Of a stretch of DNA of 64,000 nucleotides, positions 1-64,000 are shown piece after piece. The notes under the pieces are model-generated. The model saw only the letters and a list, made by a program, of their open reading frames with translations, did not search any database and was not told where the DNA came from. The DNA comes from Aurantibacillus circumpalustris. Lineage in GTDB: Bacteria; Bacteroidota; Bacteroidia; B-17B0; Aurantibacillaceae. The stretch covers positions 930,001 through 994,000 of the forward strand of contig NZ_CP121197.1 of assembly GCF_029625215.1 (NCBI RefSeq). Direction: 5' to 3'. How positions within the stretch are numbered: position 1 is the first letter of the stretch; each line of letters opens with the position of its first letter. A program made the position numbers and the translations under genes.

Positions 1-441
1 TTTTTGGGCATACACAACTAAGTCTGGTTTTCCAAAATAAGATCCTTTATAAAACTCCAGCGCCTTTGGTTCGGTTAAACTATCGCCGCGCGGAGTATCG
101 CTCTCAACCCAGTTTTTTATTAACCTAATTTCTTTCTCCGTTAAAACTCTTTCTCCAATAAAATGTGTGTAATTGGCATCTGCGGGCCAAGGCGGCATGT
201 AGCGTGTTTGTGTAACAAACTTCATGAGTTTGGCTTTTTTTATGGCGTCTGAATAACTTAAAAGATTAAATGGTCCGCTTTCTCCCGGGCGGTGACAAGG
301 TGTACAATTTTTAAAAACAATGGGGGCAATGTGTTCGCTCCAGGTAGCTTGAGTATTGGCTTCGGAGATTTCTTTGTGTTCTTCATTTTTACATGAAACA
401 CAAAACGCAATTAAGCAACAAACAAAAAAACTTCGAGTCAT
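1..441 (-). CDS. Monohaem c-type cytochrome lipoprotein, partial (N-terminal 147 residues)
   Basis: The reading frame starts at the ATG at 441 and runs off the left edge without a stop. A hydrophobic N-terminus ends in FCVSC, giving a probable lipobox with Cys17 as the lipidated residue; the -3 position is Cys, so this is not a textbook lipobox. A CTPCH haem-binding motif follows at residues 46-50, then HRPGESGPF. RYMPPW further on may supply the axial Met. The family is an outer-surface or periplasmic c-type cytochrome often found beside cytochrome-oxidase assembly genes in Bacteroidota. It sits 20 bp downstream of the DUF420 gene and is probably co-transcribed with it. Electron transfer is inferred from the haem motif; the partner is unknown because the C-terminus is missing. 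Confidence 0.75.
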   Translation of the reverse strand, partial: MTRSFFVCCLIAFCVSCKNEEHKEISEANTQATWSEHIAPIVFKNCTPCHRPGESGPFNLLSYSDAIKKAKLMKFVTQTRYMPPWPADANYTHFIGERVLTEKEIRLIKNWVESDTPRGDSLTEPKALEFYKGSYFGKPDLVVYAQK

Positions 442-461
442 TAAGCCCAAAGATATAATTT

Positions 462-1052
462 CTAATAATTATAATACGGTGAAACCATCAGATATACCAC
501 AACGCCCGTTACGGTAACGTACAACCAAATAGGATAACTGAAACGTGTTAATTTTTTGTGTTTCTCGCGTTGATCGGTAAGTCCATAATAGAAAGAAAGC
601 AAAACCATTGGTAAAACAACAATTGCTAAAAAGATATGCGTCAATAATATAACGACGTAAACCGGTTTAATGCCACTCACCGCAGCGCTTTCGGCCGCAC
701 TCATTACTCCATCATGATCAACATCGCCGTATTTTGTATCGGGAATAAAATAGTGCGCCGTAACATAACTAAGCAAAAACAAGGTGCTTAAAGCAAATGC
801 CGTTAAGTTTAATTTTTTGTGCAGCTGTATGTTTCTGTTTTTAATTGCCCATAAAGAAATAAGTAACAATACGCTACAAGTGCCGTTAAGAAAGGCGTTC
901 AGAGCTGGCAACTTATAAATGAAGCTAGGAAAAACATCTGGATGTGGTATCCATTTTTGATTCAAAACTGTTACAAGAGCGCAGACCGCAATGGTTGTAA
1001 TGTAGGTCGTTAATTTAATTGCTTTTTCGTTAGAAACTGATAATAAGGCCAT
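462..1052 (-). CDS. DUF420 family membrane protein
   Basis: This 196-residue protein has about five hydrophobic segments (roughly residues 14-31, 45-70, 82-102, 128-155, 172-192). Conserved histidines lie near the membrane segments (PHPDVFP, LHKKLNL, VTAHYF, LLTHIFLA), as expected for DUF420. In other bacteria the family is encoded with cytochrome c oxidase and SCO genes, and the following gene here is a c-type cytochrome, so a role in oxidase or copper/haem biogenesis is plausible but inferred. The loop between the third and fourth segments contains D-x-D-x-D-G-x-M-x-x-x-E at residues 110-121, which fits a canonical EF-hand calcium loop. Confidence 0.8.
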   Translation of the reverse strand: MALLSVSNEKAIKLTTYITTIAVCALVTVLNQKWIPHPDVFPSFIYKLPALNAFLNGTCSVLLLISLWAIKNRNIQLHKKLNLTAFALSTLFLLSYVTAHYFIPDTKYGDVDHDGVMSAAESAAVSGIKPVYVVILLTHIFLAIVVLPMVLLSFYYGLTDQREKHKKLTRFSYPIWLYVTVTGVVVYLMVSPYYNY

Positions 1053-1090
1053 CTTTAAATTTTGCGCTAATTTACACTCTGCGGCCCTTA

Positions 1091-1127
1091 TAAAAAAGAA
1101 AAAGACAGGTTATTCGCCTGCCTTTTT
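1091..1127 (-). terminator. Rho-independent terminator of fabI
   Basis: An 11-bp stem (1099-1109 with 1117-1127) encloses a 7-nt loop. Read on the minus strand it is fully paired with one G-U and is followed by a U-run. It lies 20 bp downstream of the fabI stop and separates fabI from the DUF420/cytochrome pair. Confidence 0.75.
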
Positions 1128-1146
1128 AAAAAATGAATCTCTAAAT

Positions 1147-1959
1147 TTATTTCTTAAGCGCGTTCAGTTGCTCCTGACTCACACCGGTAGAAGAATAACC
1201 ACCATCATGGTACAAATTCTGCATTGTAACCATTCTTGTTAAATCGCTAAACAAACTCACACAGTAATTTGCGCAATCTTCTGCACTAGCATTGCCCAAA
1301 GGAGATTGTAATTCGGCAAAATCGTAAAAATCCATGAAGCCTTTAATGCTTGTTCCTGCTTTTGTTTTAGTAGGAGATTGCGAAACGGTATTAATTCTCA
1401 CCTTTTTCTTTAAACCATAATGATACCCAAAACTGCGAGCAATACTTTCTAACATGGCTTTGATGTCCGACATGTCTGTATAAAAAGGGAATGCACGTTG
1501 TGCACCCATGTAAGTTAAAGAAACAATCGACGCCCACTCATTCAGCGCGTCTAGCTTGTAAGCTGCCGCTAACATTTTATGGAAAGAAAGTGCTGAAATG
1601 TCAATTCCTTTTTGATAATAATCGTAGTTTAATTCTGTGTAAGGAATGTCTTTACGCATATTCACGCTCATACCGATTGAATGCAAAACAAAATCTAACT
1701 TCCCGCCCAAATGCGCCATAGATTCTGTGTAAAGTTTTTCGATTTCTTCCGTGCTTGTTGCATCTGCAGGAATAATTTTAGAACCCGTTTTTTCGGCTAA
1801 TTTGTTTATTTCTCCCATTCGCATCGCAATAGGAGCATTCGTTAACACAAAAGTAGCGCCTTCTTCGTGCGCGCGTAAGGCAACTTGCCAAGCAATTGAA
1901 TTTTCATCCAAAGCGCCTGTAATAATTCCTCGTTTTCCTTTTAATAAATTATAAGCCAT
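1147..1959 (-). CDS. fabI: Enoyl-[acyl-carrier-protein] reductase (NADH), FabI
   Basis: This 270-residue protein catalyses the last reduction of each fatty-acid elongation cycle (trans-2-enoyl-ACP to acyl-ACP) in the cytosol. The N-terminal stretch GKRGIITGALDENSIAW is the FabI version of the SDR cofactor motif. The catalytic Tyr and Lys are visible in YTDMSDIK (Y-x6-K), which is the FabI spacing rather than the Y-x3-K of classical SDRs. Length and start agree with the family. The upstream neighbour is the sulfatase gene (75-bp gap), and a strong terminator follows. A TATATTTG -7 box sits 18 bp upstream of the ATG, so the gene probably has its own promoter. Confidence 0.93.
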   Translation of the reverse strand: MAYNLLKGKRGIITGALDENSIAWQVALRAHEEGATFVLTNAPIAMRMGEINKLAEKTGSKIIPADATSTEEIEKLYTESMAHLGGKLDFVLHSIGMSVNMRKDIPYTELNYDYYQKGIDISALSFHKMLAAAYKLDALNEWASIVSLTYMGAQRAFPFYTDMSDIKAMLESIARSFGYHYGLKKKVRINTVSQSPTKTKAGTSIKGFMDFYDFAELQSPLGNASAEDCANYCVSLFSDLTRMVTMQNLYHDGGYSSTGVSQEQLNALKK

Positions 1960-1977
1960 AAGTTTATTTTATTTCTA

Positions 1978-1985
1978 CAAATATA
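1978..1985 (-). promoter_or_regulatory. Bacteroidota -7 box of fabI
   Basis: TATATTTG on the minus strand matches the TAnnTTTG -7 consensus and lies 18 bp upstream of the fabI ATG. No TTG is seen at the usual -33 spacing. Confidence 0.4.
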
Positions 1986-2034
1986 ACAATATCGGGCAAA
2001 CCGATTTTACAGGAATCTAAATTAAAAAACACTA

Positions 2035-3978
2035 TTAGTCGCTTTTATAATTCTTGTGGAGGTAATATTGGGCAGAGTTATAAAGGCTTTGAGTAAGCGC
2101 ATATAAAGAATCTGCCCTTTTTCTATTTCCTTCATAAATATTTTCAGAACCGAGCTCTCTATAACGTACCACTTTCTTTTGATCGTCAGAAAACGTATGA
2201 TAAAAGAAAAGATCATCATCTGTAACAAAACCCAGTTTATCATCTGCACTAAAAAAAACAAATGGCCGACTTTTTTCCAATATATTTTCTCCAAAACTAA
2301 AATTAGGGTAGTTTAATTTTAACACAGAAGAAATTGTTCGCACAACATCAGGCTGGTACCCCAAATGATGATTCTCAGAGGCTTGAAGAACCATAGGGCA
2401 ATGAACAATAAAAGGCGTATGATGGTAGGTGATTGGCATGGCGTATGGGTCGTCCATAATTTGTCCGTGATCACCCAGAAAAACAAAAACCGTGTTTTGA
2501 TACCAATCTTGCTTTTTCGCTTCTAGCATAAACTGCTGAACGGCCCAATCTGCGTATAGACTTGCGTTCTCCTGAAACGAAGATCCCGAAGGTTTAAAGT
2601 CAATATCAACTGGTATATGCCACGGACCATGATCTGTGCCCGTCATCACACAAGCTACAAACGAACTATTTTTTTCGTTTTTATTTATTCTTTCTATTAA
2701 CTTTTTATAAAGTAGATGATCTGGAACGCCTGTAACTCCAACACTTTCCGTAATACTAAAATCCGATTCGCTTATTATATTTTCGTAGCCGTTGAGTTTA
2801 AAAAAGCCTTCCATGTTATCAAACACAGCGTCGTGTGTTGTACAGAAATAAGAATGGTAACCATAAGGTTTTAATAGCGTAGTTAAGGTTGTAAACGGAC
2901 GTTTAGTGTATTCTCTTAAACCTTGTTCGGTATAAATAGAGGGAAAACCCGTAGTAGTTGAAAATAAACCATTAAACGTATGAATACCAGATGAGAAAAA
3001 ACGATCAAAAAAAACTGATTCTTTAGCAAGGCTGTTTAAATAGGGCGATAAATTTTTGTGATTGTAATAGCCCATCTTCGACATGTTTAAACTTTCCATC
3101 AACACAATAATCACATTCAATTTGTTTATTGAATCAGCGGGCGCTGTCGATACGATTGGTTCATTTAAAACGCCCTCTTTTGGAAAATAATTCAGACTGT
3201 AAAAAGCAGAACAGATTTTCAAATCGCTGGCAATGTTCTTTAAATACTCTTTATTTGTTTCTTTTCTTCCCAGACTTTTTATAAGTGTAAAGTTGGCATT
3301 CAAGGCAATTTGGTTCACAAAAGCATTTTGACTTACAATGGCCATTCCCTCATGCATGGTGCTTTTAGAAGCTAAGCGTCCTCGTGCGAAAGCGAACAGG
3401 ATGAATGCCAGTACTAAAAAGAAAAGGAATTTCTTTTTTAATGATGTTGTATTCTCAAGTTTATTCTTAGTGTAGTTCAAAAAAAGTTTCCGAATCAAAA
3501 TCCAATAAAAAACAAATAGAACAAGAAAAGCTAGTGAAAATCCCCAATAATAAAAGCTACTAAAAATTAACTTTAATGCATACCCCGGAGACAAACTCCA
3601 AACCATCACGCTTTTATTAATATGACTGCCAAACTGTGAAAAATAAGGTATGTCCGCACAAGCGATAAAGAGTGCCGGAACACTTACAAGGATCAAAAAA
3701 ACACGAATACTCAAAAGAATTTTTTTATTCTCTTTAAAAAACTCTATCGTAAATAAAACAAGTGCCGGAAGCAACAATAAATAAGACGCAATAATTAAAT
3801 CGAATCTTAATCCCATAAAAAAAGCACTAAAATAAACTGAAACAGATTCGTGATTCGTGCTTGGATTATTAAACAAAACAAACAAAACTCTTGTACAAAA
3901 AAACAACATAGCAAAAACGCTCATCAATTTTAGTGTGAAAGTAAAAAATGCCGGAATCTCTTTAATTATTTTAATCAT
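2035..3978 (-). CDS. LTA-synthase-like membrane sulfatase / phosphotransferase
   Basis: This 647-residue protein has five N-terminal membrane segments (within about residues 10-205) and a C-terminal alkaline-phosphatase/sulfatase domain. Metal-site motifs of the LtaS family are visible: NVIIVLMES (metal-binding Glu), HTFNGLFSTTTGFPS (region of the catalytic Thr), GTDHGPW and FVFLGDHGQ. In Firmicutes such enzymes polymerise glycerol phosphate. In diderms relatives transfer phosphoglycerol or phosphoethanolamine to envelope glycans or lipids, so a headgroup transfer at the periplasmic face is the likely role; the substrate is not deducible. The start codon overlaps the recN stop (TAATG), which indicates translational coupling. 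Confidence 0.82.
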   Translation of the reverse strand: MIKIIKEIPAFFTFTLKLMSVFAMLFFCTRVLFVLFNNPSTNHESVSVYFSAFFMGLRFDLIIASYLLLLPALVLFTIEFFKENKKILLSIRVFLILVSVPALFIACADIPYFSQFGSHINKSVMVWSLSPGYALKLIFSSFYYWGFSLAFLVLFVFYWILIRKLFLNYTKNKLENTTSLKKKFLFFLVLAFILFAFARGRLASKSTMHEGMAIVSQNAFVNQIALNANFTLIKSLGRKETNKEYLKNIASDLKICSAFYSLNYFPKEGVLNEPIVSTAPADSINKLNVIIVLMESLNMSKMGYYNHKNLSPYLNSLAKESVFFDRFFSSGIHTFNGLFSTTTGFPSIYTEQGLREYTKRPFTTLTTLLKPYGYHSYFCTTHDAVFDNMEGFFKLNGYENIISESDFSITESVGVTGVPDHLLYKKLIERINKNEKNSSFVACVMTGTDHGPWHIPVDIDFKPSGSSFQENASLYADWAVQQFMLEAKKQDWYQNTVFVFLGDHGQIMDDPYAMPITYHHTPFIVHCPMVLQASENHHLGYQPDVVRTISSVLKLNYPNFSFGENILEKSRPFVFFSADDKLGFVTDDDLFFYHTFSDDQKKVVRYRELGSENIYEGNRKRADSLYALTQSLYNSAQYYLHKNYKSD

Positions 3979-5636
3979 TAATTGAGACTTAATAACTCTT
4001 TCGCGTTTTTAAGTGCAGACTGGGTTGGATTGCTTGTGCTTAACATTTTTGCAATTTCTGTTACACGCTCATCGTTATTTAATTGTCTGATATAAGAAAC
4101 CGTTTTATCTTCTTCGTCTTTTTTATAAACGAATAAATGATGCTTTCCCTTACTCGCCATTTGAGGAAGGTGGGTTATGGTAACAACTTGCATGCCGCTT
4201 CCCATTTTTAAAAGAATATTTCCAATTTTATCTGCTACGTCACCACTAACACCTGTATCAATTTCATCAAAAATAATTGTTGGAAGTTGTTTCTTAGTTG
4301 CCAGCAAGGCCTTCAAACTTAGCATTAAACGTGAAAGCTCTCCCCCACTCGCCACTTTATGCAATTCCTCAAGACTACCACCCTTGTTGGCAGAAAACAA
4401 AAACCTCACCTGATCAAATCCATTGTTTCCAATCTCAGAAAGTTTTATAAGTTCGATTTTAAAGTTGGCGTTTTCCATAGATAGATCGGTCAACATTTCT
4501 TTTACTTGTTTTTCTATTCCCGCAACTGCTTTGGTTCTATGGCTTGTTAAGTCTTTTGCCATTCTGGCACTAGTCTCTATAGCTTTAGTAATTTCTTTTT
4601 TTGTTTTTTCAATCTCACTTTCCAAAGAACCAAAACGACTTAGTTTTTCTTCTATATCCGTTTTAATTTTTAATAATTCGTCTTCTGTTTTAACCGCGTG
4701 CTTTTTGAGCAAACGATTTAGCTTATCCATTTTCGTATTAATTTCTTCTAATTTTACATTATCAAAATTTACCTCGGACTCAGCATCCTCTAGTTCGCCC
4801 GCCAAATCTTTCAGTTCTATGTAGGCAGAATTAATTCTCTCAAAAAAGGCTTCATAGCTCTTACCGTATTTAGAAATCCCCTGAATAGAAAGTTTTACTT
4901 GATTTAAAGAGCTTAATAAATTTATTTCTCCTCCGTTAATTGTATTTGATGCGTTTAACAAATTACTTTTTATTGTTTCAGTATTTTCGAGAGTGTTGCT
5001 TTCTTCTTCCAACTCTTTCAGTTGTCCGGGTTTAATCTCCGCCTGCTCTAATTCTTCAAATAAAAACTGAAAATAATCCAATTCTTTGCGCGCTTGTGTT
5101 TCCTGCTCTTGCAACTGTTTTAAATTATTATTTAATTTATTAAACTTAGCGAACTCTAATTTGTATTCTTTAAACACTCCTAAACTCCCAGCAAAAGCAT
5201 CCAGCACTTCTAACTGAAAACTTCCTTGGTTTAATAAAAGCGTTTGATGTTGTGAGTGTATATCGATTAATTTTTCTGAAAGCATTTTTAAGGCGTTTAG
5301 ACTAACAACTGAATCGTTTAAAAAACTACGTGATTTACCATCGATGCTTATTTCGCGTCTCAGAATAATAGTAGATTCAGAATCCAAATCGTTTTCTTCA
5401 AAAAAAGAAACAAGGTCTAGGCCTTTGGCCTCAAACTCTGCTTCAATGATGCATTTTTTTGTTTTATTTTTAAGAGCGGCAAGTTCGGCACGTTTCCCTA
5501 GCGCAAGACCTAAAGCTTCCAAAAAAATTGATTTCCCCGCTCCAGTTTCTCCAGTAATTACCGTAAAGTTTCCTGGAAAACTAACATCCATCTCATTAAT
5601 AAGCGCAAAGTTGCTTATGTATAACCGTTTAAGCAT
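3978..5636 (-). CDS. recN: DNA repair ATPase RecN
   Basis: RecN is an SMC-like ATPase that acts at DNA double-strand breaks in recombinational repair. The protein starts MLKRLYISNFALI and has the Walker A motif GETGAGKS near the N-terminus. A long, mostly helical coiled-coil middle with Lys/Glu-rich heptads follows, then the ABC signature VASGGELSRLML and Walker B IIFDEIDTG. The frame is open to 5660, but the internal ATG at 5636 gives the family-typical N-terminus, so it is preferred (552 residues). The stop overlaps the start of the sulfatase gene by one base. Confidence 0.92.
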   Translation of the reverse strand: MLKRLYISNFALINEMDVSFPGNFTVITGETGAGKSIFLEALGLALGKRAELAALKNKTKKCIIEAEFEAKGLDLVSFFEENDLDSESTIILRREISIDGKSRSFLNDSVVSLNALKMLSEKLIDIHSQHQTLLLNQGSFQLEVLDAFAGSLGVFKEYKLEFAKFNKLNNNLKQLQEQETQARKELDYFQFLFEELEQAEIKPGQLKELEEESNTLENTETIKSNLLNASNTINGGEINLLSSLNQVKLSIQGISKYGKSYEAFFERINSAYIELKDLAGELEDAESEVNFDNVKLEEINTKMDKLNRLLKKHAVKTEDELLKIKTDIEEKLSRFGSLESEIEKTKKEITKAIETSARMAKDLTSHRTKAVAGIEKQVKEMLTDLSMENANFKIELIKLSEIGNNGFDQVRFLFSANKGGSLEELHKVASGGELSRLMLSLKALLATKKQLPTIIFDEIDTGVSGDVADKIGNILLKMGSGMQVVTITHLPQMASKGKHHLFVYKKDEEDKTVSYIRQLNNDERVTEIAKMLSTSNPTQSALKNAKELLSLN

Positions 5637-5843
5637 CCGCCAATTTCGCATTAATTCCAATCTTAAAAAATCATTTTATTAAAATGGCGGTTTATATTTT
5701 TCAACAACACAACCGTTCCCTCAGTGAAACATGCCACTTATCTTAAAAAACCTACCATTTACTAATTCTAAGTCCTTATTACCCAACTTTCAAGCCCTGA
5801 ATAGCGTATTTAATTTAAACGCCCAACACTAACACATTGAACC

Positions 5844-6710
5844 ATGAGACAACTAAAAATTACCAAGCAAATCACCAACCGTGAAACGGCCTCTTTAGAC
5901 ATGTATCTGCAAGATATTGGTCGCGTTGAGTTAATTACAGCTCAAGACGAGGTTATTCTGGCACAAAAAATCAGAACTGGAGATCAAAAAGCGCTAGACA
6001 AACTGGTGAAAGCTAATTTGCGCTTTGTAGTTTCAGTAAGTAAACAATATCAAAATCAAGGTTTAAGTTTGCCAGATCTCATTAATGAAGGAAATTTTGG
6101 ACTTATTAAAGCGGCTCAACGCTTTGATGAAACGCGTGGTTTTAAATTTATCTCTTATGCAGTGTGGTGGATTCGTCAAAGTATTTTACAGGCTCTGGCA
6201 GAACAAAGTCGTATTGTGCGCTTGCCCTTAAACAAAATTGGCGCCATCAACAAAATAAATAAAACAATGTCTAAGTTGGAGCAGGATCTAGAACGTGAAC
6301 CGAGCTACAATGAGTTGAGCGAGATCTTAGACATGCTTCCGCAAGACATTCGCGACACTATGCGTAATCAAAATCGTCACATGAGTATGGACGCTCCTTT
6401 AAGCAGCAACGAAGACGGCGGCAGTTTGTACGACCTAATGCATAATGAATCCTCACAAAACCCAGACAGACTTTTGCTGACTGAAAGTTTACAAATGGAA
6501 ATTTTCAGGGCACTAAACACTTTAACAGAAAGAGAAGCCGATGTTGTTAAACTATTTTTTGGCCTCGCCGGCAAACACGCGCATTCTTTGGAAGAGATCG
6601 GCGAAAAATTTCAATTAACCCGCGAGCGCGTGCGCCAGATCAAAGAAAAAGCTGTACGTCGTTTAAAACACGGATCAAGAAGCAGATTACTGAAGGCTTA
6701 TTTGGGCTAA
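5844..6710 (+). CDS. rpoD: Primary RNA polymerase sigma factor RpoD (short Bacteroidota type)
   Basis: This 288-residue housekeeping sigma-70 factor directs RNA polymerase to the Bacteroidota promoter type. Region 1.2 is visible ([16 protein letters not shown]), region 2 with the -10 recognition and melting helix ([20 protein letters not shown] and AVWWIRQSI), region 3, and region 4 with its helix-turn-helix ([19 protein letters not shown]). Region 1.1 is absent, as usual for this phylum. It is a monocistronic gene divergent from recN and followed by a terminator hairpin. Confidence 0.95.
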
Positions 6711-6745
6711 TATTCTTCCGTTTCTTTACCCTCTCTTTAATAACA

Positions 6746-6781
6746 AACGATCTTCTCAATGAGACGGTCGTTTTTTATTTT
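6746..6781 (+). terminator. Rho-independent terminator of rpoD
   Basis: The hairpin spans 6746-6772 (AACGAtC... paired with ...gTCGTT) with one wobble pair and one mismatch. A T-rich tract follows to 6781, 35 bp after the rpoD stop. Confidence 0.75.
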
Positions 6782-6816
6782 ATTGAAAAGCGTTCGATTT
6801 CACAAAACAAATACCG

Positions 6817-6824
6817 TATTTTTG
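6817..6824 (+). promoter_or_regulatory. -7 box of the acyltransferase gene
   Basis: TATTTTTG matches TAnnTTTG and ends only 5 bp before the ATG at 6830. If used, transcription would start at or within a few bases of the start codon, giving a leaderless or near-leaderless mRNA. The -33 element is weak. Confidence 0.4.
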
Positions 6825-6829
6825 GTACT

Positions 6830-8005
6830 ATGAGCCTTCAGCGTGTTAGGTATTTAGATGGGCTAAGAGGTGTATTAGCTATTATCGTTTTTCTGCATCA
6901 TTTTTTTTATGCATTCTGTCCCGACCTTATTTTTGGCGGCAAATACGACTATTACCTTCATACGGGTCCGTTATCGTTTTATAAAATAATGGCATTAACG
7001 CCCATCAATATTTTTTTTAATCCAGGTTTTGCCATTCATTTTTTCTTTTTATTAAGTGGCTATGTACAAACACGTAATTATTTTTTACAACCGAATATTT
7101 CATTTCTACAAAAAAGTCTTTTAAAACGCTACTTCCGTCTAGCGGTGCCGGTTTTATCTGCTGTCCTCTTGGTTTTTTTTTCACACCGCTTTTTTTTAAT
7201 TCGAAAAGATCTTATTCCATTTAATGAACTTACCAGCGATTGGGTAAAAAGTTTAGTGCCAAATAATTTACATTTTTTTGAAGTCATTAAAGAAGGGCTT
7301 TCTGATTGTTTTCGTGGCAACTCCCGTTATTACCAGGTGCTATGGACAATGTCTACTGAACTCATTAATTCCTTTGTAGTTTTAGGTCTTTTGTTAGTGC
7401 TTCACAACCTGAAACATCAAGTAAAAATAATTGTGTTTTTAATTTTAGTACAACTTGTTGTACTTCAAGAATATTACAGTGTAGCCTTTGTAGCAGGAAC
7501 ATTATTTGCCAAATTAGAAGTAAATTCTGGGGGGTTTAAAAAAATTCTTTCAAACCGTTTGGTGCATTTTTTATGTTTGATTTTAGGAATTTATTTTGCG
7601 TCATACCCTTTTACAGGCTATCAGAATGCGGCAGCACATTCTTTTTACGCGCCCATTTCTTTTTTTGAAGTGTACCCACATGTAATTAGTTATCTCATTG
7701 GTGTTGTTTTTTTGTTTTGTTTTTTATTGTACTCCAATATGTTCCAAAAATTTTTATCTAAAAAATTATTCATGTTTTTTGGAGAGATTTCTTTTATGTT
7801 TTATTTAATTCATTTACTATTACTTCTAAGTTTTACGCCTTGGGTCTATCATAAATTTTCGAATCCTAATGATGACGGACTTGGTTTATTCATTACCGGT
7901 ATTGTTAGTCTCGTTGTTGTAACTCTTGCGTCTTATATATTAACACGTTTAATCGATGCGCCAACTATTAAACTAAGCAATCGTTTGGTGAAACGTTTTT
8001 TTTAG
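6830..8005 (+). CDS. Acyltransferase-3 family membrane O-acyltransferase
   Basis: This 391-residue polytopic protein has about ten hydrophobic segments. It begins RVRYLDGLRGVLAIIVFLHH, the family hallmark with Arg and the catalytic-site His pair in the first membrane helix. The OafA/NodX/YrhL family moves acetyl or other acyl groups from the cytosol onto sugars or lipids of the envelope. The gene is the first of the accessory region, 103 bp before the AMP ligase. It could modify the product of that region or an unrelated glycan; the sequence does not decide. Confidence 0.82.
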   Translation: MSLQRVRYLDGLRGVLAIIVFLHHFFYAFCPDLIFGGKYDYYLHTGPLSFYKIMALTPINIFFNPGFAIHFFFLLSGYVQTRNYFLQPNISFLQKSLLKRYFRLAVPVLSAVLLVFFSHRFFLIRKDLIPFNELTSDWVKSLVPNNLHFFEVIKEGLSDCFRGNSRYYQVLWTMSTELINSFVVLGLLLVLHNLKHQVKIIVFLILVQLVVLQEYYSVAFVAGTLFAKLEVNSGGFKKILSNRLVHFLCLILGIYFASYPFTGYQNAAAHSFYAPISFFEVYPHVISYLIGVVFLFCFLLYSNMFQKFLSKKLFMFFGEISFMFYLIHLLLLLSFTPWVYHKFSNPNDDGLGLFITGIVSLVVVTLASYILTRLIDAPTIKLSNRLVKRFF

Positions 8006-8041
8006 CTACAATTTGTTTAACATCAAAAGTGTTTGGTATAA

Positions 8042-8058
8042 AAAACACTGCGTGTTTT
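8042..8058. terminator. Weak AT-rich hairpin between acyltransferase and ligase genes
   Basis: AAAACAC and GTGTTTT form a perfect 7-bp stem around TGC, followed by an AT-rich but interrupted T tract. Termination is possible but weak, since the two flanking genes run in the same direction. Confidence 0.35.
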
Positions 8059-8108
8059 ATTATAAAAAGATTGATTACTGAAACACGTTTTTTTGTTTAA
8101 TTTTACGC

Positions 8109-9551
8109 ATGAATGATATTTTAGTGTATAAAACACTAAGCGATGCTGCTGAAAAATGGCCTGATTTACCGGCTGTTCATGATGAATTTGGGACACTCAG
8201 CTTCAAAGAGCTCTTCATAGAAACCGAAACCTTAAAATTTAAACTTAAAACACTTGGAATTGCGCCCGGAATGGGAGTTGGCGTAATGGCAAGAAATGGC
8301 AGGAATTTTATTAGCGCTATTTTTGCGGTAGTTGGTTGCGGCGCAGTGGTAATGCCTATTTCAAACCAACTTAAAAAAAGCGAACTCGATACTCTTCTTT
8401 CTGAGTCCAAATTAAACGCTATCCTTGATGATAGACACGGCGTTGCCCCTGTTGAAGTTTCCGGCGAAAACATTAAAATGTCAGTAGAATCCTTCCGCTT
8501 TGCATTTACTTCTGTTTCAAAAAAACACATATTTGCACCCCATGTTAAAGATGCTGCGTTTATTCGATTCACTTCCGGCACAACCGGCAAATCGAAAGGC
8601 GTAGTAATTTCCAACAAATCTGCCATTGAACGCGTTGATGCTGCGAACAAGGTATTAAAGCTTGGAACAAACGATACTGTAATATGGGTTTTACCCATCG
8701 CCTATCATTTTGTGGTTTCTATTTTGCTCTATATTCGTTACGGCGCGGCGATAGCCATTGCAAAAAATTTTCTGCCAAAAAACATTATCGACATAACGAA
8801 TGCCCATAACGGCACTCTGCTTTACGCCTCTCCTATGCAAATTCGATTACTCGCTAATAACACCAATACCGATGGAATGCCTAGTCTTAAACGCGTCATT
8901 TCAACCTCTGCAGCTATTTCAACCGATATTTGCATTGCCTATAAAAAACGTTTCGGTATGGACGTCAGTCAAGCATACGGTATTATTGAAATTGGTTTGC
9001 CCTTAATAAATCATGTTAAATCAGAAGAGCATCCGGAAGCTGTAGGCTATGCGTTGCCTGATTATAACGTTGCCATTCTTGATGATAATTACAATCCGTT
9101 GCCTCCGGGTAAGCTGGGGCGACTTGGCATTAATGGTCCGGGCATGTTTGATGCTTATTTATCGCCACCTGTTTTAAGAAAAGATGTTTTAAAAAACGGT
9201 TATTTTTTAACTGCTGACTTTGCCACTATGAGCGCAGATGGCCTTGTTAAAGTAGAAGGCAGAGAAAAATCGGTTATCAATGTTTCGGGAAATAAAGTTT
9301 TTCCCGAAGAGGTAGAAGGCGTTTTAGAAACCATCCCCGAAATAAAACTGGCTCGAATAAGCGGCGCGCCACACCAATTAATGGGTCAAATCATTCAAGC
9401 TGAAGTTATACTGCACGAAGGAAAAACAATTGATGAAGAAGACGTGTTGACTTATTGCAGAAAGCGTTTGTCAACTTACAAAATACCTCAACGCATCAAA
9501 GTCGTAACATCATTGCCAATGACAGGAAGTGGGAAGCTTCAAAGGTATTAA
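8109..9551 (+). CDS. AMP-forming acyl/aryl ligase (ANL superfamily)
   Basis: This 480-residue adenylating enzyme activates a carboxylic acid as acyl-AMP and passes it to a thiol (CoA or a carrier protein). Core motifs are in order: FIRFTSGTTGKSKGVV (A3, phosphate loop), AYGIIEIGLP (A5), YFLTADFA (A7, TGD replaced by TAD), GREKSVINVSGNKVFPEE (A8 hinge) and MTGSGKLQR (A10 with catalytic Lys). It is shorter than most acyl-CoA synthetases (about 500-570 residues). A stand-alone carrier protein and a condensation-type enzyme lie 4 kb downstream, so loading of that carrier is an attractive inference. The carboxylate specificity cannot be read by eye. Its stop abuts the stop of the convergent crtZ gene with no intervening base. 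Confidence 0.85.
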   Translation: MNDILVYKTLSDAAEKWPDLPAVHDEFGTLSFKELFIETETLKFKLKTLGIAPGMGVGVMARNGRNFISAIFAVVGCGAVVMPISNQLKKSELDTLLSESKLNAILDDRHGVAPVEVSGENIKMSVESFRFAFTSVSKKHIFAPHVKDAAFIRFTSGTTGKSKGVVISNKSAIERVDAANKVLKLGTNDTVIWVLPIAYHFVVSILLYIRYGAAIAIAKNFLPKNIIDITNAHNGTLLYASPMQIRLLANNTNTDGMPSLKRVISTSAAISTDICIAYKKRFGMDVSQAYGIIEIGLPLINHVKSEEHPEAVGYALPDYNVAILDDNYNPLPPGKLGRLGINGPGMFDAYLSPPVLRKDVLKNGYFLTADFATMSADGLVKVEGREKSVINVSGNKVFPEEVEGVLETIPEIKLARISGAPHQLMGQIIQAEVILHEGKTIDEEDVLTYCRKRLSTYKIPQRIKVVTSLPMTGSGKLQRY

Positions 9552-9995
9552 TCACTGAAAGTACTTTTTGTTTACAATTAAAAAGCCAAAAGCTTCGCCA
9601 TTCTCTTTATCTAAATGCTTATGATGCATTTTGTGAGCCCTTCTAACAGCTTTAACATATTTGTTGTCTAACTTCCTGAACCATTTTACACGCTGATGCA
9701 CAATAATGTCGTGTACCAAAAAATATGCGGCTCCATATGCGGTCATGCCTGAACCAATCCAAATACTTACAGGGCTTTGGTAAATAACACCTAACATAAT
9801 AAACAACCAACTTGGAATTGCAAAAACAAAAGCAAAAAGATCGTTTTTCTCAAAAAAACCTTTGTGTCCAACATGGTGACTTTTATGCAGTGACCATAAG
9901 AGGCCGTGCATAATATACTTATGCGAGAACCAAGCAACACCTTCCATGCTTAAAAAGGTTAAAATGAAAATTCCAACATACACAACCAACATCAT
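9552..9995 (-). CDS. crtZ: Beta-carotene hydroxylase, CrtZ type
   Basis: This 147-residue membrane di-iron hydroxylase of the fatty-acid hydroxylase superfamily shows the His clusters HKYIMH, HKSHHVGH, HDIIVH and HKMHHKH in CrtZ spacing. CrtZ enzymes hydroxylate the beta rings of carotenoids at C3 (for example to zeaxanthin). Four hydrophobic stretches are seen. It is divergent from the CrtI-like desaturase gene (251-bp intergenic region), supporting a carotenoid role for this pair, although phytoene synthase and cyclase are not in the window. Confidence 0.85.
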   Translation of the reverse strand: MMLVVYVGIFILTFLSMEGVAWFSHKYIMHGLLWSLHKSHHVGHKGFFEKNDLFAFVFAIPSWLFIMLGVIYQSPVSIWIGSGMTAYGAAYFLVHDIIVHQRVKWFRKLDNKYVKAVRRAHKMHHKHLDKENGEAFGFLIVNKKYFQ

Positions 9996-10146
9996 TACAA
10001 AATCATAGTTTTAAGTCTCAAAATTAATAAAATTTAGGCTACTTTTTAAACTAAACATCTTCTAAAACAATACTAATTATAACTTGTTTAAATTACTTTT
10101 TAATCATTAATCGATAAAATAGTCCTTACTGGTTTTAACAAGTTTC

Positions 10147-10173
10147 TTGAACTACTTTTTGTTAGTATGTTTA
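10147..10173 (+). promoter_or_regulatory. Possible promoter of the CrtI-like gene
   Basis: TTG (10147-10149), a 16-bp spacer and TATGTTTA (10166-10173) approximate the Bacteroidota TTG-N17-23-TAnnTTTG promoter, 73 bp before the ATG. The spacer is one short and the last base is off. Confidence 0.3.
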
Positions 10174-10246
10174 AAAGATACGCTATTCATGAAGCATACT
10201 TTCGCTCTTTTTAATAATTTTGGGGGATTAAAATTAAGGCCTATCT

Positions 10247-11722
10247 ATGATTAAAGAAAACGATAAAACCTGCGCCGTTATTGGGTCGGGTGTTTCAGGA
10301 ATTGCCGCAGCAATTAGGATGAGAAACAAAGGCTACCGTGTTGTTGTGTTTGAGGCTAACTCATTTCTTGGTGGTAAACTTTCTTCTGAAACCAACAAAG
10401 GATACCGCTTTGATATGGGGCCTTCTGTTTTCACGTTCCCTGAATATGTGGATGAGCTCTTTATTCTTTCTGGAAAAAACCCAAGAGATTACTTTAATTA
10501 TGATCGATTGGACCCTGTGTTTCGTTATTTTTTTGAAGACGGAACGTCGCTGGAAAGTTTTGACGGAAAAGAAAAATACGCATCCGAATTAGCGCCAAAA
10601 ACTAAGGATACTAAAGAGGCTATTTTAAACTATCTTGATAAAACAGAAAAGATGTATGACTTAACCGCCGAGGTTTTTCTGCATAATTCCTTACATAAAT
10701 TCAAAAACTATTTTACAAAAGCTGTAGCAAAAGGCTTACTTAATTTTGGAAAGATTGGCGCTTTTGATACTATGAACGGTGCAAATGAAAAAGCATTTAA
10801 AGACAAGCGCCTTGTTCAAATCTTTAACCGCTATTCCACCTACAATGGCTCAAGCCCTTATCTTGCGCCAGCTACACTTAATGTTATTCCTCACGTTGAA
10901 ATTGTAAAAGGCGCTTATTACCCTCATGGCGGCATGCATAGTATTACCAAGTCACTTGTTCAACTAGCAAAAGAAATAGGTGTTGTTTTTAAATTTAATT
11001 CTCCTGTAAGAGAGATTGTGGTTGAAAACAATTTAACAAAAGGAATAAAAACAGACAATGGCTTTGAGGGCTTTGATGTGGTAATAAGCAACATGGATGT
11101 TTATAACACTTACCACAAGCTATTACCTTCTTGTAAAAAACCAGAAAAATTACTTAACCAGCCTAAGTCCAGCTCTGGCATTATTTTTTATTGGGGAATA
11201 AAACGTCGTTTTGACGAGTTAAGCCTTCACAATATTTTATTCAGCGAAAATTATCGTGAAGAATTTGAAACAATTTTTACAAAAAACAGCATTTACAAAG
11301 ACCCTAGCATATACATCAACATAACCTCAAAACACTCTCCTGGCGATGCTCCCGAGGGTTGTGAAAACTGGTTTACCTTTATTAACGTAACAAATAATCA
11401 AGGACAAGACTGGGACAAATTTGTAAATGAGTCTCGTGAACACGTTATCAATAAAATAAATCGCATTTTAAAAACCGACATCCGCAAGCTCATTGAGTGT
11501 GAAATGGTTTTTGATCCACGGGTTATCGAAAGTCGCACCTCCAGTGCATTTGGAGCAATCTATGGCAATAGCTCTAATAATAAGTTTTCTGCATTTTTAA
11601 GACATCCTAATTTTTCAAAAAAAATAAAGAACCTCTATTTCTGTGGCGGAAGCGTTCATCCAGGGCCAAGCATACCTTTGTGTTTGCTTTCTGCTAAAAT
11701 TACAACAAGTCTAATAAAATAA
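10247..11722 (+). CDS. CrtI/CrtD-like FAD-dependent carotenoid desaturase
   Basis: This 491-residue protein has the N-terminal dinucleotide-binding motif VIGSGVSGIAAAIRMRNKGY, then LGGKLSS and FDMGPSVFTFP, which are typical of the phytoene-desaturase family. The C-terminal FAD motif reads NLYFCGGSVHPGPSIPLCLL. The GGSVHPG...PLCLLSAKI ending is the version I associate with Bacteroidota second-copy desaturases (CrtD-like, acting on 1-hydroxycarotenoids) rather than with primary CrtI, but this is family memory, not proof. The divergent neighbour is crtZ. Either carotenoid tailoring or a dedicated oxidation of the nearby pathway's product is possible. Confidence 0.8.
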   Translation: MIKENDKTCAVIGSGVSGIAAAIRMRNKGYRVVVFEANSFLGGKLSSETNKGYRFDMGPSVFTFPEYVDELFILSGKNPRDYFNYDRLDPVFRYFFEDGTSLESFDGKEKYASELAPKTKDTKEAILNYLDKTEKMYDLTAEVFLHNSLHKFKNYFTKAVAKGLLNFGKIGAFDTMNGANEKAFKDKRLVQIFNRYSTYNGSSPYLAPATLNVIPHVEIVKGAYYPHGGMHSITKSLVQLAKEIGVVFKFNSPVREIVVENNLTKGIKTDNGFEGFDVVISNMDVYNTYHKLLPSCKKPEKLLNQPKSSSGIIFYWGIKRRFDELSLHNILFSENYREEFETIFTKNSIYKDPSIYINITSKHSPGDAPEGCENWFTFINVTNNQGQDWDKFVNESREHVINKINRILKTDIRKLIECEMVFDPRVIESRTSSAFGAIYGNSSNNKFSAFLRHPNFSKKIKNLYFCGGSVHPGPSIPLCLLSAKITTSLIK

Positions 11723-11797
11723 ACAATAGCTTTGATTCTTAGCGATATCAACCACTTCTAATTTAGCATTCGCTCATTAGATGCCCCTTTATTTTTA

Positions 11798-11805
11798 TAT
11801 ATTTG
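11798..11805 (+). promoter_or_regulatory. -7 box of the ABC-exporter operon
   Basis: TATATTTG matches TAnnTTTG and lies 16 bp upstream of the ATG at 11822, implying a leader of about 10 nt. No clear -33 TTG is seen. Confidence 0.4.
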
Positions 11806-11821
11806 CTGCCTCAAATACGGT

Positions 11822-12574
11822 ATGAGTAACACACCAATTGTTGAAATAGATACACTCACCAAAACCTTTAAAGGCTCTTTAGAAGCTGCGGTGAAAGGCG
11901 TATCTTTTACCATAAATAAAAACGAAGTGTTTGGATTGTTAGGTCCTAATGGAGCTGGTAAAACAACTATCATTTCCATTTTATGCGGACTTTATTCTCC
12001 TACAAGCGGTAATGTTAAGATTGATGGCATGAGTTTGGATAAAAATCAAGCAGAGATCAAACAAATTATTGGTGTAGTGCCACAAGACATAGCGCTTTAT
12101 CCTACTCTTACGGCAAAAGAAAATCTTGACTTTTACGGTGCCATGTATGGTTTATCAGGCAATAATCTCAAAGAAAAAATAAACATCTGGTTAGAAAAGC
12201 TCGGATTAACGCAAGCTGCGAACAGAAAAATAGAAACCTTTTCAGGAGGAATGAAAAGGCGTGTTAATTTAATTGCAAGTATTTTACACGAACCTAAAAT
12301 ATTATTCTTGGATGAACCCACTGTAGGTGTTGATGTTCAATCTAGAAATGTGATCATTGAACACTTAAAAGAGTTAAACAAACAAGGTACCACAATTGTA
12401 TATACTTCGCACCACTTAGATGAAGCCCAATATTTTTGCACACAAATTGCAATTATCGATTACGGGAAAATATTAACGCACGGTTCCCCTTCAGAACTTG
12501 TTCAAAATACTCCCGGTTGCACAGACCTGGAAGACGTTTTTTTAAGTTTAACTAAACGCAAGCTCAGAGACTAA
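11822..12574 (+). CDS. ABC-2 type exporter, ATP-binding subunit
   Basis: This 250-residue nucleotide-binding subunit powers export of an unknown substrate across the inner membrane. Walker A is GPNGAGKTT, the Q-loop is in GVVPQDIALYPTLTAKEN, the signature is FSGGMKRR, and Walker B with D-loop is ILFLDEPTVGVD. It is the first gene of a five-gene run (ATPase, permease, carrier protein, condensation enzyme, FAD oxidoreductase). Its stop overlaps the permease start (TAATG). Drug/lipid exporter subfamilies (CcmA/YadG-like) look most similar. Because the partner genes are biosynthetic, the substrate is probably the pathway product. Confidence 0.9.
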   Translation: MSNTPIVEIDTLTKTFKGSLEAAVKGVSFTINKNEVFGLLGPNGAGKTTIISILCGLYSPTSGNVKIDGMSLDKNQAEIKQIIGVVPQDIALYPTLTAKENLDFYGAMYGLSGNNLKEKINIWLEKLGLTQAANRKIETFSGGMKRRVNLIASILHEPKILFLDEPTVGVDVQSRNVIIEHLKELNKQGTTIVYTSHHLDEAQYFCTQIAIIDYGKILTHGSPSELVQNTPGCTDLEDVFLSLTKRKLRD

Positions 12575-13863
12575 TGAGATATAAGATTTGGGCCGCCATA
12601 AAAAAAGAGATTCTTATCCTGATAAGAGATAGAATCGGCTTGTCTATTTTGTTTCTTATGCCCATGATCTTGATTTTCGTTATGACGCTTATTCAAGATT
12701 CTGCATTTAAAAGCATTAATGAAAAAGGTATTCCGATTGTGCTTTTAGATAATGATCGCGATAGCTTAGGAATATACATAAAGAAAGGGTTACAAAGTTC
12801 TTCATTGTGTTCTTTGCATGACTCTATTGACGGCTTGCCGGCAACGGCCGAGTTAATTAAAAGATCTGTTTCAGAAGGAAAGTTTATTATTGGTATTGTA
12901 ATCCCAAAAGGTGCTACAGAAGCTATAAGAAAAAATGTAAGCTCCCTTGTGAGTGAAGCTCTAGCGACAGATCCTCCTAAAAACATTAAAGTCTCAACAG
13001 ATTCTGTAAATGTGCTTATCTACATTGATCCTGTTTCAAAAAAATCCTTTATTTCTTCAGTCACCAGTAACTTACATGAATTTATTTCCGTTGTAAAAAC
13101 GCAGATAATGTTTCAAACTTTTTCTGAACAAATTCGTGAAGTAATGCCTGACAACACAAACGCTCCTAAGAACATTTATTCTAAATCACAAATTATTAAT
13201 TACAAAGAGATTTACGCCTCTAATCTTATTGGCGAAATGCTGCCAAACGCTGTACAACATAATGTTCCTGCTTGGACAATTTTTTCAATGTTTTTTATTG
13301 TGATTCCCCTTGCGGGAAGCATCATGAAGGAGAAAAAAGAGGGAAGTTCTTTCCGCATTCGTACAATGCCAAGTAGTTATTTGATATTGGTGCTTGGTAA
13401 AATTATTGTTTACGTCTTTGTTTGTTTAATTCAGTTTCTGCTTATGCTGTCGGTTGGTTTGTACATTTTACCTTTGGTTGGCCTACCTGTGTTACAGTTA
13501 GGAAATAGTTACGCAGCCATTGCGCTTCTGGCGCTCGCAACTTCTTTTGCTGCCACGGGTTATGGCGTAATGGTAGGAACGCTTGCATCAAGTGAACAGC
13601 AGGGCGCTATTCTTGGTGCGCTTTCCATTTTACTTTTATCTGCGCTTGGCGGCGTTTGGGTGCCAACCTATGTCATGCCTGAAATAATGCGTCATATTAG
13701 TGTTCTATCGCCTTTAAACTGGTCGCTTGAAGGGTTTTACGCTTTGTTTTTAAGAGGATCTAATATGGCGGGTATTCTCATTCCCGCTCTAAAATTATTT
13801 CTATTTTTTATCTTTACCATGGGGCTTGCCTCAATAATTAATCGCGTTAAGCATAAAATATAG
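12574..13863 (+). CDS. ABC-2 type exporter, permease subunit
   Basis: This 429-residue permease has one N-terminal membrane helix (about residues 20-40), a large extracytoplasmic domain (about 45-225) and five or six C-terminal helices, the topology of the ABC-2 family. PMPSSY/RTMPSSYLILVLGK after the second helix is the conserved cytoplasmic coupling region. It begins on the overlapping TAATG with the ATPase gene and ends 7 bp before the carrier-protein gene. Products of such permeases include lipids, polyketides and drugs; the substrate here is unknown. Confidence 0.87.
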   Translation: MRYKIWAAIKKEILILIRDRIGLSILFLMPMILIFVMTLIQDSAFKSINEKGIPIVLLDNDRDSLGIYIKKGLQSSSLCSLHDSIDGLPATAELIKRSVSEGKFIIGIVIPKGATEAIRKNVSSLVSEALATDPPKNIKVSTDSVNVLIYIDPVSKKSFISSVTSNLHEFISVVKTQIMFQTFSEQIREVMPDNTNAPKNIYSKSQIINYKEIYASNLIGEMLPNAVQHNVPAWTIFSMFFIVIPLAGSIMKEKKEGSSFRIRTMPSSYLILVLGKIIVYVFVCLIQFLLMLSVGLYILPLVGLPVLQLGNSYAAIALLALATSFAATGYGVMVGTLASSEQQGAILGALSILLLSALGGVWVPTYVMPEIMRHISVLSPLNWSLEGFYALFLRGSNMAGILIPALKLFLFFIFTMGLASIINRVKHKI

Positions 13864-13870
13864 CCCCTTT

Positions 13871-14125
13871 ATGGATACACCATTAATAGAAGCCGACTTA
13901 ATTCGCTTTTTAGAAAATAATATTTTATCTGAAGGCCAAAAACTATCAGCTGACAAAATATTACGCGATGTCGGGATCGACTCTTTTTCAATTGTAGAAA
14001 TACTTCTGTTTATTGAGCGAAAATATGGCTTTGTGATACCCGACGAGAAATTAATGCCAGAACATTTTAAAACAGTTCATACCATTGCCCTTCTTGTAAA
14101 AGAAATTAGCGAAAAAGGCAATTAA
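13871..14125 (+). CDS. Stand-alone acyl/peptidyl carrier protein
   Basis: This 84-residue four-helix carrier carries the phosphopantetheine attachment site in VGIDSFSIVEILLF, with Ser38 following the invariant Asp. Acidic helix II residues fit the ACP fold. It is not the fatty-acid synthase ACP: it lies between an exporter permease (7-bp gap) and a condensation-type enzyme (5-bp gap) and has no fab genes nearby. It probably holds the acyl or aminoacyl intermediate loaded by the AMP ligase at 8109-9551. A cognate phosphopantetheinyl transferase is not in the window. Confidence 0.88.
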   Translation: MDTPLIEADLIRFLENNILSEGQKLSADKILRDVGIDSFSIVEILLFIERKYGFVIPDEKLMPEHFKTVHTIALLVKEISEKGN

Positions 14126-14130
14126 ATTTA

Positions 14131-15441
14131 ATGATGCCAAAATTTACATTTCCAAAAAAAGTCTATTTAAGCGGTCCTGATTGTTTTTACCTAGTGCTGG
14201 AAGCCAATGCTCAAAAACACCAAACCGGAAACAATGTTGTTCGCATGGTTTTACACTTTGAAGACGATGTGAAAGCAAAACAACTTATTGAAAATGCACA
14301 CCAATCACCGCTTGTTCACTGGCTCTGTAACATTACTTTACAAAAAGGATTTTTATTTTTTAAACCTTACTGGAAGTATGCGGACGCAGGAAATAAATTA
14401 AAAATTACTGAACATGTCTTTGGTAACGACCATGGTATTCCTTCAGAAATATTAAATCGAAACATTCCACTTCAAAATTCTTGTCTGCTTGAATTTGATC
14501 TAATTAAATACACTTCAAATAAAACAACGCTTATTATTTCTTGGAATCATATTCTTATGGACGGAAGAGGTTCAGGCTTATTTATTAGGCATTTAGACAA
14601 TCCTTCCGTTGTCGACGAAAAAACATTCCCGCGATTTTTTCCTTCAAGCGAAAAAAAAATCTCTTTGTTCAAATACATCAAAAACATGTATGAGGTAAAG
14701 GCTTTTATAGAAAAATCTTCGCAAGCGCCTATTGCTACTGTGGCCTCAGAAGTAAAACCAACAAACAAAACGTTTAAACTAAAAACCTTTGCTTTCAGCA
14801 CGGCCGAAACAGAAACAATAACTAATAATGCTTTAAATAACGGCGCTAAGTTTGGAGCAAATGCTTTTTTAATGGCCTGTTGTGCGCAAGCTGTGAACAC
14901 AATAAATAACAAAAATAACAAAAAAGATACTATCTGGCTACCCGCTCCATACGACGGGAGGAAGCGCGGAGCGCAGGGACCAATTATTAGCAATTGTATT
15001 TTCTTTTTGTTTTACCGAATTTCTCCCAACGATTTAACAAGCATAAAACAAACAGTTGCCTGTATCAACAAACAAATGGCCGAACAACTTAAAATAGACA
15101 TGCCTAAAAAATACAACATGCTATTAAATATGATGCGGCATATACCTTTAAAAATTAACAGCTTTTTAACCATGCGTTCATCAAAAGGTGTTGTGGCTAG
15201 TTTTTTATTTTCATCGGCAGGAGACAGTTTTCGTGACATGTCTGGCTTACTTAACGACACTATTTCTGAAATCAACATTATTCCACCATTTACTTATCCT
15301 CCCGGGTTGACATTTTCTTTTTTACGACAAAACAATTTGCTTAAAATGAACTTACTTTATTGTGAAAACAATTTTAATACAGATGAACTATCTTTACTTG
15401 AGTCTAGTGTACAAAATAATCTTCTTCAAAATTACTCGTGA
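14131..15441 (+). CDS. Condensation-domain/CAT-like acyltransferase
   Basis: This 436-residue protein resembles the CoA-dependent acyltransferase superfamily (NRPS condensation domains, WES/DGAT, PapA). The active-site segment is WNHILMDGRG, with catalytic His140 and structural Asp144-Gly145. The first His of the usual HHxxxDG is Asn here. A later APYDGRKRG and NCIFFLFYRI region resembles the DFGWG-side half of the fold, but no exact DFGWG is visible. No membrane helix is apparent. Placed directly after a carrier protein, it is likely to join the carrier-bound acyl group to an amine or alcohol acceptor. Donor and acceptor are unknown. The stop overlaps the next gene's GTG start by four bases. 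Confidence 0.75.
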   Translation: MMPKFTFPKKVYLSGPDCFYLVLEANAQKHQTGNNVVRMVLHFEDDVKAKQLIENAHQSPLVHWLCNITLQKGFLFFKPYWKYADAGNKLKITEHVFGNDHGIPSEILNRNIPLQNSCLLEFDLIKYTSNKTTLIISWNHILMDGRGSGLFIRHLDNPSVVDEKTFPRFFPSSEKKISLFKYIKNMYEVKAFIEKSSQAPIATVASEVKPTNKTFKLKTFAFSTAETETITNNALNNGAKFGANAFLMACCAQAVNTINNKNNKKDTIWLPAPYDGRKRGAQGPIISNCIFFLFYRISPNDLTSIKQTVACINKQMAEQLKIDMPKKYNMLLNMMRHIPLKINSFLTMRSSKGVVASFLFSSAGDSFRDMSGLLNDTISEINIIPPFTYPPGLTFSFLRQNNLLKMNLLYCENNFNTDELSLLESSVQNNLLQNYS

Positions 15442-16691
15442 TTAATGTTAGCACAGATATTTTAATTGTTGGCGGCGGATCGGCGGGAATTGCCGCCGCG
15501 GTTTCTGCTGCTGAGGAGGGTTACGGTGTTTGTCTCATAGAACGTAACGATTATCTTGGAGGAAAAGCAACCGCCGCAGAGGTAGGAACTATTTGCGGAT
15601 TATATAAATTTAGCAAAAATGAAAAAACAGAATTTGTAACGGGTGGTTTTGCAAAAGAATTCGCTCTTAAATTAGCTCAATTATCAAATACATCACCACT
15701 TAACAATGTTCACGGACTTCATTACTTGCCTTATGACATAGAAAAATACAAAAGCCTTTCGATTAAATTTATCGAAAATCATAAAGTCAATGTTTATTTT
15801 AATTCGGACATAATAAGCGCACAGACAAACAATAAAACTATCATGGTCGTTGTGATTAAAACCATTGATAAGGAAATACATATCTCCTGTAAATCAGTAA
15901 TAGACTGCTCTGGAAACAGTCATATCAGTCAACTAACGCATTCCCCTCTCATTACTAGTGATAATTACCAGGCGGCCGCACAAGTTTTTACATTAGAAGG
16001 AATAAATCCTATATCTGAATTAGCCTTAGGGCTTCTGTTAATTAAAGAAATTAAAAAAGCGGTAGTCAACAATACGCTAACAAGCGATTATGAAAAACTT
16101 TACCTCGTTCAAGGTTCCATAAAAAACAACAAGGCAAGTTTTAAACTAGCCGTTCCTGCAACGGTAACAGAGCAAGAATTGAACTCAAGTTTCTTGCGAG
16201 ATGTTGCCGTCGAAATGATCTCCTGTTTGGTAAATTATTTAAATACTCATGTTGATTTCTTTAAAAACTCTAAATTATTTAGTATCGCTCCGGAAACCGG
16301 AATTCGCACGGGAGTTCGACCTATAGGAAAATACATTTTAAGCGAAAACGATGTACTTACATGTAAAAAATTTGAATCAGGAATTGCCAATGGAGCCTGG
16401 CCTATTGAAGAATGGGGTCAGAATAAACAGGTTAAGATGCGTTACTTTAATGAAAATGATTTTTACCAAATACCGGCAGATTGTTTGAAGTCTATTGAAA
16501 TCACTAATCTCTTCTTTGCTGGAAGGAATATTTCCGCAGACGATGGAGCAATTGCAAGCGCTCGTGTTATGGGCATCTGTTTTCAGACAGGCTACGCGGC
16601 TGGCAAACTAGCAGCAAATTTTATTTCAGGAAACGCTGAAATAAAAACGATAGCGTCTATCCGAGAAAAACAGGTCGTAATTGCGCGCTAA
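15438..16691 (+). CDS. FAD-dependent oxidoreductase (FAD_oxidored family)
   Basis: The gene starts at GTG inside GTGA, overlapping the preceding stop; no ATG in frame gives the conserved N-terminus. The 417-residue protein has the FAD motif ILIVGGGSAGIAAAVSAAEE, then ERNDYLGGKATAAEVG and ICGLY. The closing motif is FFAGRNISADDGAIASARVM with GYAAGKLAA. The family oxidises or reduces diverse small molecules. As the last gene of the run it is a plausible tailoring enzyme for the carrier-bound or released product. No membrane segment or signal peptide is seen. Confidence 0.82.
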   Translation: MINVSTDILIVGGGSAGIAAAVSAAEEGYGVCLIERNDYLGGKATAAEVGTICGLYKFSKNEKTEFVTGGFAKEFALKLAQLSNTSPLNNVHGLHYLPYDIEKYKSLSIKFIENHKVNVYFNSDIISAQTNNKTIMVVVIKTIDKEIHISCKSVIDCSGNSHISQLTHSPLITSDNYQAAAQVFTLEGINPISELALGLLLIKEIKKAVVNNTLTSDYEKLYLVQGSIKNNKASFKLAVPATVTEQELNSSFLRDVAVEMISCLVNYLNTHVDFFKNSKLFSIAPETGIRTGVRPIGKYILSENDVLTCKKFESGIANGAWPIEEWGQNKQVKMRYFNENDFYQIPADCLKSIEITNLFFAGRNISADDGAIASARVMGICFQTGYAAGKLAANFISGNAEIKTIASIREKQVVIAR

Positions 16692-16793
16692 AATTAAGCA
16701 GCTTTATTAAAACCCTTTTGTTTAGAAGATTTTGCATGGCCTTTAACCAGCGTTATACAACTTGTTACATTTAGTTTTTGTAGATTAATTAAA

Positions 16794-17846
16794 ATGAAAC
16801 ACGTTTTAATCTTTATTGCCCTTCTTTCTTTTGGCTTTCTTAAGTCACAAGACACTGTGAAGGTGGCTCTGAACCTTGATCCGGAGCAGATGGCCGAACA
16901 AGATTACAACAGGGGCTTAGATGCTTTAAAAGCTAATGATTATTATTCAGCCATTACTCTTTTCTCCAAATGCCTTTCAGTAAAACCTCAGTTTGATAAA
17001 GCTTACGCGAATAGGGCAATTGCCTTAACGAATTTACAAAAATACGACGAAGCGCTTATTGATATTAACAAAGCCATAGCTATTTCGCCAGAGAATCCAG
17101 ACAACTATTTTAATAAAAGTCTTGTTTTTATGCGTCTTCATTTAAAAGATAGTCAGAACGTTGCTCTTGATATTTGTTTAAAATTAAACGGCGAACATGC
17201 CGAAGCTTCTTACTACAGAGGTTTAATGTATTATGAATCGGGGGATTTTGACAAGGCTATCGGGTACTATTCTGTGGCTATTCTTTCTAATAGAAATTAT
17301 TCTTTTGCCTACAATGACAGGGCAAGTGCCAAAAGGGCCAAAGGGAATATTGACGGGGCCATTGAAGATTACGAAAAGGCATTAATTATTGACAGTTCGC
17401 ATGCGTTTATTTATAACAACATTGGCTCAGCCTACAGACTAAAAAAAAGCTATACAAAGGCTATTGAAGCATATTCAAAAGGACTTAAAATGGATCCCAA
17501 TTATCTCATCGCTTTAAATAACAGAGGCATAGCCTACTTTGAGAACGGTGACTTAAAATCGGCTCAAGCAGATTTTGAAACAGTGCTAACACAGGACTCT
17601 AAAAACTCGTCAGCATACAATAACCTATGTTCTATCGCTATTAAAACTCAAGATTACAAAAAAGCCCGCGAACTATCTACGAGAGCAATAGAGTTAGATC
17701 CAAAAAATGGTCCCGCTTATTATAACCGAGGCATAGCGCGTCAATTGTTAAGGGAAGAAGAAGGTTGTTGCGCCGACTGGAGAAAAGCTTTAGAGTTAGG
17801 GGTAAATGGAGCCAAAGCTTTTATTAACGCAACCTGCTTTGATTAA
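16794..17846 (+). CDS. Secreted TPR-repeat protein
   Basis: An N-terminal signal peptide (about 18 residues, ending LKSQ) precedes a 350-residue protein of about eight to nine tetratricopeptide repeats (for example AYANRAIALTNLQKYDEAL, AYNNLCSIAIKTQDYKKA). TPRs are protein-interaction scaffolds. The gene lies 15 bp upstream of the PorE-like OmpA-family gene and is probably co-transcribed, so it may be a periplasmic partner of that protein. The exact role is unknown. Confidence 0.8.
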   Translation: MKHVLIFIALLSFGFLKSQDTVKVALNLDPEQMAEQDYNRGLDALKANDYYSAITLFSKCLSVKPQFDKAYANRAIALTNLQKYDEALIDINKAIAISPENPDNYFNKSLVFMRLHLKDSQNVALDICLKLNGEHAEASYYRGLMYYESGDFDKAIGYYSVAILSNRNYSFAYNDRASAKRAKGNIDGAIEDYEKALIIDSSHAFIYNNIGSAYRLKKSYTKAIEAYSKGLKMDPNYLIALNNRGIAYFENGDLKSAQADFETVLTQDSKNSSAYNNLCSIAIKTQDYKKARELSTRAIELDPKNGPAYYNRGIARQLLREEEGCCADWRKALELGVNGAKAFINATCFD

Positions 17847-17861
17847 GCAAACTAAAATCGA

Positions 17862-20012
17862 ATGAAAAAATTTATCTATACGCTTACACTTATCGCTCAT
17901 GTTTCCTTGTTTTTCTCTCAGAGTGTTGAGTTCGAAAAATCAAATTTTCCAGGTAGAAAAGATGAATTTAAAGACGCGGTTAGAAAATTTGATATTGGTG
18001 GCGATTACTACATTCAAGGACGCAAAGATTTTGATGAAGCCCGAAGGCGTTTTCTAACAGAACACCGCTATTTACCGATTAGCCATCACGATCACAGACG
18101 TGCGGGCTCCGAGTATTTTAAGAATGCGTTGGGTCTCTTAACCGAAGCAAACAATTTTAATCCCGAGAATTTTGATTTAAACTATATGTTAGGGTTTATT
18201 TGGTTCAACATAGATCCAACAAACAAAGAAACATTAAGGTATTTAGAAAAGGCGTATAGTATTAAAATATATAAAGACAGTGACCTACCTTTTTGGCTTG
18301 CCTGGAGCTTTCAGTTAAACAGTCAATGGGACGACGCGCTTAAACACTATAATGACTTTCTTAATTTTCTTATGATTAAAGCAAAAGCAAATGCTGGAAA
18401 CATTGAAGACATTAAAAGGAAAATGGCAGAATGTGAAGTTGGTAAAAAACTAAGTGCAAATCCGGAACGTGTTTTTGTAGACAATCTTGGTCCAAGCATT
18501 AATACGCCTTATGCTGAATACGGACCTTCCATTTCTACTGATGAAACAACCATCTTTTTCACCGCTCGTCGTTCAAACTCCACCGGAGGAAAAAGAGATC
18601 CTAACGATAATGGTTATTTCGAAGATGTTTATTTTTCTGAAAAAAAAGATGGTAAATGGCAAGCGTCGAAACCTTTAAGTAAAAATGTAAATACAGATGG
18701 GCACGATGCAGCAGCAGGACTCTCTCCTGACGGTAGCAAACTATACGTTTATAGAAACACTGGCTCTGATGGTGGCGACCTTTATGAAGCCGTACTATTC
18801 GGTTTAGATTGGGAAGAACCAGCCAGAATGAACAAAAACATTAACAGCAAAGATCATGAATCTACAGTAAGTTTGAGCTTTGACGGGAAACGTTTATTTT
18901 TTGTGAGCAACAAAGAACTAGGTTATGGAGCGGATGATATCTATTACAGTGATATGGATGTTAACGGAGAGTGGGGGCCGGCTAAAAACATCGGTCCAGA
19001 AATAAACACAAAGTACCGTGAAGAAGGTGTTTTTATGCATCCGGACGGTGTAACGCTTTATTTCAGCAGTCAGGGTCACGGTTCTATGGGTGGTTTTGAT
19101 ATCTTTAAATCGACCTTTGAAAACGGAAAATGGTCTGCTCCTATTAATCTTGGTTATCCTATTAATGGCCCAGACGATGATGTTTTTTTCGCTGTTAGTG
19201 GTAGTGGCAATCACGCTTATTTTGCTTCTTCAAAACAAGGTGGAATTGGCGAACAAGATCTTTACAAGATCACCTTTCTTGGTCCCGAAAAACAAGCTCT
19301 TTTGAATAGTCAAGATCAGCTTATTGCCGCAGTTAATAGCGCTGTAAGCAATCTTAAAACAGAAAGTGCTGTAGAGGTTAAATCTTCAAAACTCACGATT
19401 CTAAAGGGTATTATAACGGATGAGAAGAGTGAAAAACCTATTGAATCAACTATTGAGCTTACTGATAACGAAAAAGGAACCATATTGGCAACTTTTAAAT
19501 CTAATAGCAGCACAGGAAAATACCTAGTTACCCTTCCGAGTGGTAAAAACTATGGTCTTGCTGTAAAGAGTCTTGGTTACTTATTTCATTCAGAGAACTT
19601 TAATTTACCGGAAGCTGCTGATTTTCAAGAGTTTAACCTTGATATTTCTCTTAAAAAGATGGAGGTTGGTAATTCGATTGTTTTAAAGAACATTTTTTTT
19701 GATTTCGACAAGTCTACAATCAGACCAGAATCTCAAAGTGAATTGAACCGATTAATTAAGCTATTAAAAGACAATCCTGCTCTAAAGATTGAGCTATCAA
19801 GTCATACCGACGATGTGGGCTCAGATGAATACAATACTCGCTTAAGCTTCTCAAGATCAAACGCCGTTGTAGATTATTTAATAGCCAAAGGAATTTCACC
19901 TTCGCGTTTAATACCTAAAGGATATGGAGAAAGCGTTCCTTTGGAAAGCAACGATACAGAAGAGGGCCGTCAAAAAAATCGTAGGACTGAGTTTAAGATC
20001 TTGTCAAAGTAA
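17862..20012 (+). CDS. PorE-like TPR/PD40-propeller/OmpA protein
   Basis: This 716-residue protein has a signal peptide (ends FFSQS). A TPR-like region (about 40-200) is followed by five PD40 beta-propeller repeats (about 215-470; signatures such as GLSPDGSKLYVY and FMHPDGVTLYF), a carboxypeptidase-regulatory-like beta domain (about 505-600) and a C-terminal OmpA peptidoglycan-binding domain (from FDFDKSTIRPES near 612 to FKILSK). This order matches PorE, the type IX secretion component that links the machine to peptidoglycan. Bacteroidota also carry several paralogues of this architecture, so PorE identity is an inference. T9SS cargo proteins are encoded at both 20056 and 60976. Confidence 0.82.
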   Translation: MKKFIYTLTLIAHVSLFFSQSVEFEKSNFPGRKDEFKDAVRKFDIGGDYYIQGRKDFDEARRRFLTEHRYLPISHHDHRRAGSEYFKNALGLLTEANNFNPENFDLNYMLGFIWFNIDPTNKETLRYLEKAYSIKIYKDSDLPFWLAWSFQLNSQWDDALKHYNDFLNFLMIKAKANAGNIEDIKRKMAECEVGKKLSANPERVFVDNLGPSINTPYAEYGPSISTDETTIFFTARRSNSTGGKRDPNDNGYFEDVYFSEKKDGKWQASKPLSKNVNTDGHDAAAGLSPDGSKLYVYRNTGSDGGDLYEAVLFGLDWEEPARMNKNINSKDHESTVSLSFDGKRLFFVSNKELGYGADDIYYSDMDVNGEWGPAKNIGPEINTKYREEGVFMHPDGVTLYFSSQGHGSMGGFDIFKSTFENGKWSAPINLGYPINGPDDDVFFAVSGSGNHAYFASSKQGGIGEQDLYKITFLGPEKQALLNSQDQLIAAVNSAVSNLKTESAVEVKSSKLTILKGIITDEKSEKPIESTIELTDNEKGTILATFKSNSSTGKYLVTLPSGKNYGLAVKSLGYLFHSENFNLPEAADFQEFNLDISLKKMEVGNSIVLKNIFFDFDKSTIRPESQSELNRLIKLLKDNPALKIELSSHTDDVGSDEYNTRLSFSRSNAVVDYLIAKGISPSRLIPKGYGESVPLESNDTEEGRQKNRRTEFKILSK

Positions 20013-20055
20013 GAAGTTGTTTTAGTTTGCCCGTTGGTTTTTACTTCAAAAATCG

Positions 20056-22536
20056 TTACTCATTTATAACTATTTTCTTACATAAAAACGTTCCGTTTAA
20101 TCTCTTTAAACAAACCGTATAAATACCCGAAGAAACACTATGGATATTCACGGAAAATTTAGTATTTGTTTTATCTAAACTAATTGTTTTACACACTTGA
20201 CCAAGGCTATTTATTAATTCTATTTTATAAAAATTACCTTGGGCACTTGTCTCTATTAATATATTTGTTATTCCATTTGCAGGGCTAGGATATACTTTAA
20301 TCATTTCCTCATTCATCAAAGTTTTCTTATTGAATCCTACTATACCTGTTTCAGTATCCTTTAATTTCACTAAAAATGCGCTTAAATCACTTGTTGAAGG
20401 GATGTGTGTATAAACGGGTTGATAGCTTCCGGGTGTAGCAATTGCTGTGTCATTAAAAGATTGTGTGGTGCCGGCCACAAAAATGTTTCCAGTATTATCA
20501 ATAGAGCAACCCCCCGAGACATCCGTATTATCACCACCATAAAATGTACCCCATTGGTGGGTTCCTGAAGAACTGAATTTGGTAATAAAAACATCTCCTT
20601 GCCCTCCACCATATATCTGTTGGTGAGAACCCGGGGTGGCAATCTCGTCGTAGGCATTTGTAGTCCCTCCAAATACAACGTCGCCTACAATGTCTGTAGC
20701 AGAAAAGCTTCCTTGTGATGGCCGGGTATAATAAGTACCCCATTGTAAAACACCGGCATTATTAAACTTTGTGAGAAAGGAACTAGAGCCCACATAAGTT
20801 GCTTTAAACGCGCCCGGCGTTGCTATTCCTGAAGAAGAACTTGTATGTCCGGTTAAGAATATATTGCCATCTTTATCAATACAAGAAGAAGAACACACAT
20901 CGTTTGAAGATCCGCCATAATATGTACCCCATTGGCGAACGCCAGCAGGATTAAATTTTACCAGGTAACAATCGTATGATCCGGAACTATTAAAAGTTGA
21001 TTGATGACTGCCTGGAGTTGACATAACTAAAGTACCATTAGAAGTTGTTGCTCCAGAAATAAATGAGTTACCTTCTTTATCCGTAAGACAGGAGTAAGCT
21101 GTTTCAGCTCCAGACCCTCCGTAATAAGTACCCCATTGTCTTACACCAGATGAATTAAATTTTACCAAAAAGGCATCGGTTAAGCCGCCGCCATTACTTA
21201 ATTGATGTGAACCGCTGGTAGCTATTAGTGTACCGTTTGTTGACTTTGTTTGTCCTGATACAAATACATTTCCAAAGATATCTGTAGCGCAGTGGCCCAC
21301 ATCTTCATCGCCTTCACCTCCATAATACGTTGCCCATTGACGGACTCCAGAAGAGGTAAATTTTACAAGAAAAAGATCGGTTCCTCCTCCATTGGGGTCT
21401 CCAGAACTCGTTTGATGAGCGCCAACTGTTGCAATTACCGCATCCGTGAATGATCTGGTAGTCCCCACCATGTATACATTCCCAGTAAGATCAACTTCAC
21501 AAGAACTTCCGTCATCCCACCAACTTCCTCCATAATAGGTGCACCAAATGCGAGAACCACCTGAATTAAATTTTACCAAAAATGCGTCTGACTCACCGTT
21601 AAGTGTGGTTTGATGAACGCCAGTTGTTGCTATATTTAAACCCGCAGCACTCGTGCTCCCGGTCATATATACATCACCATTTTCCGTTGCTTTACAGGAA
21701 TACGCGGCACTTTCTGCTCCATAAAACGTACCCCATACACGCACTGCTGGGTCAATTACAAATGGCTGTGAAGGATCAATATTTTCAATTTCAAATGAAA
21801 TAATGTTTTCGACCACCTTCCACTTAGAAGACAATGTTCTTTTGTTTTGAATAACTAGAGGCGCTTGTTCTATAATAGTTCCCAATGGTGTTTCAATTTG
21901 TAGGTCCCCTTTTGCTGTCACTAGTATCTTTTCTGCACCTTTAATTTCGAATTGAATGCGTTTGTAATCTGCTCCTGCCTCCACTAAGTAATCGTATTTT
22001 AGTTGACCGTTTTTTGAATACCACTTTAAATCTATGCCATCATAAATTTGTTGATAGCTTAATTGAGCGTAACTTTTCACTTTTAAAGCGCCGTTTGGAC
22101 AGGACGATAAATAATAATTATCATAATCTTCTAAAGCATTTTCTTTCTTAATTTGTGCTTTAGTATTAGTATTTAACCAATTCACATCAACCCTATAAAT
22201 AGTTCTTTCGTCAACTTCTCTTCTTTTTGGCAAGTTTAATAATGCGTTTTTTTGTTCTGTTGTTAAATCATCGCGTTCTTTCCAACTATCTACTCGATTT
22301 AATTGATAGGAAATACCATACTTCTTTAAATGAAAAACCAAATTGCCTTCTGTGCCGGCGAATAAAACATCTTTGCGTGGCTGATAATTTTGATCGCTTA
22401 TCTGACCTAAGTTCTCCTTAAAACCAATTTGACCAAAAATTACGGGTCTGTTTGAGAAAGGTTCATTAGCACTTAAATAGTTTGCGTTTGAAAGCAAACA
22501 CGAAGCAACAAGCGCTGTATTTAAATATGTTTTCAT
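20056..22536 (-). CDS. Large SBBP-repeat protein with T9SS sorting domain
   Basis: This 826-residue exported protein has a signal peptide, an N-terminal beta domain (about 30-265) as found in front of SBBP repeats, and about seven SBBP beta-propeller repeats (about 265-735). Each repeat has the consensus QWGTYYGG...D..GN.F.SG.T followed by PGSHQ and FLVKFNSSG. A C-terminal type A T9SS sorting domain (about 745-826) has VYPSPANG, INSLGQV and SSGIYTVCL. It is most likely a secreted or cell-surface propeller protein exported by T9SS; the ligand is unknown. The DNA of the repeats is itself recognisably repetitive. Confidence 0.88.
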   Translation of the reverse strand: MKTYLNTALVASCLLSNANYLSANEPFSNRPVIFGQIGFKENLGQISDQNYQPRKDVLFAGTEGNLVFHLKKYGISYQLNRVDSWKERDDLTTEQKNALLNLPKRREVDERTIYRVDVNWLNTNTKAQIKKENALEDYDNYYLSSCPNGALKVKSYAQLSYQQIYDGIDLKWYSKNGQLKYDYLVEAGADYKRIQFEIKGAEKILVTAKGDLQIETPLGTIIEQAPLVIQNKRTLSSKWKVVENIISFEIENIDPSQPFVIDPAVRVWGTFYGAESAAYSCKATENGDVYMTGSTSAAGLNIATTGVHQTTLNGESDAFLVKFNSGGSRIWCTYYGGSWWDDGSSCEVDLTGNVYMVGTTRSFTDAVIATVGAHQTSSGDPNGGGTDLFLVKFTSSGVRQWATYYGGEGDEDVGHCATDIFGNVFVSGQTKSTNGTLIATSGSHQLSNGGGLTDAFLVKFNSSGVRQWGTYYGGSGAETAYSCLTDKEGNSFISGATTSNGTLVMSTPGSHQSTFNSSGSYDCYLVKFNPAGVRQWGTYYGGSSNDVCSSSCIDKDGNIFLTGHTSSSSGIATPGAFKATYVGSSSFLTKFNNAGVLQWGTYYTRPSQGSFSATDIVGDVVFGGTTNAYDEIATPGSHQQIYGGGQGDVFITKFSSSGTHQWGTFYGGDNTDVSGGCSIDNTGNIFVAGTTQSFNDTAIATPGSYQPVYTHIPSTSDLSAFLVKLKDTETGIVGFNKKTLMNEEMIKVYPSPANGITNILIETSAQGNFYKIELINSLGQVCKTISLDKTNTKFSVNIHSVSSGIYTVCLKRLNGTFLCKKIVINE

Positions 22537-22998
22537 AAACTAAATGGATTAAATTGGGTATACTTTAAATTATTTGCTAAAGTAGCAAAAAAACCAAAAC
22601 TGTTTATTTGGTATCCATATGAACAGCCCTCTATAATACCCCCGTCCAAATTATTCGCTTTTAGCGCCTTAAACGATACATTTAAACGCCAACCAACAAA
22701 GTCGCTTATTTGAGTCCAAAAGGTCATTAGATCTTGTTTAAACGCCACAAAACATAGGCAGGAAAAAACAGCAACGAAATTAGCGGGCACTTTTAGTGAG
22801 GTTTTTTATATCTGGAGTTTTTTCACACATAAAACAAAACTCTCCAATGATTTAGAGTAAATATTCTCATACGTAGTTTACTACTAAAAGATTCATCGTA
22901 ATAATTGTAAAATCAGTTATTGTCGACAATCATTAATACGGCTTTAATATATAATTTCTTAGATCATGTTTCTTGTTACCATAATTTGACAACAAACT

Positions 22999-23014
22999 TG
23001 TTTCACGTGAAACA
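22999..23014. other. parS centromere site (perfect)
   Basis: TGTTTCACGTGAAACA is the exact 16-bp palindromic ParB-binding consensus. It lies in non-coding DNA and is one of four parS or parS-like sites between 22999 and 24347. Confidence 0.92.
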
Positions 23015-23353
23015 AAAAAAGTAATGTAGAAACACAATATACAACTTGGCAAAAGGCGCACGAAAAGACGTTTAAGATAGAAAAAAGAATGGAGGCGAAT
23101 TTGCCCACGCCGGCTTTGATATAATATATTTCGTTTTAATTTCCTTATTTATAGATACGAATTATAGTTCTAAGTGAATAAAACATGATTATTTCGAGTG
23201 GATTTGCGATGTGTTCGCGCTGCAAATGAAGTACAAAAAACCTTCCTGGGGCGAAATTTCAGAAAGAAAAGCAACCGGATCTTGAATAAATCAGTCCGAA
23301 AAATAGTTGTTTGAGTAATTGGTTTCAGCTCTTTTGGAAGTAAATATTACCAA

Positions 23354-23369
23354 TGTTCCGCGTGAAACA
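23354..23369. other. Degenerate parS-like site
   Basis: TGTTCCGCGTGAAACA differs from the perfect parS at two positions (5 and 7) and keeps one intact half-site. It lies 70 bp beyond the stop of the methyltransferase gene. Confidence 0.6.
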
Positions 23370-23438
23370 ATCTGATTTAATAAATATGTTAGGGAAATTT
23401 ACCGAACAAAAGAACCGCCCCTTTTGATTAAAGGCGTT

Positions 23439-24323
23439 CTATTTGTGCTTAAAAACGTATATAACGCTCGAATAATTTGAGGCAGCCTTTGCTTTAAAAT
23501 TAGATTTTAAACCCGTTACAAAGGCGCTTAATAGCTTCAAAGAGCCCGTCTTATACTTCTCGCTAAGCATGCTAACATAAAAACTATCGAACTTCATAGG
23601 TAAAGTAGATTCTAGCGTGAAACCATGGTTGCTTAATAGAGTCGAAACGGAATCTATATTAAAATGGTAAAGATGTCTTGGAACATCATAAGCTGCCCAA
23701 AATTCTTTATAGTGCCTTGCGTCGTAACTTGTGTAGTTTGGAACAGCAATTATTAGTACCCCATCCTTACTCAGCTTCTGTTTAAAATAAGTTAGGGTTT
23801 CTTCTAAATCTGTTACGTGTTCCAGCACGTGCCACAAAGTAATAGCATCAATCTTTTCTTCTCGATGAGAGGTCTCTAATTCGGTCTTATCCTTATAGAC
23901 TTTAAGCTTCATGTCCTTTGCAATTTTCCTTGCCCCAGCATCTGGTTCCATACCGAAAGCTCTCCACCCGGCTTCTTGACAAACATCTAAAAACATTCCG
24001 GTGCCACAACCATAATCCATAATTGTTCCACGTGAAACATTCGCAGAAACTAAGGCTAATTTCTTTTTTAAAGTGTAGTTTCTTACCATGTGGTACAACC
24101 TAGAAACTATTCCCTTTTTTGTATTTGAATGTGAAATATAATTCTCAGACTTATAATAATCACCCAGATCTGCAATATCAGGAATAGGGTTAGTAAATTT
24201 AAAACCACAACTGTCACAAGAAACAATCGTAAATTCTTCTTTACTAACAGTGTGATCTTTGCAATTTAGGTGTGTTGAAAATTTTTGTCCCTTACACACT
24301 GGACAGTTTGTATAGTTATACAT
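23439..24323 (-). CDS. Class I SAM-dependent methyltransferase with N-terminal zinc ribbon
   Basis: This 294-residue protein has an N-terminal C-x2-C ... C-x2-C ribbon (Cys7, Cys10, Cys36, Cys39). A Rossmann methyltransferase domain follows, with the SAM-binding motif IMDYGCGTGMFLDV and LWHVLEHVTDLEE (Methyltransf_23 type). In this family the methyl acceptor is often a sugar intermediate or a small molecule, but nothing here identifies it. The gene lies between parS sites, and one parS is embedded in its coding sequence (24024-24039). It ends next to mnmG with a 24-bp gap that contains another parS. Confidence 0.83.
   Translation of the reverse strand: MYNYTNCPVCKGQKFSTHLNCKDHTVSKEEFTIVSCDSCGFKFTNPIPDIADLGDYYKSENYISHSNTKKGIVSRLYHMVRNYTLKKKLALVSANVSRGTIMDYGCGTGMFLDVCQEAGWRAFGMEPDAGARKIAKDMKLKVYKDKTELETSHREEKIDAITLWHVLEHVTDLEETLTYFKQKLSKDGVLIIAVPNYTSYDARHYKEFWAAYDVPRHLYHFNIDSVSTLLSNHGFTLESTLPMKFDSFYVSMLSEKYKTGSLKLLSAFVTGLKSNFKAKAASNYSSVIYVFKHK
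24024..24039. other. parS site inside the methyltransferase gene
   Basis: TGTTCCACGTGAAACA matches the degenerate ParB consensus TGTTNCACGTGAAACA exactly. It overlaps codons just upstream of the SAM-binding motif. Confidence 0.85.
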
Positions 24324-24331
24324 AAATAATT

Positions 24332-24347
24332 TGTTCCACGTGAAACA
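24332..24347. other. parS site between mnmG and the methyltransferase gene
   Basis: TGTTCCACGTGAAACA is identical to the site at 24024 and matches TGTTNCACGTGAAACA. It fills most of the short gap and ends at the base before the mnmG stop codon. Confidence 0.87.
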
Positions 24348-26234
24348 TTAACGACCAAGGTGAATTAAAAGGACAGACACATCTGCAGGATTTATTCCGG
24401 AAATGCGGCTAGCTTGTCCAATGGTCGCTGGCTTAAACTTCTTTAGTTTTTCTTTCGCCTCAGCGCCCAAGCCTCCAACAGTATCAAAATTAAAATCAGA
24501 ATTTATTACTAAATCCTCCAGGCGTTTTAATTTGTCGGCATTCTCTCTTTCTCTTTCGATATAACCTTCGTACTTCATCAAAATCTCCGCTTGTTGAAGA
24601 ACATCTATTTTATACTCCAACATCGAGGCCTTTAAATTTGGATCATTTTTGACAATATCAGGAATACCAATATTTGGTCTAGAAAGTATTGTATTATACC
24701 TCAACTTTTGATTTATTGTTGCTGATCCAATTGATTCTAAAAAAGGGTTTAATGTTTCCGGTTCACAACTTGTGTTTTTAAAATAGGAGATAACCTTATT
24801 GTAATTTGAAACCTTTTCATTAACTGTATTAAATCGATCTTCGCTTGCCAAACCAATTGCGTGAGAAATTGGTGTTAACCTAACATCAGCATTATCTTGT
24901 CTTAACAATAAGCGATACTCTGCTCTTGATGTAAACATACGATAAGGTTCGTCGGTGCCCTTGGTTACTAAATCATCAATTAAAACGCCAATGTACGCTT
25001 CGTACCTATTTAGTACTAAAGGTTTCTCTTCGTTAATTTTTAGATGCGCATTTATTCCCGCCATCAAGCCTTGACAAGCGGCTTCTTCATATCCTGTTGT
25101 TCCGTTAATTTGCCCAGCAAAATAAAGGTTTTCTATTAAATGCGTTTCAAGTGTTAATTTTAATTGAGTAGGGGGGAAGTAATCGTATTCAATAGCGTAT
25201 CCAGGACGAAACATCTTTGCGCTCTCCATTCCAGGAATCAACCTTAATGCTTTTTGTTGTACATCTTCTGGTAAGGAAGAAGAAAACCCATTTAGATAAA
25301 TTTCAACTGTGTTCCATCCTTCAGGTTCAACAAAAAGCTGATGCCTATCTCGTTCGCTAAAACGCGTAATCTTATCTTCAATACTCGGACAATATCTTGG
25401 ACCAAGGCCTTGAATCCTCCCCTGGAACATAGGAGATTTTTCAAAACCAGTTTTAAGGATATCGTGTACTTTCTGATTTGTATAGGTAACATGACAAGGT
25501 ATTTGTTTTTTTGGATTTTCTCCGATAAAAGGAGATGTCCCTTCCAAATACGAAAACTTATCGATTACCTCGTCCCCACCTTGAACTTCCATTTTAGAAT
25601 AATCCAAAGACCTTCCGTCTATTCTTGGAGGAGTTCCCGTTTTCATTCTACCGCTCTCAAATCCTATTTGGACTAACTGTTCCGTTATTCCGTGGCTTGC
25701 AGATTCACCAGTTCTACCTCCTCCTAATTGTTTTTCTCCAATATGAATAATACCATTTAAAAAAGTGCCATTAGTAAGTACAACTGCTTTTGCTCTAAAC
25801 TCCATCCCCATACCAGTCACAATTCCTTCCACGCGTTTACCGTCGTCAGAAATTATCAACTGTCTTACCATGTCTTGCCAGAAATCTACATTAGTAGTTT
25901 GTTCCAACATTTCGCGCCAAAGGCCAGCAAACATCATCCTATCGTTTTGAGTTCTCGGGCTCCACATGGCCGGGCCTTTGCTTCGGTTTAACATCCTAAA
26001 CTGAATAGCACTTTTGTCAGAAACAATACCACTATAACCTCCAAGTGCGTCAATTTCACGAACAATTTGGCCTTTAGCAATGCCTCCCATAGCAGGATTA
26101 CAGCTCATTTGCGCAATAGTCTGCATATTCATTGTCACCAATAAAACCTTAGAGCCCATGTTGGCAGCGGCGGCGGCTGCCTCACAACCAGCGTGTCCAG
26201 CACCTACAACAATAATATCGTATGAATTTTGCAA
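24348..26234 (-). CDS. mnmG: tRNA uridine-5-carboxymethylaminomethyl modification enzyme MnmG (GidA)
   Basis: MnmG, with MnmE, installs the cmnm5 group on wobble U34 of tRNAs using FAD and methylenetetrahydrofolate. The N-terminal FAD motif is YDIIVVGAGHAGCEAA. GGGRTGESASHG, GTPPRIDGRSLDYS and the C-terminal helical domain ending SGINPADVSVLLIHL are all present. No ATG is available. TTG at 26234 gives MQNSYDII, which fits the family start, whereas the further TTG at 26249 lies inside a TATCTTTG -7 promoter box. The shorter form (about 628 residues) is therefore preferred. mnmG is frequently origin-proximal, in keeping with the parS sites beside it. Confidence 0.95.
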   Translation of the reverse strand: MQNSYDIIVVGAGHAGCEAAAAAANMGSKVLLVTMNMQTIAQMSCNPAMGGIAKGQIVREIDALGGYSGIVSDKSAIQFRMLNRSKGPAMWSPRTQNDRMMFAGLWREMLEQTTNVDFWQDMVRQLIISDDGKRVEGIVTGMGMEFRAKAVVLTNGTFLNGIIHIGEKQLGGGRTGESASHGITEQLVQIGFESGRMKTGTPPRIDGRSLDYSKMEVQGGDEVIDKFSYLEGTSPFIGENPKKQIPCHVTYTNQKVHDILKTGFEKSPMFQGRIQGLGPRYCPSIEDKITRFSERDRHQLFVEPEGWNTVEIYLNGFSSSLPEDVQQKALRLIPGMESAKMFRPGYAIEYDYFPPTQLKLTLETHLIENLYFAGQINGTTGYEEAACQGLMAGINAHLKINEEKPLVLNRYEAYIGVLIDDLVTKGTDEPYRMFTSRAEYRLLLRQDNADVRLTPISHAIGLASEDRFNTVNEKVSNYNKVISYFKNTSCEPETLNPFLESIGSATINQKLRYNTILSRPNIGIPDIVKNDPNLKASMLEYKIDVLQQAEILMKYEGYIERERENADKLKRLEDLVINSDFNFDTVGGLGAEAKEKLKKFKPATIGQASRISGINPADVSVLLIHLGR

Positions 26235-26246
26235 ATTAATTTTTTG

Positions 26247-26254
26247 CAAAGATA
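26247..26254 (-). promoter_or_regulatory. -7 box of mnmG
   Basis: TATCTTTG on the minus strand matches TAnnTTTG. It overlaps the distal TTG candidate start and lies 12 bp from the preferred TTG at 26234, implying a very short leader. No -33 TTG is seen at the usual spacing. Confidence 0.4.
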
Positions 26255-26343
26255 AAGATTAATTCCGCTATCGCATTACGTAAATACGACCAGCGCTAAT
26301 CGATAACAAAATTTAAAATTAATACAGGAACGATCGTTCTTGT

Positions 26344-26868
26344 TTATTCAATAGCATCCTGAAGCTTTTCCATTTTAGACTCCGAGAATTTACCACTTTG
26401 CATTTCAACAATTTTACCAGTTTTATCTAACACAAAAAAGTAAGGTATTTTATTATCCTCAATTCCTAATTGTTTTTGAACCCCTTTTATATCCGTTTTT
26501 TCGGTATCCATAATAAATGGCCAAAATGCTTTATCAGTACCTTTTTGAAAATCCTCTTTGATCATTTTAAATCCCGAAATCATCGGTACAAAAACAAAAT
26601 TAACATCAACTGGTTCTGACATATCGAAATTACCAGGTTTTTCCTTGCTCATAAAGTTATCATACAATGGGTTTAACCACTTCTTAAGGTCATCCTCAGC
26701 TCCACGATGAAAAGCAATAGCTACAACACTATACTTGCCGTTTTTTGCCGGTAGAGCACAAGCTTTCTCGTTTAGTGTTACACCTTTAACTTCTGGAAAT
26801 ATCTTTCCTTTTTGCGCACTAACGCTAATTGTGAGTATAGTGCAAATTAAAATTACTATTTTTTTCAT
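26344..26868 (-). CDS. Exported thioredoxin-fold protein without a CXXC motif
   Basis: A signal peptide (ends SVSAQ) precedes a 174-residue protein with a thioredoxin-like layout: YSVVAIAFHRGAEDDLKKW, a central strand NFVFVPMISG, and IPYFFVLDKTGKIVEMQSG, which contains the cis-Pro strand and C-terminal hairpin. The position of the redox CXXC carries no cysteine pair. The AFHRGAEDDLKKWLNPLY stretch recalls ATP10-type redoxin relatives, but I would not assign that function. It starts 10 bp downstream of rpiB on the same strand and is likely co-transcribed. Probably a periplasmic non-redox or chaperone-like thioredoxin fold. Confidence 0.65.
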   Translation of the reverse strand: MKKIVILICTILTISVSAQKGKIFPEVKGVTLNEKACALPAKNGKYSVVAIAFHRGAEDDLKKWLNPLYDNFMSKEKPGNFDMSEPVDVNFVFVPMISGFKMIKEDFQKGTDKAFWPFIMDTEKTDIKGVQKQLGIEDNKIPYFFVLDKTGKIVEMQSGKFSESKMEKLQDAIE

Positions 26869-26878
26869 ATTACTATAT

Positions 26879-27313
26879 TTAGATATCTATTTTATCAATA
26901 CGTGTCTGATGGCGTCCGCCTTCAAACTTTTCACTTAAAAAAACATCAACGCATTTTATTGCCTCATCTTTACTTACATATCTTGCTGGTAATACTAATA
27001 TGTTAGCATCGTTATGTTGCCTTGCTAATGAGGCTATTTCCGAATTCCAACATAATGCCGCCCTAATTCCTTTATGTTTATTTGCACTCATATTAATACC
27101 ATTACCACTTCCACACATTAATATACCGAATGTAACTTCTTTATTAAGAACCGCAATAGCCACGCTGTGGCCATAATCAGGGTAATCTGCTCTATCCTCA
27201 GAATAACAACCTTTATCCATTACTGTAACACCTTTTGCTTTTAAAAGTTCTAGTAAATATTCCTTTAGTTTAAAACCAGCATGATCAGACCCTATTGCTA
27301 CACTTATACTCAT
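26879..27313 (-). CDS. rpiB: Ribose-5-phosphate isomerase B
   Basis: This 144-residue enzyme of the pentose phosphate pathway interconverts ribose 5-phosphate and ribulose 5-phosphate. The family motifs are IGSDHAGFKLKEYL at the N-terminus, the catalytic Cys in GILMCGSGNGINMSANK, ALCWNSEIASLARQHNDAN, and FEGGRHQTRIDKI at the end. Length is normal. It is the first leftward gene from the divergent AT-rich region and leads a two-gene unit with the thioredoxin-fold gene. A TATTTTTG -7 box lies 37 bp upstream. Confidence 0.95.
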   Translation of the reverse strand: MSISVAIGSDHAGFKLKEYLLELLKAKGVTVMDKGCYSEDRADYPDYGHSVAIAVLNKEVTFGILMCGSGNGINMSANKHKGIRAALCWNSEIASLARQHNDANILVLPARYVSKDEAIKCVDVFLSEKFEGGRHQTRIDKIDI

Positions 27314-27349
27314 AATTTATTATCTATTTACACTAATTGAATTATTTAT

Positions 27350-27357
27350 CAAAAATA
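27350..27357 (-). promoter_or_regulatory. -7 box of rpiB
   Basis: TATTTTTG on the minus strand matches TAnnTTTG, 37 bp before the rpiB ATG; no -33 TTG at usual spacing. It overlaps the second ACTAAT copy by one base. Confidence 0.35.
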
Positions 27358-27478
27358 CTAATACACGTTAATTAACACTAATAAAATATACCCTTGATAA
27401 TGAACCCTATTTCCACCTAATAATAAACAATACATATGTTAATTACTTTCGTCTCCGTTAATAACATCCAACAACATT

Positions 27479-27494
27479 TATTAGACTATTAGAC
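27479..27494 (+). repeat. Tandem TATTAGAC repeat
   Basis: Two perfect head-to-tail copies of the octamer TATTAGAC lie inside the AT-rich divergent region. Confidence 0.6.
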
Positions 27495-27881
27495 TAAAAC
27501 AATTGTATCTCATAAATCTATTCATTTCCAAGTAAAGTTCCTATAATTCATATAATCTTATCAGCTTTATTTTTTGGTTATCTACACCTTCAAACGAAAG
27601 ATAGTTATCAAGACTAATAAGTACTAACTAATGTTAATAGTAGTTACACTATATGATAATCAAGCTATTACTACATAAATTTGTTTAATACCTGTTCATT
27701 AAATTTTATAAGACAAAAAGACTAATAAAAAGTACATTATTAACTAACACTATTAACACCCTATATAAACTACTACAATTTTAAATTTTTAAAAAAAGAA
27801 AATATATATATTATAATCTATACAAGTTTTAAAGAAGTTTGATTTATATTTTTTTTGAACTACATTTAAATTCTGAAGTCA

Positions 27882-29552
27882 ATGAACAAGAGTCCTCTAA
27901 AATTTATATTCTGTATTCTACTGTTTTCCTTAAAAATTAACTTTTTTCAGGGACAGACTACCAACCCAAACGGATATAATAAATTTTATTACGAAAATGG
28001 TAAAATTAGTAGTGAAGGTAAGATGAAAGACGGAAAACCGAACGGTTATTGGAAAAATTATTATAAAAATGGAAAACTAAAAATTGAGGGTAATAGAATA
28101 AATTTTCAATTAGATAGTACTTGGAAATTTTATGATGAAAAAGAAAGATTGACAAAAACTATAGATTACAGAGAAGGAAAAAAAGAGGGATTAACTATAA
28201 ACTACGATACACTGGGTAAAATAATTAGTTCAGAAACTTACAAAGATGATGTAAAAGAAGGGTTAACTAAAAATTTTTACAAAACTGGAGAGTTAAAAAG
28301 TACCATACCTTTCATTAAAGGAAGACAAGAGGGTATAGCTTATGAATTTAGTAAAGATTCAACAATAACTGGTATTTCAACTTTTAAGGGAGGTATTTTA
28401 CAAGGATACGATAGGATAAATCAAAGAGATGCAGAAAACAGGAAACAAGGTATATGGAAAGAATTTTATGAAAACAATAAAGTGAAAAAAGAACAAAAAT
28501 TTAATGATGATTCTTTAGATGGGTATGTTAAGGAATTTAATAAAAAAGGAGACTTATTATATACAAAAAAATACAGTTTTGGTAAACAAATACTTAACGC
28601 ACCAGAAATAGCAAATGTAGAAGTATACAAGGAAGTATATGAAGATGGTACATTAAAATACGAAGGTGTTTACAGTGATAGTTTACCTATTGGAACACAT
28701 TATAAATATATTAAAAAATTAAGGTGTGATAGTAGTTTATTTAAGAGAGATGATACCACTGATATTTACGTAAGAAGAATGGTTTGTAGAAATGTTCCAA
28801 TTCCTGATAGTGCTATTGAATATTTTGACGGAACAATGGTTGCTAAAGGTGCTGTAGATAGTATTAGAAATAGAATAGGTATTTGGATAGAATATCATAA
28901 TACCGGTGAATTTAAAGGAAAGGGTTTATATAAAGAAGGGGAGAGAATTGGAGAGTGGGAATTTTTTTATGCTTCAGGAAAACTTGAACAAAAAGGAAGA
29001 TATGATAAAAAAGGTCGCGCGCAAGGTGTTTGGAAATGGTATTATGAAAGCGGTAAATTGTGGAGAGAGGAAGTTTATATAAATGGAAGAAGGGATGGAG
29101 AATTAAAAGATTATGATGAAGTTGGAAATATTATTTTGCAAGGAATTTTTATTGAAGGAAGAAAAGAGGGTAGATGGTTATACGAATCCCCAGATTACAA
29201 AGAATATGGTAATTATGTTAATGATTTACCAGATAGTTTATGGAAGAGTTATTATATGCCTTCAAAAATAAAAAGATTTGAAGGGCGTTTTATTGCGGGT
29301 GATCCTACTGGTGTTCATGTTGCATTTCATCCAAACGGTGCACGTATGTACATTGGTAATTATACTAGTGGTATGAAAGATGGTGATTGGAAATATTATG
29401 ATGAAAGTGATCATAATTATTTAACAGTTACCTACAAAAATGATATTGAAATAAAATGGCAAGGAGAAAAAATAAGACCAACCTATGAAGAAAGTTTACG
29501 TACTTATAACATAAAAATTAATGAAAATAAAACGCAAACTATCCGAAGGTAA
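27882..29552 (+). CDS. MORN-repeat protein (YwqK-like), exported
   Basis: An N-terminal signal segment (LKFIFCILLFSLKINFFQGQ) precedes a 556-residue protein built of MORN/YwqK-type repeats with the pattern YYENGKISSEGKMKDGKPNG, KNGKLKIEG, FYASGKLEQKG and YYESGKLWREE. Around fifteen copies are recognisable. Such repeats form extended beta-hairpin ladders at membranes or the cell surface; the YwqK 'antitoxin' label used for the family is not evidence of a toxin-antitoxin role. It is the first rightward gene from the candidate origin and is followed after 13 bp by a PAS histidine kinase. Composition is markedly AT-rich and G-over-C skewed. Confidence 0.78.
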   Translation: MNKSPLKFIFCILLFSLKINFFQGQTTNPNGYNKFYYENGKISSEGKMKDGKPNGYWKNYYKNGKLKIEGNRINFQLDSTWKFYDEKERLTKTIDYREGKKEGLTINYDTLGKIISSETYKDDVKEGLTKNFYKTGELKSTIPFIKGRQEGIAYEFSKDSTITGISTFKGGILQGYDRINQRDAENRKQGIWKEFYENNKVKKEQKFNDDSLDGYVKEFNKKGDLLYTKKYSFGKQILNAPEIANVEVYKEVYEDGTLKYEGVYSDSLPIGTHYKYIKKLRCDSSLFKRDDTTDIYVRRMVCRNVPIPDSAIEYFDGTMVAKGAVDSIRNRIGIWIEYHNTGEFKGKGLYKEGERIGEWEFFYASGKLEQKGRYDKKGRAQGVWKWYYESGKLWREEVYINGRRDGELKDYDEVGNIILQGIFIEGRKEGRWLYESPDYKEYGNYVNDLPDSLWKSYYMPSKIKRFEGRFIAGDPTGVHVAFHPNGARMYIGNYTSGMKDGDWKYYDESDHNYLTVTYKNDIEIKWQGEKIRPTYEESLRTYNIKINENKTQTIRR

Positions 29553-29565
29553 AGGATAAAAATGT

Positions 29566-32500
29566 ATGGCAGTATTAGAACAGAATTCACAAGTTGATGA
29601 ACATACATTAAACTTACTGCCTTTTGCTGTAATATTATTCGACAGTAAACAAATATATTTTGTAAATAAAAAAGCAGTTTCAATTTTAGGATCAGCTTCT
29701 ATAAACTTTAAAAAATCTAACAAAATATCTATTTTTCATATTATTGAGAAGAGGTTTCATAAAGAAATAAATAGAAATATTAAAAAAGTATTAGCTGGTA
29801 TAACTTTACCGTCCTTAGAACTAAAAATAACCAATTTTAAAAAGAAGGATATTTATATTAAAACAGATTCAAACGCTGTTTTATATAATAATAAAAGAGT
29901 TATTCAAACAGCTTTTTCAGAAGTTTCTAATAGAAAAAGTCAAATAACAGAGGATGAAACAGCTAAAGATCTTTTACAAAAAATAAGTGCAAACAGTCAA
30001 GATGTTATTTTTCATTTTGGATTTTTACCCCATACTAAACTAAAGTTTATTAGTGATTCAAGTAAAAAAGTTTTAGGCTTTACTCCCGAAGAAATATACA
30101 AGAACCCAAATATTTTAAAAAAGAATCTTTATAAAGAGGATCAAAACTTACTTGTAATTTCGAGAGAAGACTATTTAAAATGGGCAGAAAAAGGAAAGGA
30201 AAAAAGGGTTGTTGTTAGATTTTGTCACAAAAACGGTAAACAAAAAAATATTGAAATTGCTGTTAACCCAGTATATAATAAAAAAAGAGAATTAGCTGGT
30301 TTAATAGGGAATATACGCGATATTTCTGAAAGAATTGAAACCGAAAAATTACTTTTAGAAACAAAAAAAAAATTTGATCTTATTACTAATAACGGAAATG
30401 ATATAATATCATTCTACACCTTTTATCCTGAGGAAAAATATTTATATGTTAGTCCTAACATTAAAAAAATACTAGGTTACAAATCTGAAGATTTAATCAA
30501 CGACCACCTTTTCTTCACAAAGCAATTAGTAAAGTATAACGATGATTTTGACAAATCTATTCTACTACTTAAAACTTGCCAGAAAAGAAACATTATTAAA
30601 AACCATCATTTTTCATTTAAAATTCTAAAAAAATCTGGGGAAGAAGCGTGGTTAGAAGATAATCTAGTACCAATAACAAACGAAAAAGGAAAAATTAGTT
30701 TTTTTATCAATATTTTAAGAGACATTACAGAGCAAAAGGAAACAGATATTGAAATTGAAAGCCAGTATATTAACTATAGAAATTTGTTGGATAATTCACC
30801 GGTAGCTTATTTAATTCACGACAACGGTGTCTGCCTTTATGTTAACAATGCGCTTTTAAAATTGGTGAAATTTAAAAATAAAAATCAAATTTTAGGAAAA
30901 TTTGCTCTTGATTTTTTTGATGAAGATGACAGAAAAATTGCCTTAAAGCGTCTACAAGAAATATACTTAACCAAAACAACTCAAAACTCATATTTTAATT
31001 ACAATATTCGCGATGCAAAAAATAATAAAATAGAAGTTGAAGTAAAATCGGTACTAATAAAATTTAATAACAGAGACTGTGTACTGTCCCTGGTTAATAA
31101 TTTAACCGAACAAAGACAAAGGGAAAACGAAAAGGTAAAAACCCAAATTACAGAAAGCACAAACAAACAACTACAAGATGAAATTAAGGAGAGAAAAGAA
31201 ATTGAAAAAAATTTAATCAATAAAACCGCACAACTTTCAGCAATTTTCGAAAACTCTACTCATTTAATCTGGTCAATAAATGACAAATTAGAGGTAACAT
31301 CTTACAACAAGAATTTTTTTAATACCGTGAAATTACAACATGGTATAAATATTAAATTAGGGTATAAAATAGATGAACATCTTTTAAGGAACAGGCAGCA
31401 GTATATTGATTTTTGGTACCCAAAATATACCGAAGCGTTTAAAGGTAAAAAACTAGAATTTGAAAAAGGCGACATTAATAACGGGCGGTTTGTTACCAGA
31501 AAAATTTTTATAAATCCAATAGTCAGCGAAAACAATGAAGTGAGGGAAATAAGTTGCATTGCCAATGATATAACAGATTCAAAAATATACGAGCAAAAAT
31601 TATTGAATCAAACAGGAAAATTGAGTGCAATTTTCGACAGCAGTCATCATTATATATGGACAATCGATAAGGAAGGAAAACTAACATCCTTTAATAAAAA
31701 TTATTATGACTTAATCACTAGCCTTTATAACACGAAGCCATTTTTAGGTATTGTGTTAAACAGGGGGGTTTTAGCAAACGACAAAGAATATACCGAATTA
31801 TTACAGTTTCATTATGATAAAGCATTTAGTGGACTTGCAACTAGTTTTGAAATTGAGACTCAAGACAAAGACCATAAAAATGTTTATTTAGAGGTATTTT
31901 TTAATCCAATTTATGAAAATAATGAAGTGGTAGAGGTAAGCGGCATTGCCCACAACATTACTGAGAAAAAACACGTCCAACAGAGAATGGAAATTTCTTT
32001 GAAAGAGAAGGAAGTTTTGTTAAGAGAGGTGCATCATCGTGTTAAAAACAATATGCAAGTAATTAGTAGCATTTTAAATTTACAGTCTTCTTATGTTTCA
32101 GATGAGTACGCCTTAACGCTTTTAAAGGAGAGTCAGAATAGGATTAAAACAATGGCCTACATTCATGAGAGTTTATATCAAAACAAATCATTTACATCCG
32201 TTAATTTCTCCGATTACGTTTACACGCTTGTAAACAACGTGGTACAATCTTATTCTGCATCAACAGAAAAAATAAAATTAGTGCTCAATATAGATAAAGT
32301 GTCCCTGTCTCTTGACAGTTCAATTCCTGCAGGTCTTATAATCAATGAGCTAATCACAAACGCAATAAAACACGCGTTTCCCGAAAACAAACAAGGCACA
32401 ATAACCTTTAATTTACGGAGCGAAAATAATTTTGTATTTTTAGAGCTGAAAGACAATGGTGTTGGTTTTGCCTCTGGAATAGATTTTGAAAACAGCCACT

Positions 32501-32610
32501 CTCTTGGTTTACAATTGGTTAACACCCTTATTGAACAAATTGAAGGAAAGTTGAATTTTAAATCGGAAAAAGGCAAGGGAACCGAAGTTTTAGTTACTTT
32601 TAAGATGTAA
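29566..32610 (+). CDS. Multi-PAS cytoplasmic histidine kinase (HisKA_2 type)
   Basis: This 1014-residue protein has no membrane segment. About six PAS/PAC modules are seen (starting near residues 12, 135, 265, 400, 555 and 680), several ending in the PAC signature GLIGNIRDISER, FINILRDITEQ or SGIAHNITEK. The kinase core has LLREVHHRVKNNMQVISSIL with phospho-acceptor His around 823 (HisKA_2), then NELITNAIKHAF (N box), LKDNGVGF (G1) and a final G2 region in GKGTEVLVTFKM. It lies 8 bp upstream of a LytTR response regulator, its probable partner. The PAS ligands are unknown. Many such soluble kinases sense redox state or small molecules. Confidence 0.9.
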   Translation: MAVLEQNSQVDEHTLNLLPFAVILFDSKQIYFVNKKAVSILGSASINFKKSNKISIFHIIEKRFHKEINRNIKKVLAGITLPSLELKITNFKKKDIYIKTDSNAVLYNNKRVIQTAFSEVSNRKSQITEDETAKDLLQKISANSQDVIFHFGFLPHTKLKFISDSSKKVLGFTPEEIYKNPNILKKNLYKEDQNLLVISREDYLKWAEKGKEKRVVVRFCHKNGKQKNIEIAVNPVYNKKRELAGLIGNIRDISERIETEKLLLETKKKFDLITNNGNDIISFYTFYPEEKYLYVSPNIKKILGYKSEDLINDHLFFTKQLVKYNDDFDKSILLLKTCQKRNIIKNHHFSFKILKKSGEEAWLEDNLVPITNEKGKISFFINILRDITEQKETDIEIESQYINYRNLLDNSPVAYLIHDNGVCLYVNNALLKLVKFKNKNQILGKFALDFFDEDDRKIALKRLQEIYLTKTTQNSYFNYNIRDAKNNKIEVEVKSVLIKFNNRDCVLSLVNNLTEQRQRENEKVKTQITESTNKQLQDEIKERKEIEKNLINKTAQLSAIFENSTHLIWSINDKLEVTSYNKNFFNTVKLQHGINIKLGYKIDEHLLRNRQQYIDFWYPKYTEAFKGKKLEFEKGDINNGRFVTRKIFINPIVSENNEVREISCIANDITDSKIYEQKLLNQTGKLSAIFDSSHHYIWTIDKEGKLTSFNKNYYDLITSLYNTKPFLGIVLNRGVLANDKEYTELLQFHYDKAFSGLATSFEIETQDKDHKNVYLEVFFNPIYENNEVVEVSGIAHNITEKKHVQQRMEISLKEKEVLLREVHHRVKNNMQVISSILNLQSSYVSDEYALTLLKESQNRIKTMAYIHESLYQNKSFTSVNFSDYVYTLVNNVVQSYSASTEKIKLVLNIDKVSLSLDSSIPAGLIINELITNAIKHAFPENKQGTITFNLRSENNFVFLELKDNGVGFASGIDFENSHSLGLQLVNTLIEQIEGKLNFKSEKGKGTEVLVTFKM

Positions 32611-32618
32611 TTTTTATT

Positions 32619-33377
32619 ATGGAAAAATTAAACATATTTATTGTTGAAGATGAGAGTATTGTTGCAAAAGACATTCAAAACAGCTTAACAAAACTTGGCT
32701 ACAACGTTGTTGGATTTGCTAACAATGGAAAGGACGCTATTGATAAAATAACAGAGCTAATGCCAGATCTAATCCTTATGGATATTATGATTAAGGGTCC
32801 ACTCACTGGCATTGAAGTGAGCGAAAAGATCAAGGAAAAGATGAACATTCCGGTTATATTTTTAACCGCCTATGCCGATGAAGGAACTTTATCTAGAGCG
32901 AAAATAACAGAACCTTATGGCTACATTTTAAAGCCTTTTAAAGAAATTGACTTACACTCAACCATTGAAATGGCTGTTTACAAACACCAAAAAGATTCTG
33001 CTTTATTAAAAGAAAGGGACTTTTTGTATTCTCTGGTTGAAAATAAAGATGAAAAAGCGAAAGATATATTGTTTGTAAAATCAAATAGCCGCTTGGTAAA
33101 AGTCTACCTTAAAGATATTTATTTTGTTGAGGCCTTAAAGGACTATGTAATTATTAATACTGAATTTGCGCGATACACCGTTCACAGCACGATGAAAGAA
33201 TTGGACAGAAAACTTGGTAACGTTGAATTTGTGAGGGTTCACCGTTCATTTATCGCACGATTAGATAAAATACAAAGCATCGACAATCAAAACGTTATTT
33301 TAGAAAACGAGAAAAAAATTATTCCTGTTGGTGGCTCTTATCGTGAAGAGTTAATGCAAAAGCTTAACCTTCTTTAA
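32619..33377 (+). CDS. LytTR-family response regulator
   Basis: A receiver domain (residues 1-125) has the acidic pair Glu10/Asp11, phospho-acceptor Asp55 in LILMDIMI, Thr83 and Lys105. A C-terminal LytTR DNA-binding domain (about 145-252) contains FVKSNSRLVKVYLKDIYFVE, FVRVHRSFIA and VGGSYREELM. The receiver has the GPLTGIEV signature typical of regulators that pair with HisKA_2 kinases. It directly follows the kinase gene (8-bp gap), so the two form a two-component system. Targets are unknown. Confidence 0.92.
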   Translation: MEKLNIFIVEDESIVAKDIQNSLTKLGYNVVGFANNGKDAIDKITELMPDLILMDIMIKGPLTGIEVSEKIKEKMNIPVIFLTAYADEGTLSRAKITEPYGYILKPFKEIDLHSTIEMAVYKHQKDSALLKERDFLYSLVENKDEKAKDILFVKSNSRLVKVYLKDIYFVEALKDYVIINTEFARYTVHSTMKELDRKLGNVEFVRVHRSFIARLDKIQSIDNQNVILENEKKIIPVGGSYREELMQKLNLL

Positions 33378-33428
33378 TTTATTTTAAACGTACTACAATT
33401 AATAGCAAGCCTTTAGCTCTAATGAGTG

Positions 33429-33436
33429 TAAATTTG
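33429..33436 (+). promoter_or_regulatory. -7 box of radA
   Basis: TAAATTTG matches TAnnTTTG and lies 14 bp before the radA ATG, implying a very short leader. No -33 TTG at usual spacing. Confidence 0.4.
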
Positions 33437-33450
33437 CTTTTTAAGTAGTT

Positions 33451-34833
33451 ATGTCAAAAACCAAAACAACCTTTTTTTGTCAAAATTGTGGCGCACAAGC
33501 AGCTAAGTGGATTGGCAAATGCCCTAGTTGTAACGAGTGGAACACTTATGTAGAAGAAGTGCTTCATAAAGAATCTAAAAACGACAGACTTCAATTATTT
33601 TCATCCAATAAAAACCCTAAAAACACTTCCAATAAATCAATTCTTTTACAAGAGGTAGGATTGCAAGATTTCCCACGAATAGCAGTACCAGGCAAAGAAT
33701 TAACGCGCGTGCTAGGCGGCGGAATCGTGCCGGGAAGTCTCGTTTTATTTGGCGGTGAGCCAGGTATTGGAAAATCGACACTGATGCTTCAGTTGGCGTT
33801 ACGCTTAAAGAATTTAAAAATCTTGTACGTAAGTGGGGAGGAAAGTGAACAGCAAATAAAAATGCGCGCAGAACGCATTGGCGTTACTACGGATTCTTGT
33901 TTTATTTTACAGGAAACGAATACACAAAACATTTTCCAACAGATTTCAGAAATACAACCACAGCTAGTTATTTTAGATTCTATTCAAACCTTACATACAA
34001 GTTATGTGGATAGCAGTCCCGGAAGCGTGAGCCAGGTAAGAGAATGTGCAGCTGAGTTTTTGCGTTTTGCCAAAGAAACCAATACGCCGGTGTTTATGAT
34101 AGGCCATATAACTAAAGAAGGCAGTTTGGCTGGACCAAAAGTACTTGAACACATGGTTGACACAGTTTTACAGTTTGAGGGCGACAGGAATCATATATAC
34201 CGTTTATTGAGAGCTACAAAAAATCGTTTCGGTAATACAAACGAGATGGGTATTTACGAAATGAATGGTGATGGCTTAAGGGAAGTAAATAATCCTTCTG
34301 AGATTTTAATAACCAATCGTGAAAACGCTACAAGTGGAGTTGCTATTTCGGCAACCATGGAAGGAAACAGGCCTATGCTTATTGAAACACAGGCACTTGT
34401 TAGCAGTGCGGCATATGGAACACCGCAAAGATCATCAACTGGTTTCGATTTAAGACGATTGTCTATGTTACTAGCTGTTTTAGAAAAACGTTGTGGGTTT
34501 AAACTGGGAATAAAAGACGTGTTTATAAACATTGCCGGAGGCATTAGGGTTGAGGATCCGGGGATTGATTTAGCACTTGTTTGCGCAATACTAAGCAGCA
34601 ATGAGGATCTTCCTATACCTCAAACGATTTGTTTTGCCGCAGAAGTAGGATTAACGGGAGAGATAAGACCTGTTAGCAGGATAGAGCAAAGAATAATGGA
34701 AGCAGAAAAACTTGGTTTTGAAAAAATTCTGGTTTCATCGTTCAACTTAAAAGGATTAAATACCAAAAACTTTAAAATTGAAGTAATCGCCGTTTCTAAA
34801 ATGGAAGAAGCGTTTTCTGTGCTTTTTGGTTAA
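33451..34833 (+). CDS. radA: DNA repair protein RadA (Sms)
   Basis: RadA is a RecA-related helicase that drives branch migration during recombinational repair. The 460-residue protein has the N-terminal C4 zinc finger (FFCQNCGAQAAKW...GKCPSC), Walker A GGEPGIGKST, Walker B LVILDSIQT, the RadA-specific KNRFG motif in RATKNRFGNTNEMG, and a Lon-like C-terminal domain. Length is normal. It is convergent with the hypothetical gene at 34866 (32-bp gap). Confidence 0.95.
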   Translation: MSKTKTTFFCQNCGAQAAKWIGKCPSCNEWNTYVEEVLHKESKNDRLQLFSSNKNPKNTSNKSILLQEVGLQDFPRIAVPGKELTRVLGGGIVPGSLVLFGGEPGIGKSTLMLQLALRLKNLKILYVSGEESEQQIKMRAERIGVTTDSCFILQETNTQNIFQQISEIQPQLVILDSIQTLHTSYVDSSPGSVSQVRECAAEFLRFAKETNTPVFMIGHITKEGSLAGPKVLEHMVDTVLQFEGDRNHIYRLLRATKNRFGNTNEMGIYEMNGDGLREVNNPSEILITNRENATSGVAISATMEGNRPMLIETQALVSSAAYGTPQRSSTGFDLRRLSMLLAVLEKRCGFKLGIKDVFINIAGGIRVEDPGIDLALVCAILSSNEDLPIPQTICFAAEVGLTGEIRPVSRIEQRIMEAEKLGFEKILVSSFNLKGLNTKNFKIEVIAVSKMEEAFSVLFG

Positions 34834-34865
34834 AGAGAAATTAATACCTGATAATAAACTTGGAC

Positions 34866-35804
34866 CTAATAAAAGAAAAGTTTGACAGCCGCCTTAACGC
34901 GTGAAACATCTGGCTTTGGGTAAGTATTGTACATTTGAAAAAGATTATCGTTTAATTCTGTTATAGCTAAGCTGAGTTTTTCATAGGTAAATTCTTTTTT
35001 TAATTTAACGGTTGTGATAACGGATTTATCACGCCCTTTAATAGTAATTTCTTTAGGTTCAGGTTTCGTTTTTAAATCTTCAAGATAAGTCCTGTTAATT
35101 GCAAAGGATATAGAGAATCCGTTATTTCCATTAGGAGTTGTTTGAATTGGAAAATTATACTTTGCGTTCATGAAATTTTTTTCTTTAACGTAATATGGAA
35201 ATGGTGTTTTTAATTGGTGGCCGTATTTGTTTTTAATAACGACCGCCATCTCTTTTACGGGGTTTCCCCTTTCACGGGTCGTTTTCGCAGAGTCTTCTGG
35301 CACAAAGCCTATTGAGGAATTGTAAGCGAAATCGCGCTCTGCAAGTAAATAAAAAGATTCTTTCATAACAATAGAATAGTCTACGGTTAAAGTTGTATCT
35401 AAAAAAATTCCGGAGCGAGAACTATCTAAAAGACTATCACTGCTAGTGCTATAGATAAAATAAACTTTACAAAAACTAAGATTGTCTCTATAAGCAAACA
35501 TGGTATTTTTGTTAATTGCAAATTGCTGTAGCTGTATTTCCCTTGCTAAATCATCCTTTCCTTGTTTTAAAAGAGCGTCAATTAAAATTTGATTTGTTTT
35601 AAGTCTTACAACTAAAGCGCCTTCTTTGAGTTGATGAATTTGCCAAGCGCCCACAGTAACGCGACGTTTATGAAATTTATCAAATTGATCAGGGTCTTTG
35701 TAATCTCTGTTATTTCTTTCACCAACTCCTTCTTGCGCATTAGAAAACACGCAAGCGATTAGGAAAACAAAAAGTGTAAAAAAGTTATTTAACTGAAGAA
35801 CCAT
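34866..35804 (-). CDS. Hypothetical exported protein
   Basis: A signal peptide ([18 protein letters not shown]..., cleavage near SNAQ) precedes about 290 residues of predicted mixed alpha/beta sequence with no domain I recognise. [24 protein letters not shown]-like and [20 protein letters not shown] segments could be beta strands of an exported small-ligand or assembly protein. The ATG at 35804 is preferred over that at 35816 because it gives a normal signal peptide and a smaller overlap (20 nt) with the end of metG. Likely co-transcribed with metG; function unknown. Confidence 0.65.
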
Positions 35805-37827
35805 TTTCAAAATCATTTACTATAGGCGAAACAAAACACAATTCTCCTTTTTGATTTTCGGCCATTAAAATCATTCCTTGACTTTCTATGCCTTTTATTT
35901 TACGCGGAGCTAAATTTGCTAAAAGACAAACCTTTTGCCCAATAATGTTTTGAGGCTTGTAATACTGCGCAATTCCACTCACAACCGTTCTTTTGTCAAC
36001 GCCGGTATCAAGTATTAATTTTAAAAGTTTATCTGTTTTTGGAACAAGCTCTGCTTCAAGAATTGTCGCAGTTCTAATATCCATCTTTGAAAAATCATCA
36101 AATGACGTTTCAGTTTTTATCGGTTCTAAAGGTTTATTCTGTTCATTTTCCATTTTGCTTTTTTGCAATTTATCTAATTGAACTTGCACATCTGAATCTT
36201 CTATTTTCGAAAAAAGTAATTCATCTTTATTGATTAAATGGCCCTGCGGCACATTCGAAGTTTGTTTCGCCGACAACCATTTTAGAGGGTGTAGGTTAAG
36301 CATTTTAAATAATTTTTCGGAAGTAAAGGGTAAAAACGGTTCTGAAAGTATGGCAAGATTACAAGAAATTTGTAATGCAACATTCATAATTGTTTTAACA
36401 CGCTCTTCGTCGGTTTTAATGAGCTTCCAAGGCTCCGTTTCGGCCAAATATTTATTTCCAAGTCGCGCAACACTTATCCATTCACTTAAAGCTTCTCTAA
36501 ATTTAAATTGCTCAACGGCTTTTGAAATTTTGTCAGGAGCCTTAGCGAGCTCCTCTAAAACGAGAAGGTCTTCTTTTGTGTATGAACTTGCAGTTGGAAC
36601 TTTTCCCTCATAATATTTATGGGTTAAAACCAAGGTGCGGTTTATAAAATTTCCAAAAATGGAAACGAGCTCACTGTTGTTTTTCGTTTGAAAATCTTTC
36701 CAAGTAAAGTCATTGTCCTTACTTTCCGGAGCATTGGCACATAGCGTATAACGTAAAACGTCCTGCTTATCTTTAAATTCCAATAAATATTCGTGAAGCC
36801 AAACTGCCCAGTTGCGTGACGTAGATATTTTATCGCCTTCAAGATTTAAAAACTCATTGGCTGGAACATTATCAGGTAAATTAAAACCCCCATGCACCAT
36901 TAACGTTGCTGGAAAAATGATACAATGAAAAACAATGTTGTCTTTTCCGATAAAATGAATTACACGAGAATCATCTTTTTTCCAATAATCTTCCCAATTA
37001 TTTGGAAGTAATTCTTTTGTTGCAGAAATATATCCAATGGGGGCATCGAACCAAACGTATAATACTTTTCCTTCTGCACCTTCAACAGGAACAGGAATTC
37101 CCCAGTCAAGATCGCGCGTCATTGCTCTTGGTTGCAGACCGTCACCACTATCCAACCAACTTTTGCATTGCCCGTATACATTAGGCTTCCAGTCTTGGTG
37201 CTTTTCTAAATATTCTTTTATTTGTGGTTGAAGTTTATCTAAAGGCAAAAACCAGTTTTTTGTTTGTTTTAAAACGGGTTTGTTTCCTGATAAGGCAGAT
37301 TTAGGATTAATAAGATCGGTTGCGTTTAATGTTGAACCACACTTTTCACATTGGTCGCCATAAGCGTTTGGATTAGCGCAATTAGGGCATGTTCCAACGA
37401 TATAACGGTCTGCAAGAAACTGTTTTGCAGCTTCATCATAATACTGTTCGGTTACTTGCTCGGTAAAACCACCTTTTTCATACATGACCTTAAACATGTT
37501 TGAAGCCGTTTGGTGATGCGTTTTAGAGCTCGTTCGAGAATAAATATCAAAGGAAATGCCAAATTCTTTAAAAGAATCACCCATTATTTTGTGATACTTG
37601 TCAACAACAGCCTGAGGCGTTGTATTTTCTTTTTTAGCTTTAATCGTAATAGGCACACCATGTTCATCACTTCCACAAACAAACTTAACATCATGACCTA
37701 TACTTCTTAAATACCGGACATAAATATCTGATGGAAGATAGCAACCGGCTAAATGTCCGATATGCACGGGTCCATTTGCGTATGGTAAGGCCGCGGTGAC
37801 TAAAGTTCTTTTAAATTTCGGATTCAT
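35785..37827 (-). CDS. metG: Methionyl-tRNA synthetase
   Basis: This 680-residue class I synthetase charges tRNA-Met. The HIGH motif is in [14 protein letters not shown] zinc-binding knuckle (CPNCANPN...CEKCG) sits in the connective domain, KISTS replaces KMSKS, and an anticodon-binding helical domain precedes a C-terminal OB-fold tRNA-binding domain (from about 575; [15 protein letters not shown]). The start codon at 37827 gives a normal N-terminus. A TTG-N18-TACCTTTG promoter lies 76 bp upstream. Confidence 0.96.
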
Positions 37828-37902
37828 ATAGTGGAGGCCGCTTGGTTTCTTAAAATAAAAAGCGCTTTATTTCATTATAAATTATAAATTATTACTTTTA
37901 TA

Positions 37903-37931
37903 CAAAGGTAAAATAAATCTATCATGAGCAA
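37903..37931 (-). promoter_or_regulatory. metG promoter (TTG-N18-TACCTTTG)
   Basis: On the minus strand TTG (37931-37929), an 18-bp spacer and TACCTTTG (37910-37903) match the Bacteroidota -33/-7 consensus fully. The -33 element lies inside the first codons of the divergent HNH-like gene (ATG at 37924). Confidence 0.65.
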
Positions 37932-38637
37932 TAAAAAAGAAATATGGAAAGCCATTACCATTGATGGGAAAAAGCCCACTGTACCTTACATGATTTCCAA
38001 TCATGGGCGATTTGGAGTTTCAGTTAATGGAAAGGTGGAAATACGACAGTTTAAACCTACTGCAGGAAACTATCGCTACAACACCAGACAAAAAGGAGTT
38101 AACAAAGCAATTTTTATCTCAAAGGAGGTTGCAAAGGCTTTTCTTAAAAGGCTGTCTCCAAAATATAAATTCATTATTCATAAAGATCACGATTATCTTA
38201 ACGATCATGTAGACAATCTTAAGTGGGCAACACAGGAAGAACATAGGGCTCATACGACAAATAGTCCGAGATCAATTTTTGCGCGTCAAAAAAAGGCAAT
38301 TACAAAAAGTACACACTCAAAAGTTCTTAACGAAAGTAAAGTAGCTTCTTTAAAACGAATGATGTGGGATCCGAAACGTAAGTTGTCGTTTAGTAAACTG
38401 GCCGAAAAGTTTGGTGTATCTGAAATGCAAATTTACCGTATCAAAAACGGTGAATTTTGGTATCATGTAAAAGTTGAAAACGAACCGATACACAAAAAGT
38501 ACAAACAAAATTTAAGTAATATTTCTTATCACGAAAAATTGGCTGCTAAGAAGTCGGTACCTAAGAAAGCAGCTTCGAAAAAATCGACAACCAAAAAAGC
38601 ACTAGCCAAAAAAACCACCAAAAAGAAAAAGAGGTAA
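37924..38637 (+). CDS. NUMOD4/HNH-like DNA-binding protein with histone-H1-like tail
   Basis: The 237-residue protein begins with a NUMOD4-like segment (EIWKAI... YMISNHGRFG, residues 6-31) as in homing-endonuclease-associated proteins. An HNH-like motif follows with His86, Asp88, Asn93 and Asn98 in HKDHDYLNDHVDNLKW. A helix-turn-helix is visible around 155-176 (SKLAEKFGVSEMQIYRIKNG). The last 30 residues contain 14 lysines in an AKKTTKK style, like histone H1 or AlgP. Whether it still cuts DNA is unclear. It is directly adjacent (TAAATG) to the LD-carboxypeptidase gene, so it looks fixed in a housekeeping operon rather than mobile. Nuclease or nucleoid-binding roles are both possible. Confidence 0.7.
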   Translation: MSNKKEIWKAITIDGKKPTVPYMISNHGRFGVSVNGKVEIRQFKPTAGNYRYNTRQKGVNKAIFISKEVAKAFLKRLSPKYKFIIHKDHDYLNDHVDNLKWATQEEHRAHTTNSPRSIFARQKKAITKSTHSKVLNESKVASLKRMMWDPKRKLSFSKLAEKFGVSEMQIYRIKNGEFWYHVKVENEPIHKKYKQNLSNISYHEKLAAKKSVPKKAASKKSTTKKALAKKTTKKKKR

Positions 38638-39534
38638 ATGTCAAGCTTGCCACCGTTTTTAATGAAGGGCGACACTATTCTTATTATTGCTACAGCTCGA
38701 GCAAGAAATAAAGAACAAATACAACCTTCAATCGACATTTTAAAAAGTTGGGGTTTAAAGGTTGAAACCGGAAATAACATTTATAAAAAACACCATCAAT
38801 TTGCTGGTACCGACACGGAGAGAACAAATGATTTGCAGTGGGCTGTTGATCACAAAACTGCTAAAGCAATACTCATTGCTGGTGGAGGTTACGGAAATCT
38901 ACGCATAATCGATAAAGTAAATTTCAAGGGTTTCAAGAAACATCCAAAGTGGATCGCCGGTTATAGCGACACTACTGCTCTTCAAAGCCGTTTGGAAAAA
39001 CTAAAGATAGCTAGTATTCATAGCACGATGGCCTTTCAGTTTCCAAATGATAAAGAGGCAACTCTATCTTTAAAAAAATTGTTATTCGGAGAGAGGTTAA
39101 ATTATTATATTCCAAAAAACAAATTGAACAGAAATGGAACCGCTGAAGGAAAAGTGGTTGGAGGAAATCTTTCGATGTTGTATGCTTTGAGTGGAAGTGT
39201 GGATGATCTTGTAACACGGAATAAAATTTTGTTTATTGAAGATCTTGATGAACAACTATATCATATTGACAGGATGGTTTTGCAATTAAAGCGTAGCGGG
39301 AAACTAAAAGGATTAAAAGCGCTTATTGTTGGTGGAATGACTGATATGAAAGATAACGCTGTTCCGTTTGGAAAAACTGCAGAAGAAATTATTTGGGATG
39401 CCGTTAAAGAATACAACTACCCAGTATGTTTTAATTTTCCTGCGGGACATATTAAAAACAATACTGCGCTATATTTTGGAAGGAAAGCGCGTTTGAGCGT
39501 AGCTGCTGCTAAATCTAATCTAGAATACTTATAA
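38638..39534 (+). CDS. LD-carboxypeptidase (peptidase S66 family)
   Basis: This 298-residue protein carries the S66 serine-peptidase triad: nucleophile Ser in AGYSDTTAL, Glu in LFIEDLDEQ and His in FPAGHIKN. The family removes the terminal D-Ala from murein tetrapeptides (LdcA) during peptidoglycan recycling or cleaves related substrates such as microcin C. No signal peptide is visible, so action in the cytosol is expected. It begins immediately after the HNH-like gene stop and is followed without gap by the alpha/beta hydrolase. Confidence 0.88.
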   Translation: MSSLPPFLMKGDTILIIATARARNKEQIQPSIDILKSWGLKVETGNNIYKKHHQFAGTDTERTNDLQWAVDHKTAKAILIAGGGYGNLRIIDKVNFKGFKKHPKWIAGYSDTTALQSRLEKLKIASIHSTMAFQFPNDKEATLSLKKLLFGERLNYYIPKNKLNRNGTAEGKVVGGNLSMLYALSGSVDDLVTRNKILFIEDLDEQLYHIDRMVLQLKRSGKLKGLKALIVGGMTDMKDNAVPFGKTAEEIIWDAVKEYNYPVCFNFPAGHIKNNTALYFGRKARLSVAAAKSNLEYL

Positions 39535-40332
39535 ATGATTTGCAAAACAAAAGATAATCAGAATTTATATTACAAAATACAAGGCAATATAGATTCAAAT
39601 GAGACCATTGTTTTTTTAAATGGCCTCACACAATCAACGGATTCCTGGATCTTGATGACGCCCTTTTTTAAAGAGAAGTACAAAATAGTATTATTGGATT
39701 TTATTTTTCAAGGACAGAGTGATAAAGACGGGAAGTGGAGAGATTTTGATACACATGCGCAAGATTTTAAAACAGTTTTAGATCTTGAAAAATTAGCGCA
39801 TGTTAATATTGTTGGAATCTCTTATGGAAGTCTTGTTGCTCAACATTTTGCAGTTGCCTATCCAGGTTATGTAAAGAAATTAGTTTTGATTTCTACTTTT
39901 GCAAATAAAACACCTTATTACGAAGCGATTGAGTTGAGCTGGTGGCGGGCTTTAGAAGTGGGGGGTTACAATTTAATGTTAGACATTATGTTGCCAAGTG
40001 TTTTGAGTGAAAACTATTTTTCGAACCCCTTGGTTTCCATTTCTAATTTAAAAAATGTCAGAAAAGATTCGGATTTAAGTTCAGAATCCATTTTTAATTT
40101 AATGCGTGCAACTAAAGAAAGGAAAGATTTTAGAAAAGACTTAAAACGCATTCAAGCCGAAACTCTTGTTATTCAAGGGGAAAGAGATATGTTGTTTCCG
40201 GTTCACTTAGCTGAGGAAGTACAACAAAATATTAAGCACTCAAAACTTATTGTTATTAAAAACGCAGGCCACACGCTTAATTTAGAACACGTGAGTGAAG
40301 TCAGCGCTTGTATAAATGAGTTTCTAGATTAA
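39535..40332 (+). CDS. Alpha/beta hydrolase
   Basis: This 265-residue alpha/beta hydrolase fold has the nucleophile elbow GISYGS (Ser), an acid in IQGERDMLFP and the catalytic His in IKNAGHTLNLEH. NGLTQSTDSW carries the oxyanion-hole region. The substrate is not identifiable; esterase or C-C hydrolase roles are typical. It starts on the base after the LD-carboxypeptidase stop (TAAATG), so the three genes form an operon. Its 3' end overlaps the convergent bshB1 gene by nine bases. Confidence 0.85.
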   Translation: MICKTKDNQNLYYKIQGNIDSNETIVFLNGLTQSTDSWILMTPFFKEKYKIVLLDFIFQGQSDKDGKWRDFDTHAQDFKTVLDLEKLAHVNIVGISYGSLVAQHFAVAYPGYVKKLVLISTFANKTPYYEAIELSWWRALEVGGYNLMLDIMLPSVLSENYFSNPLVSISNLKNVRKDSDLSSESIFNLMRATKERKDFRKDLKRIQAETLVIQGERDMLFPVHLAEEVQQNIKHSKLIVIKNAGHTLNLEHVSEVSACINEFLD

Positions 40333-41040
40333 GTCGAATAAACTATTTACTCCGGGATAACGGCTCACCGTAAAGCCTTCAGCGTAGCTTACACCAATAG
40401 ATCTACCCCAAATAGACATTTTACTATTCAAACTTTCTAAAAATTCTTTACTCGAAATTGGTGTTTCTGGTTCGTTAGAATTGGCCGTAAAAAACTGTGA
40501 AGAAAAGGCCATTATAGATTTGTGTTTAATCTCAAAAAAAGTACTGATATCAATAACAAAATCAGGATGAATGTAATGGTCTTGTATGTAATGGTAAACA
40601 GCCTTTGGTCTCCAAGCTCCTTGTTCAGGGTCATCCAAAGAGGTTTTTATTTTAATTAAGCCACTGTAAAAACAAGCATCAGCTACAAGTTTGGCGGCAC
40701 GACCATGATCGGGATGCCTGTCGTTTATAGCATTACAAAGAACAATTTCGGGTTGATATTTACGAATTTGTTCAATTATTTTGCGTTGATGTTCTTCGTT
40801 GTTTTGAAAAAAACCGTCTTTAAAATTCAATTGAGTTCTGGATTTAACTCCTAAAATTTTTGCAGAGTCATTAGCTTCTTTTGTTCGAAGCTCGGCACTT
40901 CCTCTGGTGCCTAGTTCACCGAGAGTAAGGTCTAAAATGGCAACAGTTTTACCTAAAGAAATATGTTTTGCAATTGTACCACTACAACCTAATTCCACGT
41001 CATCGGGATGAACACCAATTGCCAGAATATCTACTTTCAT
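40324..41040 (-). CDS. bshB1: Bacillithiol biosynthesis deacetylase BshB1
   Basis: This 238-residue LmbE/PIG-L-type zinc deacetylase converts GlcNAc-malate to GlcN-malate in bacillithiol synthesis. The zinc ligands are visible in GVHPDDVELG and NDRHPDHGRA. GELGTRGS and QFFTANSNEPETPISS are BshB1 features. Bacillithiol genes are common in Bacteroidota. The start follows directly on the lpxD stop (TAAATG). Confidence 0.92.
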   Translation of the reverse strand: MKVDILAIGVHPDDVELGCSGTIAKHISLGKTVAILDLTLGELGTRGSAELRTKEANDSAKILGVKSRTQLNFKDGFFQNNEEHQRKIIEQIRKYQPEIVLCNAINDRHPDHGRAAKLVADACFYSGLIKIKTSLDDPEQGAWRPKAVYHYIQDHYIHPDFVIDISTFFEIKHKSIMAFSSQFFTANSNEPETPISSKEFLESLNSKMSIWGRSIGVSYAEGFTVSRYPGVNSLFDLI

Positions 41041-42078
41041 TTATTTAGAGTCTAGTCGTTTACTGAGATCCGATATTTTGGCACTTAATTTAGGCAGGCC
41101 GCGAAACAAAACATAAGAACGTTTGTAATCGCCAATACTAAAGGCCGGAGAGCCTTGAACAATTTCCCCTTCTTTATCAATATTAGAGCCAATACCAGAT
41201 TGACCTGCAATTTTTACACCATCAGCAATTCTTAAATGTCCCGCTACACCTACCTGTGCACCGATCATACAATTTTTACCAACCTTACTTGAACCGGCAA
41301 CGCCTGTAAGACCAGCAATAACAGTATTTTCACCAATTTCGGCATTATGTGCAATTTGGACCAGGTTATCCAACTTAACGCCTTTGTGTAAAATGGTTGA
41401 ACCTAAGGTTGCCCTGTCTATAGAAGCGTTAGAGCCGATTTCTACATTGTCTTCAATAATTACATTTCCTATTTGTGGAACTTTTGCGAAGCTCTCTCCT
41501 GAATTGTTTGGAGCAAAACCAAAACCATCGCTACCAATAACAGTACTTGCGTGAACCGTGCAATTTGCACCAATTATACATTCATGGTATACCTTAACGC
41601 CGGAAAACAAAGTGGTATTATCACCAATAGTAACGTGGTCTCCAATGTATACATGAGGATAAAGTTTAACGTTTTTTCCTATCGTAACATTTTGTCCTAT
41701 ATATGCAAATGCGCCGATGTAACAGTCGGTTCCTAGTGTTGCATTCGGAGAAATAAAGGAAGGCTGTTCAATGCCGACTTTGTTTCCTTTGGTTTGGCTA
41801 TAAAGCTCAAGTAGTTTTGCAAAGGCTTCGTATGAGTTTTCTACGCGAATTAAAGTACAGGTTGATTTAACAGGTTTGTCAAGAACTAAAGTTTTGTTTA
41901 CAATAACGATACTTGCATCTGTCGTGTAAATATAGTTGGTATAAGCAGGGTTAGAAAGAAACGAAAGAGTTTTTGGCGCGCCTTGTTCTATTTTAGAAAG
42001 ATTAGTTACAATACTATTTTCGTCGCCCTCTATTTCTCCGTTTAAAAGATTTGCTATTTGTTGTGCTGAAAATTCCAT
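41041..42078 (-). CDS. lpxD: UDP-3-O-acylglucosamine N-acyltransferase LpxD
   Basis: This 345-residue lipid A enzyme transfers a 3-hydroxyacyl chain from ACP to the 2-amino group of UDP-3-O-acyl-GlcN. The N-terminal uridine-binding domain (1-100) is followed by a left-handed beta-helix of hexapeptide repeats (about 108-290). The catalytic His is in [15 protein letters not shown] and the [12 protein letters not shown] stretch is family-specific. It is upstream of bshB1 with no gap and 52 bp from the glycosyltransferase gene. Confidence 0.95.
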
Positions 42079-42130
42079 AAGATTTAACCCTTCAAAATTA
42101 AGTAATTTAATTAGTATTATCCTTCTAAAA

Positions 42131-43258
42131 TTATGACCCTGCCTTTTCTATGAGCTTAATTAACTTTAATTTTTCAGAAGTCCAATTGAGCTCACTTTTA
42201 GCTTTTAAGCAGTTTTCTTTATATGTTATTAATTTGTGAGAAGAAAGGAGTTCATTAATTTTTGCTGCAATATTTAGGGGCAAGTGATCTGTAATAAAAT
42301 CGCCAACGTTGTACTCTTTAATAATTTTCTCTATTTCAGGTAAATGACTTGCGAGTAAAGGAACGCCAGCGTTTATGTAATCGAACACTTTGTTTGGCAA
42401 ACTGTAGTAATAATTGAGATTTGTGTTTTTATCTATACTCAATCCTAGATCTGCATTATGTGTATAGTGCATTAAGCCGGTTTTAGGAATTTTATAAATA
42501 AGCTTAATTTTATGGGATAGATTTTGAACAACAATTTTTTCTTTTAGGTTTTCCCACACATCACCACTTCCAATAATAATCAGTATAGCTTGGTCAATGT
42601 ATTCCATTGCATCAATAAGTTCTTCTGCACCGCGATCAACGTTTATTCCCGCACCTTGAAGAAGAATTATTTTTTTATCTAATGGAAGCTTTAGCTCTTC
42701 TCTCGATTTAGCTACAAAATCATTTGGGTAGTCAGAAATGTTTCTGATGGCAGTAAATGGAACTTTATATTTTTCACTAAAAATGCGGGCAATGCTGTCA
42801 TTGACAGTAATACACATTTTTAATTTTGGAACAATCCAGGATTCAATACTTAGCCAAATTTTTCTTTTCAATTTGGAATTTTGTAGCTCTGGCACTTCGC
42901 AGAAAAGCTCGTGGCTGTCATATATCAAAGGAATGCGCTTCAGCCGAGAAACCAAAAAATTTGGAAGAAGCGTGTCTAAATCATTAGAATAAAGAAGATC
43001 TGATTTTTTAAAGAGAAGGCTTAAAAATAACCTAAGGTTAAAGAAAAGATAAAAAAGTGGCCCGCTTTTAAAAAGAAGATTCATTCTAACCGCACGATAT
43101 GGCCAAGCAGGAAGATCCAACGAAGCTGGAAGTTTACGACCAATTAAAACAACGTCATAGCCGCACTCTTTTAATACCAAACAGGTTTTGTTAACCCTGT
43201 TGTCAGTTACAAGATCGTTGATAACACTGACTGCGGCTATTTTTTTTGTTGTAAACAA
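42131..43258 (-). CDS. Family 4-type glycosyltransferase
   Basis: This 375-residue GT-B enzyme has the N-terminal acceptor domain ([42 protein letters not shown]) and a donor domain starting near 180 with [20 protein letters not shown]. It closes with [19 protein letters not shown], which binds the nucleotide sugar. Likely adds a sugar to a surface glycan or lipid. It is the upstream gene of the lpxD-bshB1 unit and divergent from murB. Confidence 0.85.
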
Positions 43259-43311
43259 ATACTTTGTTGATATTGGCTTAAAGATAGAAATATTACACCT
43301 AATTAATTATA

Positions 43312-43319
43312 TATTTTTG
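43312..43319 (+). promoter_or_regulatory. -7 box of murB and the glycan operon
   Basis: TATTTTTG matches TAnnTTTG and ends 6 bp before the preferred murB ATG at 43326, suggesting a leaderless or near-leaderless transcript. No -33 TTG at usual spacing. Confidence 0.4.
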
Positions 43320-43325
43320 CTACAC

Positions 43326-44345
43326 ATGTTGCAGATTAAGGAAAACATAAATCTTAAAGCCTTTAATACGTTTGGGATAGAAGTTTATTGTGATTATTTC
43401 GTAGAAATAAACTCTGAGGAAGATTTTCAAGATTTAGTAAAAAATGAAATATATAAATCACAAGAAAAACTTATAATCGGAGGAGGAAGCAACCTGCTTT
43501 TTACAAAAGATTTTAAAGGAATCGTTATAAAGAATAATCTGAAGGGCATCACAATTGTTAAAGAAAACGAGAATGAAGCTTTACTAAAAGCTTCTGCAGG
43601 AGAGGTTTGGCATGAGTTCGTATTATATTGTATCGATAAAAACTATGCAGGAATTGAAAACCTATCTTTAATACCAGGATGTGTTGGAGCTAGTCCAATG
43701 CAAAACATTGGTGCGTATGGGGTCGAAATAAAGGAAGTGTTTGAACAACTTGAAGCTTTCAATATGGAGAGTGGGGAGCTAAAAAAATTCAATAAAAAAG
43801 AATGTGAATTTGGTTACCGCGAAAGCGTGTTTAAGCATAAGTTTAGAAATAAATTTTTTATTAGTTCGGTTACCTTTAAATTAAAAAAGCAAGCAGCAGT
43901 TAACACGAGTTACGGAGCGATTAATACTGAGTTACAGGCCATGAATATTGTTTCGCCAGGAATAAAAGATGTTTCAAGAGCGGTTATTAATATTCGTCAA
44001 AGTAAGTTACCAGATCCAAAAGTTACTGGAAATGCGGGAAGTTTTTTTAAAAACCCTGAAGTTTCTAACAATAAATACAATGAACTAAAAAATCAATTTG
44101 AAAATATTGTTGCTTATCCATTAGAAAATGGGAATTATAAATTAGCGGCCGGTTGGATGATAGAGCAATCTGGATTAAAGGGACAAGAGTATAATGGCGC
44201 AGCTGTTCATACCAAACAAGCTTTAGTCCTCATTAATAAAAACAACGCAAAGGGAAAGGATGTTTTTGAGTTGTCGACGCATGTAATTAAGCGGGTTCAA
44301 GATAAATTTGGAGTAACACTCGAGCGGGAGGTAAATATTATTTAA
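43326..44345 (+). CDS. murB: UDP-N-acetylenolpyruvoylglucosamine reductase MurB
   Basis: MurB is the FAD enzyme that reduces UDP-GlcNAc-enolpyruvate to UDP-MurNAc in peptidoglycan synthesis. The frame is open from 43188, but that start would overlap the opposite-strand gene; ATG 43326 gives MLQIKENINLKAFNTFG, the family start (339 residues). FAD-binding IIGGGSNLL, the type I signature GASPMQNIGAYGVE, YRESVFKH and the catalytic Ser in GNAGSFFKNP are visible. Its stop overlaps the next glycosyltransferase start (TAATG), tying cell-wall synthesis to the glycan cluster. Confidence 0.94.
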   Translation: MLQIKENINLKAFNTFGIEVYCDYFVEINSEEDFQDLVKNEIYKSQEKLIIGGGSNLLFTKDFKGIVIKNNLKGITIVKENENEALLKASAGEVWHEFVLYCIDKNYAGIENLSLIPGCVGASPMQNIGAYGVEIKEVFEQLEAFNMESGELKKFNKKECEFGYRESVFKHKFRNKFFISSVTFKLKKQAAVNTSYGAINTELQAMNIVSPGIKDVSRAVINIRQSKLPDPKVTGNAGSFFKNPEVSNNKYNELKNQFENIVAYPLENGNYKLAAGWMIEQSGLKGQEYNGAAVHTKQALVLINKNNAKGKDVFELSTHVIKRVQDKFGVTLEREVNII

Positions 44346-45397
44346 TGAAAGTTTTATTCTTATATACAGAGCTTGCTGAGTATTTTTTGAAGTGCTGTGA
44401 AGAGCTTACAAAGTTTGGTGAGGTTGCCATAATACGCTGGCCGGTTAATAAAGAGGCTCCTTTTAAGTTTAGTTATTCTGAAAAAATTAAGGTTTACGAT
44501 AAAAACGATTATAGTTTTGATGAACTTAAAAAACTTGTTGAAGGAATTCAACCCAACATAATTTTATGTAGTGGATGGATTGATAAAGACTATTTAAAAA
44601 TCGCAAAACCTTATTTCTGTAAAGTGCCAACCGTTTTAACCTGCGATACACACTGGCGTGGTTCAATAAAACAGTACCTGGCAGTGGTTTTAAGTAGATT
44701 CTTTTTACTGAATACTTTTTCTCATGCTTGGGTTCCTGGAGAACCTCAAACTAAGTACGTAAAAAAGTTAGGATTTAAAACGGATAAAATTTCGCAAGGG
44801 TTTTATAGTTGCGATTTGCCTAAGTTTAATGTTATTTGGGAATCTCAACATAAAGAAAAAGAACTGCATTTTCCGAAAGTGTTTTTATATGTTGGTAGAT
44901 ATTATGAGTTTAAAGGGTTGAATGATTTATGGCAAGCGTTTACAGAACTCCAACAAGAGAAACCAAGCGATTGGGAATTATGGTGTTTAGGAACTGGCGA
45001 TATTAGTCCGATAGAGCACCCAAAAATAAAACATTTTGGTTTTGTACAACCAAAGGATTTGGAACCTATTCTTGAGAAAAGTGGTGTTTTTGTATTACCA
45101 AGTCGGTTTGAGCCATGGGGAGTTGTGGTACAAGAATACGCTGCTGCTGGTTTTCCAATGCTTTTAAGCACAGCTGTTGGTGCAGGAGAGTGCTTTTTGG
45201 AAGAAGGAAAGAACGGGTTTTTCTTTTCTCCCCAAAACGTATCAGAACTAAAAAAAGGACTAAAAAAAATGGCGAATTTAAGTAGTAAAGAGCTAAATTT
45301 AATGTCAGAACAGAGCCATTTACTTGCTCAAAAAATAAGCCCTGAAAAGTGGGCAAACACGGTGAAAAAGATTTATGAGCAAAACAGTAAAAAATAA
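44345..45397 (+). CDS. Glycosyltransferase (family 4/GT1-like)
   Basis: This 350-residue GT-B glycosyltransferase has a donor domain beginning KVFLYVGRYYEFKGLNDLWQ and the nucleotide-sugar motif VLPSRFEPWGVVVQEYAAAG with the E-x7-E pair. The N-terminal half has CDTHWRGSI and SHAWVPGEPQ. Acts in the cytosol on a surface-glycan precursor. It overlaps murB by one base and the following epimerase gene by 23 bases, indicating a single operon. Confidence 0.87.
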   Translation: MKVLFLYTELAEYFLKCCEELTKFGEVAIIRWPVNKEAPFKFSYSEKIKVYDKNDYSFDELKKLVEGIQPNIILCSGWIDKDYLKIAKPYFCKVPTVLTCDTHWRGSIKQYLAVVLSRFFLLNTFSHAWVPGEPQTKYVKKLGFKTDKISQGFYSCDLPKFNVIWESQHKEKELHFPKVFLYVGRYYEFKGLNDLWQAFTELQQEKPSDWELWCLGTGDISPIEHPKIKHFGFVQPKDLEPILEKSGVFVLPSRFEPWGVVVQEYAAAGFPMLLSTAVGAGECFLEEGKNGFFFSPQNVSELKKGLKKMANLSSKELNLMSEQSHLLAQKISPEKWANTVKKIYEQNSKK

Positions 45398-46334
45398 AAT
45401 ATTGGTTACGGGCGGGGCAGGTAACATTGGCAGCGCTTTGGTTGAAAAACTTATTAGAGTTCAATCAAATTTTGTCGTTATTGTGGATGACATGTCCACT
45501 GGCTTTTTATCAAAGCTCCCATCGACTGAAATTAAGAACTGGAAACTTATTAAGGCGGACGTCAATAATTTTAATGATATTTCGGCTGTAATGTTGTCCT
45601 ATAACTTTGATTATGTTTTCCATTTTGCTGCAGTTGTTGGCGTAATACGCACACAAGAAAACCCGATTGCTGTTTTAAATGATATAGAAGGGATAAAAAA
45701 TATTCTAAATCTTTCAAAAAACTCTTCTGTTAAACATGTTTATTTTTCTTCCAGTTCTGAAGTATATGGAGAACCGGTTGAGCTTCCGCAAAACGAACAC
45801 CTTACTCCTTTAAATTCGCGGGTTCCATATGCGGTAGTTAAAAATGTTGGAGAGTCTTTTTTTAGAAGTTACTGGCAGGCTTTTGGATTGCCGTATACAA
45901 TTTTTCGCTTTTTTAATACATACGGACCAAATCAAAGTACTGATTTTGTTGTGGCACGATTTTTAGCGGCGGCACTTAAAAATGAAGACATTTCCATTTA
46001 TGGCGACGGGTCACAAACAAGAACATTTACTTATGTGGATGACACGGTTGAGGTATGTAATAAAATATTTGAAGATCGTTTATTAATAAATGATGTTATA
46101 AATATTGGAAACGACGAGCTCATGACAGTAAAGGAATTGGCAGAACTGACAATTAAAGTAACAAACTCAACGTCCAAAATAGCATATCTACCGCCTCTTA
46201 AGGAAGGTGACATGACACGAAGACAACCAGATAACACTAAGATGAGAGAGATATTAAAAAAGCAACTTATCGGAATTGAAGACGGAATAAAAAGGATGAT
46301 GAAGGACGAACGTTTTTTAAAAGCAATAGAATAA
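45375..46334 (+). CDS. NAD-dependent nucleotide-sugar epimerase/dehydratase
   Basis: This 319-residue extended SDR has the NAD motif VTGGAGNIGSALVEKL. The active-site FSSSSEVYGEP and catalytic PYAVVK (Y-x3-K) are visible, with RFFNTYGP after the catalytic region as in UDP-glucose 4-epimerases and dTDP-glucose dehydratases. It converts a UDP- or dTDP-sugar used by the neighbouring glycosyltransferases. The start lies inside the preceding gene. Confidence 0.88.
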   Translation: MSKTVKNKILVTGGAGNIGSALVEKLIRVQSNFVVIVDDMSTGFLSKLPSTEIKNWKLIKADVNNFNDISAVMLSYNFDYVFHFAAVVGVIRTQENPIAVLNDIEGIKNILNLSKNSSVKHVYFSSSSEVYGEPVELPQNEHLTPLNSRVPYAVVKNVGESFFRSYWQAFGLPYTIFRFFNTYGPNQSTDFVVARFLAAALKNEDISIYGDGSQTRTFTYVDDTVEVCNKIFEDRLLINDVINIGNDELMTVKELAELTIKVTNSTSKIAYLPPLKEGDMTRRQPDNTKMREILKKQLIGIEDGIKRMMKDERFLKAIE

Positions 46335-46342
46335 GTATTATA

Positions 46343-48232
46343 ATGTGTGGCATTAACGGGTTTATTTCTGAAAAATTTTCTGAGAGCGAAAGTCTGCAAA
46401 TAGTTCAAAAAATGAATAAAACGTTGGCGCATCGTGGTCCAGACAACGATGGCGTTTGGCAAAGCGACAAAATCTGTTTTGGCCATAGAAGGCTTTCTAT
46501 CATTGATTTAAGTGAAGAGGGCAATCAACCATTTTTTTCAAGTGACAAGCGTTATGTGATTGTTTACAATGGCGAACTCTATAATTACAAGGAGTTAAAG
46601 TTAGATCTTCAAAGGACCACACAAGGATCAAAAGAAACGCCTTATTTTTTTAAAACGAATTCTGATACCGAAGTAATACTAGCAGCCTTTATTCGTTGGG
46701 GAAAGAAGTGCCTTGACTATTTTAATGGCATGTATGCTTTCGCAATATACGATACTGCCGAAAAAAAATTAATTGTTGCGCGAGATAGAGTAGGCGTTAA
46801 ACCTTTGTATTATTATTATGGAGACGAAGGTTTTATGTTCTCAAGTGAGATAAGACCCATTATTCATTCCGGAATAAAAAAATTTTCTTTAAATAAAGAA
46901 GTGATTGGAGAATACATGATGTATCAATCAGTATTTGCACCAAATACAATTATTAGAGGAGTAAAGATGCTTATGCCTGGCCACTTCCTAGAGTTGGAAA
47001 ACGAAAAGGCAAATATTACAAAGTATTATTCTGTAAATAAAATTTCTAATACATCAGCGGATCTTTCCTACAAAGAAATATGCAAAAATGTACACGACTT
47101 ATTGGGCCAATCGGTGCAAAGAAGACTTGTTGCTGATGTACCTTTTGGCGCGTTTCTTTCCGGAGGAATTGATTCAGGTGCTATTGTTGGTCTAATGAGT
47201 AAAGTAAGCTCAGAAAAAATTCAAACGTTTAACGTAAGTTTTGACGAGAGCGAGTTTTCAGAATCGAAATACGCACAAATTATTGCAAAAAAGTTTAACA
47301 CACAACATCATGAAATTAAATTAAGTCCGGCAGATTTTTTGAAACAACTTCCTGAAGCCCTTTTAGCAATGGATCATCCAAGTGGAGATGGTCCAAATAC
47401 ATATATTGTATCTAAGGCAACAAAAAACGCTGGTATAACAATGGCGTTAAGCGGTATTGGAGGAGACGAGTTGTTCGCGGGATATGATGTTTTTAAACGG
47501 ATGGCGGAATTGCAAAAAAAATCGTGGTTAAATGCTGTACCCCAATTTGCTAGAAAAGCAGCGGGTTTTGCTATTCAAAAACAAAGAAAAACGGTTGGCG
47601 GAAATAAAATACAAGAACTGTTAGCGGAAGAAAAAATAAATTTTAAATCAGCTTATCCTTTAAATAGGAGCCTTTTTACGAAAAAGGAACTTGAAAAATT
47701 AGTTAAGAACTCCAACCCACTCAATACAATACAATCAATCGTTTCAGAGGTGTTACAAATTGAAGATCATTTACTGAGCTCGGTATCGATAAGCGAAATA
47801 AATACGTATCTTCAAAACACTTTGTTGCGAGACACAGATCAAATGAGTATGGCTGTTGCACTGGAGGTCAGAGAGCCCTTTTTGGATTACAAATTAATTG
47901 AATTTGTATTGGGAGTTAATGATGAGTGTAAATATCCTCATAGTCCTAAGAAATTATTAATTGATAGTTTAGGTGATTTACTCCCAAATGAAATAGTTAA
48001 TAGGCCAAAAATGGGATTTACTTTGCCATGGCAACACTGGATGAAAAATGATTTGAAGAATTTTTGTGAAGAAGGTATTAAAGAATTGTCTACGCATGAT
48101 TTTTTTAATAAAACAGAAATGCAAAATTTATGGACCCGTTTTTTAGGTGACGATAAGAAAACGAATTGGAGCCGCGTGTGGCATTTAGTGGTTTTAAATA
48201 ATTGGCTTAAGGAAAATAAAATAAATAGTTAG
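46343..48232 (+). CDS. asnB: Glutamine-hydrolysing asparagine-synthase-type amidotransferase
   Basis: This 629-residue protein begins MCGINGF, so Cys2 is the glutaminase nucleophile. A class II glutamine amidotransferase domain spans about 1-215 with RGPDNDGVW and NGELYN. An ATP-pyrophosphatase synthetase domain follows, with the PP-loop SGGIDSGAIVG and SGIGGDELFAGYD. Length is normal. In surface-glycan clusters such genes often amidate sugar carboxylates rather than make asparagine, and the position between an epimerase and a glycosyltransferase suggests this. The true substrate is undecided. Confidence 0.92.
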   Translation: MCGINGFISEKFSESESLQIVQKMNKTLAHRGPDNDGVWQSDKICFGHRRLSIIDLSEEGNQPFFSSDKRYVIVYNGELYNYKELKLDLQRTTQGSKETPYFFKTNSDTEVILAAFIRWGKKCLDYFNGMYAFAIYDTAEKKLIVARDRVGVKPLYYYYGDEGFMFSSEIRPIIHSGIKKFSLNKEVIGEYMMYQSVFAPNTIIRGVKMLMPGHFLELENEKANITKYYSVNKISNTSADLSYKEICKNVHDLLGQSVQRRLVADVPFGAFLSGGIDSGAIVGLMSKVSSEKIQTFNVSFDESEFSESKYAQIIAKKFNTQHHEIKLSPADFLKQLPEALLAMDHPSGDGPNTYIVSKATKNAGITMALSGIGGDELFAGYDVFKRMAELQKKSWLNAVPQFARKAAGFAIQKQRKTVGGNKIQELLAEEKINFKSAYPLNRSLFTKKELEKLVKNSNPLNTIQSIVSEVLQIEDHLLSSVSISEINTYLQNTLLRDTDQMSMAVALEVREPFLDYKLIEFVLGVNDECKYPHSPKKLLIDSLGDLLPNEIVNRPKMGFTLPWQHWMKNDLKNFCEEGIKELSTHDFFNKTEMQNLWTRFLGDDKKTNWSRVWHLVVLNNWLKENKINS

Positions 48233-48233
48233 T

Positions 48234-49388
48234 TTGAGTAAACCGAAAATATGCGTTTTAATTGATTGGTTCCTTCCTGGAACAAAGGCTGGCGGACCAG
48301 TGAGATCAGTATATTCTTTAGTGAGCCTATTAAAAAAATACTTTGATTTTTATATTATTACAACAAACTGCGATCTTGGAGAAACCTCAGAGTACGAACA
48401 AATCGAGTCAAATAAATTATTTATCAAAGATGAGGTTCATTATTATTACTTTGGTAAAGAAAAATTAAATTCAAATAATTTGTTATCTCTTTTAAAAGAA
48501 ATTGACCCGAAAATTATTTATTTAAATAGCTTCTGGTCGGTTAATTTCTCCATAAATATTGTTCGGTTTAAAAAAAGCAATGAAATCAGTTCTACAATAG
48601 TTCTTGCCCCCAGAGGGATGCTTGGGAAGGGAGCTTTAGGACTCAAATCATTCAAGAAAAGTGTTTACTTGTGGCTTACTAGAATTTCTGGATTATATTC
48701 TGATATTTTATTTCATGCGACTCAAAAGCAGGAGAAAGAAGATATTTTGAAAAAATTTCCGAATGCAAAAACCTGTATTGCGCCAAATGTAAATTCTGGT
48801 TCAGTTATACTGAATAAGAGCAGTAAAAACATCAACAATCTAAAACTATTCTATTTATCACGAATCGCTAAGGTTAAAAATTTACATTTTGCGTTGGAAG
48901 TATTAAAGGATATTCCTGAAAAATATACTATAGAATATAGTATTTATGGAAACCTAGAAGATTCAGAGTATTGGAATTATTGTAAAGAAATGATAGGGAA
49001 CCTGCCGCCGAATGTAAGCGTTACATATCAAAGAGAGCTTCAGTTTAACGAAGTTCAAAAGATAATTCGAGATTATAATTGTCTTTTTCTTCCCACTCTA
49101 AACGAAAATTTCGGACACTCAATCGTTGAAAGTCTTCTATGCGGCTGCCCTGTTATAATTAGTGATCAAACTCCTTGGAACGACTTGGAAGAAAACAATG
49201 CTGGCTACGCAATTAGTCTTGATAACAAACAAAAATTTATTGATTGTATTGTCAATTGTGCGATTTTGAATCAAGAGGAATTTACGAAAAAGAGTCGAGA
49301 AGCAATTAATTATATTAGTAAAAAAATTGACTTAGAACTTATTGTTAAGCAATACAAAACTTTATTTAATGAGCAAACTAAAAACTGA
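48234..49388 (+). CDS. Glycosyltransferase (GT4-like)
   Basis: This 384-residue GT-B enzyme begins at TTG (MSKPKICVLID); no in-frame ATG gives the conserved KAGGPVRSVYSLV N-terminus. LFYLSRIAKVKNLHFALEVL opens the donor domain, and FLPTLNENFGHSIVESLLCG is the donor-binding motif. It starts two bases after the asnB stop and overlaps the acetyltransferase gene by 20 bases. Acts on a cytosolic glycan intermediate. Confidence 0.87.
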   Translation: MSKPKICVLIDWFLPGTKAGGPVRSVYSLVSLLKKYFDFYIITTNCDLGETSEYEQIESNKLFIKDEVHYYYFGKEKLNSNNLLSLLKEIDPKIIYLNSFWSVNFSINIVRFKKSNEISSTIVLAPRGMLGKGALGLKSFKKSVYLWLTRISGLYSDILFHATQKQEKEDILKKFPNAKTCIAPNVNSGSVILNKSSKNINNLKLFYLSRIAKVKNLHFALEVLKDIPEKYTIEYSIYGNLEDSEYWNYCKEMIGNLPPNVSVTYQRELQFNEVQKIIRDYNCLFLPTLNENFGHSIVESLLCGCPVIISDQTPWNDLEENNAGYAISLDNKQKFIDCIVNCAILNQEEFTKKSREAINYISKKIDLELIVKQYKTLFNEQTKN

Positions 49389-49926
49389 TCTATCTAAGTT
49401 TAATAATGATTGGTATAAACCAGGAAAAAACCTAATATACCGCGTTATGTGGTACACGATTAATTTGTGTTTCTTCCGTTCGCCATTTCCTTTTTATGGA
49501 CCCAAACGCTTTTTATTACGCTTATTTGGCGCTAAAATCGGAAAAGGTTTAGTTATTAAACCACATGTATCTATTAAATATCCTTGGCGGCTTGTAATAG
49601 GTGATCACGTTTGGATTGGCGAAGAGGTGTGGATAGACAATCTGGCCAAGGTAACCTTAAAAAGCCATTCCTGTATTTCGCAAGGCGCATTGCTATTATG
49701 CGGTAATCACAATTATAAAAAAACATCTTTTGATCTTCTTGTTGGTGAAATTACTTTAGAAGAAGGGTCTTGGGCAGGTGCTAAAACAGTTATTTGCCCT
49801 GGAGTTAGACTAGGAAGCAATAGTTTACTAACGGTTGGCAGTGTTGCTACGGCCAGTATCGAGGCTAATTGGATTTATCAAGGAAATCCAGCAAAAAAGC
49901 TTAAGGAAAGAGAAATTAAACACTAA
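49369..49926 (+). CDS. WcaF-like serine/sugar O-acetyltransferase
   Basis: This 185-residue left-handed beta-helix acetyltransferase shows hexapeptide repeats (GLVIKPHVSIKYPWRLVIGD, IGEEVWIDNLAKVTLK, ISQGALLLCGNHNY, GAKTVICPGVRLGSNSLL). The catalytic His region is GNHNY, and QGNPAKK near the end binds CoA. ATG 49369 is preferred to the longer TTG frame. The last gene of the glycan operon, it probably acetylates a glycan building block. Its stop overlaps the convergent RelA/SpoT gene by four bases. Confidence 0.85.
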   Translation: MSKLKTDLSKFNNDWYKPGKNLIYRVMWYTINLCFFRSPFPFYGPKRFLLRLFGAKIGKGLVIKPHVSIKYPWRLVIGDHVWIGEEVWIDNLAKVTLKSHSCISQGALLLCGNHNYKKTSFDLLVGEITLEEGSWAGAKTVICPGVRLGSNSLLTVGSVATASIEANWIYQGNPAKKLKEREIKH

Positions 49927-52136
49927 ACAGTTTCTTTTTGTTTCTCATCTATGCGTTCAACTCTATTCACTCCTTTTACTTTATTTAAATTAGAAATAAG
50001 ATGATTTAAGTGCTTAGTATCGTGTACATAAATCATAATAGTTCCTTCAAACAATCCATCATCTGTGTCAAAATTTATTGAACGCATGTTAACATTGTTT
50101 TCATTAGAGATAACTTTGGTGATGTTGTTTACTATTCCTAACTCATCGGTACCGGTAATTTTGAGACCTGCTAAAAATGAAATAAGCTGATCGTTTACCC
50201 ATTTAGCCTTTACAACTCGGTAAGCATAGTTTGAGAGTAATTTTATAGCATTAGGACAGTTTACACGGTGTATTTTAATTCCTTCACCAACAGTAATAAA
50301 ACCGAACACATCATCTCCTGGAATAGGGTTACAGCAAGGAGCAAGGTTATAGTCTAGTTTTTGAAGATCGTCTCCAATTACAAGCATATCTGTTTTACCA
50401 CGTGCGCTTGTAACCAATTGTTCGAGTTTTGTAGCCTCAATTTTTTTCCGTTTTTTAACGGGGCTTTCTCTAAACTTTACGAAATCTCTTATTTCTTTTA
50501 CGTCTACATTACCTAGAGCAGCCCGGTAATAAAGCTCTTGTGACGAAGGTAACTTCAAGTAATTGCAAAACTCGTTGATATTTTGAGTATTAAAATCAAG
50601 CTTATGTTTATGAAATTTGCGACTTATAATTTCCTTGCCATCTTCTGCAACTTTTTTCCGCTGATCTTTTAAGTTATTCTTGATCTTAGATTTTGCCTTA
50701 GCGGTAATTACAAAAGTTAGCCAATCGTCTTTCGGAACTTGTTTACTACTGGTTAAAATTTCTACTTGATTACCACTCGACAATTCGTGACTTAGTGGAA
50801 CGAGTTTATGATTTACTTTTGCGCCAATACAATGTTCACCTACTTTAGTGTGAATCTCAAAAGCAAAGTCTAACGCTGTTGAATTAACTGGGAGTGTTTT
50901 CATGTCTCCTTTAGGAGTGAAAACAAACATTTCGTCGCTAAAGAGATTAAGTTTAAAATCGTCAATAAATTCAAGCGCATTAGGATCTGGATTTTCAAGC
51001 ATTTCGCGTATACGAAGTAACCAGTTTTCAAGTTTGCTTTCTTTTTCAGCAGCACTGTCTTTATACTTCCAATGTGCCGCATAGCCATTCTCAGCCAGAT
51101 CATCCATTCTGGTAGTGCGTATTTGCACTTCCACCCATTTACCTTGAGGACCCATAACGGTTGTGTGAAGGCTTTCGTAACCATTGCTTTTTGGTGTGCT
51201 AATCCAGTCGCGGAGTCTTTCGGGACTTGGGTGATAAAAATCGGTTATAATAGAATATACTTTCCAGCAATCCGATTTTTCTTGGTCAACAGGCGAATCG
51301 ATTACAATTCTAATGGCAAACAGATCATATATTTCTTCAAAAGAAACATGTTTTGTTTTCATTTTATTGTAGATACCAAAGATGGATTTTGGACGCCCGA
51401 ATATTTTAAACTTTAATCCTTGTTCATTCAGGATTTCTTTCAGAGGCTCAATAAATTTCAGAATAAAACGTTTTCTCTCCGGATCACTTTCTTTTAAACG
51501 GAGCTCAATTTCATTGTATGATTCCGTATCTGTATACTTTAAGCCTAAATTTTCAAGTTCGGTTTTTATAGTATTTAAGCCGAGGCGGTGCGCCAAAGGA
51601 CCATAAAGAAAAAGTGTTTCACTTGCTATCTTCATTTGTTTGTCACGCTTCATGTGTTCAAGCGTACGCATATTGTGAAGTCTATCCGCCAGTTTAATAA
51701 GTATAACACGGATGTCTTCACTCATGGTAAGAAGGACTTTTCTAAAGTTTTCCGCTTGTATAGACGAAGTATTGTCTATAACGCCTGAAATTTTGGTCAG
51801 CCCGTCGATAATTTGCGCTACCTTCTCTCCGAAAAGACCTTTAATGTCATCTAAAGTTAGGTCGGTATCCTCTACAGTATCGTGCAAGAGCGCACATACA
51901 ATTCCCGTACCGCCGAGACCAATTTCTTCAGCACAAATTTGAGCTACGGCAATAGGATGATATATATAAGGCTCTCCGCTTTTTCGGCGCATTTCCTTGT
52001 GAGCCTCTACAGCCACTTCAAAAGCTTTACGGATAATTTCTTTGTCGCCTTCAACCAGCCTGCGTTTACAGGCTATTATGAGTTGCCTGTAGCGTTTAAG
52101 TATCTCTTTTCTCTCTGCTTCTAAGTCAATTTGCAT
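49923..52136 (-). CDS. spoT: Bifunctional (p)ppGpp synthetase/hydrolase (RelA/SpoT family)
   Basis: This 737-residue long RSH protein makes and degrades the stringent-response alarmone. The HD hydrolase domain has HPIAVAQI, LLHDTVEDTDLT and KLADRLHNMRTLEHM. The synthetase has KSIFGIYNKMKTK, FAIRIVID and NGYESLHTTVMGP. TGS (about 385-445; FVFTPKGDMKTLP), helical, zinc-finger-like and C-terminal ACT domains follow. An intact HD motif indicates hydrolase activity too. It is divergent from the methyltransferase at 52208. Confidence 0.95.
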   Translation of the reverse strand: MQIDLEAERKEILKRYRQLIIACKRRLVEGDKEIIRKAFEVAVEAHKEMRRKSGEPYIYHPIAVAQICAEEIGLGGTGIVCALLHDTVEDTDLTLDDIKGLFGEKVAQIIDGLTKISGVIDNTSSIQAENFRKVLLTMSEDIRVILIKLADRLHNMRTLEHMKRDKQMKIASETLFLYGPLAHRLGLNTIKTELENLGLKYTDTESYNEIELRLKESDPERKRFILKFIEPLKEILNEQGLKFKIFGRPKSIFGIYNKMKTKHVSFEEIYDLFAIRIVIDSPVDQEKSDCWKVYSIITDFYHPSPERLRDWISTPKSNGYESLHTTVMGPQGKWVEVQIRTTRMDDLAENGYAAHWKYKDSAAEKESKLENWLLRIREMLENPDPNALEFIDDFKLNLFSDEMFVFTPKGDMKTLPVNSTALDFAFEIHTKVGEHCIGAKVNHKLVPLSHELSSGNQVEILTSSKQVPKDDWLTFVITAKAKSKIKNNLKDQRKKVAEDGKEIISRKFHKHKLDFNTQNINEFCNYLKLPSSQELYYRAALGNVDVKEIRDFVKFRESPVKKRKKIEATKLEQLVTSARGKTDMLVIGDDLQKLDYNLAPCCNPIPGDDVFGFITVGEGIKIHRVNCPNAIKLLSNYAYRVVKAKWVNDQLISFLAGLKITGTDELGIVNNITKVISNENNVNMRSINFDTDDGLFEGTIMIYVHDTKHLNHLISNLNKVKGVNRVERIDEKQKETV

Positions 52137-52207
52137 ACCTACAACATATTTGTTGGGAATATAGACATGAAGGTATTAATTTTACACAACATTTAAAACC
52201 CAATATA

Positions 52208-52855
52208 TTGAAAATTGTAATTTATCTGTACTACTTTTTTCGGTCTGTTTTTTTAAGGGGGCTTTACAACACCATACAACTTTTACGGGCCGAGCAGGTT
52301 AACGAACGTTTTTTCGGAATTAAAACTTCACGTATAAAAAAAAGTAATTCAAAAGAATTTTTTCACTATCAAGGCGCAAGTTACAAAGTGCTGTTTAGAA
52401 TATTTTCAGAAATAAAAGACATAAATAATTTAGAGTTTGTAGATATTGGAAGTGGGAAAGGAAGGGCAGTGTTTATGGCCGAATACAATGGGTTTAATTA
52501 TGTTAGCGGCATAGAGATGGATGAAGTGTTAGTAAGTGATTCGAAAAATAACGTTGCGCGTTATTTAAAAAAAAGAAAAGAATCGCAAATAGCATTTATT
52601 CAATCAAACGCGTTAGATTATGAATACAAAAACGCGCCAAGCGTTTACTTTTTATTCAATCCATTTAATGAAGAAATACTTAAAAAGGTTTTGGATAGAA
52701 TTTTGTCTTCAACCTTTGCAGAAACTTGGTTTATTTATATGAATCCTCTTTACTCCGAAGCATTTAGAAGAGAGGGAATAGAGTTGGTTAGAACGTTTAA
52801 AACCAGATTTTATACAGAAGCTTTACTTTTTAAAATCAAAGGTAAGACAGAATAA
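52208..52855 (+). CDS. SAM-dependent methyltransferase (Methyltransf_12/25-like)
   Basis: This 215-residue protein starts at TTG (MKIVIYLYYF); no in-frame ATG lies upstream of the core. The SAM-binding motif is FVDIGSGKGRAVFMAE, with GIEMDEVL as motif post I and VYFLFNPFNEE as motif II. A short hydrophobic N-terminus may lie against the membrane. The substrate is unknown. Stop-to-stop distance to the convergent dprA is two bases. Confidence 0.82.
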   Translation: MKIVIYLYYFFRSVFLRGLYNTIQLLRAEQVNERFFGIKTSRIKKSNSKEFFHYQGASYKVLFRIFSEIKDINNLEFVDIGSGKGRAVFMAEYNGFNYVSGIEMDEVLVSDSKNNVARYLKKRKESQIAFIQSNALDYEYKNAPSVYFLFNPFNEEILKKVLDRILSSTFAETWFIYMNPLYSEAFRREGIELVRTFKTRFYTEALLFKIKGKTE

Positions 52856-52857
52856 TT

Positions 52858-53964
52858 TTACATTAATTCATAGTGTTTTCCTGGTTTACTCCGGATAAGG
52901 TTGCTGAACTCGAGCTGTAAAAGGTAAGCAGAGGTTTTACTTACCGGTAATTGTGCGGCTTGACAAATTTCATCCACATGAATGGATTTTTTTTCAGAAA
53001 ACAAATTCATGATTATTTTTTCTTCTTCAGAAAGATTTAAGAGCAGGGGGACTTGTTTAGATTTTCCTTTCGGTTTATCTTTTTCCTGCCATTGCATGGC
53101 ATAAAGCAAGTCTTCGGCGCATTCAATTAAAGCCGCGCGGTTTCTTTTTATGAGACCATTACATCCTTCTGAAAGAACTTCACCGGCATTGCCAGGGAAC
53201 GCAAAAACATCTTTGTTATAACTGTTAGCAATTGTTGCAGTAATTAAACTTCCGCCAGTGCGCTTACTTTCTACTACCACGAGTGCGTCACATAAACCAG
53301 CTACAATTCTATTGCGTTTCGGAAAGTTGACGGCATCAGGATTTGTTTCACTCATGAAATCTGTTAATAGGCCACCGTTACCGATCATTTTTTTAGCGAT
53401 CTTATCATGTGTCTGCGGATAAATCCTATCTAAACCATGACCAACAACACCAACCGTTTGTAAGTTATTTTCCAATGAAGCTTTATGAGACAAAACGTCA
53501 ACGCCATACGCAAGACCGCTGACGATTAAAGCACCGCTATCACTTAACCCTTCAATTAGGTCTTTTGTGACTTGTTTTCCATAATCACTTGGTTTTCGAG
53601 TACCAACAACACCAATAATTCTTTCGCAGTTGAGGTTTGCATTGCCTTTATAGTAGAGTAAAATGGGACTATCGCTACAATACTTTAAACGGGAAGGATA
53701 ATCCTCGTCGGTGAAAAACAAGGTTGTTATTTTATATTTTTCTATAAAAGTAATTTCTTTTTCAGCCCTTGTTAAGACCGATTGACTGGCAAAAATAGAT
53801 TTGGCGGTGATCTCGCCAATTCCCGGAATTTTTTGTAAGTGCGATTTTTTTTGTTTGAACACTTCACGCGGGCTTCCGCAATACGCAAGTAAAGCTTTGG
53901 CGTTTACATCACCAATCCCATCAATAAGCGTAAGGCCAATTTGATATAACAAGTCTTCAGGCAT
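52858..53964 (-). CDS. dprA: DNA processing protein DprA (Smf)
   Basis: This 368-residue protein loads RecA on incoming single-stranded DNA during natural transformation. A helix-hairpin-helix N-terminal region (TLIDGIGDVNAKALLAYC) precedes the Rossmann domain, with GVVGTRKPSDYG, VSGLAYGVDVLSHKASL, FPKRNRIVAGLCDALVVVE and SLITATIANSY. A C-terminal winged helix (about 305-365) follows. Length is normal. Other competence genes are not in the window. Confidence 0.93.
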   Translation of the reverse strand: MPEDLLYQIGLTLIDGIGDVNAKALLAYCGSPREVFKQKKSHLQKIPGIGEITAKSIFASQSVLTRAEKEITFIEKYKITTLFFTDEDYPSRLKYCSDSPILLYYKGNANLNCERIIGVVGTRKPSDYGKQVTKDLIEGLSDSGALIVSGLAYGVDVLSHKASLENNLQTVGVVGHGLDRIYPQTHDKIAKKMIGNGGLLTDFMSETNPDAVNFPKRNRIVAGLCDALVVVESKRTGGSLITATIANSYNKDVFAFPGNAGEVLSEGCNGLIKRNRAALIECAEDLLYAMQWQEKDKPKGKSKQVPLLLNLSEEEKIIMNLFSEKKSIHVDEICQAAQLPVSKTSAYLLQLEFSNLIRSKPGKHYELM

Positions 53965-53999
53965 ACAAGGAGATGGTTTTGTATTATGGGTTAAAAGAG

Positions 54000-54007
54000 C
54001 AAATCTA
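54000..54007 (-). promoter_or_regulatory. -7 box of dprA
   Basis: TAGATTTG on the minus strand matches TAnnTTTG, 35 bp before the dprA ATG; no TTG at the usual -33 spacing. Confidence 0.35.
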
Positions 54008-54100
54008 ACTGATTTAGCACGCCCTCCTTGCTTTGTTTTGTAGCATTCTGGAGCATAAGAAATGAGAAAGGCTAAGGGGTGTTTACCGAAGAAACTCTAT

Positions 54101-54137
54101 AAAAAAAGCCCTTTGATTTGGCAAAGGGCTTTTTTTT
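54101..54137 (-). terminator. Strong terminator of the TPR gene
   Basis: AGCCCTTTG (54107-54115) pairs perfectly with CAAAGGGCT (54122-54130), flanked by A and T runs, so it can act on both strands. It begins inside the stop codon region of the gene at 54136-55866. Confidence 0.85.
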
Positions 54138-55866
54138 ATTTTTTCGGAGCCGCTTGGGGCTTTTTAGGATTTAAGTAGTTATTAGCTTTTTCATTAGCAG
54201 GATCTAGTTCTTTAACTCTCATCCAATATTCTTTAGCTTTTGCATCATCTTTTTTAGTTACATAATAATAGCCAAGGTATTCATTCGCTTCAATAATATT
54301 ATTTTTATAAGTACTGGTTGTTTCTTCTGGTTTTACTAATGCTATCACTTTTTCATAATATACTTTAGTTGAGTCGCTTGTTGCTTTAGGATCCATTATC
54401 GCGTTAGCGCGGCCTCTCCACGTAAACCCCCAAGGCCAGGTACTATTTAATTCGGTTAACCTTTTGAAGGCAGAATCAGCTTTAGCAAAACAGGAAAATA
54501 TTTCTTCGTCTTTTGCACTTAATTCAGGACTATCCGTAGGTTTTTTCTTTTTGGCAAGAGCCTCTCTTAATTCATTTACCTCTCTTTGTTTTCCGGTTCC
54601 GGTAAAGTAATAAGCTTTACCAAGATCAAAACACTCATTTATGTTAAGATTTTTATAATCGCGCTTAGCTTTTTTTTCTGAGAATAAAATAACTTTATCA
54701 TAGTTTTTATTTCTTGCCGCAATATTTGCAAGAGTTCCATAAATTTCACCACTTGAAGATGAATCAAGAGCAATAGCTTTTTCCATTTCTATTACTCCTA
54801 ATGAATCATGGCCAATTTGAGACAATAAAACACCTTTGTACTTATAGTCATCGGCGATGTATTTAAATTTTGGACCAGCTGTTTCAAAAAATTTATTTAT
54901 TGCTTTTAATCCTTTTGTATATGCGGAAGTATCGGTTTTATTTCCCATTTCTGCATAGCTGTATGCAGCAAGGCGCTCAAGATAAACGTTATCAAAATTA
55001 GCCTTTTTTAAACCTTCATATTCTTGAACCGCTTCTGCGTATTGTTTGTTTGAAAAAAGGGCACTCATAAAACGGTAACGCGCATAATCGCTATTATTTA
55101 ATTCAAGGTATTTTTTCCAATTCTCAATAGAACGCGCTGGTTGGCCTGCGAGAGTATATATTTCTGCAATGTCTCTAAAAGCTGGTGCAAATGCGGGATC
55201 AATCTCTATTGCTTTTTTGTAATAGTCAAGTGCAAGTGGATAATTACGACCTCTTTGATAAAGCTTTCCTTCACGTAAAACACCTTTGGTGCTTTTTGGA
55301 TTTAGCATAGATGCCATTTTATAACTCTTTATTGGAGCGCTACCATCTGTAGGGTTTTTCTCTAATTGCGCGTCACCAAGAACAATGTAGTTAGCTGGAT
55401 TTTTCGGATCTATTTTAATAGCATTGTTAGCTAAAGTAATTGCTTCGTCTGCATTTTTAGTATCTGTTACTAACCAGGCTTCGGCTGTTTTACGTAAAAC
55501 TTCAGCATTTTTATTTGCGCCAAGCGTCATCGCTTTAAAGAATTGTGCTTTTGCATCATCAGTTTTACCGTTCGATAACAAAACTTTTCCTAATCCAACG
55601 TAGTTCAAAGGGTTGGTAGCATTCGTTTCGACACCTTTTCCGTAATAAATATTTGCGCTATCAATATCACCGCTTTTGTAGAAGTTTTCACCATAATAAA
55701 AGTAAACATCACCTTTTGAAGGATCCGCAGCGATTAGTTTTCTGTAACCAGCAGCAGCTAAATCGAAATTTTCATTGTCTGTTTTTGTAATTAATTCCTG
55801 AAGTGTTTGACTAACTCCTGATAAACTAATCATTACAAATCCTGCTGCGTAAAATAAATTTTTCAT
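54136..55866 (-). CDS. Exported TPR-repeat protein
   Basis: A signal peptide (ending SGVSQ) precedes a 576-residue protein made almost wholly of tetratricopeptide repeats, about twelve, for example AYRKLIAADPSKGDVYFYYG, ALDYYKKAIEIDPAFAPAF and ARSIENWKKYLELNNSDYARY. It is the last gene of the run downstream of the TonB operon and ends in a strong hairpin. In many Bacteroidota a similar TPR protein follows TonB-ExbBD and a PstS-like gene; its role there is unknown. Confidence 0.85.
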   Translation of the reverse strand: MKNLFYAAGFVMISLSGVSQTLQELITKTDNENFDLAAAGYRKLIAADPSKGDVYFYYGENFYKSGDIDSANIYYGKGVETNATNPLNYVGLGKVLLSNGKTDDAKAQFFKAMTLGANKNAEVLRKTAEAWLVTDTKNADEAITLANNAIKIDPKNPANYIVLGDAQLEKNPTDGSAPIKSYKMASMLNPKSTKGVLREGKLYQRGRNYPLALDYYKKAIEIDPAFAPAFRDIAEIYTLAGQPARSIENWKKYLELNNSDYARYRFMSALFSNKQYAEAVQEYEGLKKANFDNVYLERLAAYSYAEMGNKTDTSAYTKGLKAINKFFETAGPKFKYIADDYKYKGVLLSQIGHDSLGVIEMEKAIALDSSSSGEIYGTLANIAARNKNYDKVILFSEKKAKRDYKNLNINECFDLGKAYYFTGTGKQREVNELREALAKKKKPTDSPELSAKDEEIFSCFAKADSAFKRLTELNSTWPWGFTWRGRANAIMDPKATSDSTKVYYEKVIALVKPEETTSTYKNNIIEANEYLGYYYVTKKDDAKAKEYWMRVKELDPANEKANNYLNPKKPQAAPKK

Positions 55867-56035
55867 AAGTTGTTTTTTAATATGCGAAATGTTCGTTATT
55901 CTTAATAGTGATCCTTAATCCTAACAAAACGCAAAATTCTTGTTAAATAAAACATTAAAAATAGGTATTTATGTGTTTGCAAAGCCTATGCCAATGCAGT
56001 TTCTTAACTACTTTTTAAGGTATTTTAAGATATTA

Positions 56036-57034
56036 TTACTGCTCAGAGGTCGTTTCTCCTCCCATTTTGATATTCAGAGCTCTTTCAGACTGGCGATTCG
56101 GTAATAATCCTTGCTTTAGAAAAGTTAACTGACCTTTGGGCCCAGCGACAAAACTTTCGAATCCTTTTGCTAGTGTAAAGTCGCCAGTTTTTCGAATTAC
56201 ATAGACTGTTCGGGTGAATGCATAATTATTAAGTTTAAAACTGCTTTGGTTTGGACATTCAAATGTGGAAGAAAAGGGTTTACTAATACCAATAAATTTT
56301 ATTTTATTTTTATTCGCTTTGTATATCGAGTCATCAACATCGCTGAGCCAGGCAAAATCAATAAAAGCAACAGTATTTTTATTTTCAGCAACATAATTTA
56401 TGCTTTCCAAAGTTGAATTAAGAATATTACAATTAACCGAGAGCTTAGTTTCTTTAAGGATAGAATCCATCATATAGTGGAGTACAGCTGAATTGTTTTT
56501 GTCGAATAAAACATTTAGCGTAAATGAATTTCCTAAACTATCTTTAAAAGAATATGGTTGCTTAAGCAGCTCAACAATTTGTTCATAGGATAAGAAGTTT
56601 AAAGAAGTATTCACGTTTGTTATCAAAGCAATTCCGCTTTTTGCCACAGCTGAATAGTTAGGAAAAAAATCTTTTGAAGCAAAGGCCTTTTTCTCCTTCT
56701 CAGTCAATAATCGTGAAATCGCAATAGCTTCGCAACTATCGTTATATAAAGCTTGTACCGCTTCGTTTTCAGATGTTTGATATAGATCTATTTCAACATT
56801 GGGATACTGCGACTCAAATGTAGTTACCTGATTTTTTATGTGTAAAGCAAGTCCTTCATCATAGTATACTTTTAGTTTACCCGAGGTAGGAGAGTTGTCT
56901 TTATAATCGTTTTTGTAATAATCAGAGCAAGAATTAAGAACTAGAAAAACAGAACCAATTAAAATGTAAATCACGCCGCGTTGCAGTAACAAAAAAGTAG
57001 AATTTTTTATATAAAAGAAATTTTTACTCTCCAC
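56036..57034 (-). CDS. PstS-like substrate-binding lipoprotein
   Basis: This 332-residue protein has a hydrophobic N-terminus ending VLNSC (lipobox; lipid-modified Cys) and a periplasmic-binding-protein fold of the phosphate-binder type (KLKVYYDEGLALHI; EAIAISRLLTEKEK; LNNYAFTRTVYVI; FESFVAGPKGQLTFLKQGLLP). No PstC, PstA or PstB is encoded nearby, so it is not part of a classical phosphate transporter here. Its start lies inside the end of the small membrane-protein gene. It may deliver a ligand to, or sense for, the TonB-ExbBD complex; this is inference from position. Confidence 0.78.
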   Translation of the reverse strand: MESKNFFYIKNSTFLLLQRGVIYILIGSVFLVLNSCSDYYKNDYKDNSPTSGKLKVYYDEGLALHIKNQVTTFESQYPNVEIDLYQTSENEAVQALYNDSCEAIAISRLLTEKEKKAFASKDFFPNYSAVAKSGIALITNVNTSLNFLSYEQIVELLKQPYSFKDSLGNSFTLNVLFDKNNSAVLHYMMDSILKETKLSVNCNILNSTLESINYVAENKNTVAFIDFAWLSDVDDSIYKANKNKIKFIGISKPFSSTFECPNQSSFKLNNYAFTRTVYVIRKTGDFTLAKGFESFVAGPKGQLTFLKQGLLPNRQSERALNIKMGGETTSEQ

Positions 57035-57242
57035 GGTATTTTCTTTGGTTTAATAAATGATAAAGTCTGAATCCTCTGTATACAGCATAAGCAATCAGCA
57101 TGAAAACAAAGAACACGCGTTTAAGGCCAAAAAGGCGATCACTAAAAACATCTGTGAAGGCAATTGCAATTGCACCACCTAACACAACAATTATCATAAT
57201 TATGCCAAACCAAACAGCAATAAAGTTTAATCCGAGTTTCAT
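57024..57242 (-). CDS. Small two-helix membrane protein
   Basis: This 72-residue protein has two hydrophobic segments (about 5-29 and 42-60) around a short polar loop and a basic tail. It has no recognised domain. The gene overlaps the start of the PstS-like gene by 11 bases on the same strand, which supports it as real. A terminator hairpin lies directly upstream, between it and tonB, so it probably has its own promoter or depends on read-through. Confidence 0.6.
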   Translation of the reverse strand: MKLGLNFIAVWFGIIMIIVVLGGAIAIAFTDVFSDRLFGLKRVFFVFMLIAYAVYRGFRLYHLLNQRKYRGE

Positions 57243-57262
57243 GTTTTAATTTGTTTTGTTAT

Positions 57263-57296
57263 AAAAAAAGCCACAACAAAAAAGGTTGTGGCTTTT
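57263..57296 (-). terminator. Terminator downstream of tonB
   Basis: GCCACAAC (57270-57277) pairs with GTTGTGGC (57285-57292) around a 7-nt A-rich loop, with A/T runs outside. On the minus strand it follows tonB and precedes the small membrane-protein gene. Confidence 0.8.
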
Positions 57297-57314
57297 AATG
57301 CGTTTAAAATAACC

Positions 57315-58106
57315 TTATTGGATTTTAAAACTGAAAGGAACGTTGAAGTAACATTTTACTGCACGTCCAGTCATTTTTGCAGGTTTCCATTTCGGCATTG
57401 ATTTCACAACTCTTATAGCTTCTTTATCACAATCAGGGCAGCCTGGAACGCCCTTTAAAATTTCTACATTGCTAATACTTCCAGTTTCGTTTACAACGAA
57501 TTTAAGAAAACATTTCCCACTAATTCCCGCTTCACGAGCCATGTTAGGATATTGTGTGTTTTGCTGCATGAATTTCATCATAGCGGCAATACCTCCAGGA
57601 AATTCAGCTTGTTCTTCCACAATTGTAAAAATTTCAGGTGCCGCAGGTTCACCAGGACCAACATCTACAGAAGGTGGGGCAATAATTTGTTCCCCTTCTT
57701 GATCTTTAACACCTACCTGCGTTTCTTTTACTTCTTCTTGTAACTTTTGAGGCTCTTCTTCAACAGCGTCGTCTTTAATTACAGGAGGGGTAAACTTTAC
57801 CATCTCAACCATTGGTGGTGGCGGTGGCGGTGGCGGTGGTGGTGGTTGTTCGTCAACAGGCGGTGGTGGCGTTAAATCAATTTGCTCAACCTTAATGGTT
57901 TCAGCTATCGCTTCCGTTTTGGGCCTGTCCATTACTTTTTTAAGTCCTAGTAAAGCCAAAGAAAACAGAATCATTCCACCTACAATATAGGTAACGCGTT
58001 TATTGTAATTAGTTCGTAGTTCATAAGCACCATAACTTTGATTTCTACCTTCAAAAACAATGTCGTTACGTTCGTCAAGTGTTACATTATTCCAACTTTT
58101 AAACAT
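57315..58106 (-). CDS. tonB: Energy transducer TonB
   Basis: This 263-residue protein has one N-terminal membrane helix (about 37-58), a proline-rich periplasmic spacer with an 11-proline run (PPPPPPPPPPP, about 91-101) and a C-terminal TonB domain (YPNMAREAGISGKCFLKF to NVPFSFKI). It couples the inner-membrane proton gradient to outer-membrane TonB-dependent transporters. It lies in an operon with two exbD genes and exbB and is followed by a terminator. Confidence 0.92.
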   Translation of the reverse strand: MFKSWNNVTLDERNDIVFEGRNQSYGAYELRTNYNKRVTYIVGGMILFSLALLGLKKVMDRPKTEAIAETIKVEQIDLTPPPPVDEQPPPPPPPPPPPMVEMVKFTPPVIKDDAVEEEPQKLQEEVKETQVGVKDQEGEQIIAPPSVDVGPGEPAAPEIFTIVEEQAEFPGGIAAMMKFMQQNTQYPNMAREAGISGKCFLKFVVNETGSISNVEILKGVPGCPDCDKEAIRVVKSMPKWKPAKMTGRAVKCYFNVPFSFKIQ

Positions 58107-58117
58107 TTTTTCCTCCT

Positions 58118-58765
58118 TTAGTTAGTAGTGCTAGTAGCGCCAATTTTTTCGTTAACCAAATCCATTTCAGGCTTTATAATATCAACCATAACGTATTTAC
58201 CAACCACATTTATGTTGAGTTCATCAATAACATCGATAACGTTTTTGTATGTTGCTTTATCGTCTGTTTTAATTAAATAAGTGTAGGATTCTTTGTCCGC
58301 TTTTCTTTCTTTAACCAAACGTTTAAAAGTTGTGTCAGCCAATTGATTGTTTTTGTGCTGCGCATCTAAAGCCTTTATCGCATCTTGCATCACTTTACTT
58401 TTATCTAAAAGATATTTGTGCAGGCTACCCTGCGAAAAATTTAATTCAGACAACACGGTTTTAGTACCTTTTTCATCGTCAGCCGCTCTAAATTGCCCTT
58501 CGTAATAGAAAATGCGATCATCTTGTGTAAGTAAAAATGTGATACCGTTTTTCACTTCATCTACTTTTTGGTCTGGTGGAGGTGGAGCTGGAAATGTTAA
58601 CTCCATTGATTTTGGTTTACTAAATGTTGCTGTTAGTACGAAAAACGTAAGTAACAAAAACGCTAAGTCAACCATTGGCGTCATATCCACCCGGGTGGAT
58701 TGTTTTTTGGCTCTTTTTTTACCGCCTTTGTGGCCACCGCCACCGCCTTCTTGTATTTCTGCCAT
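58118..58765 (-). CDS. exbD: ExbD/TolR family biopolymer transport protein (copy 2)
   Basis: This 215-residue protein has the hallmark VDMTPMVDLAFLLLTFF near the N-terminus with the membrane aspartate essential for proton use. A long periplasmic domain follows, extended compared with the usual 140-residue ExbD. A basic, glycine-rich N-terminal tail (GGGGGHKGGKKRAKKQS) precedes the helix. It is the second of two exbD genes between exbB and tonB, 12-13 bp from each neighbour. Confidence 0.92.
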   Translation of the reverse strand: MAEIQEGGGGGHKGGKKRAKKQSTRVDMTPMVDLAFLLLTFFVLTATFSKPKSMELTFPAPPPPDQKVDEVKNGITFLLTQDDRIFYYEGQFRAADDEKGTKTVLSELNFSQGSLHKYLLDKSKVMQDAIKALDAQHKNNQLADTTFKRLVKERKADKESYTYLIKTDDKATYKNVIDVIDELNINVVGKYVMVDIIKPEMDLVNEKIGATSTTN

Positions 58766-58777
58766 TAGTTAATTTTT

Positions 58778-59476
58778 TTATTTAGTAGGATTAATTACTG
58801 TTCCACCACCCTCTAAAGAGGTAATTAAGTTGAACTGGTATATTTTTAGATCCGTAAATGTTTTAACAACATCCTTTACATAAATGTACTTAGTGGATGC
58901 GTCACACTTAATAGCGTAACGGGGTTTTTCAGCTTTAAACTCCTGATTTGCTTCAAGAGCCTTGTCTCTTGCGGCAAGATACGTTTCAACAGCCTTTTTT
59001 CCTCCAATTGCTATCCAATCTTTTAATTGATTGTTAGGTGTAATGGTGTCTAAAGGAACGCCGGTTTGACCTTTGCCACTGGGGCCTCTAAATTTTTTAC
59101 GATCGTCTTCTTTTGTGTCGATGTAAGCCGGTAAGTCTTTAATATCAACTCCAAAGCTAGGCAGACCGCTAAATTTTACAACCTGTTCAGGGGTAAAATT
59201 AACTTGATATTTGGCTGCCATTTCTTTTAAAGCTTCCATTTTAGCAGTAGAGTTACTTATTCCGAAAAAAGATCTTCCTTTTTCATCAATGGTAACCATG
59301 ATGTGATTATCTGGTAAATCAACCTGTCCTATTGAGGAAGGGGGATCCACAACCACAGGCTCTGCCATACGAAAAGAAGCGGTCAACATAAAGAACGTTA
59401 CCAGTAGGAAGGCTAAATCCACCATAGGCGTCATGTCTAACGCAGGTGCTCCTCCTTTTGATGGTTTTTTTGACAT
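58778..59476 (-). CDS. exbD: ExbD/TolR family biopolymer transport protein (copy 1)
   Basis: This 232-residue protein contains ALDMTPMVDLAFLLVTFF with the conserved membrane aspartate. The periplasmic domain carries an insertion (about 80-165) not found in short ExbD proteins. The two ExbD copies are clearly diverged, so they may form hetero-oligomers. It follows exbB after a 67-bp gap. Confidence 0.92.
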   Translation of the reverse strand: MSKKPSKGGAPALDMTPMVDLAFLLVTFFMLTASFRMAEPVVVDPPSSIGQVDLPDNHIMVTIDEKGRSFFGISNSTAKMEALKEMAAKYQVNFTPEQVVKFSGLPSFGVDIKDLPAYIDTKEDDRKKFRGPSGKGQTGVPLDTITPNNQLKDWIAIGGKKAVETYLAARDKALEANQEFKAEKPRYAIKCDASTKYIYVKDVVKTFTDLKIYQFNLITSLEGGGTVINPTK

Positions 59477-59543
59477 TTCTAATGCTTTTTAATTGTGATG
59501 AATAGTTTATTAAAATTCCATAACCCAAATTTTGGGGATAGAA

Positions 59544-60347
59544 TTATTTACCGCTAGTCTGAAATTCTTTTACAATTGAGTATCCCGCTTCGTCCATTGC
59601 GTAAGTAATTTGGTCAATGCGGTTACTGAAATAGTTGTAGAAAATAATTGCACAAGCAGAAGTTAAAATTCCCACAAGCGTGTTTACAAGTGCTTCAGAA
59701 ATACCAGTTGCTAATGCTGAAGTGTCAGGAGCGCCTGCTGCTGATAAAGCAGAGAAGGCACGAATCATACCCACAACCGTTCCGATTAGACCCGCAAGAG
59801 TTCCAATAGAAGCCATTGTTGAAATAACCACCATGTTTTTAGATAACATTGGTAACTCTAAAGAAGTTGCTTCTTCTAAACCTTTTTGAATAGCAGCAAC
59901 TTTTTCTTCTTTATCCATTGTAGTATCACCTTGAACGAATTGATATTTTACAATACCTTCATGAACCACGTTAGCCAGAGAGCCTTTTTGTATATCACAC
60001 TCTGCAATAGCTCCGTCAAAATCGTGAGTAGAGATTAAAGTTTTGATTTTAGCTACGAATTTATCGGTATTTCCTTTTCCACTAGCTTTCATAATAGTAA
60101 TGAAGCGCTCAATTGCAAAAGTGATTGTAGTTAATAATAGACCCATCAAAATAGGCACAATAAAACCACCTTTGTACATAGTACCTAACATGTTATGTGG
60201 ATGTCCTTTATCAGGATCGCCGCCGTCGAAATTAGAAGGAGCACCTAAAATATTCTTAAAGATAAAAACCCCGATTAAAATACAAATTACAATGGCTAAG
60301 GCCGAAACAATTAGTGGGAAACCTCCCGATGTTTTTTTTGTGCTCAT
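59544..60347 (-). CDS. exbB: MotA/TolQ/ExbB proton-channel protein
   Basis: This 267-residue inner-membrane protein has three membrane helices: the first near 10-30, the second at VPILMGLLLTTITFAIERFI, and a third pair around MVVISTMASIGTLAGLIGTVVG and LVNTLVGILTSACAIIFYNY. The GTVVGMIRAF motif is typical. It forms the proton-conducting pentamer with ExbD that powers TonB. It is the first gene of the operon, with a TAAGTTTG -7 box upstream. Confidence 0.93.
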   Translation of the reverse strand: MSTKKTSGGFPLIVSALAIVICILIGVFIFKNILGAPSNFDGGDPDKGHPHNMLGTMYKGGFIVPILMGLLLTTITFAIERFITIMKASGKGNTDKFVAKIKTLISTHDFDGAIAECDIQKGSLANVVHEGIVKYQFVQGDTTMDKEEKVAAIQKGLEEATSLELPMLSKNMVVISTMASIGTLAGLIGTVVGMIRAFSALSAAGAPDTSALATGISEALVNTLVGILTSACAIIFYNYFSNRIDQITYAMDEAGYSIVKEFQTSGK

Positions 60348-60388
60348 GTTGTTTTATTTATTATTGTTTAGTTTAAAATTTAGAACGC

Positions 60389-60396
60389 CAAACTTA
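60389..60396 (-). promoter_or_regulatory. -7 box of the exbB-exbD-exbD-tonB operon
   Basis: TAAGTTTG on the minus strand matches TAnnTTTG, 41 bp before the exbB ATG. No TTG at the usual -33 spacing. Confidence 0.4.
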
Positions 60397-60551
60397 GTAA
60401 AATACTTTTGAAAAATTATAAGTTTACAATGATTTTTAATGTTTTAACGCTATTTGAGTGCAAATATTTCAATCTTTTTAAGATAAAACGGGCTTTGTTT
60501 TATATCTGGCAATATTTTCAGGATATTTGGAATTAGTATTAAGAAATTGTT

Positions 60552-60905
60552 ATGAATGCAGAGGAGATCAGAGATTATTGTTTTTTGAAAAAGGGTGTTG
60601 AAGAAAGTTTCCCCTTCGACGATAAAACACTTGTGTTTAAAGTAGGAAATAAAATTTTTTTGCTGTTAAGTTTGGATGCCAGCCCAGTGCAATTTAACGC
60701 CAAATGCGACCCAAATAAAGCCATTGAATTACGAGAAAAGCATTCTTGTATTATACCTGGGTACCACATGAATAAGCAGCATTGGAACACGCTCATTTGT
60801 GATGGAAGTTTACCGAAAACCGTCGTATTTAATTGTATCGATGATTCTTATAAATTAATCGTTAATAGTTTACCTAAAAAATTAAGAGAATTAAATGGTT
60901 TGTAA
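60552..60905 (+). CDS. MmcQ/YjbR-family protein
   Basis: This 117-residue protein of the YjbR (double-wing, cyaY-like) fold shows GVEESFPFDDKTLVFKVG, LSLDASPVQFNAKCDP, PGYHMNKQHWNTL and LIVNSLPKKLR. The family is common but its function is not established; DNA binding has been suggested. It is divergent from exbB. The coding region ends 70 bp before the T9SS protein start. Confidence 0.88.
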   Translation: MNAEEIRDYCFLKKGVEESFPFDDKTLVFKVGNKIFLLLSLDASPVQFNAKCDPNKAIELREKHSCIIPGYHMNKQHWNTLICDGSLPKTVVFNCIDDSYKLIVNSLPKKLRELNGL

Positions 60906-60975
60906 AAAAAAAGTAATCTGTTATTCGTCAACAAAATTTATCTATTTTTGCATTACAATTAACTTCTATATGATC

Positions 60976-62823
60976 ATGAAAAGAAAAATTACTTTATTAC
61001 TGATTGCATCAGCCTCAATGTTTACAATGAACTCGCAGGTGATTCTTTCTGAAGACTTCACTAGCCCGTTTAACATTGGTAACAATGGTTGGCAAGTGGT
61101 TGACAATACCGTGCCTTTGAGCGCTTCATCGTGGACTCAAGGAAATCAGACCGGAGGAAACGGAACAATTCCTGCATATAACGGAAACAACGATGATTTT
61201 TATATGGCTGATTTTACAGCCGTAAACGGATCGGCACCTGGAACGATAAGTGCGTTTTTAATAACTCCAACGGTGACCATTTATAATGGCGCAATTTTGC
61301 AGTTTGCAACACGAACCCTTAATCAAACGGCACCAAATATTTATCCAGATCGTTTACAAGTGCTAATGAGTCAAACAGGTAATACTGTGATTCCAACTGG
61401 ACCTACAAATGTAGGATCTTTCACAGATCAGTTGTTAGACATCAATCCGAATTTAAACTCAAATAACGCAAGTGCCGTTAGTAACGGCAGTGTAAATGGG
61501 TATCCATTTGCATGGACTGTTTATACCCTGCCTATTAGCGGTGTTACCGGAACTGTAACAGGAAGATTTGCTTTTAGATATTTTGTTACAAATGGAGGAA
61601 TAGGTGGTGTAAATAGCCGTTTAGTTGGCGTGGATGCTGTTAGATATAGACTTCCTTGCGGCGTTTCGGTTCCAAGTTATACCATTTGCTCGAGCGGATC
61701 GGCAACTTTGAATGCGATAGACGGCGCTGCTGGTTATACTTACACATGGTCTCCGACAGTAAGTAACAATTCTTCTGTTGTAGTTACGCCGGGTTCAACT
61801 TCGGTTTATACGTTGGCTTACACAAGCACCTCCGGAACTTGTCCGGCCGTTACAAGCACGGTTACCATTGGATCGCAACTATCTATTGCAATAATCGCAA
61901 GTTCAAGTAATACAATTTGTTCAGGCACAACAGTTAGTCTAAGTGCGCAAAGTTCAGCAACTACTTATTCGTGGAACACAGGCGCAACTACTTCTGCCAT
62001 TACAGTAACGCCAAACGCAACTACTATTTATACTGTTGCTGGTATTACTGGCAGTTTGCCTTTTCCATCTTGCTATGGGGCAAACACAATACAAATTGTC
62101 GTAAATGCTTCTCCTACTTTGGCGGTGGCACTTTCGCCTAGTGTTTTATGTTCGCAACAAGGAAGTATAACAATTACAGCTTCAGGAGCAGATAATTACA
62201 CATACCTCTCAAGTTCAAGTAACCCTCAAAGCATCGCTACACCTTCTGCAGGAGCCTGGAATTTTCCAATCACCGGGAACGCTTTAAATGGATGTAGCGC
62301 CTCTGGTACAGTTGTATTTACAGTAGAACCAACACCAACTGTGACGGCAACAAAATCCTCTCCAACTGTTTGTACCACCCATGAGGTTACATTAACTGCC
62401 AATGGAGCTGACACTTATGTTTGGTCTGGTGCTGGCGCTGGATCTACCGCGAATCCATTAACGTACAGTTCTTCTACAACAGGTAGTAAAATTTTTACTT
62501 TAATTGGAACCGATCTTGCTGGTTGTACTGGCTCGGCTGTTGTATCAGTAAATGTGATTGTTTGTAATCTGGTTGGTATTAGTGTAAATAATGCTTTTGA
62601 AGAAACAGCTATCTTCCCGAATCCTTTTACGAATGAAATCAAAATAAACGTACTTGATGGAAATGTGGTTGTCTATAATGCACTTGGACAAATTGTTGTG
62701 AATGCAGCGGTACACTCATCAGAAACAATTAACACTAGCGAGTTACCTAAAGGGGCTTATATTGTTAAAGCATATAACACAAACGGTGAATTAGTTAAAA
62801 CAGCTAAATTGGTTAAAAACTAA
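60976..62823 (+). CDS. T9SS cargo protein with Ig/PKD-like repeats
   Basis: A signal peptide (MKRKITLLLIASASMFTMNSQ) precedes a choice-of-anchor/cleaved-adhesin-type jelly-roll domain (about 22-230; SEDFTSPFN, GWQVVDN), then Ig/PKD-like repeats rich in Ser and Thr (about 235-530). A C-terminal type A sorting domain (about 545-615) has IFPNPFTNEI, VYNALGQIVV and LPKGAYIVK. ATG 60976 is chosen because it directly starts the signal peptide; ATG 60970 is possible. It is secreted and probably surface-attached via T9SS. A strong terminator follows. Confidence 0.88.
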   Translation: MKRKITLLLIASASMFTMNSQVILSEDFTSPFNIGNNGWQVVDNTVPLSASSWTQGNQTGGNGTIPAYNGNNDDFYMADFTAVNGSAPGTISAFLITPTVTIYNGAILQFATRTLNQTAPNIYPDRLQVLMSQTGNTVIPTGPTNVGSFTDQLLDINPNLNSNNASAVSNGSVNGYPFAWTVYTLPISGVTGTVTGRFAFRYFVTNGGIGGVNSRLVGVDAVRYRLPCGVSVPSYTICSSGSATLNAIDGAAGYTYTWSPTVSNNSSVVVTPGSTSVYTLAYTSTSGTCPAVTSTVTIGSQLSIAIIASSSNTICSGTTVSLSAQSSATTYSWNTGATTSAITVTPNATTIYTVAGITGSLPFPSCYGANTIQIVVNASPTLAVALSPSVLCSQQGSITITASGADNYTYLSSSSNPQSIATPSAGAWNFPITGNALNGCSASGTVVFTVEPTPTVTATKSSPTVCTTHEVTLTANGADTYVWSGAGAGSTANPLTYSSSTTGSKIFTLIGTDLAGCTGSAVVSVNVIVCNLVGISVNNAFEETAIFPNPFTNEIKINVLDGNVVVYNALGQIVVNAAVHSSETINTSELPKGAYIVKAYNTNGELVKTAKLVKN

Positions 62824-62842
62824 GTTGGTAATTCTATTATTA

Positions 62843-62880
62843 AACCCGTTATAGCTTGCTATAACGGGTTTTTTGTTTTT
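62843..62880 (+). terminator. Strong terminator after the T9SS gene
   Basis: AACCCGTTATAGC (62843-62855) pairs with GCTATAACGGGTT (62858-62870) and is followed by a T-rich tract. Confidence 0.9.
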
Positions 62881-62885
62881 TAACC

Positions 62886-62914
62886 TTGTTCAAACAAATG
62901 ATTTGGTAAATTTA
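62886..62914 (+). promoter_or_regulatory. mqnC promoter candidate
   Basis: TTG (62886-62888), an 18-bp spacer and TAAATTTA (62907-62914, last base off consensus) lie between the terminator and the mqnC ATG, giving a leader of roughly 25 nt. Confidence 0.4.
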
Positions 62915-62944
62915 CCGAGGTTTCGTTAACCTACTTAAATATTT

Positions 62945-64000
62945 ATGACAGTTGATTCACTCTTAGAACGCGCACTCAAATTTGATTTTTTGAGTATTGA
63001 AGAAGGAGTTTTTCTTTTTGAAAACGCAGCAACCGCAGATCTAGCTTTTGTTGCGAATGAATTAAAAAAAATTCAAAAGAAAAACTCAAACAAGGTTACC
63101 TGGCAAATAGACAGAAACCTAAACACCACCAATGTTTGTATAGCGAATTGTAAATTTTGTAATTTTTACAGAATACCTGGTCATAAAGAATCCTACATAA
63201 CTGACATAAAAACGTATAAGAAAAAAATTGAAGAAACAATTAAATACGGAGGTGATCAATTGTTATTGCAAGGCGGACATCATCCTGATTTAGGCTTATC
63301 GTTTTATACTAATTTATTCAAAGAAATTAAATCACATTTTCCGCAAATAAAACTACACTCTCTCGGTCCTCCAGAAATTGCCCATATCACTAAGCTAGAA
63401 AAAAGCACCCATACAGAAGTTTTAAAAGCGCTTGTAGAAGCAGGTTTGAACAGTTTACCAGGCGCAGGCGCAGAAATATTGAACGACCGTGTTCGCCGTT
63501 TAATTAGTAAAGGGAAGTGCACAGGACGTGAATGGTTGGAGGTAATGAAGGCTGCCCATCAACTGAACATCACAACTAGTGCTACGATGATGTTTGGTCA
63601 TGTTGAAACCATTTATGAACGTTTTGAACATTTGGTTTGGATACGTGAAGTCCAGGCTCAAAAACCCGCCCACGCGAAAGGATTTTTAGCTTTTATTCCC
63701 TGGCCCTTTATGGATGATGGTACTTTATTAAAACGTGTAAAAGGCGTTAAGAATACAGTAACTTCTGATGAATACATTCGCATGTTGGCACTTAGTCGGA
63801 TAATGCTTCCAAATATTGAAAATATACAAGCAAGTTGGTTAACAGTTGGTAAGGCTACAGCTCAAATTTGCCTACATTCTGGCGCAAATGATTTTGGAAG
63901 TATCATGATTGAAGAAAATGTTGTAAGTGCTGCAGGAGCACCACATAGATTTACTTACAAAACCATTCAAGAATCAATTCAAGATGCGGGGTTCGAACCT
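62945..64000 (+). CDS. mqnC: Cyclic dehypoxanthinyl futalosine synthase MqnC, partial (first 352 residues)
   Basis: The frame starts at ATG 62945 and runs to the window edge. The protein is a radical SAM enzyme of the futalosine menaquinone pathway, with CIANCKFC (Cys65, Cys69, Cys72) binding the 4Fe-4S cluster. Further motifs are WQIDRNLNTTNVC, LQGGHHPDL, SLPGAGAEIL, TSATMMFGHVET and FIPWPFMDDGT, and near the end SIMIEENVVSAAGA. Typical length is about 370-380 residues, so only the last few are missing. It indicates menaquinone synthesis by the futalosine route in this organism. Confidence 0.94.
   Translation, partial: MTVDSLLERALKFDFLSIEEGVFLFENAATADLAFVANELKKIQKKNSNKVTWQIDRNLNTTNVCIANCKFCNFYRIPGHKESYITDIKTYKKKIEETIKYGGDQLLLQGGHHPDLGLSFYTNLFKEIKSHFPQIKLHSLGPPEIAHITKLEKSTHTEVLKALVEAGLNSLPGAGAEILNDRVRRLISKGKCTGREWLEVMKAAHQLNITTSATMMFGHVETIYERFEHLVWIREVQAQKPAHAKGFLAFIPWPFMDDGTLLKRVKGVKNTVTSDEYIRMLALSRIMLPNIENIQASWLTVGKATAQICLHSGANDFGSIMIEENVVSAAGAPHRFTYKTIQESIQDAGFEP

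What the first reader, a model, noticed from the sequence alone, without database searches (positions are those of the whole stretch)
11822..16691. Unrecognised exporter-carrier-condensation-oxidoreductase operon without a ketosynthase
Five genes in one tight operon encode an ABC-2 exporter pair, a stand-alone carrier protein (Ser38 site), a condensation-type acyltransferase (His140, Asp144) and an FAD oxidoreductase, joined by 1-nt and 4-nt overlaps and 5-7 bp gaps. An AMP ligase lies 2.3 kb upstream across a carotenoid pair. There is no ketosynthase, ketoreductase or multi-modular NRPS, so this is not an obvious flexirubin, aryl-polyene or classical NRPS locus. A minimal carrier-based pathway that activates one acid, condenses it, oxidises it and exports it is the simplest model. 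The product is unknown and may be new.
Basis: partly seen in the sequence, partly recalled or inferred. Interest (0 to 1): 0.72.

Follow-up and report, generated by a model that had tools for sequence, protein, structure and literature searches.

The report
Mobile carrier-protein cassette for carotenoid decoration
Eight neighbouring genes, including two that make late changes to an orange carotenoid pigment, appear to have entered this bacterium together and probably attach an unknown acid to that pigment and move it outward, which would be a new way for bacteria to decorate carotenoids.

Summary
They are one conserved system: of 38 loci with a relative of the condensation-type gene, 11 keep the full order exporter pair–carrier–condensation–FAD, and all 11 have the AMP ligase directly after it. 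The carotenoid pair belongs to the unit: 18 of 38 loci carry a crtD. Here the block of about 8.0–16.7 kb (ligase, crtZ-like, crtD, five-gene operon) fills a site that is empty in a relative, its crtD is of foreign ancestry, and it supplies the crtZ and crtD that the genome's main carotenoid cluster lacks. Best reading: a mobile tailoring cassette. The ligase loads an acid on the carrier, the flavoenzyme oxidises it, the condensation-fold enzyme transfers it to a saproxanthin-type carotenoid, the exporter moves the product. Unity and the carotenoid link are well supported; acid, acceptor, chemistry and export are inferred. 20 of 38 loci show no crtD (some on short contigs) and a few lie beside flexirubin/aryl-polyene-type genes, so the acceptor may differ there. 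My searches found no characterised cluster of this make-up. New variant of a known kind.

The parts
8109..9551 (+). LIG: AMP-forming acid ligase; in relatives it directly follows the FAD gene
   Evidence: AMP-binding 2.9e-52 + AMP-binding_C; adjacent to FAD in 22 of the 22 loci that have it, of 38; His200/Phe201 invariant in 22 of 22 aligned
9552..9995 (-). HYD: CrtZ-like carotene hydroxylase
   Evidence: FA_hydroxylase PF04116 1.5e-11; histidine motifs invariant in 6 of 6 aligned (CrtZ reading of the motifs recalled); only match in the genome; homologues in same-genus crt clusters
10247..11722 (+). CRTD: 1-hydroxycarotenoid 3,4-desaturase, not of genus ancestry
   Evidence: NF042421 1e-187, 624.4 bits over cut-off 500; 76% to the cassette-linked CrtD of L020, 51% or less to same-genus CrtDs; AU p 1.4e-7
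11822..12574 (+). ABCA: ABC-2 exporter ATPase
   Evidence: ABC_tran 2.6e-37; exporter pair next to ACP in 13 of 38 loci
12574..13863 (+). ABCB: ABC-2 exporter permease
   Evidence: ABC2_membrane_3 7.6e-26; its only strong paralogue in the genome lies in the flexirubin-type cluster (E 1.2e-67; next 2.4e-7)
13871..14125 (+). ACP: stand-alone carrier protein, phosphopantetheine site Ser38
   Evidence: PP-binding 27.2 bits over cut-off 20.8; G35, D37, S38 invariant in 21 of 21 aligned
14131..15441 (+). CON: stand-alone condensation-fold enzyme, probable acyltransferase
   Evidence: model pLDDT 89; VIA-align Z 30.4 (rmsd 3.7, 409 residues) to AzeD 8s6l, next row Z 27.0; H140, D144 invariant in 37 of 37 aligned
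15438..16691 (+). FAD: flavin oxidoreductase of the PF12831 family
   Evidence: FAD_oxidored 4.4e-67 over residues 7-406; model pLDDT 94; FAD-oxidoreductase folds Z 18.4-20.3 in the 50 rows shown
8006..16703 (.). extra block between OAT (6830-8005) and TPR (16794-17846); edges approximate
   Evidence: relative G010 (L166) has OAT then TPR 120 bp apart; blastn alignment resumes at window 16703 there, and at 16689 and 16702 in two other relatives

Best explanation
A mobile carrier-protein tailoring cassette for a monocyclic, saproxanthin-type carotenoid. LIG adenylates a carboxylic acid (probably not an ordinary alpha-amino acid) and loads it on ACP Ser38; FAD oxidises the tethered acid; CON, using His140, passes the acyl group from ACP to a hydroxyl of the carotenoid that CrtY, CruF, CrtD and CrtZ make; the ABC-2 pair moves the finished amphipathic pigment across the inner membrane. 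Shown here: the genes, predicted folds, motifs, conserved order, co-occurrence with crtD, presence as one extra block, and that crtD and crtZ are in the block and not in the main crt cluster. Inferred: the acid, the acceptor hydroxyl, the order of oxidation and transfer, the export.
For: Full order with LIG in 11 of 38 loci; LIG beside FAD in 22 of 22 loci having LIG. crtD in 18 of 38 loci and on 6 of 11 further contigs. Cassette and crtD distances agree (Spearman 0.85 CON/CRTD, 15 loci; 0.96 ABCB/CRTD, 8 loci). Extra block between OAT and TPR, empty in G010; SIG next to TPR in G008. Order crtY-crtZ-cruF-crtD in 6 of 8 same-genus crtD loci (all 8 have crtD beside cruF), but crtY-cruF without crtZ and crtD here; no other HYD or strong CrtD in the genome; window crtD not with genus crtDs. 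CON absent from 36 of 36 same-genus genomes, FAD from 24 of 24. Five loci have a halogenase-like gene next to ACP-CON in place of FAD/LIG/ABC, 4 of 4 full copies with WxWxIP, which fits modification of a tethered acyl group. CrtY, CruF, CrtD, CrtZ activities shown for Nonlabens (PMC11855829, passages).
Against: 20 of 38 loci show no crtD in the fetched flank (some are short contigs, such as L023, L036, L043, L050); the loci of other phyla (L038, L054; L043 shows nothing upstream of its ACP) and both Saprospiraceae loci lack it, so the core need not act on a carotenoid. In L020, L034, L035, L054, and weakly L036, the core lies beside flexirubin/aryl-polyene-type genes. Only 8 of 24 same-genus genomes examined have a strong CrtD at all, and G010, which has the empty site, has none: the missing crtD of the main cluster may be older than the block. 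The best fold match of CON is titled a dehydratase. CON is below Pfam's cut-off. G+C of the block is not unusual. No carotenoid ester of this kind is known to me.
Confidence: 0.42

Rival explanations
1. The cassette makes and exports its own small lipid or acid derivative that is not attached to a carotenoid; crtD and crtZ ride along because both belong to an outer-membrane or light-protection island and are selected together.
For: Core genes occur without a visible crtD in 20 of 38 loci and in other phyla; the exporter pair gives the product its own route.
Against: Repeated adjacency to crtD on distant branches (at least 7 changes over 31 rows of the CON tree); the block holds the crtZ and crtD that the main crt cluster lacks, so its crt genes serve the main pathway.
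Confidence: 0.26
2. The cassette is an accessory of flexirubin/aryl-polyene pigments: it adds or alters the aryl head or the ester partner of the polyene made by the second cluster at 4.523-4.554 Mb.
For: ABCB's only strong paralogue lies in that cluster; in L020 the cassette plus crtD lies between flexirubin-type ketosynthase genes and LolA/deacetylase/ketosynthase genes; L034, L035 and L054 carry FabA-like, GT2/DUF2062, LolA, DUF3261 or MMPL neighbours, L036 a GT2 and an acyltransferase.
Against: In this genome the two clusters are about 3.6 Mb apart on the contig (about 1 Mb if it is circular); crtD, not polyene genes, is the commoner neighbour. The passages that I saw of the Chitinophaga flexirubin paper name no such set among its genes (PMC3992019), though they do not list the whole cluster.
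Confidence: 0.17
3. CON is not an acyltransferase but a stand-alone condensation-fold dehydratase or isomerase acting on the ACP-bound acid; the product is released by another route.
For: Best structural match is AzeD, titled a dehydratase, Z 30.4, rmsd 3.7 over 409 residues, 3.4 above the next row.
Against: Sequence link to AzeD is weak (E 0.046; the PDB molecule name there is a dimycocerosyl transferase); PapA5 and wax ester synthase also match (Z 24.7 and 23.4); no thioesterase among the block's genes, so release by transfer is the simplest.
Confidence: 0.13
4. Unrelated genes that happen to be neighbours.
For: CON stands without FAD, LIG and ACP neighbours in L023, L033 and L037.
Against: Order kept in 11 loci; one extra block; co-divergence.
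Confidence: 0.02

Closest known systems
Saproxanthin / myxol / flexixanthin carotenoid pathway (CrtB, CrtI, CrtY, CruF, CrtD, CrtZ)
   Same: The genome holds this enzyme set; crtD and crtZ are in the block (the CrtI label rests on its place and on a match to the CrtD profile).
   Different: In the passages seen, the described clusters name no ACP, condensation, FAD or ligase genes (PMC11855829 and PMC10784355).
Carrier-bound acid activation, oxidation and transfer, as in aminocoumarin pyrrole (CouN/CloN) or petrobactin AsbC-D-E (recalled)
   Same: Ligase, stand-alone carrier, flavoenzyme and transferase; the ACP's two best NCBIfam models are AmcB (41.4 bits, cut-off 80) and AsbD (35.6 bits, cut-off 100), both below cut-off.
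   Different: Flavoenzyme is PF12831, not an acyl-CoA-dehydrogenase type; setting is a carotenoid locus.
Flexirubin / aryl polyene clusters
   Same: Homologous ABC-2 exporter pair in this genome's own flexirubin-type cluster; some cassettes sit beside such genes.
   Different: No ketosynthase, ketoreductase or dehydratase in the cassette.
AzeD (8s6l), P. aeruginosa azetidomonamide pathway
   Same: Closest fold to CON, Z 30.4, 409 residues, 12% identity.
   Different: Sequence profile only E 0.046; pathway and neighbours differ (recalled).

Membership tests
Condensation-domain superfamily (C / PapA / WES / BAHD fold) | chloramphenicol-acetyltransferase-like two-lobe fold over full length | tested here: met
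   AF2 model; VIA-align Z 22.8-30.4 in the 50 rows shown, among them C domains, PapA5, WES and TRI3
Condensation-domain superfamily (C / PapA / WES / BAHD fold) | HxxxD active-site motif | tested here: met
   H140 and D144 in 37 of 37 aligned
Pfam Condensation PF00668 | score over the curated cut-off | tested here: not met
   22.1 bits against 30.6
Modular NRPS | C, A and T domains on one chain | tested here: not met
   separate ORFs
Flexirubin / aryl polyene cluster | ketosynthases, ketoreductase, dehydratase with aryl-acid starter enzymes | tested here: not met
   none among the 10 proteins of 5844-16691; present instead at 4.523-4.554 Mb
Carotenoid CrtD | NF042421 equivalog cut-off (500 bits) | tested here: met
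   624.4 bits
CrtZ carotene hydroxylase | FA_hydroxylase domain with conserved histidine boxes, homologues in crt clusters | tested here: met
   no NCBIfam model matched; activity not tested
NRPS A domain for alpha-amino acids | Asp at the GrsA-235 position | tested here: inconclusive
   by hand alignment the position is His200 in 22 of 22 aligned; position assignment recalled, no structure of LIG made
PF12831 FAD_oxidored | score over the curated cut-off | tested here: met
   227.6 bits against 27
CouN/AsbCDE-type carrier-loaded acyl transfer | acid loaded on ACP and transferred to an alcohol or amine | not testable with these tools
   needs enzymology

The most novel reading that the evidence does not exclude
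A laterally mobile carrier-protein module that decorates carotenoids with an ACP-borne, flavin-oxidised (or, in a sister form, halogenated) acid and exports them, and that brings its own crtD/crtZ to complete the host's pathway: a new class of carotenoid conjugate in several Bacteroidota families, whose 38 named relatives found here are all metagenome-assembled genomes.
Probability: 0.37. Interest if true: 0.82.

Novelty: new variant of a known kind. Interest (0 to 1): 0.61.

Why it matters
Carotenoid end groups are usually finished by hydroxylases, ketolases, glycosyltransferases and membrane acyltransferases (established knowledge, recalled). A carrier-protein route would link assembly-line chemistry to carotenoids, predict a new pigment class that can be looked for by mass spectrometry, and show a tailoring unit that travels with the upstream enzymes on which it depends.

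Tried and rejected
CON by single sequence against the PDB found nothing; its profile gave NRPS C domains and, weakly, AzeD. FAD against the PDB matched essentially its dinucleotide-binding N-terminus; its fold neighbours (geranylgeranyl reductase-like, FasV, fumarate reductases, halogenases; Z 18.4-20.3 in the 50 rows) do not name a reaction. LIG against the PDB gave oxalate, malonyl and feruloyl ligases and NRPS A domains: no substrate can be named. Promoter-like and terminator-like sites were not in excess of shuffles. G+C gave no sign of foreign DNA in the block. I wondered whether LIG is the flexirubin starter ligase: I saw no AMP-binding gene in the stretch 4.520-4.555 Mb, but a partial AMP-binding match lies 5.5 kb before it (4514474), and LIG's constant place beside FAD elsewhere speaks against the idea. 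OAT (6830-8005) was set aside because relative G010 has it without the block. The A-domain/carrier pair at about 342-345 kb is a different cluster.

Literature: searches (open-access subset) listed no paper that I recognised as describing a cluster of this make-up; I judged this from titles and starts of abstracts, so it is no proof of absence. PMC3992019: outline, abstract, passages. PMC11855829 and PMC10784355: passages. PMC10880069: passages (its 'azed' matches were azedomonamide, not the AzeD enzyme). All other papers: listing only. Searches were for AzeD and the halogenase motif.

Limits of counts: the Mantel-type values do not remove shared species history; p 0.002 is the floor of 500 permutations; rows left out as partial or mis-started were L028, L046, L047, L053 (CRTD), L016, L041 (CON), L038, L040 (FAD). 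The change count left out seven loci as truncated (L021, L023, L025, L031, L036, L038, L043); L021 and L038 in fact show more than 7 kb upstream without crtD, so the plain 18 of 38 is the figure to use. L053's crtD is a fragment at a contig end. In one search the row cas_L092 is this genome's own CrtI-like protein, mislabelled; it and two long-branch genus rows (L120, L122) were left out of the AU test, which I ran after having seen the tree. My notebook says 7 of 8 same-genus crt clusters; the right count for the full order is 6 of 8. CON was found in 27 of 395 class genomes with a profile (E 1e-20) but only in the own genome of 395 phylum genomes with one sequence; the two draws differ, so sensitivity is not the sole cause. 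Of the 22 loci fetched were taken as repeats contigs because contig lengths agree; the other 11 are the further contigs. Of 20 other same-genus genomes with a TPR match I fetched 14; 4 of these keep SIG nearby and can show the site, 10 have another context.
Full report
What is there. Pfam and NCBIfam name an ABC ATPase, an ABC-2 permease, a carrier protein, a weak condensation domain and a PF12831 flavoenzyme. The weak condensation call was firmed up by structure: the model of 14131-15441 (pLDDT 89) matches condensation-superfamily structures along nearly its whole length, and H140/D144 are invariant in 37 of 37 aligned homologues. Upstream lie CrtD (10247-11722, same strand, 99 bp before the operon), a CrtZ-like hydroxylase (9552-9995, opposite strand) and an AMP ligase (8109-9551).

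One system, not five neighbours. A scan of the genome collection with a 4-row alignment gave 38 loci, all titled as MAGs. Among them: carrier in 33, FAD in 29, ligase in 22, exporter pair beside the carrier in 13. Eleven loci keep ABCA-ABCB-ACP-CON-FAD on one strand, and in all eleven the ligase follows FAD directly; wherever the ligase was found (22 of 22) it is beside FAD. So the window, with the ligase 2.3 kb upstream, is a rearranged form of a conserved six-gene set. Sequence distances of the parts agree (Spearman 0.49-0.85 among CON, ACP, FAD, LIG, ABCB), with the caveat of shared species history. A profile search found CON in 27 of 395 genomes of the class, the own one included, 10 of 196 genera (E 1e-20).

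The carotenoid genes belong to it. A crtD lies in 18 of 38 loci, and on 6 of 11 further contigs fetched afterwards. Strong CrtD matches are one per genome where present (17 of 41 genomes, E 1e-120), so a random 20-kb stretch of a 4-Mb genome would hold one in well under 1% of cases (my estimate). On the CON tree the crtD label changes at least seven times over 31 rows (seven loci left out, see Tried and rejected), so the link has been made or lost repeatedly.

An extra block. In the same genus CON is absent from 36 of 36 genomes examined (E 0.001) and FAD from 24 of 24 (E 1e-40). In relative G010 the gene before the block (OAT, 54% identical) and the gene after it (TPR) are 120 bp apart; in G008 the sigma-factor gene and TPR are 122 bp apart; in G016 and G017 another large ORF (943 and 941 aa) sits between them. 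Alignment with relatives resumes at window 16689-16703, the end of the FAD gene. The extra block is therefore about 8006-16703: ligase, crtZ, crtD, ABCA, ABCB, ACP, CON, FAD. Lateral arrival as a unit is the simplest reading; repeated loss in the genus is not excluded.

It completes the carotenoid pathway. Of 24 same-genus genomes examined, 8 have a strong CrtD. In 6 of these 8 loci the order is crtY-crtZ-cruF-crtD facing crtI-crtB, and in all 8 crtD is beside cruF. This genome's crt cluster at 1.018-1.036 Mb has a CarH-like regulator, crtY, cruF, a crtI-like gene and crtB, and no crtZ or crtD. The only HYD match and the only strong CrtD of the genome are in the block. The window's CrtD is 76% identical to the cassette-linked CrtD of a Ferruginibacter MAG (L020) and at most 51% to the genus copies; grouping it with the genus is rejected (lnL 96 lower, AU p 1.4e-7). 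The window HYD falls outside the genus clade (SH-aLRT 100), but its own place is unsure. Either the block replaced resident crtD and crtZ, or it restored steps that the lineage had already lost: G010, with the empty site, has no strong CrtD. Both readings tie the block to carotenoid synthesis.

Which pigment. CrtY with CruF gives 1'-hydroxy-gamma-carotene, CrtD then 1'-hydroxytorulene, and CrtZ turns deoxymyxol into myxol (shown for Nonlabens, PMC11855829, passages). The predicted pigment here is thus a 3,1'-diol of the saproxanthin type (inference; CrtA-OH and CrtW were not looked for).

How it may work. The ligase has a conserved His-Phe where alpha-amino-acid A domains have Asp (hand alignment, recalled numbering), so an aryl, cyclic or fatty acid is likelier than an amino acid. 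A flavoenzyme next to the carrier and CON, or in five loci a Trp_halogenase-type enzyme (Pfam tested on one; WxWxIP in 4 of 4 full copies, the fifth a fragment), is what one expects if the tethered acid is modified. CON then offloads it. The simplest acceptor, given the linkage, is a carotenoid hydroxyl. The ABC-2 pair is kin to the exporter pair in this genome's flexirubin-type cluster, which suggests an amphipathic, pigment-like cargo. Many loci also carry a sulfotransferase-family gene (17 of 38) and a DUF5686 protein (15 of 38); neither is in the window's block.

Against it. 20 of 38 loci show no crtD, among them the loci of other phyla and both Saprospiraceae loci, though some contigs are short (L043 starts at its carrier gene). 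In L020, L034, L035 and L054, and weakly in L036, the core lies beside flexirubin/aryl-polyene-type genes (LolA, DUF3261, FabA-like, GT2-DUF2062, MMPL, ketosynthases). So the core may serve different acceptors, or its product may be independent of carotenoids. CON's best fold match is titled a dehydratase. Acid, acceptor and chemistry remain untested.

Verdict. Observation confirmed; interpretation partly supported and extended. The unit (about 0.95) and its functional tie to carotenoids (about 0.75) are well supported; acyl transfer onto a carotenoid is the best single mechanism (about 0.42).

Noticed in passing
G000 C1 about 4.523-4.554 Mb (L017, L018): Flexirubin-type cluster: aromatic amino acid lyase, several ketosynthases, short-chain reductase, BtrH_N/DUF4872 protein, ABC-2 pair, polysaccharide deacetylase, LolA, GT2-DUF2062, MMPL-acyltransferase-methyltransferase fusion.
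   Followed up: partly
L014, L042, L044, L046, L047: Sister cassette crtD-halogenase-like-ACP-CON-sulfotransferase (DUF5686 after it in four of the five), without ligase, FAD or ABC pair; the L047 halogenase is fragmentary. May make a halogenated carotenoid conjugate.
   Followed up: partly
L091 (G000 C1:334000-352000): Separate small cluster: amino-acid-type A domain (TIGR01733, 300.4 bits, just under cut-off 317.4), carrier protein, GNAT, MBOAT, glycosyltransferase.
   Followed up: no
window 26000-32000: G+C falls to about 0.28 against 0.33-0.40 in 1-26 kb, with a swing in GC skew; possible foreign segment.
   Followed up: no
L153, L162 (same-genus relatives): The place filled by the block here holds another large ORF (943 and 941 aa) in two relatives, so it may be a variable site.
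   Followed up: no
L092: CarH-like MerR regulator with B12-binding domain (95.8 bits to the CarH model, cut-off 400) near crtY-cruF/crtI-crtB suggests light control of the carotenoid genes.
   Followed up: no
L054 (Deltaproteobacteria MAG): Core genes beside LolA, DUF3261, a hydrolase-radical SAM fusion and a B12-binding radical SAM enzyme: an unusual pigment-like locus.
   Followed up: no
L034:1099-3651: Two Fic/DUF4172 proteins in tandem near the cassette of a Saprospiraceae MAG.
   Followed up: no
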